Source of the DNA: a virus
Length of the DNA: 39,234 nucleotides
IMG/VR virus record: IMGVR_UViG_3300022602_000218
Coordinates: 1-39,234 of that record
Direction: 5' to 3' (one strand)
Made by a program: the position numbers and the translations under genes. This document shows positions 1 through 39,234 of the stretch, piece after piece. Under the pieces are notes generated by a model. It saw only the letters and a list, made by a program, of their open reading frames with translations. It was not told where the DNA came from and did not search any database. Every line of letters begins with the position of its first letter. Positions within the stretch are counted from its first letter, which is position 1.

Positions 1-3000
1 TAGTTACAGAAGTTGCTGTTCCTCCACCTAAAGTATATCCTAGTGTGAATCCTGTATTAATGCTCACACTACCAACACTAACATTAGCCGACACAGTTGG
101 AGCTGCTGGCGGAGTTGTAGTTGTATAGCTTGCTGTCAATGTTTGATAGTTACTAGTCGTGTATACATTACCACTTCCGTCATTTATATAAAATTTGGCA
201 ATATAACTGTACTGAGACGGACTGGTTGCAGCACCACGATATCCACTTGTGTAATCTCCTATTTCAAAATTAAGATTACCGGAACCATCAAATGTAATAT
301 TTACACCAGAAGAACCGTAACGAGTATCACCTCCTGAACTAATATTCACAGTATGGCCCGGAGCACCGGTTAAAATAGCATGAATAGGAGCATTAGGAGC
401 AGGAGTTAATCCATTTTGGCTTGCGCCAGTTCCCGATGAATCATTTGCAAATACAAAGCTATTAGTAACAGCAGTAACTGTAACTGTAGTTCCTTGTTCA
501 GTAATTGCCTCTGTTCCAGATCCGCCATGTACACCATACCATGTACCATTGTAAATTGCATTCGAATCTGAGATATCAACACTGGTTCCCAATAACACTA
601 AAGCATAAGTTCCTGAAGATTCGTATGTAAAAAATCCTAAATTTACCGAAGTAATATTTCCACTGGATACTGAGAGAGGATAGTCTAGTGCTGTTCCGTT
701 GTTGGTAATATTAGAACCACTGCCTCCTCGGGTCTGATATGTTGACCCTGTTCCTCGATATAATTCTCCTGCATCGTTGACCACATAAACACCAGTATAC
801 GAGCCTGAAACACTGGCAGTTATATTAATCAAATCTGCTACAGCAGGCTGACTTTGTGTAGCGTTCATTTTATAAATGTTTGAAACTGTTACACTTGGTA
901 CACTTAATGTTGGTGCAGGGTATGCTGTGACTACCCACTGATTACTCTTGGCTGGATATTGGCTAGTGCCGCCTCCAACCACTGGTGCAGTTTGTCCATA
1001 ATTATAATACGGTGGCCAAGATGCAATAACAACCATAGTATAAGCTACCGGACCGCCTAGAATGTAAGTTCCAGTAGATGTAATTGTAGGACCACTTCCA
1101 CTAACACCACCTGTATTTCCTGCGGTAGGCCATTCTGAGTTTGCCTGATTACCATATCCTCCACTACTAGACGGATTGAAAGTTGGATTGTAAGAAGAAG
1201 TTGTTACTATCCATGCAGTTGAACTAAAAGAAAGAGAACCTGAAGGCAATCCTTGATACACTATTGGGAATGAGGAGTTCATACCAACATGCGATGGTCC
1301 TGTAATACTAGGTGTATACTTAGAGTTACTTAAACTACCAATTGTTTGTGTGAAATTAGAATATCCCGTAGCTCCTAAAGTTATAGAGACACTAGCACCA
1401 GAATAACCCGGATTAATAAAATATTCCATTCCAACATTATAACCAGGACTTGATGCAGATATTGTTCCTGATGCGGTTGTTGAACTAACTGTTCCAGAAA
1501 ACGCACTACCTGATACAGATGAACCCGAAAAGAATCCAGTATATTGACCTGTTGCACTAAATGTTGGAGTACCTGGACCACCATATAGATTAATTCCACT
1601 ATAAAAAGTTGCCCCAGTTAGCGTTAGTGTATAAGAGTACGCAACATTAGCTACTACTGGCCAAGATAATAATACACTTTGGAAACCATTTGGATCGCCA
1701 TTTGTTCCTGGAGTTGATGCTGTGAATGTTGCACCAGAAATTTGAGGAGCAGAAGTAACATAAATTTCAGTACTTGGGCCGACAACTGTACTACCAGTAG
1801 ATACATCATATAAACTAAATTGTAAACCACTTATATAATTGGAACTACCAGAGTTAGGCGGATTAAATGTAAAACTGATTGAGCCAGAACCAGTAGAAGT
1901 TGTTATATTATTTGATCTAACTAACGGCGATATAAAGCTAAAGTTCAAAGAGCCGCCAGTTACTGTTGTATTTGTTCCAACGACCAAGTTAGTTACAACA
2001 CCAGAAGTGGTAAAAGCAGTAAACGCATTTGTGCCAAAAAGTGTAACGACAATACTATACTGTCTATTCACAACTCCAGTAAAATTAACAGTGATGATAT
2101 TTCCAGTACTTCCATAGTAAATCGTAGTAGGACTAGCCGTTGCAGTAATCGCATAACTTGGTGCTGCAATTACAGTTATACTTGGACTAGCTCCAGTTGC
2201 TTGCGCACCTACTGCATTATACGCATTAACAGGATATATTGATATTGTTTGGTTTGATACTATCGAACTAGGAGTAAATGTAAAAGTATAATTACTACCG
2301 GACAATGTTGATGTAAAGGGACTTCCTGAGATTAAACTTGAACCAATATATAAATTTACCTTAGTACTGGATCCCATGTAAGAACTACCAGATTTTGACC
2401 AAGTAATTGTTACAGTATCTGTACTTTGAACTGCTGTAATATTTCCAGAAGTTATACCAGAACCACTATTAAGTGCCGCTGATACAAATGTAATATTTGG
2501 AGGATAAATTGTAATTGTAGTCGGTGCTGGAGAATTAGTTTTTCCAGCATAGGATGTAGCATTAAATGTAATACTATACGTTGTACCTGAAGTAGGATAT
2601 CCTGTCGTAGCAGAAGTAAAATAATAAGATGTGCTTGGTGATTCATTATCGCCCACACCGCTATTAGATATTGGATTTTGATTAAAAGTTAGTACAGGTG
2701 TCGATGGAGAATATGTAAAATTCATACTTCCATAAGTCGAACCAGAAACCATATTAGTTGTTTTCCAGTAAAGATATACTGGTGCTCCTGCTAGAGCAAA
2801 ACCACTATCTGTGCCATCAGTTACTTGCTGAATACTGAATACTGGTGCACCTGCCGCACCCATTGCATATTGTGTAGGAGTAGGGCTAGGAGAAATAGTT
2901 TGTGTTATTGAATCGCTAGCTATGTAAGTTGATGTACTGTATGTGCCAGGATAGTTAATTTGTATCGTTCCTGTACCAGTCTGGCCACTACCAGGAGCAG

Positions 3001-5338
3001 GTATAGTAATATTACTAGATGTAGCAGTTACTCCTCCACTGCTTGTAAATATTAAAGTTACTGTAGAAGTTGGAGAAAAACTACTTGCAAGAGATCCGCC
3101 ACCTGTATAATTAATTGTTAATACAATATTTGATGCACCACTTGGAACTGGAACATCCAATGTACCTTGAATTGCAGTAGTTGAAGTTCCATCAGAAAAC
3201 GCACCACTAGATGGATTAAACGATAATGCTATAGTACTTGGAATTCTTGAAACTTTAACTGGTATTGAAATAGTATAAACACCAGCGGCTAAAGTTCCAG
3301 GTGATCCTAAATTTCCAGCAGGTACTGTATAAGTTATATTAACATTTCCAGAAACTGTTGATGGACTATTAGATAATGAAGCTACATTAATTGAGTAATT
3401 AGCAGGATATGAACCAGTCAACGGCAGTGTATAAGGAAAAGTTTGACTACCTGTAATTGTTGCATTAAAACCAGAATCAAATGTAATTCCAGTAATAGTT
3501 GGTTGAGCTGTACCACTAGATACGGAAGCACTCAATGTAAGATTAAATGTAGCAGATTGACTGCCTGATTGTAAAATTGTTGTAGGAGTAGCTGTTTTTC
3601 CATCACCATTAGTTACAGCAGTTGTAGTAGTGATTGTAATAATTGGTTCAGCCGACATCGTATATGTTGCCAAAGATGACCCAGTATAAGATATAGAAGG
3701 TGCACTTCCACCAGGAGAATATGTAGTAGGTGTAGTAAATGTAATTGTATTATTTGGACTAATTGCCGATGTTGCAGCCGCACCACTAACTGGTAAAGTA
3801 ATTGTTTGCGGTGCACTTGGTACTACCGCAGTTGCAGGAGGTGTAAAAGTTAAAGAATAAGTAGTTCCAGAAATGCCTGGAATTAAACTTGTATATGTAA
3901 CTGGTATTGTTATGCTAGTAACAGCAGGAGTATTTAATGTTGCTGTTAATATAAACATTGGATTAGCATCAAAATTTGTATTAACAGAACCTTCTGTTAC
4001 TGTATAAGTTGTTGGATAAGCTGTAACAACTATTGTTGCAGTAGTAAGAACAATATTATTGTACATACTATCAGTAGCCCATTCAACTGACAAGCCTACA
4101 TTACTTGTGAAAGTTGTATTAGGTGTTATTGTAATAGAAGGTGGAGATGATGTATTTGTTCCACCAATTGTAAATCCTGTTAAATTGCCAGAAGTAACTC
4201 CGCCAGTAATATCTCCAGATACTATTCCATTACTAATACTTTTAACTCTCCAATACAAATTTGATTGAGTAGCAAAAGGAGTAACAGGAGTGCTTATAGC
4301 AAAAGTTATAGCATTTCCTTGTATAACAGACAATCCTGGATTATAGGTTGTCAATACACCGCCTGGGAATGTAACAGAATAAATTGTATTACCTCCACTG
4401 GTTATTACGTATTGATAAGAACTATTTACAGGAGTTCCTCCAGTAAATGCTGGTGTTGCAGCAGTTGGTGTTAAAATAGTTACAGGAGATGTACTTACAG
4501 GAGTAAAAGAAGGAATTGTAGCTTGAATTGTTGCCGTTGTTGTACCATCAATATTATCTTGCAATACATTATCTTCAAGATTTAATACAACAGTTAAAAC
4601 GTATGTGCTACTATTATACGATGCTTGTACTAAGTATGTATTTGATGTATAACCTGTTCCAAGTCCTGCATGAGTAAACACCGTTGACAAAGAATTTGTC
4701 AATCCAGAAAATATACTGTAGTTAATAACAACTGGATAAGCAGTAAACAATGCTTGCCAGCAATATATGTCTTTATTAGTTGTTCCGTTATTTGTTGGAA
4801 CTACATTAATAGTTCCACCAGAATAGAAAAAGTAATTAGCAGAATTTGCACTAGCAAATGTAATAGTCGAAGTTATAACAAGAGTGTTATTCCAAGCCGA
4901 TGAATATGAAGTAGTTGCAGGTGTACTATTAAATTGAAGTGTAGTTAATGAAGATATTTGAGAAGAACCAATAGCTACATGTTTATTCTTAGTAATTGAA
5001 TTTGCATTAGCATTAGATCCATCTATGTCAACTACATAATAGTATTGTGTAAGAACTGCATCTGTAATTGGAGTGTTAGCTACTGGAGGAACTAGATTAA
5101 ATCCGTCAAGTGCAGTTCCCTGGCCCAATGATGTTCCAGTTTGATGTAGATAACAAGTAGCAATATCATTCCATAATGCATCCCAGTCATTATGGGAAAT
5201 AGTGTTACCTACACTTTTTGCCGTAGATTGAACTGTTTGGCCATACCCTGTTCCTAATATATTACTTACAGCAGTTTGCAAAGCATCGTAATCTGAATGC
5301 GATATTGTGGCTCCAACTGCGGGTATCACTACGGTCAT
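1..5338 (-). CDS. Giant Ig-like-repeat tail fibre/adhesin, C-terminus beyond window (partial)
   Basis: An open frame runs from an ATG at 5338 to the left edge, at least 1779 codons, and no stop was met in the stretches I translated, including both ends and the middle. AAGGA lies upstream of the ATG. The N-terminus begins MTVVIPAVGATISHSDYDAL and carries a short internal duplication (ISHSDYDAL, then ISHNDWDAL about 33 residues later). The rest is Thr/Ser/Gly/Asn-rich beta sequence in repeating blocks of roughly 80-110 residues with strand patterns such as TVTITWSKSGSS and YTFTFTPSSIVS, typical of Ig/fibronectin-like surface repeats. No enzymatic motif, signal peptide or membrane segment is seen. 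It is the last gene of the fibre cluster in this window, so I infer a virion appendage that contacts the host surface. The distal tip lies outside the window, so its specificity cannot be judged. Confidence 0.8.
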   Translation of the reverse strand, partial: MTVVIPAVGATISHSDYDALQTAVSNILGTGYGQTVQSTAKSVGNTISHNDWDALWNDIATCYLHQTGTSLGQGTALDGFNLVPPVANTPITDAVLTQYYYVVDIDGSNANANSITKNKHVAIGSSQISSLTTLQFNSTPATTSYSSAWNNTLVITSTITFASANSANYFFYSGGTINVVPTNNGTTNKDIYCWQALFTAYPVVINYSIFSGLTNSLSTVFTHAGLGTGYTSNTYLVQASYNSSTYVLTVVLNLEDNVLQDNIDGTTTATIQATIPSFTPVSTSPVTILTPTAATPAFTGGTPVNSSYQYVITSGGNTIYSVTFPGGVLTTYNPGLSVIQGNAITFAISTPVTPFATQSNLYWRVKSISNGIVSGDITGGVTSGNLTGFTIGGTNTSSPPSITITPNTTFTSNVGLSVEWATDSMYNNIVLTTATIVVTAYPTTYTVTEGSVNTNFDANPMFILTATLNTPAVTSITIPVTYTSLIPGISGTTYSLTFTPPATAVVPSAPQTITLPVSGAAATSAISPNNTITFTTPTTYSPGGSAPSISYTGSSLATYTMSAEPIITITTTTAVTNGDGKTATPTTILQSGSQSATFNLTLSASVSSGTAQPTITGITFDSGFNATITGSQTFPYTLPLTGSYPANYSINVASLSNSPSTVSGNVNITYTVPAGNLGSPGTLAAGVYTISIPVKVSRIPSTIALSFNPSSGAFSDGTSTTAIQGTLDVPVPSGASNIVLTINYTGGGSLASSFSPTSTVTLIFTSSGGVTATSSNITIPAPGSGQTGTGTIQINYPGTYSTSTYIASDSITQTISPSPTPTQYAMGAAGAPVFSIQQVTDGTDSGFALAGAPVYLYWKTTNMVSGSTYGSMNFTYSPSTPVLTFNQNPISNSGVGDNESPSTSYYFTSATTGYPTSGTTYSITFNATSYAGKTNSPAPTTITIYPPNITFVSAALNSGSGITSGNITAVQSTDTVTITWSKSGSSYMGSSTKVNLYIGSSLISGSPFTSTLSGSNYTFTFTPSSIVSNQTISIYPVNAYNAVGAQATGASPSITVIAAPSYAITATASPTTIYYGSTGNIITVNFTGVVNRQYSIVVTLFGTNAFTAFTTSGVVTNLVVGTNTTVTGGSLNFSFISPLVRSNNITTSTGSGSISFTFNPPNSGSSNYISGLQFSLYDVSTGSTVVGPSTEIYVTSAPQISGATFTASTPGTNGDPNGFQSVLLSWPVVANVAYSYTLTLTGATFYSGINLYGGPGTPTFSATGQYTGFFSGSSVSGSAFSGTVSSTTASGTISASSPGYNVGMEYFINPGYSGASVSITLGATGYSNFTQTIGSLSNSKYTPSITGPSHVGMNSSFPIVYQGLPSGSLSFSSTAWIVTTSSYNPTFNPSSSGGYGNQANSEWPTAGNTGGVSGSGPTITSTGTYILGGPVAYTMVVIASWPPYYNYGQTAPVVGGGTSQYPAKSNQWVVTAYPAPTLSVPSVTVSNIYKMNATQSQPAVADLINITASVSGSYTGVYVVNDAGELYRGTGSTYQTRGGSGSNITNNGTALDYPLSVSSGNITSVNLGFFTYESSGTYALVLLGTSVDISDSNAIYNGTWYGVHGGSGTEAITEQGTTVTVTAVTNSFVFANDSSGTGASQNGLTPAPNAPIHAILTGAPGHTVNISSGGDTRYGSSGVNITFDGSGNLNFEIGDYTSGYRGAATSPSQYSYIAKFYINDGSGNVYTTSNYQTLTASYTTTTPPAAPTVSANVSVGSVSINTGFTLGYTLGGGTATSVT

Positions 5339-5359
5339 GTTATATCCTTATTACTTTTA

Positions 5360-7348
5360 TTATAGAATTACACATTCTACAAGTTTTACTTCGTCACTTA
5401 AATTTGTTTCTAACGCTATAGCAAATACTGCACCACTACCCGCTATACCAGTACCATTAGCACCTGCTACAATTGTATCTTTTTTATTAACTGGTCCAGA
5501 AATTAACACAGGTACACGCCCTTTCAATGCAATATATGTACCACCTTCTAATTCACTATTCATCATATATGCAGGATTTGTACTTACAACTCCAATTGCA
5601 AAATCACCATCTTGTACCGCTGTTACTTCTGCATCGCCACCTACACATACAACTGTTCCGGATGGATATTCTTGATCTGCAAGATACTTTTCTGCCAAGT
5701 CAGCATATTGAGCACTGGTAGCAGTACCAATAAATTTACCAGTCATTGTAAGATTGCCAGTTGCACTAAAATAACCGCCAGCAGCTCCGCCATTTGTAAT
5801 ATTAATATTTCCGCCAGTTGTATAATAAAAACCAGTTGTTGTATCACTTATAAAAGTAATGCTAGGACTTGAAGCAGTACCGTTAGTTGCATTAAAAGAT
5901 ACTGCTTGCATTACATTAGTTGAAACATTAACTAAATTAGTTCCAGAAGTAATTCCTCCAGCAGTAGTTGAACTTACTACATTAACAGCCGATGTTGATG
6001 ACGAACCTGTAAAAGATCCTTGGAATGATTGAGCATATACTGTACCAAACGGTTTAGCTGAAGTACCAATAGTACCACTGTTAGCTGAACCACCATTCAA
6101 AATATTAATAGTTGAAACTGAGCCAGATGCATCTCTAGCTACTATTGTACTTGCTGTGGCATTCACTGAGGCCGGAACATATGTGCTTGTTAACGGATCT
6201 AACAATGTATTTGCTTCTGTAGCAACACCATTCATTTGTACAACATTAATATTACCACTAGAATCTCTAGCAACAATAGTATTTGCTGTAGCAGATACAC
6301 TACCACCGATAAATGAACCGCCACCGATACTTAATGTAGAGGATTGTGAAGCAGTTCCTTGGAAATTAAGAGCATAAACATTTGCCCAACGATATTGTGC
6401 ACCGCCTGGTCCAGATAGCGATCCTAAATTACTTGTAACGTCAGCACCTGGCATTGCATCATTACCGTATAAAATTAACGGTGTTGCAGTAGAACCATTG
6501 CTTAATTTTGTTGTAAATGTAGTTGTACCAGCAAGAACACTATTTGAAATAGTAGGTGTGGCCCCATCAGTTCTCATAGTTAATTTTACAGGACTGCCAA
6601 CCGTATAACCAGCATCGCTAAAATTAACTTGCCCACTGAAACTAGCACTATTAGATTGTACAAATGCCGATGAAGATAATCCATTCAACAATATTGAATT
6701 AGTAGCGGTTCCCCAAAAACGATCAGTATCACTTAGGTTTGTAATGCCTGTACTTGGAGTATTTCTAAGAGTTATACCTGGATTAATTACTGTAAAACCT
6801 GTAAAAGTAGAATCTGCACTACCAGATAATGTAAATTGTGCTACATTGCTAATGATTGCAATGGTTGCACCACCAACTTGCATTTGAAGTACTGGGTGTG
6901 TGCCACCTGCTGCATCGGGAGCCAAAGCGGGTACAGTTTGAGTAGCCGCAGCAGTCGGACTTCCACCAATTAATGTAGAACTTGTTCCATTCCATGCATA
7001 TAGTTGATCATTTGATGTATCCCAGTACAAGTCGCCAATTGCAAGATTTGCAGGTGCGGTACTAGAAGAAGTTACAGTAGTACCGACAGCATGCCATGTA
7101 TTAGTAGTATCAAAGAATTTAATTTTATTATTAGTGGTATCGTACCAGATTTGCCCAGTTAAAGGATTAGTAGGAGCAGTTGAATTAGCAAAATTCTGTG
7201 TTAAATAGACAAAATTTTCATTTAATGCTTGTCCGTAACCTGCATAGCTTTTTCCAATCAATGTAATGTCATACGTGTTGTTAACCGTACCATCAGCGAC
7301 AGTTGCTAGTATTGTTTGTTGATTGTATGTGGTAATTGTATATGACAT
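5360..7348 (-). CDS. Tail fibre protein with shared N-terminal module and C-terminal YADLAE-type domain (662 aa)
   Basis: Residues 1-130 carry the module shared by four neighbouring genes: LIGKSYAGYGQ near 30-40, GQIWYD near 65-70 and GDLYWD near 105-110. The middle is repeat-rich beta sequence, including two copies of a TIVARD.SG block and the WANVYALNFQGTA motif common in T4-like fibres. Residues 548-662 form a separate domain starting YADLAEKYLADQEYPSGTV and containing VSTNPAYMMNS and LKGRVPV. I recognise this as a C-terminal domain recurrent in phage fibre proteins, where it may act in trimer folding or self-cleavage; that role is recalled, not shown here. The start is supported by AAGGAAT and a late-promoter motif 22 nt upstream. 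It is followed by the Ig-like giant after 21 nt. Role inferred: receptor-binding fibre. Confidence 0.8.
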   Translation of the reverse strand: MSYTITTYNQQTILATVADGTVNNTYDITLIGKSYAGYGQALNENFVYLTQNFANSTAPTNPLTGQIWYDTTNNKIKFFDTTNTWHAVGTTVTSSSTAPANLAIGDLYWDTSNDQLYAWNGTSSTLIGGSPTAAATQTVPALAPDAAGGTHPVLQMQVGGATIAIISNVAQFTLSGSADSTFTGFTVINPGITLRNTPSTGITNLSDTDRFWGTATNSILLNGLSSSAFVQSNSASFSGQVNFSDAGYTVGSPVKLTMRTDGATPTISNSVLAGTTTFTTKLSNGSTATPLILYGNDAMPGADVTSNLGSLSGPGGAQYRWANVYALNFQGTASQSSTLSIGGGSFIGGSVSATANTIVARDSSGNINVVQMNGVATEANTLLDPLTSTYVPASVNATASTIVARDASGSVSTINILNGGSANSGTIGTSAKPFGTVYAQSFQGSFTGSSSTSAVNVVSSTTAGGITSGTNLVNVSTNVMQAVSFNATNGTASSPSITFISDTTTGFYYTTGGNINITNGGAAGGYFSATGNLTMTGKFIGTATSAQYADLAEKYLADQEYPSGTVVCVGGDAEVTAVQDGDFAIGVVSTNPAYMMNSELEGGTYIALKGRVPVLISGPVNKKDTIVAGANGTGIAGSGAVFAIALETNLSDEVKLVECVIL

Positions 7349-7369
7349 CCCGATAATTCCTTATTTTAA

Positions 7370-7377
7370 TATTTATC
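7370..7377 (-). promoter_or_regulatory. T4-type late promoter motif (GATAAATA) for the 662-aa fibre gene
   Basis: On the minus strand this reads GATAAATA, a 7/8 match to the T4 late consensus TATAAATA. It lies 22 nt from the ATG at 7348, in the 34-nt gap after the 447-aa gene. The same ATAAATA core occurs at a similar distance before four other genes here. No -35 element is expected for this class. Confidence 0.6.
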
Positions 7378-7382
7378 TTACT

Positions 7383-8726
7383 TTATAGCTTCATAATATA
7401 GTAGAGCGTTCCACCTGAAATAGTCTGATAATCCGATGTTAAATCAGGTGTACCGTTCGTTCCATCGCATAGCTGCCAACCGCTAGGCACAGTATTTGTG
7501 TTTCCAAACCATTGAGAAATTAATCCAGTAGGAACTGCCGCTAAATCAAAAGTTGTAGACATTGTAACATTTGCTGTACCATCTACTGAAACTGACCCAG
7601 AAACTGCACCTGCTAACGATATTGTTATAGGAGCCGACCATTTAGAAGATGTTGCAGCATTTCCACTAACATTACCAACTAAATTACCAGTAAATGTTGT
7701 TGAATTTATGTTTGTATTGTTATCTCTTATTACAACACTATTATATGTTGCGGCAGTAGTTGGATAATATGCTAGTCCGCCAATATTCAATGCAGTAGCT
7801 TGAGTTGCTATACCAGTAAATGTATTAGAATAAACATTATACCAAGGATTAGATTGTGTACCTAATGTACTTGTTGCAGCACCTGGTAATGTATTTTGCC
7901 CTATAATGTTAACTGCTGTACCTGCAGATGTTTGAAATGTTAAATTAGGTGAATTTGGATTTTGTATAGTTCCAGTATTATTACTATCTGAATATAAACT
8001 TAATCCGATCTGGGTTGTACCTATTGCAATACCTGCACTTGAAAAATTAACAATAGATTGAAAAGATGCTCCTGATGCTAGAATGAAATCAGTAGATGGA
8101 TGTCCATTCAATGTAAGCGCATTAGAAACTGTTGCATTAATTTTATAATTAGAGTTTACAGTTATACCTTGACTAATAGTAGGAAAACCAGATATAGCCG
8201 GGCTTGGTGTAAAATCTGCATCAGAACTAACTGTAAATACCAAATTACCATTAGCATATCCTTCCTGAATAGCATGGCCATTGACAGAAGTTGATTGCAT
8301 TTGTGTAGATCCGAACCCCGATACACTTTGTGGTCCTACTAGTGTATATGTAGTACCATTATAAATTTTAAGTTGATTTAATGTTTGATCATACCACAAA
8401 TCACCTACAGTTGGATTAGAAGGAGCGGTTGAATTAGAAGGAGTTGTAATGTAATTAGTAGCTAAACTTTTCCAGTTTATACCATCATACATGTTCATTT
8501 TTAAGCTAGTGCTAGTAGTATTAAACCATAATTCACCTGCAATTGGTTTAATAGGAGCAGTAGTATTGGCAAAATTTTCCAATAGATACAAATAATTCTC
8601 GTTCTGAGCGGTTCCGTAGTTAGGATAATTCTTACCAACTAATGTTAAATCAGTAGTAGAATTAACTGTTCCGTCAAGAATAACTATTCTCACAGATCCG
8701 CTAGTATTAGATATATTGTATGACAT
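7383..8726 (-). CDS. Tail fibre protein with collar-type C-terminal tip (447 aa)
   Basis: This is the shortest of the four fibre paralogues. The shared N-terminal module is clear: LVGKNYPNYGTAQNENY near residues 29-45, GELWFNT near 64-70 and GDLWYD near 108-113. A middle section has the DADFTP...GFPTISQGI segment also seen in the paralogues, then the fibre-repeat sequence NPWYNVYSNTFTGIATQA. The C-terminus (about 401-447) begins GLISQWFG and contains VPSGWQLCDGTNGTPDL, the start of a phage tail-collar-like domain. It ends soon after that motif, so the collar is abbreviated compared with the 753-aa paralogue. AAAGAAG precedes the start, and a late-promoter motif lies 23 nt upstream. Inferred role: fibre or short-fibre subunit involved in adsorption. 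Confidence 0.78.
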   Translation of the reverse strand: MSYNISNTSGSVRIVILDGTVNSTTDLTLVGKNYPNYGTAQNENYLYLLENFANTTAPIKPIAGELWFNTTSTSLKMNMYDGINWKSLATNYITTPSNSTAPSNPTVGDLWYDQTLNQLKIYNGTTYTLVGPQSVSGFGSTQMQSTSVNGHAIQEGYANGNLVFTVSSDADFTPSPAISGFPTISQGITVNSNYKINATVSNALTLNGHPSTDFILASGASFQSIVNFSSAGIAIGTTQIGLSLYSDSNNTGTIQNPNSPNLTFQTSAGTAVNIIGQNTLPGAATSTLGTQSNPWYNVYSNTFTGIATQATALNIGGLAYYPTTAATYNSVVIRDNNTNINSTTFTGNLVGNVSGNAATSSKWSAPITISLAGAVSGSVSVDGTANVTMSTTFDLAAVPTGLISQWFGNTNTVPSGWQLCDGTNGTPDLTSDYQTISGGTLYYIMKL

Positions 8727-8748
8727 GTCTTTCTTCTTTAATATTCAA

Positions 8749-8756
8749 TATTTATG
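8749..8756 (-). promoter_or_regulatory. T4-type late promoter motif (CATAAATA) for the 447-aa fibre gene
   Basis: The minus strand reads CATAAATA, 7/8 to the T4 late consensus, 23 nt from the ATG at 8726 and just beyond the stop of the 562-aa gene. It belongs to the set of five similarly placed ATAAATA sites. Confidence 0.58.
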
Positions 8757-8763
8757 TTACAAA

Positions 8764-10452
8764 TTATATGGATCCGTTGTCAGTCCAAACTCCTGCTGTC
8801 AATAACCATGAATTAACTGTTATACCTGCATCTGGTGTAATAACTCTACAAATAGTGCCATTAACATGTTCTTCTTTTGGAAATACTTTTGCAATAATAG
8901 CTTGAATCTGTGTATCAGTTTGTCCAGACGTGGGTATAGTCAATGACAACGGTGCCAATTTAACTTGGTATTGCACATAGGAAACATTAGCTGCATCCGT
9001 TGAACTTGGACTACCGTTCATTGCTAAGTTAATCATTGGAGTAGAACTTAGATTAACTGCGCCTGTTCCTGGGTTCAATACAATAGTATTTCCACTAGAT
9101 GTTATTGTGTTGCTGGTCATTGTAAGATTACCAACCGTTAAGTTAGTTAAATTACTAACGCTAACAAGTCCAGCTGCACTACTAACACTAGATCCTAATG
9201 ATGTAGATGATAAAATTGGTACACCATTAATACTAAAATATTTGCCAGCCGCTAAATCAAAGTTTTCAGAACTAGAAAATGCACCACCATTGGCAGAATC
9301 AATAGTATTAGACCATAACAATGTTTTATTTGTTGTTCCTGCAATAATTAAACCAGATCCATTAGCTGTTGTATTGCTAGGTGATCCTGTTTTTGCCAAT
9401 GTAATTGTATAATCTTCAAGAGTAACTGTAGCAGTATTGTTGCTAGTAGTAGTTCCGTTAACTGTTAAATTGCCTTCAATAATAACATTACCAGGTCTTG
9501 CAGAATCGCCTGGAGTTCCAATGTGTAATGTTGCTTGCGGATTTGCGTTATAAATTCCCGCACGACGTGAAACAGAATTAATGAATAATGCCGGAGTTGA
9601 TGCTGATGTTTCTAAATTAATTGTAAAATTTTCACTAGATACAGCATTATTTTGTAATGTAAAGCCAGATGCAGAATTTACATTAACTGAAAAATTACCA
9701 TTTGGGCCAAGTACTAACGGATTAACATTAGTAATATTCAACGATCCGGTTGCCGATATTATGTTAGAACTATTACCCGAAGATAACATTAAGTCTCCAA
9801 CAGTTTTTAATGTTCCGTCTGCGGCAACTAATGCGTTAGCTTTACTGGATACTTGATTAAACACCATTCCAGAAATTGTACTAGATGTAAATCCTGTGAA
9901 TATATTTCCTGTAATACCAGGTATGGTAGTAGCAGGTGTAAATGTAGTTTTGCTATACACACCTATTAGTGTTTGTGCTACATATAAAGATACAATTACA
10001 TGTGGTGTTCCGGCAGTATCTAATACTGTCGATGTTTCAAATCCTGATAAACCTTGTTGTGCAGTAAAGATTGGCCAAGGTAATGATAAATTTGTCCCAT
10101 CATTAAAAAATAATTGCGATGTATAATTATTCACCCACAAATCACCAGCAACCATAGGAGGTTGAGAACTGCCTACAATAGTTCCACCTGCTTTTTGGAA
10201 TCCGTTAATTCCAGAATAAACTTTTAATTGTGATGATGAAGTATCATACCACAATTGACCTATAACTGGTTTTGTAGGTTGAACAGTATTTGCAAAATTT
10301 TCTAGCAAATAAACTAAATTTTCATTTATGTATTGTCCGTAACCAGTAGCATTTTTACCAATTAATGTTAAATTAGTTGCAGTTTGATCAATTTGTCCGT
10401 CGGGTATAGCAACTAATTGATTGCCAGATGTTAAAGTAATAGAATAACTCAT
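8764..10452 (-). CDS. Tail fibre protein with shared N-terminal module and unique C-terminus (562 aa)
   Basis: The shared module is present: LIGKNATGYGQYINENLVYL at about residues 30-49, GQLWYD at 65-70 and GDLWVN at 103-108. The middle contains IEGNLTVNGTTTS followed by TVTLEDYTITLAKTG, a stretch I know from other T4-like fibre proteins. The last about 70 residues (LAPLSLTIPTSGQTDTQIQA and onwards) have no collar or YADLAE domain and I do not recognise them; this is probably a different tip. The ATG overlaps the stop of the 753-aa gene (TAATG), which suggests translational coupling. No separate promoter is seen. I infer a fibre subunit that either makes its own trimer or acts as a connector for the other paralogues. 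Confidence 0.78.
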   Translation of the reverse strand: MSYSITLTSGNQLVAIPDGQIDQTATNLTLIGKNATGYGQYINENLVYLLENFANTVQPTKPVIGQLWYDTSSSQLKVYSGINGFQKAGGTIVGSSQPPMVAGDLWVNNYTSQLFFNDGTNLSLPWPIFTAQQGLSGFETSTVLDTAGTPHVIVSLYVAQTLIGVYSKTTFTPATTIPGITGNIFTGFTSSTISGMVFNQVSSKANALVAADGTLKTVGDLMLSSGNSSNIISATGSLNITNVNPLVLGPNGNFSVNVNSASGFTLQNNAVSSENFTINLETSASTPALFINSVSRRAGIYNANPQATLHIGTPGDSARPGNVIIEGNLTVNGTTTSNNTATVTLEDYTITLAKTGSPSNTTANGSGLIIAGTTNKTLLWSNTIDSANGGAFSSSENFDLAAGKYFSINGVPILSSTSLGSSVSSAAGLVSVSNLTNLTVGNLTMTSNTITSSGNTIVLNPGTGAVNLSSTPMINLAMNGSPSSTDAANVSYVQYQVKLAPLSLTIPTSGQTDTQIQAIIAKVFPKEEHVNGTICRVITPDAGITVNSWLLTAGVWTDNGSI

Positions 10453-12713
10453 TATAGTACACCAGTAAAGATTATGTAATTTACAGTTTGATAAGGATTC
10501 ATAATAGTAATAGGTTGGCTAGTAGTGTTTGTACCAGCTATACCAGAACTACTAGGTAAACCATAACCCTGTGTGCTCGGAGTTGAACTACTTGTAACAT
10601 TTAGTCCAAGACCAGGATCAGCATTGTTAGTTTGTTCAGAATCGTTAGTAGGGTTTGGCAAACCAACAGCAAAATATTGATGAGAACCTGTGTTCAAACT
10701 GTGTTTGTGATCTGGTAAGTTTGCTGTTTGAATTGTAACTGTGTTTGTTCCAGAAGATGCACCTATTACATCTGCTGTAGGATCAGTTACACGGTTAGCA
10801 GAACCTCCGCCTGCCGATACTTCAATATTAGCATTTGAGGAAGAAGGAACATACAACTCGTTATTCATATTGTCAGCACCTAATGGGAAACGTCCTCTTA
10901 GGTCTGGTAATGCAAAAGTTTGTCCGGCACCACCAATCAATAACGATGAATCTTTATATGTATATCCAATAACATTATACAACTCACTGTAGATTGATTG
11001 TAAAACTTCGCTGCCATCACATAACAAATAACCAGCTGGTAATGATTTACCTAATCCAACAGATCCTGCCCATGGTAAAATTGTTCCCACAGGAACAGTT
11101 GCCACATTTTTAAGAAAATCTGATTTAGCTTGTTTTAATAATGTAGTATTTGATTGCCCTATACGATTAATAATTATTTCATCTGTATTGTAAGAATCAT
11201 ATGCTGCTGTTTTATTATTAATAAAATCTGTGCTTAATGTTGTATTAAATGTTACTTGTCCATTAGTTGTTTGTCCATTGAAAGTAAATCCAACAGAATC
11301 AACTACGTCACCTGCAATAGTAAATCTAGTAGAAGATGATAATTTAGATGCTCCACCGTTTACATTACCTGATAACGATCCTGTAAAATTACCATTAAAT
11401 GTTCCGACAAAATTCTGTGCGTAAATATTTCTAAATTGTTGAGTAGCTGAACCAATATCATATAGTTGGTTAGCAGTAATATCTCCAACTGTTTTACCTG
11501 GCAATATAACTGCTCCAGCGGTTGGTACATTCGAAATTAAATTGTTAACAAACACATTTCCGTAATTTGTAACGTTACCGCCAAATGTAGATGTTAATGC
11601 AACACTTAATCCACCCTGTGTAACAATACTACCAGTTGCTGTTGTAAATGTTGACCCAGAAGTATAAGAACTATCAGTAGTATCTGTTATAGTCAATGTA
11701 CCTGGTATACTGTTTGTAGTATCAGGTCTAATAATAACTGTACCTAAAACATCTAATGTAGCAGTAGGAACTGAATTATTATAACCTACTCCAATTTTTC
11801 CGTTTGGTGAAAGAGTTAAAACACTATTTTTTGTTGTAGAATTGGTTAAAGTAAAATTAACACTACTGCTAGAGTTTATATTTGTAAAGACAACAGAACT
11901 TCCCGATTTACCTATACTAAAACTTGCATCACCACCAAGAGTTAAACCGCCATCATTTTGAATAGTTAGTTTACTATTAGTTAAACTTGCTACATCTGAT
12001 CTTAAAAAATTGCTAGATGATACAGCGGCGTTATTAATTAGTAGAGCGTCTGCAGAACTTGCTGTACCCCAAAATCTTGTTGCTCCAGTGCTAGCATCAA
12101 GTGTGCTTAAATTGACACCTTCATTAATAGTAGCAAAGCCAGGTATTGGAGTTTGAGGTGTAAATGTATCTTTACTTATAATACAAATTCTATAACTGTT
12201 TTCCGTTGATCCAGACGAATACATAGAGATAACAGAATGTGCAACTGGTGGACTTGCTTTGTCAACAATTTCTTCTACAATTGGTCCTGTAGTAGATCCT
12301 TGACTAAATTGCGGTCCAACTAAAATCCAAGCACTTCCAGAGAACAAATATAACTGACTATTTGTAGTATCTACCCATAAATCTCCAACTGTACTAGCTT
12401 CTATACTAGGAATGTCAACAGATGAAGATCGTTTTAATGCGCCGGCTTCGACCCATGTCGTGCCATCATATACTTTAAGAAGGTTACCAGCATTATCATA
12501 CCATAATTGTCCTTGAACTGGGTTAGCAGGAGCAGTAGGTGCTGCAAAATTTTCTAGCAAGTGTAATAAATCTCCAGAAATAACTGGTGCATAACCGTTG
12601 TAGTTTTGTCCTACAAAAGTAATGCTAGTCTGGGTATTCAAACTCTGATCATTAACAACAATTGCTGGTTTGCTAGGATTTTTTGATTCTGTATAATTTA
12701 CTGAATATGGCAT
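10452..12713 (-). CDS. Short tail fibre-like protein with tail-collar domain and His-rich receptor-binding tip (753 aa)
   Basis: The N-terminal shared module is divergent but clear (FVGQNYNGYAPVISGDLLHL near 33-52, GQLWYD at 68-73, GDLWVD at 110-115). The central shaft includes DIGSATQQFRNIYAQNFVGT. From about residue 540 there is a tail-collar domain: VPVGTILPWAGS, then LPAGYLLCDGSEV, then FALPDLRGRFPLGAD. The motif LPDHKHSL places His at 669 and 671, the same type of HxH element that binds zinc in the T4 short fibre gp12. The protein ends QPITIMNPYQTVNYIIFTGV, a typical collar-protein ending. T4 gp12 is 527 aa, so this one has a longer shaft. It is the first of the four paralogues, starts 11 nt after the 202-aa gene (RBS GGAGAG), and is probably the gp12-like irreversible-binding fibre. 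Confidence 0.85.
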   Translation of the reverse strand: MPYSVNYTESKNPSKPAIVVNDQSLNTQTSITFVGQNYNGYAPVISGDLLHLLENFAAPTAPANPVQGQLWYDNAGNLLKVYDGTTWVEAGALKRSSSVDIPSIEASTVGDLWVDTTNSQLYLFSGSAWILVGPQFSQGSTTGPIVEEIVDKASPPVAHSVISMYSSGSTENSYRICIISKDTFTPQTPIPGFATINEGVNLSTLDASTGATRFWGTASSADALLINNAAVSSSNFLRSDVASLTNSKLTIQNDGGLTLGGDASFSIGKSGSSVVFTNINSSSSVNFTLTNSTTKNSVLTLSPNGKIGVGYNNSVPTATLDVLGTVIIRPDTTNSIPGTLTITDTTDSSYTSGSTFTTATGSIVTQGGLSVALTSTFGGNVTNYGNVFVNNLISNVPTAGAVILPGKTVGDITANQLYDIGSATQQFRNIYAQNFVGTFNGNFTGSLSGNVNGGASKLSSSTRFTIAGDVVDSVGFTFNGQTTNGQVTFNTTLSTDFINNKTAAYDSYNTDEIIINRIGQSNTTLLKQAKSDFLKNVATVPVGTILPWAGSVGLGKSLPAGYLLCDGSEVLQSIYSELYNVIGYTYKDSSLLIGGAGQTFALPDLRGRFPLGADNMNNELYVPSSSNANIEVSAGGGSANRVTDPTADVIGASSGTNTVTIQTANLPDHKHSLNTGSHQYFAVGLPNPTNDSEQTNNADPGLGLNVTSSSTPSTQGYGLPSSSGIAGTNTTSQPITIMNPYQTVNYIIFTGVL

Positions 12714-12724
12714 TTATTCTCTCC

Positions 12725-13333
12725 TTAAGCTGACACTAGGCCAGTTAAACTTTGAATACGTACCGTATAATCAATTTGAACTAAACGATTCAAACTCTTT
12801 AATACAGGATGGAAAACTACATGAGTTAGTAACAATGTAGAACCGTCAGCATTAAGACTTTGTAATCCTAATTCATCGAACACATAAGCAGTATCACCAT
12901 TTGCAGTAACATCGTATGCTTCTTGTCCGCTTGGCTCACCGTAATCTAATAAACAAGTAACAAATACATCAGTATAACTGTTACCAGTAGTATGGCGTGT
13001 TTCCATAAAATTTCTTGTAGGATCTAAGTTAGTACTAGAATTTTGATTCACTACCTTACTATAAGTTTGATTGTACAAACTAGCATTAACGCCGGAGGTG
13101 TTAGGTGTTAAGTAAGTAATAATTCCGGTAGGATCGATACTAGTTCCGCCATTTCCAAAAGCCATATTATAGATAAAGCCTTGTCCACTATTTGCAAGGC
13201 TGTTTGCTAATGCTACACTGATGTTTTCATAGTGAATAGCATTACGTTTATTAATATAAACTTCTTTAGAAATTGGATCGTGGATCTTAATATGACCCTC
13301 GATATGAATCCCAGTTACGTCTTTAGTCTGCAT
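12725..13333 (-). CDS. Unknown structural-region protein (202 aa)
   Basis: I do not recognise this protein. It begins MQTKDVTGIHIEGHIKIHDP, has FIYNMAFGNGGTSIDPTGII near residues 53-72 and ends with VQIDYTVRIQSLTGLVSA, a strand-rich, fold-like composition without repeats. It lacks the fibre module and has no catalytic motif, signal peptide or membrane helix. It sits between the giant protein and the fibre cluster and has its own late-promoter motif and an AGAGAG ribosome-binding site. That position fits a connector between the baseplate rim and the fibres, or a chaperone for fibre assembly. In T4 the same interval holds gp8, gp9, gp10 and gp11, but I see no sequence link to any of them. The coding assignment is firm, the function is not. 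Confidence 0.75.
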   Translation of the reverse strand: MQTKDVTGIHIEGHIKIHDPISKEVYINKRNAIHYENISVALANSLANSGQGFIYNMAFGNGGTSIDPTGIITYLTPNTSGVNASLYNQTYSKVVNQNSSTNLDPTRNFMETRHTTGNSYTDVFVTCLLDYGEPSGQEAYDVTANGDTAYVFDELGLQSLNADGSTLLLTHVVFHPVLKSLNRLVQIDYTVRIQSLTGLVSA

Positions 13334-13353
13334 AATAATCTCTCTTTATCTTA

Positions 13354-13361
13354 TATTTATC
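13354..13361 (-). promoter_or_regulatory. T4-type late promoter motif (GATAAATA) for the 202-aa gene and fibre cluster
   Basis: The minus strand reads GATAAATA 21 nt from the ATG at 13333, inside the 36-nt gap after the giant gene. The identical octamer stands before the 662-aa fibre gene. It would restart transcription of the 202-aa gene and the downstream fibres after a 15.5-kb gene. Confidence 0.6.
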
Positions 13362-13369
13362 AATGGGTA

Positions 13370-16300
13370 TTAAGTAGTAGTTTTATAGTCAGAATACCAA
13401 ATACCAGAAGCTGATTTAATAAATTCTGCAATAATACTATTGTCATATAACACGTTTACACTGCTGTCCCACTCTTTTCCTATTCTTCTAACTACAGTTA
13501 CCTGTGTACCAGTAGTTAATGGGTTAGTTAAAGTAATAACTGGAGTAGTTTTATCAATACTAAAATCAGCAGGGAAACTTACATCTCCTGCAGGACTGTA
13601 AGGTGCATTGTTAACATTAAACACACTATAAGCTGATTTTTTCAAACGTATATTCTCTACAAAGAATTGCCAATATTCAGCTGAATCATCTGAAAAATTA
13701 GTTGAACTAGTATGATTTTCTATACAACGGTACGTATATTGACCAACAGTTACAATATTACCTACTATATAACTAGTATCTGGTAACCAACTTCCAGAGT
13801 TATCATAACCTCCTACAAATACTTCTATAGCATTTACATCTGTTGGAACAAAATCAACATTAACAGTTGTTCCGCCTACTGAAACAACTGTCTGAGAAGT
13901 AACTGTATCTTTGTAAGGAATTGTTTCGCTAGCACCAATGCCTTGTACTTTTGCACCAGCTTTATTCAAATTATAAATGCCAGTGCCCAATGTACCTCTA
14001 CGCAACTGTCCTAATACATTACCAACTTTTGTAAAATATTCAATTCTTTCTCCACGTATTTCGATAACACCGGGAATATAATTGTTGTTTGTTAAATTAG
14101 GAATGTCTAATTGACTTGCATCTACAACTGTTATTGTCGAATCATTCCAATGGAGATCCTGCGCCAATGTTGTTTGTTTATTTGCATTTAATCTCTTATA
14201 AGTAACACGATTTAACATATCCTTAAACTGCATATAAGCAATACCTGTTTTTAGTATGTTATTGCCAAAAGTTATAATAGATATTTTATCACCTGCTAGT
14301 GGCGGTCTGGCTAACTGAACTGTTATAAGATCGTCATTTAATTTGTAATCAATGGTAGGTGTTAATAAATTATTATTTTGAACTAACCATACATAATTAG
14401 TGTCAACGACTGATCTGTCTAACGTAATAATTCCGCCTGTAATTTGTTTATATTCAAAATATTTTATAGAATTTGGAGTGGAAGTTATTGCCGAAGCAAC
14501 TGTTACTTCCGTTCTTTCGATATCTAAATATGTATGGTCGTATGAACCAATAACTTCTACAGTATGTGTATTATCGTATGCCTGAGTAAAAGTTATTTGT
14601 CCTGATACTGGATTATAAAAATAACCGTTTTCACTTGTCACACTAATAATAAGTTCAGCTCCAACATTTGTTGTATAAACTGTTTGGTCAATTAAAACAG
14701 TCAACCCAGCCATATTGACTGTGTAATCTGTGTTTATAGTTAACAACTTACCAGCAACATAAACAAATATGTTAGCAACAGATGCACCATAAGGTTCGAC
14801 TCTTTCTGAATCAACGGTGTACAATAGTTGATTATTTTGAATTGTATAATAACTGTTAATAGGTGCCGATAAAATTGTATTATCAACTCTAACAATCATA
14901 CTTGTTTCATTTGGTAAACTTGTGCCTATTGGATATGTTAAGTTATAAGTTAAACCACCATTTGTAGCAACTGTTTCAGTATGAGTAATACTGAATGTTG
15001 GTTGATTTCCATTAACAATTACAAAATTAATTAAAGCATTTAACGAAGGAGCAGATGTAAATCTAATTCCAACTACTCCGGCTGTTTCATAAGTACTGTC
15101 CGTCTTAAACAATAAAGGAGACACAACTGTACCATCTACATATACTATAGATGTTATAGAAGTTTCCCATTTTGCATTAGTTATAAATTCCAATGTAGTA
15201 CCATCGCCTACAAAATAATCTAAATCTAATATATTTGATCCACTAAATCCAATACTATAAATTGTAACTACTTGTCCTGCTAATGGAACAGAACTAAAGA
15301 TAACATGTTTAAGTCTGTAATCTATACTATAATCAGTATTAAAAGTTTTTATTAAACCATTGACTTTTACAATAACTGCCTGTTGGCTGTTAGGTTGTTG
15401 GGAAATATTGAAGACAAATGTTGTGCCATCTCCGGTATAATTATCAACTTTAATTGTAGAATTACTTGCGTAAGGTCTGTCAAAAACTTTAATAGCAACG
15501 GTATCGACAACTTGTCCAGGCACAACTTCTTCGGGTGCTGGACTGTTTGTTGCAGTTGTAAATCCGTCTCCGTCAATAATGATATCATCAACAGCAATAC
15601 CAGTTGCTGTTGAATATACTCCTAAAGAATTTGCTGTTGTTCCGCCAGATAAACTTGTATCATAATCTATATTTTTAGGAATAGTACTACCATCGCTAGT
15701 AGATTTTCTTATAATAAATTCATCACCGTCAGATACTTCAAATCCATTTACGCCAACCGGTAAAGTAAACACAAATGGACTAGTTACTACAACAGGAGTT
15801 ACAATAATAGCATTAGAATTTGTCGGAGATCCTGTTATTGGAACATAATCTCCTGCATCTAATCTTACAGGATTTAATTGACCTGTGAGATTTAATACAA
15901 CATTTCCAGATGGTAAATTGTTAGTAAGAGTTACAACTCCGCCGCTTGATATAACGAGATCAATTGGTTGTACTAAAATTCTTGTAAAGGATATATTAGT
16001 ATTTGCTGTAAGATTTACATAAAGTATATTGCTAATTTTTACATGATAACTATCAATAATTTCAGTAATTATTGTACCGTAAACTAAAGAATCGGCAGTG
16101 CTACATGTAACTGAGTTTCCAGGATATAAATTTGCTGTACTTGTTACTGCAAGAACATCACTACCGGCAAAATTGAAACTAAATGTTAATGTTTCACCAT
16201 TAACAGGTGTAGTATCAGGTATTGCACTTAAAGTTAACACGTTTCCATTTATAGATTTAACAATTTGATTACTGACAAATCCTGAACCAGATACTGCCAT

Positions 16301-19300
16301 ACCTACTTGGATGCCTGTTGCAGAACTTACTGTAATTAAATTAGTATAACTTCCAACTTGTTGATAAGTTGCAGTAACTGATGTAGTTTCAACAGTTGTA
16401 ACTATAGATGCAGTAATAGGTTCTGCAAAAATACTGTAGTTAAAATCTAATTGATTACTGTATTCTCCTGAAGAATTATCATAAGATGTTGTATAATTTT
16501 CAATATAATAAATGTTTATTTCAGTGCCTGAAGTCCATGTACTCGGGAACGGAACGCCAGTAATAGGGAAAGTATATGTTCCTGCCGCAACTGTAACAGT
16601 GTAATCATCAAATGATGAATCATAATTATCCCATGAACCTGTATAGAACGGTGCAGAGCCCCAACCGCTAGAAATATCGAATCCTAAGCCGTCTACTATC
16701 ACTCCTCCGTAATCTACGCCATTCAACAACTGTGCTAGATCATTGCCTAATTGACCGACACCTGGTTTATAATAATAATTAATTCTATCAATTGCATTAA
16801 GCATCGATATATCAATCATATAAGTTACAACTATTGTACCAACTACAGTTGAAGAAAATGTTATTCTTCCTGTATATTGTGTATATCCAGACACCTTAGT
16901 ACTAACGGTAGTAAGTGTGTATAATTCTCTTAAGACTGGAACACCGTTTACTGTTACGCTAGATTGATTAATTTTAATATCAGGTGCCCATTTTAATCCA
17001 AACTGCAATCCACCTGAAGTTGTAATTGTTTCTACTTTTTTCAATTGTGTGTTATTAACAACTGTAGCAGTACGATCAAATGCTAATTCTATTAAGTTAG
17101 AACGTACAACACTATCACCAATAATTGCTATAGCAGTAGCAGCTACACCAGTAGTATTAAGCCCGCCAGTAATTGTAACAGTCGGAGCAGACAAATATCC
17201 GCTACCTGGTGTCATTAATACAATTCTGTTAATTGAACCATTACTATAAAATGCCTGAGCAGTTGCACCAGAACCAGAATTACTTGTTATAGTTACTGTG
17301 GGAGTACTAATATATCCAGAACCTCCGTTTACTAACACTAACTCAGTTACACTGAATCCAACATTATCTAACCAGAATTTCCATGGATATGTTTGAATAG
17401 CAGTATCTCCTGCCTCTATCTTTCCATTCACTACAGAAGTTTCTATAGATACAACTTTGCCGTTTTCGTATACAGGTTGTAAATCAAAATCAGTAATTGG
17501 TAATGATGCAGGATCTAAACTGGTATAATCGTCAATGTATTCTCTTACTTTTGTTCTGTATGGTTTAACTTCTGCCACATACTCTTCAAAATTACTTAAA
17601 TTATCAACAGGATATGTAACAGGTTGATCCAATGCACCAACATTGTGTCTTGCTTTTACAAAACTTGTCTTGAAAATCCAATCAACATAAATTTGTTCAC
17701 TGAACGCATATCTAACACTATCAAAGAATAAATTCAAGTATTCTTGAACAAATGTATCATTTCCAACAAGGATCTTATTTTTAATTGTGTTAAGGATAAT
17801 TCTTAATTCAATACTAGAATTGTTGTCATAGCCTATGCCATCAAAAATATCCGAATCAAGCCCTTCATTAGAAGTAATCATTGCATACAATGAAGAACTA
17901 AATTGTATTGTTCCGTTTTGTATCCCGACTACTTTGTAAGTCTGTGTCCAGTCAACTGATGTAGAATCAGCATATTTTTCTAATAACAACCAACCGCCTG
18001 AATTACCTGACAAAACTTTTACAAGTTCTCCCATAGCAGGAGCGATTGAATTCAAATCTACAAATGTGTTAACCAAATAATCTGCAGCAGTAAATTGACT
18101 ATAACCTGTAGAATACCAATCTACATACGACCAGTAGTTTCTAACATCATATGTTTTTGTCAATGTTCTGTTCCAACTCTTAGAAGTACTATCGTATGAG
18201 TATATACTCCAGTTACCGTTTGCTCGACTATCACTAGAAACTAAAACATTATACGGTGTGGTATAAACATTTATAAATTCCAAATCAGCATCAGTTGACA
18301 CTTCTTCATTCCATAATCCAGAAGTAGCAGTCGGTGGAACATCGTATGTTTCTAATGCTGATATATCATTAGAATATGCAATATCATACTGTATTAAGAA
18401 TTTATTAATAGTTTCAAAGAATTCTTTTAATGCTTCAAATCTATTAACAAACATACTTTGACGTGGTCTGTTTTCAACACCGTACCACAATTTAAGTGGT
18501 AAGGAAACATCAGGCACTAATTTGCCGTTCATGTCAACTCCGCATAAACTATCAAACCATTTTTGTTCAATAGCAGATGGTAAAGTAGTGTTAGGATCAT
18601 TGCTGATGATTTTCCACTGTGTATGTATATTTTGATCTGTTTTATCAATAGTCCAATATTCTATGCTTAACACAATATTTGTATCTGATAGATATTTTGA
18701 AGCATTTGTTAAACTAAATGTATTGGTACCTGTAATTGCAAGATATGTATAATCCTGTCCTTGAGGATCAGCAATTAGTTTTGAAACATCACTTGCTGAC
18801 ATATTTCGACCTAGTGCATCAGGAATTAAAACTTTATTTTTAACCCAGAAATAATAGGTATAAACAGGTGTGTTAGTTGTAGTGTTTATAGTATATTTTG
18901 TTGAATACACAGAATTTGAATATAAACTTTTACCACTAATACCGATAGCTAATCCTGATACTGTATCAGCTAAGGCATCCCACTGAGCCGGTGTATAAGA
19001 AGATTCTACCCATTCATAAATGTCTACACTAGCACCAGTTGCTAAAGTGTTCCATGTATTTGTTCGATAAACAATATCTTGGTCATAACTATTAACAAAT
19101 TTTGCAGTTGATAAATTCCACCACAAGGTTCCTACTTGTGCTGAACTCCAGTTATTACCAGTATTGACATTAGCTGGAACTGTGGCATCTGTGTATTTTG
19201 TAGTATCATAATACGAATATACAGCAGGATCGTAGAAAGATTTATATTTTATTTCTTCTTCGGCAGGTCCTGGGATTTTTCCTTGCAACGGATCTATAAC

Positions 19301-22300
19301 ATCTAAGTACGTTACTAGCTTGCCTAATTCTTTATTATATAAGAAGGCTTTTTTTATCTTTGTAATATCTGGTATTATAATCTGTGAATTAATAATTGAC
19401 CAAGAGAATGTATTTCTTGTTTTAGAATAATTCCAAATTTGTCCGACTGTTAATCCATTTGTCGAGTACTGTGGTGCTCCTACAAAAATTTGATTTGCAC
19501 CTACACCAAAGCCAACTCCATATCCATCAAATTCTTGATTAGTAGTGGGTAATGTTTCGCTGAATACCCATTTAGTAGAGTAACGATCGTATACATCTAC
19601 GCGACCTGTAGCAGGATTAAATGTTACAAATTGTGTTGCTTCTTTATCAAAAGTTGTAGTATTGTTGTCAAATGTACTTGTTTCGGTATTTGTACCGTTA
19701 AGGCTGTAAACTACCAATGTACTTGAGTTGTTCATGAACGCAATTTTATTTCCAAACAATCCTAATTGTTCAGGTTCATGTGCAACTACTGTTTGGGTTG
19801 CAGTATAACTATTTGATTCATATGAATAGATTGTTACGCAACCTTGCTTTTTATATAACGAAGAACTATACAAATCATCTGATATTGCTAGATAAATTCC
19901 GTCATCGCTAACAGCAATACTTCTACCAAAATTAGTATCAGTTCCAGTAAGTGTTTGTGTAGGAGAACTTAGATTAAATCCGTTTCCAGAATTTTTATAA
20001 ACAAATACTTGACCAGTAGCTGTACCAGCACTAGCTGTTATAACCAATGTTGAGTTATCTGCACTAACTTCGATGTTATTACCGTAATTGGTTCCAGATG
20101 TACCTGTTAAAATAGATCCATAAGCCCAGCCAGGTGATGCAAATGTTATTGCTCCCGATGGTGTTGAATCTGGTGAGGCACTAATTGTTAATGTGGTTAA
20201 GTTTATAACAGCAAATACAATCTGTTCGCTTGTAAACCCAGTTCCAGTTATAGTCATACCAGGGTGTATGCCAACTGTTGATGTTACTACTAACGTAGTG
20301 CCTGAACTTCCTACAGGGTTATAAGAAGTAACAGCATGCACAATTGAAGATGTAGTTGAATAATTCAATGTGTAAACATTATTAGAACCAGAAGCAGTTA
20401 CATATAATACATTGTTGCCAAACGATATTGTTGATCCAAAGTATTCATTGTTTTGAGGAACTGGACTTAAGATAGTATCTACAAAGTTATAATTGCCTAA
20501 TGCATCTTGTTTATATAAAGATACAACACCTTGATTAACTAACGCAGAATTGAATCCAGTGCTGTCGACTGCAATATAAGATGTTTTTTCCCATGCAACT
20601 GATCCGTTAACTGATATAGTTAATATTGTTCCATTAGTATTAACAGATTTAACTGTAATAAAAACATCATTACTTGAATCTGGATTAACTCCTGTTCCTC
20701 CAATATTATAGCCAGATATTTTTATAACATTGCCTACATAATAACCAGTTCCGCCACTATTAATAGTAACATGATATCCTGTAACAGACGTTGTAACATT
20801 AAATGTAGCTGAATTAGCAACATTAACAACTGACGGAACATTGATAGCGTTAACTGCTGGAGCATATACTTTAGTACCAGCAGAATTTGTATAAGTGTTT
20901 GATGCTTGGCTAGATGTAAAAGTTGCTATTCCTGTTGCAGATGTAATTGTGTTAACAGTAATTAAAATATCATTTACACCATCTACTCCGCCAACAGATG
21001 ATCCTAAAATAGTTAAAACATTACCTGGACTATAACCTACTCCGCCTGATACAAGAATTGTATTATATACACCAGGACTTGTTACATTTAAGGTAAACAA
21101 TGCGCCCGATGCTATGGAAGTAGTTGTACCAGAAATACTTGTGTATAAAGGTAATAATGTATAATTTTGATTAATACCTGTTACAATACCATACACTGAT
21201 GGTGAAGTTAATATTGAATTAGTATTAAATTGTACTGAAGAATTGGTACAACCAGATACTGAAAACGTTCCATTATATTCAGAATCTACACCTGTAAACC
21301 CTGCAATTACAATATCTGATCCTATAGCAAATGGTGCAGATGTTTGTGCAGTGAATGATATAGTTGCAGTATAATTATTTTCAACAGAAGGTGCAACTAC
21401 TGATGTTATATTAAAAGAAATATATCCAGTTGGGATCTTGTAGTATACTGAATTGTAAACAACAATATCTTGTGAATAGTACGTTGTAGAAGAATTATAA
21501 GTTCCTTTATATCTTGAAATAACATGACTTGCACCAGGAGAACCAACAGCAAGCCATTTATTGTCAGCAGACATTGCTAGAACTGAGGATATTACACTAG
21601 TAGGATTACCATTAATAGACAACACATTAATACTGAAACCAGAACCAGTTCCACCTACATTTGCAGGATTAACACCGAGAGTATCTCCTAATGCATAACC
21701 AGTTCCGCCAAATACTAATTGTGCAGCAGTAACTTTACCATTAGTAACTGTGATATTTGCAGTAGCACCAGTACCAGTTCCGCCTGTTAATGGCACTTGA
21801 TAATAGATATTAGATCCTGATAGCGGAGTATATCCGGTACCTCCATTATTTTTAAGTCTGATACTAAATCCTGAACCAGATCCTCCAAGATATGTATTTG
21901 AAGCTGTTAAAATATCTCCATTTGAATATTGATTATTGATATTAATTAACTGAACATTGGATATTTGTCCGCTTGCATTTATAGTAATATTTGCAGTAGC
22001 TCCGGTACCAGTACCACCAGTCAACGGCACATTTGTGTACACTGGAGGAACATTACTTAAAGCAATATATCCAGAACCTTGATGGCCAGTATATGATAAA
22101 TCTACTACATTAATTAATTCAGCTTGTACAAATTCTACAATTGATCCAGTTGTAGGATAAGTTTGTATTGCATTTGAATTAATTGATTCAGAAATAACAG
22201 GTGGTACAATAACTTGTGTATCTGTCCATGTGTTTTTAGACACAGGTTTTGAATATACTAAAACTGTACCATCAGACATTGATGTAGTAAAAATTATACC

Positions 22301-25300
22301 ATCTTTGCTAACTGAAATAGCTCTACCTTTGTTTAATTGTGCAACTGTATTTGAAAAATTAATATTAGAAGTAGTATATGCAGGATTATATTTCCAAGTT
22401 GCCCACTGGCCATTTCCTTGGTCATCGGTCCACAATAATTCGCCAGGTAGCAGTTGTGCTGGCAATACACTGTCTATATTATCGATAGAATTTGTACGTT
22501 GGCTTACAAAGGTATAGATTGTAATATTTGCAAAATCTTCGGATGTTAAAGAAGGAAATGCAGAAATAGTAGCCGCTAATTTTATAGTATTAAGCGTTAC
22601 AGAAGTTATTTGATAAAAACCGTTAATTACAGTTTTAGCTATATTAGTAGAATTTGTCGGTGGAAGATTTATATTAACACCAATCCATGTACCTACTGTC
22701 AATTTTGGCAAAACTGTAAATGTTATAGTAAGTACAGAATTAGAATAACTTACATTATTAACAGAAAGGTTTGAATCTGTATATCTGTAGACATTCCAAA
22801 AATCTGGAGGATTATCAAATACGCACCAAACATATGCTCCGTTGTTAAATTCAGTTATAGCAGGATGTATTCTGTTACCGCTAGAATCTAAATCATTAAT
22901 GTTTGACAACTTTCCTAAACTAATAAACACGTCGCTTGCGTTAACATATCCCGCAGTACGTAGTAATGGAGAATAATATGTTAATGCTGGAAATGGATTA
23001 GAATTATAATCTGTCGGTTTTAGATAAACATCTTTATAAACTTGTTCTAATATAAAAGAATTTGTGTTAGAGATTGACTGCTGTGTAAGCAAATATCCTT
23101 GCGGATTACTTCTAATTATATTTTCATCTATAATAAATTCAATCTGTTGATAGGCATTGTTGGCACCATATTGTCCAACACGAACTGCCCATTCTTCGTA
23201 GAATGTTAAACTTTCTTCTGCATCAGATGTTAATACTCCAAACAGATTATTAAGAACATTCTGTGTACCTTTATCACGAATCATACCTTGATAAAACTTA
23301 AATTCACTTACAGGATCTTGAATAATATTATCTAAGTATTGACGCTTCTGATAGCCGATTAAATGCTGAGCAACTGATTGCTGGGCACTATCAAAACTAT
23401 CTACATCTGTACTATAAAAATCAACAAACTGTGTTGCAATATTTGTCCAGTTTGGTAAGATTTGTGATTTAGGTTTATTAGCTAATTGTGACCAATCGCT
23501 GGTTGTGAACACTGCTGCGCCTGGCAGGAATTTATTTGCACTATAATAATAACCTTGGAAAGACACAATATCACCCATGTTATAATCTTGCCAAGGTTGC
23601 CAATTATTAATTGTTGCGGCATCGAAAATAAATCCAGGAATGTCTAATCCACCGTACCATCCTGTTGTAATATATCCAGAAACTTTAATACGTTGTTGTC
23701 TATAACCACTTGAAAGATTATAAATTACATCGTTGAATATTGTGGAATTATTAATTGTAATTACATGTTCGTGCTGAATAAAATAAAATGTAGCAGAATA
23801 GATACTAGAATTATCAGTAGTTGTATAAGTTACAACATTTTCAGATCTATAAGAATCTAAATGTGCAGGGTCAACAGGAGTACCATCAACTTTGAAAATT
23901 TCATATTGATAAAAACTATTTGTAACACTATCAACTACAGCTAAAGGTGCATAGAATTTAATTAATTTTGCAGAAGGACTTAAACTAATCACACTACTAC
24001 CTACATTGCTTAATCCAGGTAATAAAGAATATTTTGTCGAATCAAATACATCGGCAGGTGGAAGATTATAGTTTGAACTATAATAACTTCCATTATAACG
24101 TACTACTGCACCATACAATACAGGTTGCCCAGGTGCCCAGTCTGACCATTTATCTTGTCCAACATTCCAATTTTGTGTAGTCCAGAATAAAAACTCTCTT
24201 CCACTTTGATCCCAGTTAGATACAGATTGTAAATTTTCATTGAACTCATCAAATCCAAATCCTTGATCTTTTAACCATTCACCATAGCCGATTATAAAAT
24301 CAAATGTATCTTGAATATTATTAAATTCAAATCCATAAGGAATTGTTATAGGTTTTTTTCTATTCCATGCAGTTCTTAATGTTGCATTTTGCCCACCGTT
24401 AACTGGTAAACTAGGAATTGATCTAAAATAGTTTGTTGCAAAATTATCAGTAGAAGTGTGAGCTACGGTTGTAAGATAAAACCCGCCCTCGTACTGAACA
24501 ATCGAACCTACTGTATATTGTTCATTACTAGTCCATACAGAAAAAGCCTCTGATATACCACCAACATTAATAGTGCTGCCAGATTGTGTATAAGGATAAT
24601 AAACAAAATAAGGTTGTGTTTGACTATATCCAGATACTTGGAATCCGTCATTTAGTTTTGTAATTATAATTCCGCTATAAGTTATTTTCTTAATAGGGCT
24701 AGAACTATTCAAAAATACAGTATAATCTTCATTGGGTATAAAGACATTTCCAGTACTTGCAGGTGTTTTACTTTCTAAAAGTAAACTAAATTGATCTTGA
24801 TTTGTAAATGCACCTAATCTGTAACTTAACTGAACATTCATTGTTTGAAGGTCAGTTTGATATGCCGCATAAGATTTTTGATTGTTACTAAAAATCTGAT
24901 TGAATATTAAATTAACAATATAATTTACAACGCCAGCTGTTTGTAGTCGTGTTGTACTAGAATAAGAACTAGTAATAACAAGATCTTGCGGTGTAATTCT
25001 TAGATTAGTATCTGAATAAACCAATTGTCCTGCAAGATTTCTTACTATGCGTGATCTATCAAATAACACACCGAATGTACTTGCAGGTTTTAACAGCATA
25101 GCAGTTATTAAAACGCTAAACGGATAGTAACTACTTCGTCTCCAAGATGCTTCAACTGGGCCGACATCACCAAACACAAAATTGAAATCTATACTAGGTG
25201 TAATTGTACCTGTTGATAATCCAGATTGCAATGGGCTAATTAAATTGCCAGACTCGTCTACAGGAATATGATCAGCAAGATATGGTCTTACATAACCTTC

Positions 25301-28300
25301 TTTGACAAATACAGGAACACCTGGTTCTCTTATTATACCTTTTGTTAAATCGTCCCATAACACCAAGTTATCACTAGTATAAGGTGCAGGGCCGTATACA
25401 CTAGTCCACCAACTTGGTTCAATACTAAATCCTAACATTTCCCATGGACATAAATTAGGACGGTCTGTATCTAATAGATATCTATAAACACCTCTCCAAT
25501 ATCCAGGTATTGCAGTTCCACCAGGTCCTGAATTTTCAGAATAATTGTATGTAAACGTATTGTTAATATCGTAATTTAATTGTTCTGTAAAATCTACACC
25601 AACTAAACTTGCCCATCTATAAAAATTAGCAGATAATACTTCATTAAATTCTGTTAAAGAATAATCTGTTTCTCTTGCATAACTAGGAATGATTTTTTGA
25701 ATATCAAAGATTTCTGGATTATACGCAACTTTTATATTGTTAAAAATTCTAGTTTCTAATTCTAAAATTAATGCATCTCTATAATCATTATAAGCAAGTA
25801 CTTGGCTTCCATCATGTCCTTGGATCATTAATTGAGGATTAATTAATGTTGTATCTGTATACATCTGTGGAACATAAGCAGGCCATATACCTAACTTTGT
25901 TGGAGTTTCTGGAACAAAACAACCATCTGTGCTATCGTATTCAATAGTTGTAATTACATCGCCAACAGACAATACAACATTGGAAGTTATTACGATAAAT
26001 GATTGAGTGCTAAATGTATAATCTCTACCATATGCTAGTTGAGTTCTGACTCCGCCAGTAGTATGGTATATACCTACTGCTTTGTTAGATAACTTATCTA
26101 AAGTAAAAACAGTTGATAAAGGATATGTTTTAATTCTACTATCAACAACTTTAAGTTCTGTAGTAACATTGGCTCCGTAAGGAACCATATCACTAAAATA
26201 ATAAGGAGCTACATTTGGTTTATTAGCATTAATTTTTTGTAAAATTAAATTAACCATAGTGACTGGATCAGCATCAACACCTAGTCCACTTGCTATAGCT
26301 ATAAACTCTTTCTTAAAACTATTATAATCTTCTCTAGCTTGCTGTATTGCTTTAATAACATTATTAGTTTCAGATGTTATGTGATAGTTAGATAAACTAA
26401 TAGGTCCACTATGTTGAACAAATTTAGTTCCATATTGAGTTATATTACCTAAATCTCTGATGTTACTATCGCCTGGGAAATTACCAGTATATGCTCCACC
26501 AACATTATAAATGTTATCAACTATACTGTTTACGTGATCCGAAACTTCACCTAAGGTAAAATCTCCTGTAGATTGATTTAATGGATTGTTTTGTAAATTT
26601 AACGGTAGTTCATAAAATCCTACATTGTTAATTGTAGTTTCTTTTGGCGGATATACTTTAATTGTAACAATGTCTGTTAGGGCAACAGGAGTATTAAACA
26701 CTACTGTGTAGTATACTGAATTTTTAACTAGACTCCAAAGATTAGTTGCAACTCTTATTGAGTTAACATATACTCGAACATTCTGTTTAGGCAATGTAAA
26801 ACTAGAAGAATGTTCATTGAAAATATTAATATTGAAATTATTAGTTTTATTTGATTTCTTAAAAATGCTAACAACTGCTTGAGTGTCGGTCACATTACAA
26901 GTTTGCCATCCATTTACATAAACAGAGTCGCCATTATATAGTTGTGATTCTAAAAATCCTTTAGAAATATTAGTTGTAATTATATTAGCGGATTCTTTAT
27001 ATTGAAATGTATCTGTTGCTAAATTAAAGTTAAAAACTATATCGCCAATATTAGTAACATTCTGATAAGACAAGGCAAATCCTAACTCTGTATCAGCATT
27101 ACCTGTGCCAATTTTATAAGAAAATAGTTTTGTTCCTTTGAATGTAGAACCATAATATGTTGTAATATCACCAAAACTAATCTTATTAGAATCTACCACA
27201 TCGAACAAAGGAGCTTGGTTAGCTTTAACTTTTTGTTGTGCAGATACCCATGTTGTACCGTTGAACCAGAACATTAAACTTTGATTAATGGTACCTTGTG
27301 TAATAAGAACACACTGGTTAACTGTTGGTACAATTGTTTCAACTAAGTGAATTTGTAAATTTCCGGTTCTATCAACATCGATGAACTCGACAGTGTACAC
27401 ATTATTTGCAACCAATGGATTAGTATCTGCTGTAAAAATTACTCGCTGACCAGCAGTTAATGATACTCCATCAACTGTATATCCAAGTTTACCTTCAACT
27501 TTTGTAAAAGCATCTGTTGTAAAATTATCTATAACATCTATATCGACAATTGCATTAGTTCCAAAATTATATAATTTTAAGTCTGCTTCAAATTCAATAA
27601 TAGGACGTATAGCTCTAGCATTTTGATTTAAGCTAGGAACATCACCATTATAAGTTGCGCTTTTATTAATAACATCTTGATGAAACCAACGATTGTATCG
27701 ACTCCATGGATTGTGATCTCGACTAGCTCTGTTTATAACTAGATAATCTTTTGTACCTGCATATGCGGTTGCATCACTAAAAGGACCACTATCAAATTTT
27801 GTTGAATCGTATTGATCCAACTCATCTATCGAATAAGGACTTACTATTTCAAGAACAGATGACTGTATTAATTTTATAGCAGATCCTACTCCTTCAACAT
27901 AATACTCACCGGTAGCATAAGAAGTAGGTGTGACATTTCCAGAAAACGATACTTTCATACCGTTGCTCAATGCAGTGCCGTCGGGTAATATATATGACTG
28001 TTTGCCTAATACATCTGCTGCTACATCAATATTTGAATTTTCAGTTATATCAAAAATCTCAATAATTCCACCTAAATTAATATCAGTGTCGCTTTGATAA
28101 TACAATAGTCTCGGAGCATCTTCTGGAATTAAAAAAGTTATAGTACCGGCAGTTACAGAATAAGAATCGATGGTAGGAATAGAATATATAGTGGCAGGAT
28201 TAATACTTCTACTAGTTCTAAAGTTAAAAGGATTGCCAGGGCTATTAATTCTAAATGTGTATGTTTGACCTCTATATAATTTTAATGTTGGGTCAGGAGA

Positions 28301-28852
28301 TCCACCGTCTGGTGTGAAAACATATTGATTATTTGTTCCTTCATTTTCTATAGTTACCGAGTATGTACTAGTAATTGCAAGCTGTTGTCCTCTAATTACA
28401 ATAGTTTGTGGACCATAAGGAAGCCAATAATAATTCTGAAAATTTACAAATTTATCCCAATCAATATGTGGATCCCAACTATAAAATTCTTGTGAATTTA
28501 GACGTTGGTGGTCTGTTGTATTGCCTCCAAATACATTAATCTGATTAATATAATCTTGATAATCTTTGAAAAAAGTTACATTATTCAAAGAATCTTGAAT
28601 TACAACACCCGGAGCTAGTTGATAATGTTGACGTGAGTTAGTCGGCGCAGTTACATAAACATCTGTTGATTTTGCCGCTTTTGCATTTATATCACCTATA
28701 TAACCTGTTACTTTTGTCAGTGTTCCTGGTTTAAGTAATTGGTCTACAGTTGATTGTAAAAACTTTTTATTAGAAGTAGTTTGATAAAATTTAGGTAATA
28801 AATTTGCACTTAAACCTGCACTACCTTCTGGGTTGTTTACTGAATTTGCCAT
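13370..28852 (-). CDS. Giant multidomain tail/baseplate structural protein (5160 aa)
   Basis: A single uninterrupted frame of 15.5 kb, starting at an ATG that overlaps the gp6 stop (TAATG). Rough layout: 1-1300, aromatic-rich globular part (YSWDPHIDWDKFVNFQNYYW near 125-145, PWEMLGFSIEPSWWTSVYGP near 1130, WRRSSYYPFSVLITAMLL near 1235). 1430-1790, three CBM5/12-like Trp/Tyr modules. 2170-3140, FG-GAP-like beta-propeller blades (FGRSIAVSDDGIYLAISDD near 2970) interrupted by Gly-rich repeats. 3420-3810, a conserved-looking alpha/beta part (RPRQSMFVNRFEALKEFF; VEFMK-like sequence is absent, but KARHNVGALDQPVTYPVDNL and EVKPYRTKVREY are present). 3850-4900, beta-sandwich repeats. 4895-4975, IEIRGERIEYF and LRRGTLGTG. 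I have seen such motifs in large structural proteins of marine T4-like phages. Its slot directly after gp6 is that of gp7 in T4 (1032 aa), so a wedge or rim role is inferred, possibly replacing gp7/gp8/gp10. It is not a tape measure: it is beta-rich and without long helices. Confidence 0.85.
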   Translation of the reverse strand: MANSVNNPEGSAGLSANLLPKFYQTTSNKKFLQSTVDQLLKPGTLTKVTGYIGDINAKAAKSTDVYVTAPTNSRQHYQLAPGVVIQDSLNNVTFFKDYQDYINQINVFGGNTTDHQRLNSQEFYSWDPHIDWDKFVNFQNYYWLPYGPQTIVIRGQQLAITSTYSVTIENEGTNNQYVFTPDGGSPDPTLKLYRGQTYTFRINSPGNPFNFRTSRSINPATIYSIPTIDSYSVTAGTITFLIPEDAPRLLYYQSDTDINLGGIIEIFDITENSNIDVAADVLGKQSYILPDGTALSNGMKVSFSGNVTPTSYATGEYYVEGVGSAIKLIQSSVLEIVSPYSIDELDQYDSTKFDSGPFSDATAYAGTKDYLVINRASRDHNPWSRYNRWFHQDVINKSATYNGDVPSLNQNARAIRPIIEFEADLKLYNFGTNAIVDIDVIDNFTTDAFTKVEGKLGYTVDGVSLTAGQRVIFTADTNPLVANNVYTVEFIDVDRTGNLQIHLVETIVPTVNQCVLITQGTINQSLMFWFNGTTWVSAQQKVKANQAPLFDVVDSNKISFGDITTYYGSTFKGTKLFSYKIGTGNADTELGFALSYQNVTNIGDIVFNFNLATDTFQYKESANIITTNISKGFLESQLYNGDSVYVNGWQTCNVTDTQAVVSIFKKSNKTNNFNINIFNEHSSSFTLPKQNVRVYVNSIRVATNLWSLVKNSVYYTVVFNTPVALTDIVTIKVYPPKETTINNVGFYELPLNLQNNPLNQSTGDFTLGEVSDHVNSIVDNIYNVGGAYTGNFPGDSNIRDLGNITQYGTKFVQHSGPISLSNYHITSETNNVIKAIQQAREDYNSFKKEFIAIASGLGVDADPVTMVNLILQKINANKPNVAPYYFSDMVPYGANVTTELKVVDSRIKTYPLSTVFTLDKLSNKAVGIYHTTGGVRTQLAYGRDYTFSTQSFIVITSNVVLSVGDVITTIEYDSTDGCFVPETPTKLGIWPAYVPQMYTDTTLINPQLMIQGHDGSQVLAYNDYRDALILELETRIFNNIKVAYNPEIFDIQKIIPSYARETDYSLTEFNEVLSANFYRWASLVGVDFTEQLNYDINNTFTYNYSENSGPGGTAIPGYWRGVYRYLLDTDRPNLCPWEMLGFSIEPSWWTSVYGPAPYTSDNLVLWDDLTKGIIREPGVPVFVKEGYVRPYLADHIPVDESGNLISPLQSGLSTGTITPSIDFNFVFGDVGPVEASWRRSSYYPFSVLITAMLLKPASTFGVLFDRSRIVRNLAGQLVYSDTNLRITPQDLVITSSYSSTTRLQTAGVVNYIVNLIFNQIFSNNQKSYAAYQTDLQTMNVQLSYRLGAFTNQDQFSLLLESKTPASTGNVFIPNEDYTVFLNSSSPIKKITYSGIIITKLNDGFQVSGYSQTQPYFVYYPYTQSGSTINVGGISEAFSVWTSNEQYTVGSIVQYEGGFYLTTVAHTSTDNFATNYFRSIPSLPVNGGQNATLRTAWNRKKPITIPYGFEFNNIQDTFDFIIGYGEWLKDQGFGFDEFNENLQSVSNWDQSGREFLFWTTQNWNVGQDKWSDWAPGQPVLYGAVVRYNGSYYSSNYNLPPADVFDSTKYSLLPGLSNVGSSVISLSPSAKLIKFYAPLAVVDSVTNSFYQYEIFKVDGTPVDPAHLDSYRSENVVTYTTTDNSSIYSATFYFIQHEHVITINNSTIFNDVIYNLSSGYRQQRIKVSGYITTGWYGGLDIPGFIFDAATINNWQPWQDYNMGDIVSFQGYYYSANKFLPGAAVFTTSDWSQLANKPKSQILPNWTNIATQFVDFYSTDVDSFDSAQQSVAQHLIGYQKRQYLDNIIQDPVSEFKFYQGMIRDKGTQNVLNNLFGVLTSDAEESLTFYEEWAVRVGQYGANNAYQQIEFIIDENIIRSNPQGYLLTQQSISNTNSFILEQVYKDVYLKPTDYNSNPFPALTYYSPLLRTAGYVNASDVFISLGKLSNINDLDSSGNRIHPAITEFNNGAYVWCVFDNPPDFWNVYRYTDSNLSVNNVSYSNSVLTITFTVLPKLTVGTWIGVNINLPPTNSTNIAKTVINGFYQITSVTLNTIKLAATISAFPSLTSEDFANITIYTFVSQRTNSIDNIDSVLPAQLLPGELLWTDDQGNGQWATWKYNPAYTTSNINFSNTVAQLNKGRAISVSKDGIIFTTSMSDGTVLVYSKPVSKNTWTDTQVIVPPVISESINSNAIQTYPTTGSIVEFVQAELINVVDLSYTGHQGSGYIALSNVPPVYTNVPLTGGTGTGATANITINASGQISNVQLININNQYSNGDILTASNTYLGGSGSGFSIRLKNNGGTGYTPLSGSNIYYQVPLTGGTGTGATANITVTNGKVTAAQLVFGGTGYALGDTLGVNPANVGGTGSGFSINVLSINGNPTSVISSVLAMSADNKWLAVGSPGASHVISRYKGTYNSSTTYYSQDIVVYNSVYYKIPTGYISFNITSVVAPSVENNYTATISFTAQTSAPFAIGSDIVIAGFTGVDSEYNGTFSVSGCTNSSVQFNTNSILTSPSVYGIVTGINQNYTLLPLYTSISGTTTSIASGALFTLNVTSPGVYNTILVSGGVGYSPGNVLTILGSSVGGVDGVNDILITVNTITSATGIATFTSSQASNTYTNSAGTKVYAPAVNAINVPSVVNVANSATFNVTTSVTGYHVTINSGGTGYYVGNVIKISGYNIGGTGVNPDSSNDVFITVKSVNTNGTILTISVNGSVAWEKTSYIAVDSTGFNSALVNQGVVSLYKQDALGNYNFVDTILSPVPQNNEYFGSTISFGNNVLYVTASGSNNVYTLNYSTTSSIVHAVTSYNPVGSSGTTLVVTSTVGIHPGMTITGTGFTSEQIVFAVINLTTLTISASPDSTPSGAITFASPGWAYGSILTGTSGTNYGNNIEVSADNSTLVITASAGTATGQVFVYKNSGNGFNLSSPTQTLTGTDTNFGRSIAVSDDGIYLAISDDLYSSSLYKKQGCVTIYSYESNSYTATQTVVAHEPEQLGLFGNKIAFMNNSSTLVVYSLNGTNTETSTFDNNTTTFDKEATQFVTFNPATGRVDVYDRYSTKWVFSETLPTTNQEFDGYGVGFGVGANQIFVGAPQYSTNGLTVGQIWNYSKTRNTFSWSIINSQIIIPDITKIKKAFLYNKELGKLVTYLDVIDPLQGKIPGPAEEEIKYKSFYDPAVYSYYDTTKYTDATVPANVNTGNNWSSAQVGTLWWNLSTAKFVNSYDQDIVYRTNTWNTLATGASVDIYEWVESSYTPAQWDALADTVSGLAIGISGKSLYSNSVYSTKYTINTTTNTPVYTYYFWVKNKVLIPDALGRNMSASDVSKLIADPQGQDYTYLAITGTNTFSLTNASKYLSDTNIVLSIEYWTIDKTDQNIHTQWKIISNDPNTTLPSAIEQKWFDSLCGVDMNGKLVPDVSLPLKLWYGVENRPRQSMFVNRFEALKEFFETINKFLIQYDIAYSNDISALETYDVPPTATSGLWNEEVSTDADLEFINVYTTPYNVLVSSDSRANGNWSIYSYDSTSKSWNRTLTKTYDVRNYWSYVDWYSTGYSQFTAADYLVNTFVDLNSIAPAMGELVKVLSGNSGGWLLLEKYADSTSVDWTQTYKVVGIQNGTIQFSSSLYAMITSNEGLDSDIFDGIGYDNNSSIELRIILNTIKNKILVGNDTFVQEYLNLFFDSVRYAFSEQIYVDWIFKTSFVKARHNVGALDQPVTYPVDNLSNFEEYVAEVKPYRTKVREYIDDYTSLDPASLPITDFDLQPVYENGKVVSIETSVVNGKIEAGDTAIQTYPWKFWLDNVGFSVTELVLVNGGSGYISTPTVTITSNSGSGATAQAFYSNGSINRIVLMTPGSGYLSAPTVTITGGLNTTGVAATAIAIIGDSVVRSNLIELAFDRTATVVNNTQLKKVETITTSGGLQFGLKWAPDIKINQSSVTVNGVPVLRELYTLTTVSTKVSGYTQYTGRITFSSTVVGTIVVTYMIDISMLNAIDRINYYYKPGVGQLGNDLAQLLNGVDYGGVIVDGLGFDISSGWGSAPFYTGSWDNYDSSFDDYTVTVAAGTYTFPITGVPFPSTWTSGTEINIYYIENYTTSYDNSSGEYSNQLDFNYSIFAEPITASIVTTVETTSVTATYQQVGSYTNLITVSSATGIQVGMAVSGSGFVSNQIVKSINGNVLTLSAIPDTTPVNGETLTFSFNFAGSDVLAVTSTANLYPGNSVTCSTADSLVYGTIITEIIDSYHVKISNILYVNLTANTNISFTRILVQPIDLVISSGGVVTLTNNLPSGNVVLNLTGQLNPVRLDAGDYVPITGSPTNSNAIIVTPVVVTSPFVFTLPVGVNGFEVSDGDEFIIRKSTSDGSTIPKNIDYDTSLSGGTTANSLGVYSTATGIAVDDIIIDGDGFTTATNSPAPEEVVPGQVVDTVAIKVFDRPYASNSTIKVDNYTGDGTTFVFNISQQPNSQQAVIVKVNGLIKTFNTDYSIDYRLKHVIFSSVPLAGQVVTIYSIGFSGSNILDLDYFVGDGTTLEFITNAKWETSITSIVYVDGTVVSPLLFKTDSTYETAGVVGIRFTSAPSLNALINFVIVNGNQPTFSITHTETVATNGGLTYNLTYPIGTSLPNETSMIVRVDNTILSAPINSYYTIQNNQLLYTVDSERVEPYGASVANIFVYVAGKLLTINTDYTVNMAGLTVLIDQTVYTTNVGAELIISVTSENGYFYNPVSGQITFTQAYDNTHTVEVIGSYDHTYLDIERTEVTVASAITSTPNSIKYFEYKQITGGIITLDRSVVDTNYVWLVQNNNLLTPTIDYKLNDDLITVQLARPPLAGDKISIITFGNNILKTGIAYMQFKDMLNRVTYKRLNANKQTTLAQDLHWNDSTITVVDASQLDIPNLTNNNYIPGVIEIRGERIEYFTKVGNVLGQLRRGTLGTGIYNLNKAGAKVQGIGASETIPYKDTVTSQTVVSVGGTTVNVDFVPTDVNAIEVFVGGYDNSGSWLPDTSYIVGNIVTVGQYTYRCIENHTSSTNFSDDSAEYWQFFVENIRLKKSAYSVFNVNNAPYSPAGDVSFPADFSIDKTTPVITLTNPLTTGTQVTVVRRIGKEWDSSVNVLYDNSIIAEFIKSASGIWYSDYKTTT
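19430..22320 (-). other. FG-GAP/beta-propeller-like region inside the giant protein
   Basis: Residues about 2177-3141 contain blade-like repeats of the form FG..I..S.DG..L.IS......G.V.IY: GRAISVSKDGIIF, VLAMSADNKWLAVGSPGASH, NYGNNIEVSADNSTLVITAS, FGRSIAVSDDGIYLAISDD and VGFGVGANQIFVGAPQYS. These match integrin-alpha-type blades. Other modules are inserted between the blades. The blade count of six or more is by eye. Confidence 0.6.
21751..22030 (-). repeat. Two-copy Gly-rich coding repeat (PLTGGTGTGATANIT)
   Basis: Nearly the same stretch is encoded at about 21981-22030 and again at 21751-21795, about 235 nt apart. Each copy gives PLTGGTGTGATANIT and is followed by a variable strand and a GGxGSGFS element. 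Related units (GGTGYYVGNVIKI near 20740, NGGSGYISTPTVTIT near 17310) occur elsewhere in the same protein. The synonymous differences show that this is an old protein-level duplication, not recent DNA copying. Confidence 0.7.
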
Positions 28853-31800
28853 TAATTTGATACTCCGTTAGGCGCACTTGTAATAGTTTGTGTTAATATA
28901 GATGGATTATTTAGAGCCGTGCCAGTGACTGTTTTAATATTAGAAGAAGTAAGACCTGATACAACGACAATATCTGTTGCTTGTGCACAGCTAATAAACA
29001 ATTGATTTCCGGCCGATTTTATTTCAAATAAACTACCAAAATACTGATCTGCTTGTTTTGGAACTATAACAAAATTACTAATGTTAGGTGCCATTTGATT
29101 TATTACATACGTAGCTAATTCTGAGAAATAAAATGTATCACCAAAGTCCCAGTTTTCTAAAGCAAAAAATTGATTTATAGCTGCTAGTACACCGGATTGT
29201 ATTTCTGAATTTGAAATAGCCACTGTTGGATTTACCACTACATTAAATGTTGCTTGTAAACTTGGATCTGCTGCAGATCCAAATAATAATGTATAACTTA
29301 CAGGATGGTATATAATTTCGTCACTTACAGCCTTTATTAAATCCAACGATGGACTTAACAAACTGTTCAACTGACTACTACTCGGCGGCAAAGGTTTACT
29401 GACATTTGCTCCATTAATCCATTGTCTGAACTGAGTATCATAGTCAACAGTTAAGACATAGATATCCATGATATTACTAGTTCCTGGATCTATACGACTA
29501 TCATAATCGGCACTATGAATATATTGAAATTTCAAATTGTCTCTACCAACATAGACTTGATAATCATGTGTAGGTACTAATGTGCCTAACAATAAATTCA
29601 ATTGTGTAACAGTTCCTGTATCAACAAAATAAAAATATTGACCGTCATTCCATTGATCTAAAGGATAAGCAGCATTTTTTGTAGAAAGAATAATAACCGA
29701 TCCTGATTCATTGCTAACATATTGGTAATCTTCTTGTCCGGCATTAATTAAATATTTTTGCTGTAATATAAAAGTTGTTTCGTTATCCGGTGCAACTATA
29801 TCTAAAAATAATTGTGGATTATCAACTACTCCGTTATTATCAGAGTCATAAAAACTTATCACAATTTTTGTAGGATCAATATAACCATCTTGGCCAATAT
29901 ATTCAGAAACAATTTGCCACGTCATGTCTTGAGTATAAGGATATGCTCCTCCGACCGATGCTGGATTTGTATTAATACTTAATATTTTGATTTTATCTGA
30001 AATTGTTTCACTGCTAATTATATCATAAATTTTCTGTGTAGAATCAAAATAAAATGTAATTTCTTTATCACTTTCAAATATATAACGTGTGTAACGTGTA
30101 GTTACTGTGTAACCTTGACCGTTTACAGTAAACAGCAATAACCAACTACTATCTAATCCGCCATTACTTGTATCACCTGCATAATCTAAATTAAACACAG
30201 AAGCTATATCTAAATTAGTCTGGAAAACAATTTGCCATGATTGACTTAATCCATCGTATCTTAATCCAAATTGTTGATTTGAAAATATAAGATCAATCAT
30301 TGTAGTTTGAACAGTTGAACTTATTGTTTTAACAAAATTTGGTATGATTTGGCTAATGCTAGGTGTAATTACTGTACCATTTGGTAGTACCAAAGATGTA
30401 ATTGTACGATTTAACGAAACTGCTCCGTAGCCTGTGGCTAATATACCTGTGTATGCAGCTCCAGAAGCATTTAATTGACCAGTACCATCACCTGCTACAT
30501 TTACAACTTCTGCCCATATGTAGGTTACACCACTTGTTGGTATACCTGATGAAGGAATAACTGTTAAAGCATTGTTTTGTTTTGTATTGAAATAATAACC
30601 CGATGGAGCATTAAATTTTAATAACGCACCTTCTGTAACATATGCTAGATTAGAATTTTTATTGTTAGAAGTATATGTTCCAATAGAAGCTACTACACCT
30701 GCATTAAGAATGTACCCAGTAGATTCTGTGCTATCACTTGTTACACTACGCCATAAAATAGATGTTGCAGTTGTAGAAACTGTATAATTTCTATAGTAGA
30801 AATTTCTAAGATTTGGATTATTAAGAATATCATAAATGTCAGTTAATATTACATTTTCAATATCAACTTGAGTAAGATATGTAAAATTTATTGAAGAACT
30901 ATAGTTGTCAAGGTATATCACACCATCATCTGCAAACAGATTTGTTGAACTGTATTTTCCTGTTGGGTCTACTAAATCAAAATATCTACTTATACCACTG
31001 CTTGTTCTGTTTATACTTTTAACTTTTGCTACTTGAAGATTAGCACTTAGTGGACTGATATTATAATCTTCTCCTGTAATCATTCTATTTTGTGTATAGT
31101 ATGTTTGAGGAGCATTTTGTTGAATACTAGCATTTGTCTCAGACGGTGAAGAGTTAGATATAGTTGAAGCTAAACCTAAATATACTGTCAATGTTTGACT
31201 CTGTCCAGTTATAGATGTATAAGGAATTGTAACTGATATGTTGCGCAAATCAGTTGGATTAATTGTATAACTTAGCCCATTACTAGATCTATAGTATACT
31301 CTGAATGTACCTAATGGTAGTTGTGCAAATGTGCCGTCACCAAACGCAATACTAATTTGGTCGTTTGTTCTAGTTATAACTTGATATACTGTGTTTATTT
31401 TACTATTAAGACTATTGTAAATTATATTATTACCAGTAAGTGAAGGCACTTGAGTCCACAAAGTAGTTTCTAATCCGTTTTGATCTAATTGATACAACCA
31501 CACATCTGTACTATTAATGTTTTGTACAGGAATGTCTACTTGTTGATTACTGCTAGGCTGTGTTATAGTAAACGTAGCAGTATTCAGTGCACCTTGTGTA
31601 AAATTAAAAAAGAATCCTGTTGCAGAACTACCTGCTCCGTAACCATCATCCTGATAAACACATGCCATACTATTAGCAATTTTAGGAGCTTCTTCGTAGA
31701 TGAATGGTTGTTTGCTGAATGTTGTGCTAGTTACTTCAAAATTCATATTAGTACCATTTACAGGTTTTGTAAAACTATAAACAGGCACATCATTATTGGT

Positions 31801-32373
31801 TGCATTGAATCTGTATTGAGCAGTTGCTACACCGTAAATAGTACTAGTTGCAATTGGATTACCGTATTGATTTGTACTAGGCAATGCAGCGTTAATAATT
31901 CTAATAAACTGGTCATACCAGTTAGTGTTTGATCCATCATTCCAAGTAATAACTTGTCCTGATAAATTTCTACCATTACTATCTATAACATTTTCAGTAG
32001 TACTAATTGTACTAAATTTTAGTAAACCGTTTGCTGCTACATTTCTACTAGCATTATAGCCAATCATACGTGCTAAACGCAATACACTATCACGACGGCT
32101 AGCAAGTTCTAGGAAGTTTTCACGGGCATTTAAGTCAACACGGAAAGCTATACTTTGCCCAATATAAGCAATAAGGTCAATAAGGGCAAGGTATTCGCTG
32201 GACTCGATATAATCGTTAAAATCTTCAGGAAAATTAGTACGGATATAGTCAATCATTGTTCGACGCAAATTGTCGAAATCGTAACTTTGGAAGTCAGCGT
32301 TCTTAAATGACTGATATATTTTTTGCCAGTCTTCGGATACTAGCAGGTTATTTTGTCTATCCGTTGAGCTCAT
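28852..32373 (-). CDS. gp6: Baseplate wedge protein, T4 gp6 family (enlarged, 1173 aa)
   Basis: gp6 forms the inner ring of the T4 baseplate that joins the wedges around the hub. The family signature is strong in the first 110 residues: NFPEDFNDYIESSEYLALID (47-66), IAYIGQSIAFRVDLNARENF (68-87) and LASRRDSVLRLARMIGYNAS (90-109). Near the C-terminus are SNIMDIYVLTVDYDTQFRQW and an ENWDFGDTFYFSELATYVIN segment like the baseplate-J/gp6 C-terminal part. At 1173 aa it is far longer than T4 gp6 (660 aa); the extra length lies in the beta-rich middle. It follows gp25 after a 46-nt gap that contains a late-promoter motif (RBS TTAGGAA) and overlaps the giant gene by one base. The gp25-gp6 order is as in T4-like phages. 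Confidence 0.93.
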   Translation of the reverse strand: MSSTDRQNNLLVSEDWQKIYQSFKNADFQSYDFDNLRRTMIDYIRTNFPEDFNDYIESSEYLALIDLIAYIGQSIAFRVDLNARENFLELASRRDSVLRLARMIGYNASRNVAANGLLKFSTISTTENVIDSNGRNLSGQVITWNDGSNTNWYDQFIRIINAALPSTNQYGNPIATSTIYGVATAQYRFNATNNDVPVYSFTKPVNGTNMNFEVTSTTFSKQPFIYEEAPKIANSMACVYQDDGYGAGSSATGFFFNFTQGALNTATFTITQPSSNQQVDIPVQNINSTDVWLYQLDQNGLETTLWTQVPSLTGNNIIYNSLNSKINTVYQVITRTNDQISIAFGDGTFAQLPLGTFRVYYRSSNGLSYTINPTDLRNISVTIPYTSITGQSQTLTVYLGLASTISNSSPSETNASIQQNAPQTYYTQNRMITGEDYNISPLSANLQVAKVKSINRTSSGISRYFDLVDPTGKYSSTNLFADDGVIYLDNYSSSINFTYLTQVDIENVILTDIYDILNNPNLRNFYYRNYTVSTTATSILWRSVTSDSTESTGYILNAGVVASIGTYTSNNKNSNLAYVTEGALLKFNAPSGYYFNTKQNNALTVIPSSGIPTSGVTYIWAEVVNVAGDGTGQLNASGAAYTGILATGYGAVSLNRTITSLVLPNGTVITPSISQIIPNFVKTISSTVQTTMIDLIFSNQQFGLRYDGLSQSWQIVFQTNLDIASVFNLDYAGDTSNGGLDSSWLLLFTVNGQGYTVTTRYTRYIFESDKEITFYFDSTQKIYDIISSETISDKIKILSINTNPASVGGAYPYTQDMTWQIVSEYIGQDGYIDPTKIVISFYDSDNNGVVDNPQLFLDIVAPDNETTFILQQKYLINAGQEDYQYVSNESGSVIILSTKNAAYPLDQWNDGQYFYFVDTGTVTQLNLLLGTLVPTHDYQVYVGRDNLKFQYIHSADYDSRIDPGTSNIMDIYVLTVDYDTQFRQWINGANVSKPLPPSSSQLNSLLSPSLDLIKAVSDEIIYHPVSYTLLFGSAADPSLQATFNVVVNPTVAISNSEIQSGVLAAINQFFALENWDFGDTFYFSELATYVINQMAPNISNFVIVPKQADQYFGSLFEIKSAGNQLFISCAQATDIVVVSGLTSSNIKTVTGTALNNPSILTQTITSAPNGVSN

Positions 32374-32390
32374 AATTATTCCTAATATAG

Positions 32391-32398
32391 TATTTATT
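32391..32398 (-). promoter_or_regulatory. T4-type late promoter motif (AATAAATA) for gp6 and the giant gene
   Basis: The minus strand reads AATAAATA 18 nt from the gp6 ATG at 32373, in the 46-nt gap between gp25 and gp6. The identical octamer is found in the divergent promoter region at 38219. The gap holds no other recognisable element except a 5-bp inverted repeat (CACAT-T-ATGTG) without a T-tract. Confidence 0.6.
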
Positions 32399-32419
32399 GA
32401 TTCACATTATGTGCATATT

Positions 32420-32863
32420 TTACTGGACTGAAGTTGCTAAACCGTTCGCTTGATCGAACTGCAACTGTAAATTTTGCTGTATATTGTAAATCAAATAAGT
32501 CAAAGTACATTCTATTTGTATACCTGTATCATACGGAGTAACTAACAGATTTGTTACTGTAACTCGAGGATCAGCATTAAAAATCTGATTAACATTCTTT
32601 ATTATCAAGCTCTGAACTTCAGGAGTCATTGGTTCAAAAATTAAATCCCAAATAACAGTTCCATAGTTAGGATTCATTAATCTTTCACCTTGGCGTACAT
32701 AAAAACTGTTAATTATATCTTGCTTAATTAACTCAAAATCATATAAGGCAAAGTTCTGTGTACTAGTGTTAACAGTACTAAACCCTCTGTACATTTGTGG
32801 TCTTATAGAACCAGTACTAGCTGGTGTATTAACAACTGGTTTGTGATATATTGAAGTTGCCAT
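32420..32863 (-). CDS. gp25: Baseplate wedge subunit, gp25/GPW family (147 aa)
   Basis: gp25 is the wedge protein that nucleates sheath assembly and belongs to the GPW/gp25 (lysozyme-like fold) family found in all contractile injection systems. The family core is visible: YDFELIKQDIINSFYVRQGE at 41-60, RLMNPNYGTVIWDLIFEPMT at 61-80, then the helix VQSLIIKNVNQIF and the strand pair DPRVTVTNLLV. T4 gp25 is 132 aa, and the excess here is a short N-terminal tail (about residues 1-35). The start is set by GGAGCG, which follows directly on the stop of gp5; the gap is 9 nt. The neighbours gp5 and gp6 confirm the assignment. Confidence 0.93.
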   Translation of the reverse strand: MATSIYHKPVVNTPASTGSIRPQMYRGFSTVNTSTQNFALYDFELIKQDIINSFYVRQGERLMNPNYGTVIWDLIFEPMTPEVQSLIIKNVNQIFNADPRVTVTNLLVTPYDTGIQIECTLTYLIYNIQQNLQLQFDQANGLATSVQ

Positions 32864-32872
32864 GTTCGCTCC

Positions 32873-34591
32873 TTATTGATTTTTCTTAAATGTATCAGTA
32901 GTTGTACTGTACACTGACCATGCTTTTGGTGTTGCAATTGCCGAAGATATTGCTTCTCTGTCTGTTAAATCTGGTTTGAATGTTGTTGGATCTAAGTTCT
33001 CATGATGTGCATAAGGCTCAGTTGTAGGTATACGTGCCATGATACTAGTTATAGGTGTTCCGGCAGTTGCAGGACTTGCACCATCAATCGAAGGAGTTGG
33101 GTTATCAAACGTAGTTAGTGCTGTTGGAACTTCGGCGGTAGTTGCAGTTGCAGCAGTTGCAGCAGTTGGTCCATTCATATGTATATTGGATGCTGTTTCA
33201 ATATGATTACCTCCGCTGAGGATATTAGTAGTGCCGCCCGCAGTAAAATTATTGTTTGATCCGCTGTTAAGATTATAACTTCCGCTTGTGGTCAAATCTG
33301 TATTTCCTGTAATATTAATAGAAGTGTCAGCTTGTATTGTTATTTTTGTTTCTCCAACAATAGTTTCATCGTGTGTGCCTTTAACTTGTATACTATTGTT
33401 CTGTCCTACAATTAAAACTCTGTCACTGAAACTTTCTACTTGTATTCTACCACTAGGATTTCCATTTGAATCAGTATGAGATTGTGAACTGTAATCAGCT
33501 GTAGCTTTCATGTTAATATTTCTACCAGCTTCTAAATTTATATCTCTATCAGCACGAATGTTCAAATCATTCTCAGTGTGAATACTAATGCTGTCTTGTG
33601 CATAGATATCAATTTTTCCATCACTAGAAAATTCTATCCAGCTGGTCCCGCGAGCATTGCTGATATAAATTAAATCTTCAGTATTATGAAATAAAATCTG
33701 ATGACCAGTACGTGTACGTATTCTAAATAATTCATTGTGTAATAAAGTAGGTTGTCCGTCTGTTTCGCCATTTTCAACACTGGCATAAGAAGGAGGGCCG
33801 CTACTTGCATCAGTTTTTCTTAACCATTTGTCATCACCATCGTCCATGACAAATGTAGTTCCACCTAATCTGCTAACGTATGCATTAGGTATTGCCCATT
33901 CTCTTTTACCTATAGTACCTTGTTTAGCACCGCTTTGTTTATCAATTGGTCCTGGTGTACTAATACCAAAAACCATACTAGGTGCTTCACGACGTGCACT
34001 ACTTGTTGTAATACCTCTAGTATCATCAAACAACAAACCTTGAGATTGTAAAACCTTTGACAACGGATGTTGCGGTTTTAGATTCATTGTAGGATCTTGT
34101 GCCGTATCATCTATTTTTTTATTGTATTCGGCAACCGGAACTCGACCTGCATTTCCATTGTTATCGTTTTCTACATCTTCAACAACTTTTTGTGTAGATG
34201 CAATACCTGGTACCATGAAATTAGTATTGACATCCGGAATACATCCTATCCAATAACCACGTTTAGGATCTCCGTCGATAAAAATTATAACAACAGTTTG
34301 TCCTACGTCTGGCGGGATGAACCACATACCATAACTTTTTTGTGTATTGTTATAGTCGTTAGGATCATTTCCTGCAAATGCTACATCAGTTATTCCGTAA
34401 AACGGACTCATGTATTTTACCTGATGTAATTCACCTTCTGAACTTGAGTTACCTACTGGTCTTAATATTTCAACTTCTAACACACCCATGTATGTTGGAT
34501 CAATATTGCTAATAACTTTGGCCATGAAGGGGCCTGGACGACGTAACGGTTGTCCTGCGCTAATTGCTGATTGATCATTAATATCTGGCAT
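32873..34591 (-). CDS. gp5: Baseplate hub/central spike protein, gp5-like, without lysozyme domain (572 aa)
   Basis: gp5 trimerises under the tube as the membrane-piercing spike. Residues about 18-128 form the OB-fold type N-terminus (GPFMAKVISNIDPTYMGVLE and IPPDVGQTVVIIFIDGDPKR). A linker follows at 130-290 (FGISTPGPIDKQSGAKQG). From 290 onward there is a beta-helix with short alternating repeats: RTRTGHQILFHNTEDLIYIS, KIDIYAQDSISIHTENDLNI, ADRDINLEAGRNINMKA, and further VGET/ITIQADTS/INITGNTD units to about 475. The tail is Ala/Thr-rich. In T4 gp5 (575 aa) a lysozyme domain lies between OB and helix; none of its Glu/Asp/Thr catalytic context is recognisable here, so the spike appears non-enzymatic, like VgrG. 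The start is set by AAGGAAC. It follows the hub candidate after 26 nt. Confidence 0.88.
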   Translation of the reverse strand: MPDINDQSAISAGQPLRRPGPFMAKVISNIDPTYMGVLEVEILRPVGNSSSEGELHQVKYMSPFYGITDVAFAGNDPNDYNNTQKSYGMWFIPPDVGQTVVIIFIDGDPKRGYWIGCIPDVNTNFMVPGIASTQKVVEDVENDNNGNAGRVPVAEYNKKIDDTAQDPTMNLKPQHPLSKVLQSQGLLFDDTRGITTSSARREAPSMVFGISTPGPIDKQSGAKQGTIGKREWAIPNAYVSRLGGTTFVMDDGDDKWLRKTDASSGPPSYASVENGETDGQPTLLHNELFRIRTRTGHQILFHNTEDLIYISNARGTSWIEFSSDGKIDIYAQDSISIHTENDLNIRADRDINLEAGRNINMKATADYSSQSHTDSNGNPSGRIQVESFSDRVLIVGQNNSIQVKGTHDETIVGETKITIQADTSINITGNTDLTTSGSYNLNSGSNNNFTAGGTTNILSGGNHIETASNIHMNGPTAATAATATTAEVPTALTTFDNPTPSIDGASPATAGTPITSIMARIPTTEPYAHHENLDPTTFKPDLTDREAISSAIATPKAWSVYSTTTDTFKKNQ

Positions 34592-34617
34592 GTTGTTCCT
34601 TAATTATTTTAACAGTA

Positions 34618-36918
34618 TTATGGCGAATTAGCATCATCACCTTTTTGGTTAACATTAGCATCATCGTCGTTAGGATTATTTTTAGCAGCTGTAGCATTAT
34701 AAACAGTACTCTTATTATCAGCTCCTTTATACTCTTGCATTTGTCTTCTGTTACCTATGAGCGTTTGCTTGAAATCGCCTTTACTAAATGAACTCTTAAC
34801 TTGATATACTCTATAAAGTCCACTAAAAGCCATAATCGGAGTAGTTGCTCCTCCTCCAAACTCATATAATCCAGTAGATTGATTAATATCTACCGGTGTT
34901 CTAAAGTTTACAACACAGTCAACTTCTCCGCTTTGATAGTTTACACTGCCGTCTGCATTAAGATTAACGTGTTCAGTTTGTGCCGAAGAATAATTTCCTG
35001 TACCGCTTTGTGCAATCCAATATGGATCTCCGATTATGTCTAAACTTAAAGTTTGCATATCGGCTCCATTTGCTTTTGTAATAGCATCATGAAACACGCG
35101 AGCTGCACGTACTTCTTGTGTTTCTGCGCCGCCGCCACCTAATCCATCAGTACTAGTTTTAGTCATATTAGGTCTAGTAGAATTTGGATTTTCCCCGAGT
35201 GTTGGTTTAGGGGGTGCTATATTAGGAAGCGGAGATGAAGATAATGTAGTTGCAGGATCTGCACCACCACTGGCAGCTTGTTTAATATTATCCTGTGTGC
35301 CTGAATTACCGTCAGCAGCTATTACATTCGTAAATGCCGCATTATATTTTATTTCAAACTTTAATACATCTACGTTATTACCAGTGTAAATGTAATCGTA
35401 AACTTTTACTGCTTCCTTAATTAATTGATCATAGCCAACTGGTTTATCTACAATCACGCCAGATTCATTGTGTACAAAATAAGGCAAAACTCTATAGACA
35501 ATTATCTTTGGTGCTTGTCCGCCATTGTCTGTATCACCGTTAAGATAAAAATGAGTATCAATTGTCCACCATCCTCTATAACCTTGAGGAGTTAATTTTG
35601 AAGGATCAAATGTATCTTGACAAAATTTACTTTGTAATATAACTTGATTGATGGCATTGATAATATCAGTATCTTGAGAAAATTTCATATCAGACTTAGT
35701 CTGATCAACCATGTTTTTGTTACGTTCGTTTATTTTAGTATCAGGATTGTATACAACACTATCTTTGCCTACTGACGGATCGCCTTTTCTATCTTGGTCA
35801 AATCCCATCTTAGCTTTGCCTATATCATTACAATCTGAAGTGTCTTGAACTAATCCATTGCTAGAACTAACTTTAACATTTAATTTAGTTAATATATCAG
35901 CTGATATTGTTGTGCCATCTGATGGCAATGTTGCCGGTGTAGGTGAAGAAGAATCTTCAGATGTATTACCAGTCGGTGATGAAGATGTAGAATTAGCAGT
36001 TGTAGGAGATTTTGGAAATAATATAGCTATTTGATCAGGAACTTCCCATCCCATCTTGTCTGCTGTTTCTTTTAATTTTTTATTCATTACAACTTGAAGA
36101 CTTTTATCTCCAGTTTGTAACATTTCTTGCACAGTAGTACCTGCTGCTGCAACATCACCTTTGAATTTAGCGTAACCGTCAGTTATAGCATCTTGATCCC
36201 ATGCATTGGCTGAAATATCGTATACTGCTCCTTGCTCATTCACTGTCATTTCTAGTTTAGCCAAATGAATAGGAATATACCTCGAAGTATTAGGAATAGT
36301 TTCCATTGTACCATCTTCTTTATTACCTTTGAATTCAATAGATAATACAAATGGTGCATCTCTCCAATTATCGTGTCCTGTATTAAATCCAGCTTGTTGC
36401 AGGGTTAAGAAAAATAATCCCATGCTATATGGTTCAATTATTTTGAAAGACATTGTCTTTACATTAGTGTTAGCACCTGCTTCAGCACCAATGTTTGATT
36501 GTAATTGTAAATCGTCTATATAGAATTCAAATTTTCCGTAAGGTATTTGAATTCTGTTAGCAGGATCAATACTACCACTTTTACAAATTAAAGTGTATGG
36601 TTTCCCTGCTCTATAAGTTGTATCAGGACTAGCTAATTCATCTTTTGTTAAAATGCCTAGACCTAAAATGCAATTGTAACTTGCATAAGCAAATAAAGGA
36701 TTAGGTAATGGTAGTTTAACACCAGATTGAACTATACCAGTATCGTTACCTGCGCCAGCAAGACCAGATATTCCGCTTACTGATGGCAATCCTGATCCTA
36801 TTTTTGCGGTGATAGAATTTAGTGAATTAGATGCTCCAGTAACTACTCCGTTTGCCGCCGAAGATACTGTAGTACCAATGCTCGATATCGTAGCACCCGG
36901 ATCGTCAAATACTCCCAT
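34618..36918 (-). CDS. Probable baseplate hub protein, gp27-like position (766 aa)
   Basis: The N-terminal 60 residues are Ser/Gly/Ala-rich. Residues 67-160 start with KLPLPNPLFAYASYNCILGL and include PYGKFEFYIDDLQLQSNIG, then TMSFKIIEPYSMGLFFLTLQ (155-174) and APFVLSIEFKGNKEDG (188-203). This pattern (a strand, then EPYS..L...L, then F.L.I.FKG) resembles the tube-like domains of phage hub proteins such as gp27 or protein D. A Ser/Thr/Pro linker lies at 304-340. The C-terminal half has MQTLSLDIIGDPYWIAQSG (about 625-645) and FSGLYRVYQVKSSFSKGDFK before a charged tail of Asp/Asn. It sits directly before gp5, where T4-like phages need gp27 to seat the spike. T4 gp27 is 391 aa, so this is about twice as long. 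The hub role is inferred from position and motifs, not from a clear family match. Confidence 0.65.
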   Translation of the reverse strand: MGVFDDPGATISSIGTTVSSAANGVVTGASNSLNSITAKIGSGLPSVSGISGLAGAGNDTGIVQSGVKLPLPNPLFAYASYNCILGLGILTKDELASPDTTYRAGKPYTLICKSGSIDPANRIQIPYGKFEFYIDDLQLQSNIGAEAGANTNVKTMSFKIIEPYSMGLFFLTLQQAGFNTGHDNWRDAPFVLSIEFKGNKEDGTMETIPNTSRYIPIHLAKLEMTVNEQGAVYDISANAWDQDAITDGYAKFKGDVAAAGTTVQEMLQTGDKSLQVVMNKKLKETADKMGWEVPDQIAILFPKSPTTANSTSSSPTGNTSEDSSSPTPATLPSDGTTISADILTKLNVKVSSSNGLVQDTSDCNDIGKAKMGFDQDRKGDPSVGKDSVVYNPDTKINERNKNMVDQTKSDMKFSQDTDIINAINQVILQSKFCQDTFDPSKLTPQGYRGWWTIDTHFYLNGDTDNGGQAPKIIVYRVLPYFVHNESGVIVDKPVGYDQLIKEAVKVYDYIYTGNNVDVLKFEIKYNAAFTNVIAADGNSGTQDNIKQAASGGADPATTLSSSPLPNIAPPKPTLGENPNSTRPNMTKTSTDGLGGGGAETQEVRAARVFHDAITKANGADMQTLSLDIIGDPYWIAQSGTGNYSSAQTEHVNLNADGSVNYQSGEVDCVVNFRTPVDINQSTGLYEFGGGATTPIMAFSGLYRVYQVKSSFSKGDFKQTLIGNRRQMQEYKGADNKSTVYNATAAKNNPNDDDANVNQKGDDANSP

Positions 36919-36919
36919 A

Positions 36920-37219
36920 TTATAATCCTAAAACTTTTGTTAATCCAGATTTCTTTGGAATATAAATTTTTGTACCAGGAACAAAATCAAGTATAGGATC
37001 TTGTAATACATCTAAATTACGTTGTATAAAAACCCACCACAACTGTGCTGTTCCATACAAGTCAAATGCCAATAAATCTGGCCGATACATATATTGCGCT
37101 TCAATGGTATACAAAAAATCATCTACATCAGCCGAAACTGGTCTGATTGTTAGTATATCTAGATAATTTGTTGTTTGTCTAGTATTGTACCAAGGACTAG
37201 TATTACTGTAATTAGCCAT
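36920..37219 (-). CDS. gp53: Baseplate wedge protein, gp53-like LysM-type (99 aa)
   Basis: gp53 joins neighbouring wedges in the T4 baseplate and contains a LysM-like fold. Here residues about 43-91 read YRPDLLAFDLYGTAQLWWVF, then RNLDVLQDPILDFVPGTKIY, then IPKK. This is the usual LysM/gp53 arrangement of an early D-L-A....YG, a Trp pair, then N...DP and G..I.IP. T4 gp53 is 196 aa, so this is a minimal version made of a short N-terminal arm and the LysM core. It lies 2 nt after the tube-cap-like gene and 1 nt before the hub candidate, so all three are probably translated in a coupled way. Confidence 0.82.
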   Translation of the reverse strand: MANYSNTSPWYNTRQTTNYLDILTIRPVSADVDDFLYTIEAQYMYRPDLLAFDLYGTAQLWWVFIQRNLDVLQDPILDFVPGTKIYIPKKSGLTKVLGL

Positions 37220-37221
37220 GA

Positions 37222-38196
37222 TTAAATGTATCCAAAGTTATTGCCAAGATACCCGCCGTTTACAAACTTATCTAAGCTAAAGTTACGTGTACTGTCTCTA
37301 CTATATATCGGATGTAAAGTAATACTAAACTCACTCTTGGTAGGCACATGACTTACTGAACTACTAGTCGATGTTCCGCCAGTTGCATCTCCGCCAAGTC
37401 CGCCTAACGTAGAAGCTAAATTAGATAATGAATTGACAGCAGTTGATACCGCACCTATTGCATTTGTAACACTGGATAATCCAGGAATAGCAGATCCTAC
37501 TGCACTGATTATTCCACCTAGTCCACCTAGTCCACTCGATGAAAAATCGTTTCCTTGCACCGTGATATAATCACAATCATTAGGTAATATACAACTAAAT
37601 TTTGTAACTATCACTGGCACATTTTCAAACACATAGTTACCATAACCATTTAGAAGGATAATAGGAGGAGGATTACCTGCCAATTGGTCATTTCCTGTGA
37701 ACATTTTGGTTAAACTTCTTAAATAATGCACCGAAGCTAACCAGTATGCACCTTGTGTTGCATCTTCAACATTCATAGGTGCTGTAATAGATATTTCGCC
37801 AGGGTCACTATTTTTGAAAGATTGAAACATGTAATTTGTATGAACTGTTTCTATTGGACTATACTTTGCAGCACTATTGATTGTAATAGTTGGAGTATAA
37901 GGAAATACTAAACCACCGGCAGATTTTAATGGAGCAAACACTGGGCTACTTTGAAAACTTGCAGCAGAAGACATGCTTAACCTAACTCGCCAGTCATTAG
38001 ATGTTGAACTAGAGCCGCCAAACACAGCACTAGCAACACCGAGTGCTGAACTAACTGCGCCGGCGGCTGGTAAATTAATACTGCGAAGTGCACTGGCAAC
38101 ATTACCGCTAGCAAGAGCAGCACCGAGATTTGCAGCCGAATTAACTGCACTAGCGGCTCCTACAACACTGAAAGCTGAACTCGATAAGTTACTCAT
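37222..38196 (-). CDS. Baseplate tail-tube cap/initiator-like protein (gp48/gp54-like, 324 aa)
   Basis: First gene of the late minus-strand block. The N-terminal 60 residues are Ala/Ser-rich (NLGAALASGNVASALRSINL). The core, about 67-225, has DWRVRLSMSS, APLKSAGGLVFPYTPTITIN, ETVHTNYMFQSF, then LASVHYLRSLTKMFTG, PPPIILLNGYGNYVFENVPV and LPNDCDYITVQGNDF. These are typical of the tail-tube cap/initiator proteins of T4-like phages of aquatic bacteria as I remember them; T4 gp48 is 364 aa and gp54 320 aa. A Gly/Ser-rich linker (225-275) and a terminal HPIYSRDSTRNFSLDKFVNG segment follow. TAGGAAA precedes the ATG and a late-promoter motif lies 23 nt upstream. Whether it is the gp48 or the gp54 counterpart cannot be decided by eye. 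Confidence 0.65.
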   Translation of the reverse strand: MSNLSSSAFSVVGAASAVNSAANLGAALASGNVASALRSINLPAAGAVSSALGVASAVFGGSSSTSNDWRVRLSMSSAASFQSSPVFAPLKSAGGLVFPYTPTITINSAAKYSPIETVHTNYMFQSFKNSDPGEISITAPMNVEDATQGAYWLASVHYLRSLTKMFTGNDQLAGNPPPIILLNGYGNYVFENVPVIVTKFSCILPNDCDYITVQGNDFSSSGLGGLGGIISAVGSAIPGLSSVTNAIGAVSTAVNSLSNLASTLGGLGGDATGGTSTSSSVSHVPTKSEFSITLHPIYSRDSTRNFSLDKFVNGGYLGNNFGYI

Positions 38197-38218
38197 ATAA
38201 TTTCCTATTTTGGTATAT

Positions 38219-38226
38219 TATTTATT
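38219..38226 (-). promoter_or_regulatory. T4-type late promoter motif (AATAAATA) for the baseplate block
   Basis: The minus strand reads AATAAATA, 7/8 to TATAAATA, 23 nt from the ATG at 38196. It is the first promoter of the structural block. Its last base is shared with the -35 hexamer of the divergent gp55 promoter. Confidence 0.62.
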
Positions 38227-38254
38227 TGACTTTATTAAGTGCGTAGTTTATACT
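38226..38254 (+). promoter_or_regulatory. Host sigma70-type promoter for gp55 (TTGACT-17-TATACT)
   Basis: TTGACT at 38226-38231 and TATACT at 38249-38254 are separated by exactly 17 bp, each one base from the sigma70 consensus. Transcription would start near 38261, giving an about 18-nt leader that contains the gp55 ribosome-binding site. This implies that gp55 is transcribed by unmodified host polymerase before late transcription begins. Confidence 0.72.
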
Positions 38255-38263
38255 TGTTATAAC

Positions 38264-38269
38264 AGAGGA
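38264..38269 (+). promoter_or_regulatory. Ribosome-binding site of gp55 (AGAGGA)
   Basis: AGAGGA lies 9 nt before the ATG at 38279. The nearer AAAGG touches the ATG and is too close to act, so AGAGGA fixes the start. Confidence 0.65.
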
Positions 38270-38278
38270 CTCTAAAGG

Positions 38279-39106
38279 ATGAATGTAAAAGTAAATTATC
38301 TAAACAACAAGGATATGTTGTTAGAAATACATAGATCAAAAAGCTCATATTGCAGCTTTACCAAGCCAGAATATCATCAATACGACATTATTTTACCCAG
38401 TATAGATAAAATTAATATCAGAAGCATTGCCGAAGCTAAACGTAATCAAGCAAAACGAATAGGAGATGCCGAATATGCCAGACGTAAAGCTGCTGGCGAA
38501 AAAGTCAAACAAGCAGATTGTGAAGTCGACTATAAAAAAATACAAAAAACCGATTTAATCTTTCGTATCATGTCATATGATCACATTCCATTAAACGGTG
38601 TGCGTAAAAAGAATCCAAAAACTGCTGCGGATCATAGAGATAAAGTTAATTTTCCACCATTCCAACATTGGAAGTTTGATGAAGAAGACAAATTAATATG
38701 TGTTGGTAAGAGCCATTGGAAGGGTGATTTAGAAAAGGGTCACTTTGACAAAGATGCGGGCCAAATAACTAACACCTTAGCTAAGATGATGTTAAAATTA
38801 TGTGAGAGGTATGCTACCCGAGGTAATGTTCGTGGTTATACTTATAACGACGAAATGAAAGGACAAGCAATTTTACAATTAACACAGATAGGATTGCAAT
38901 TTGACGAAAGCAAATCGGATAATCCATTTGCCTATTTTACCGCGGCAGTTACTAATAGTTTTGTTCGTGTTATTAATATCGAAAAACGCAATCAAAACAT
39001 CCGTGATGACATTTTAGAAATCAACGGTATGAACCCAAGTTATTCAAGAACTGGATCTGGAGAACATGCCGCAGCTGTTAAACGATTTGATGAGAGTAGT
39101 GAATGA
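38279..39106 (+). CDS. gp55: Late-transcription sigma factor, T4 gp55 family (275 aa)
   Basis: gp55 replaces the host sigma factor on RNA polymerase and, with the sliding clamp, starts transcription at TATAAATA-type late promoters. The sigma-like part is residues about 160-260: LAKMMLKLCERYATRGNVRG, the EMKGQAILQL helix, then NPFAYFTAAVTNSFVRVINI and EKRNQNIRDDILEI. The NPFAYFT...F.R.I..EKR core is the hallmark of this family. T4 gp55 is 185 aa; the extra about 90-150 residues are N-terminal (YLNNKDMLLEIHRSKSSYCS; AEAKRNQAKRIGDAEYARRK), basic and of unknown role. It is transcribed away from the structural genes by a sigma70-type promoter and overlaps gp47 (ATGA), a gene neighbourhood also seen in other T4-like phages. 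Several copies of a matching late motif are in this window. Confidence 0.9.
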   Translation: MNVKVNYLNNKDMLLEIHRSKSSYCSFTKPEYHQYDIILPSIDKINIRSIAEAKRNQAKRIGDAEYARRKAAGEKVKQADCEVDYKKIQKTDLIFRIMSYDHIPLNGVRKKNPKTAADHRDKVNFPPFQHWKFDEEDKLICVGKSHWKGDLEKGHFDKDAGQITNTLAKMMLKLCERYATRGNVRGYTYNDEMKGQAILQLTQIGLQFDESKSDNPFAYFTAAVTNSFVRVINIEKRNQNIRDDILEINGMNPSYSRTGSGEHAAAVKRFDESSE

Positions 39107-39234
39107 CAAATTTATTTAAGAAAGTAGCTTGTTTTACAGATATCCATTTTGGATTAAAGTCAAACAGTAGTGTACATAATCAAGATTGTGAAGATTTTGT
39201 AGATTGGTATATTGCCAAAGCAAAGGAGGAAGGC
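39103..39234 (+). CDS. gp47: Recombination endonuclease subunit gp47 (SbcD/Mre11-like), 5' end only
   Basis: The ATG at 39103 overlaps the gp55 stop (ATGA), and 44 codons are present before the window ends. The peptide MTNLFKKVACFTDIHFGLKS continues with NSSVHNQDCEDFVDWYIAKA. The DIHFG sequence is phosphoesterase motif I (DxH) of Mre11/SbcD-type nucleases, in which Asp and His bind the catalytic metals, and HN.DC..FVDW is typical of T4 gp47. With gp46 (expected just downstream, outside the window) it would form the complex that resects DNA ends during phage recombination-dependent replication. The coupling to gp55 fits pre-late expression from the same host-type promoter. Confidence 0.9.
   Translation, partial: MTNLFKKVACFTDIHFGLKSNSSVHNQDCEDFVDWYIAKAKEEG

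Follow-up and report, generated by a model that had tools for sequence, protein, structure and literature searches.

A modular 5160-residue protein at the gp7 position of a T4-like baseplate operon in a relative of RaK2-type jumbo phages

Introduction

The wedges of contractile tails are built on a heterotrimer, (gp6)2-gp7 or (TssF)2-TssG (PMC6300606), and the locus described here raises the question of what a single protein of 5160 residues represents when its gene stands directly after gp6, where a T4-like baseplate operon would carry gp7. We use the term window for the whole stretch of DNA analysed, which is the entire IMG/VR fragment of 39,234 bases; separate gp7, gp8 and gp10 genes in the same genome could therefore be sought in relatives only. 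Here, we consider the reality of the giant frame and its neighbourhood, the family to which it belongs, its anatomy, and the readings that its position and modules allow.

The giant frame and its neighbours

The giant is encoded by a single uninterrupted frame of 15.5 kb on the minus strand, with an ATG start and one terminal stop, and has a calculated mass of 564 kDa. Its ATG overlaps the gp6 stop as TAATG (in the context ..CAAATTAATGGCA..), so that both the open frame and its TAATG junction with gp6, as given in a preliminary description of this DNA, are confirmed. A chance frame is ruled out, as the remaining five frames across 13370-28852 contain 276-612 stops each and the probability of 5160 open codons at the window's base composition is ~10^-163. 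An assembly artefact is ruled out as well, since the same frame recurs in 27 of 27 close IMG/VR contigs from many metagenomes, measuring 4841-5659 codons from stop to stop. The genes around it are as follows.

10452..12713, minus strand: fibre protein, 753 aa, with a Collar domain (E 2e-13)
12725..13333, minus strand: phrog_11259 protein, 202 aa, located after the giant in a large part of the family
13370..28852, minus strand: the giant, 5160 aa
28852..32373, minus strand: gp6-like wedge protein, 1173 aa (phrog_10646, E 8e-289; phrog_219, E 5e-21)
32420-32863: gp25
32873-34591: gp5-like hub, with OB-fold, DUF2345 and trimerisation matches
36920-37219: gp53

As first described, the giant stands where a T4-like baseplate operon would have gp7. 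In a Pfam scan, the gp5-like hub showed no lysozyme domain. The 753-aa protein matches T4 gp12 by blastp (E 2e-4) and Gp10_C below threshold (E 0.014), and by these similarities it is classed as a gp12/gp10-C-like fibre protein separate from the giant. The earlier statement that none of gp7-gp11 is recognisable elsewhere in the window was too strong for this weakly gp10- and gp12-like gene.

Further genes of the window deserve mention in their own right. Four consecutive fibre genes (5360-12713; 662, 447, 562 and 753 aa) have a common N-terminal domain of ~80 aa, also present in PA5oct gp358 and gp359, and their products probably share a docking site on the baseplate. The 662-aa protein carries a C-terminal match to a Peptidase_G2-like self-cleaving chaperone (E 6e-5). 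Positions 2-5338 encode a protein rich in Ser, Thr and Gly; it matches no family and, truncated by the window end, measures at least 1779 aa. A divergent late sigma factor gene (38279-39106; gp55-like, phrog_12791, E 2e-72) heads the baseplate operon, an arrangement also found in RaK2 and PA5oct.

Family and occurrence in virions

Over its conserved blocks the giant is homologous, by sequence comparison, to PHROG 10938 ('virion structural protein'), of which it is a long member: its first 1300 aa match with E 1e-155, and the following 2600 residues match in two slices with E < 1e-73. Orthologues lie directly after gp6 in Escherichia phage 121Q (gp582, 3323 aa), Klebsiella phage RaK2 (ORF070w, 3326 aa), Pseudomonas phage PA5oct (gp355, 3857 aa), Agrobacterium phage Atu_ph07 (gp180, 4449 aa), Sinorhizobium phage Phosso (4555 aa) and Vibrio phage 2.275.O (3771 aa); the exception in gene order is Salicola phage SCTP-2, with gp6 ~90 kb away from the orthologue (3807 aa). 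More than 570 IMG/VR stretches also encode relatives of the giant. Given the PHROG 10938 match, the orthologues after gp6 and the IMG/VR relatives, we place the window's phage, which is uncultured, within or next to the RaK2-like jumbo phages. An NCBIfam search with the giant returned no match, and a search of the literature on the largest phage proteins turned up nothing useful.

Other very large genes occur among these phages. Next to its family member, SCTP-2 carries another giant gene (3096 aa; L087 29272-38562), and elsewhere in related contigs very large frames of 4892, 2849 and 4042 codons (G015 C1 ~78,500-86,100 and G017 C1 ~49,300) show weak matches to the giant's tail.

The proposal that the giant is a virion protein was borne out for its orthologues by mass spectrometry (MS). 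In phAPEC6, gp245 (381.88 kDa) was detected in virions with 17 unique peptides and 7.6% coverage and is listed beside the baseplate wedge protein gp244 (PMC7247149), while CBB_236 yielded 21 peptides by virion MS and is listed beside the baseplate wedge protein CBB_237 (PMC5259590). Both were taken as orthologues by size, neighbourhood and tblastn matches to both phages. Additionally, PA5oct gp355 is annotated as an ESI-MS/MS virion protein. A search for a solved baseplate structure of any relative found none; the phAPEC6 tail is known at ~25 A only (PMC7247149).

Conserved blocks and variable stretches

Blastp and family alignment resolve three conserved blocks in the giant (residues ~13-891, 976-1960 and 3140-3830), with variable stretches between and behind them.

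26180..28816, minus strand: conserved N-terminal block, residues 13-891 (family alignment and blastp)
28049..28540, minus strand: phrog_677 match, residues 105-268 (E 1.2e-11)
22973..25927, minus strand: conserved core 1, residues 976-1960 (family alignment, blastp)
19463..22855, minus strand: variable middle insert, residues 2000-3130, Gly/Ser/Thr-rich (length comparison, composition)
17363..19435, minus strand: conserved core 2, residues 3140-3830 (blastp to all isolates, alignment)
13373..17365, minus strand: variable C-terminal tail, residues 3830-5160 (length comparison; a separate gene in contig G030)

The N-terminal block is matched by blastp in 121Q, RaK2, PA5oct, Atu_ph07, SCTP-2, Phosso and Vibrio 2.275.O. 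Within it, residues 105-268 match only the C-terminal part (262-410 of 412) of phrog_677, a 'baseplate wedge tail fiber connector', and the two probably have a beta domain in common, which may be cupredoxin-like. Orthology to gp9 on the strength of phrog_677 was rejected, as the gp9-like N-terminal part of that profile is unmatched. Residues 950-2000 gave an AlphaFold2 model with a pLDDT of 81.5, and searching PDB sequences with profiles of core 2 and of the N-terminal block gave no match. Across 36 members, the aligned core 2 is nearly constant in length (252-361 aa), against 161-1104 aa for the middle and 28-1744 aa for the tail; the variation in giant size thus lies mostly in the middle insert and the tail, an observation new to this work.

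Relation to T4 gp7

One segment of core 1 bears directly on a possible kinship with gp7.

23213..23314, minus strand: helix-KGT-helix motif FYQGMIRDKGTQNVLNNLFGVL, within residues 1847-1880 (predicted helices, family alignment)

This segment resembles the gp7 motif DFYxxKGxxxSYxxLFKxLY, with the K of KGT at residue 1861; two predicted helices flank it, and all 147 giants compared have its K and G. From the sequence it is a candidate counterpart of the gp7 DFYxxKGxxxSYxxLF motif. The top match fell on KGT in several of the gp7 comparisons, and when an enlarged gp7 profile was run unguided along the profile of the entire family, this was its best landing place, at a non-significant score. The attempts to connect the giant with gp7 comprised whole-length and focused hhalign, a deeper cyanophage/T4 gp7 profile, and jumbo gp6 as a bridge. 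Hhalign gave P 0.015-0.15 for focused and P 0.17-0.5 for full-length comparisons, and a gp7 HMM scored the giants no better than reversed giants. As a positive control, the same profile method paired jumbo gp6 with T4 gp6 at 90-98% probability (90.6-98.3%). Foldseek searches with two AlphaFold models (pLDDT 81.5 and 76.2) placed no gp7, TssG or gpI among the best 50 PDB matches, the local model around residues 1800-1960 being of moderate confidence; the Tail_P2_I profile also misses T4 itself. Finally, a gp7 I-domain profile (T4 and cyanophage), which recovers T4 and S-SSM7 as positive controls, was run on seven named relatives and on three long contigs of relatives, where it gave no significant I-domain and no other convincing candidate. 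Equivalence of the giant to gp7 is plausible, resting on its position, on the lack of another gp7 candidate in relatives and on the invariant KGT.

The same results could be read as replacement by an unrelated protein, whereby jumbo phages of this group lost gp7, gp8 and gp11 and a non-homologous giant scaffold came to serve as the outer wedge. Such a history would explain why neither profile nor fold searches link the giant to gp7-gp12, even though gp6 is easily detected, and why gp8, gp11 and the gp7 I-domain are undetectable in relatives. However, cyanophage gp7 itself has diverged until a single 30-residue match to T4 gp7 is left, so that loss of signal is to be expected, and replacement sits poorly with an invariant KGT motif that has predicted helices on both sides. 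We regard it as rather unlikely, albeit a serious contender.

Carbohydrate-binding modules and beta repeats

The giant carries four CBM5/12 (chitin-binding-type) modules, the C-terminal copy falling below the Pfam cut-off, and a set of beta repeats.

24395..24547, minus strand: CBM5/12 module 1, residues 1436-1486 (PF02839, E 4.8e-10 for the slice)
23999..24151, minus strand: CBM5/12-like module 2, residues 1568-1618 (Pfam, two stretches; profile comparison)
23480..23608, minus strand: CBM5/12-like module 3, residues 1749-1791 (similar to module 2, E 2.5e-5)
17087..17359, minus strand: GSGY..PTV.I beta repeats, residues 3832-3922 (profile matches)
13697..13789, minus strand: CBM5/12-like module 4, residues 5022-5052 (Pfam E 1.2e-4, below the curated cut-off)

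Across residues 1436-1791, PF02839 scores 39.7 bits against a cut-off of 26.2, and Foldseek matches the modules there to 1ed7 and 2d49 with prob 1.00. Module 1 matches chitinase modules by profile and Foldseek and is also found in distant relatives (PA5oct, Atu_ph07 and the compact relative L129). Modules 2 and 3 are clade-specific inserts, the former absent in 121Q, PA5oct and others, the latter in the isolates. The 'lectin-like' domains of the preliminary description were thus right in kind by Pfam, profile and Foldseek evidence; its propeller was not confirmed, an FG-GAP motif search giving one repeat-like stretch at 2975 and Pfam no such match in the giant. The GSGY repeats also occur in S-SSM7 gp7 (742-822) and in phrog_460. 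An identity with phrog_460 as 'head closure Hc2' was rejected, since what the two have in common is the GSGY beta repeat and not a head protein.

These modules and repeats, together with weak profile and Foldseek matches to the tail-fibre proteins of Milano and phage 7-7-1, would suit a protein that is mainly an adhesin or fibre, encoded after gp6 by happenstance and lying outside the wedge core. Cores 1 and 2, however, are conserved across Klebsiella, Agrobacterium and Vibrio phages, unlike receptor-binding parts, and nearly every relative has the gene in its position after gp6, which makes a mere adhesin improbable.

Fusion, fission and the other wedge proteins

In one lineage the giant is divided. 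Contig G030 (L136 10691-14938 and L367) encodes it as three consecutive ORFs, the first of 2608 codons, the second of 1416 and the last of up to 1778. The stop of the first (2608 aa) overlaps a ribosome-binding-like site (TAAGGATTACCAATG), the 1416-aa ORF resembles the central part of compact relatives, and the protein of the third frame (at most 1778 codons) aligns with window residues 3536-3772 and 4927-5029. The C-terminal third can therefore be a separate polypeptide, its separate gene in one lineage being new here, and the giant is thus modular, having been fused or split in evolution.

Whether other T4 wedge proteins are contained in the chain was addressed by profile-profile comparison of T4 gp7-gp12 with the giant, which revealed no similarity in any block and recovered gp6 by the same method. 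Within the giant, searches for gp8 (PF09215 or profile), gp9/gp10 (T4_gp9_10_N, Gp10_C or profile) and gp11 (PF08677 or profile) found none of them. The profile check against T4 gp7, gp8 and gp10 suggested by the preliminary description accordingly gave no match for gp8 and gp10, and P 0.015-0.5 at best for gp7. In the relatives searched, gp8 and gp11 were detected neither fused nor separate; their absence is soft evidence, as S-SSM7 too shows these families weakly or not at all. Separate homologues of other T4 proteins do exist: the 223-kb relative G018 has a 288-aa gp9/10-N gene right after the giant (L278 2867-3733), and PA5oct gp358, which bears the note 'T4-like gp10', is a separate virion protein. 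Relatives and window together thus hold separate gp9/10-N and gp10/gp12-C-like genes, with no gp8 or gp7 I-domain found. The 288-aa gene of G018 lies between the giant and the 202-aa gene and is missing from the window.

A fusion into one chain of gp7, gp8 and gp10 (with further T4 wedge proteins), as put forward in the preliminary description, would fit the giant's place and size, and the separate C-terminal third indicates that fusion or fission has occurred, but with gp8, gp9, gp10 and gp11 signal absent from every block, gp9/10-N a separate gene in G018, and both the Collar fibre of the window and PA5oct gp358 encoded apart, we consider it highly improbable.

A working model and its implications

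On balance, we think it fairly probable that the giant is a modular baseplate-wedge protein of a RaK2/Atu_ph07/PA5oct-type jumbo phage, occupying the gp7 slot and equipped with modules of glycan-binding type. It would be made directly after gp6 through translational coupling and then built into the virion. The three conserved blocks most likely form the wedge body beside the gp6 ring, where T4 has gp7, with the long, fast-changing, beta-rich inserts lying between and behind them. The CBM5/12 modules most likely project from the baseplate and may bind cell-surface glycans, help to dock the downstream fibres, or both. If wedge symmetry sets the copy number, six 564-kDa chains would contribute ~3.4 MDa per baseplate, and the downstream 202-aa protein and fibre genes would be natural partners of the giant.

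A broader view, which we offer tentatively as possible but short of probable, is that throughout a large jumbo clade one modular giant, whether an extreme gp7 or an unrelated scaffold, fills the roles of gp7, gp8 and gp11 and carries glycan-binding modules, being freely split and fused. Such a one-chain outer wedge would unite wedge architecture and first cell contact in one polypeptide, and a gp7 role of the giant would explain how wedges assemble without a recognisable gp7, gp8 or gp11. Giants of 2500-5600 aa are a fixed feature of the baseplate operon in RaK2-like jumbo phages, as in hundreds of their freshwater and marine relatives; the PHROG 10938 family is already known, its giants being annotated as 'structural' or 'hypothetical' only. 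The natural split and the shortest members (~2500 aa) provide tractable pieces for structural work.

Comparison with known systems

The giant and T4 gp7 have in common the position after gp6 and a KGT-type motif between helices, which in the giant are predicted. They differ in that T4 gp7, at 1032 aa, is five times shorter and has no significant sequence or fold match to the giant. We know of no CBM5/12 modules in T4 gp7.

Closer in size is the gp7 'baseplate wedge initiator' of cyanophage S-SSM7 (SSSM7_101, 3007 aa), which resembles the giant in its place after gp6, its giant size and its GSGY repeats, and which upholds the earlier statement that very large genes stand at this place in marine T4-like phages. 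It differs in having a recognisable gp7 I-domain motif, whereas the PHROG 10938 giants show no significant match there. S-SSM7 encodes two giants of 3007 and 3001 aa, both labelled gp7 (L197 9562-28656), and the I-domain motif was found in the first only.

A protein of the giant's own family has already been deposited, without functional annotation, from an uncultured Caudovirales phage (A0A6J5L0K2, UniProt/BFVD, 'YHYH domain-containing protein'), and is 57% identical over ~800 residues of core 1. The giants of the PHROG 10938 isolates have the conserved blocks (~23-38% identity by blastp), the place after gp6 and the nature of a virion protein in common with the window protein, and differ in length (3323-4555 aa versus 5160 aa), the latter being longer because of its middle and tail inserts and its extra CBM5/12 modules.
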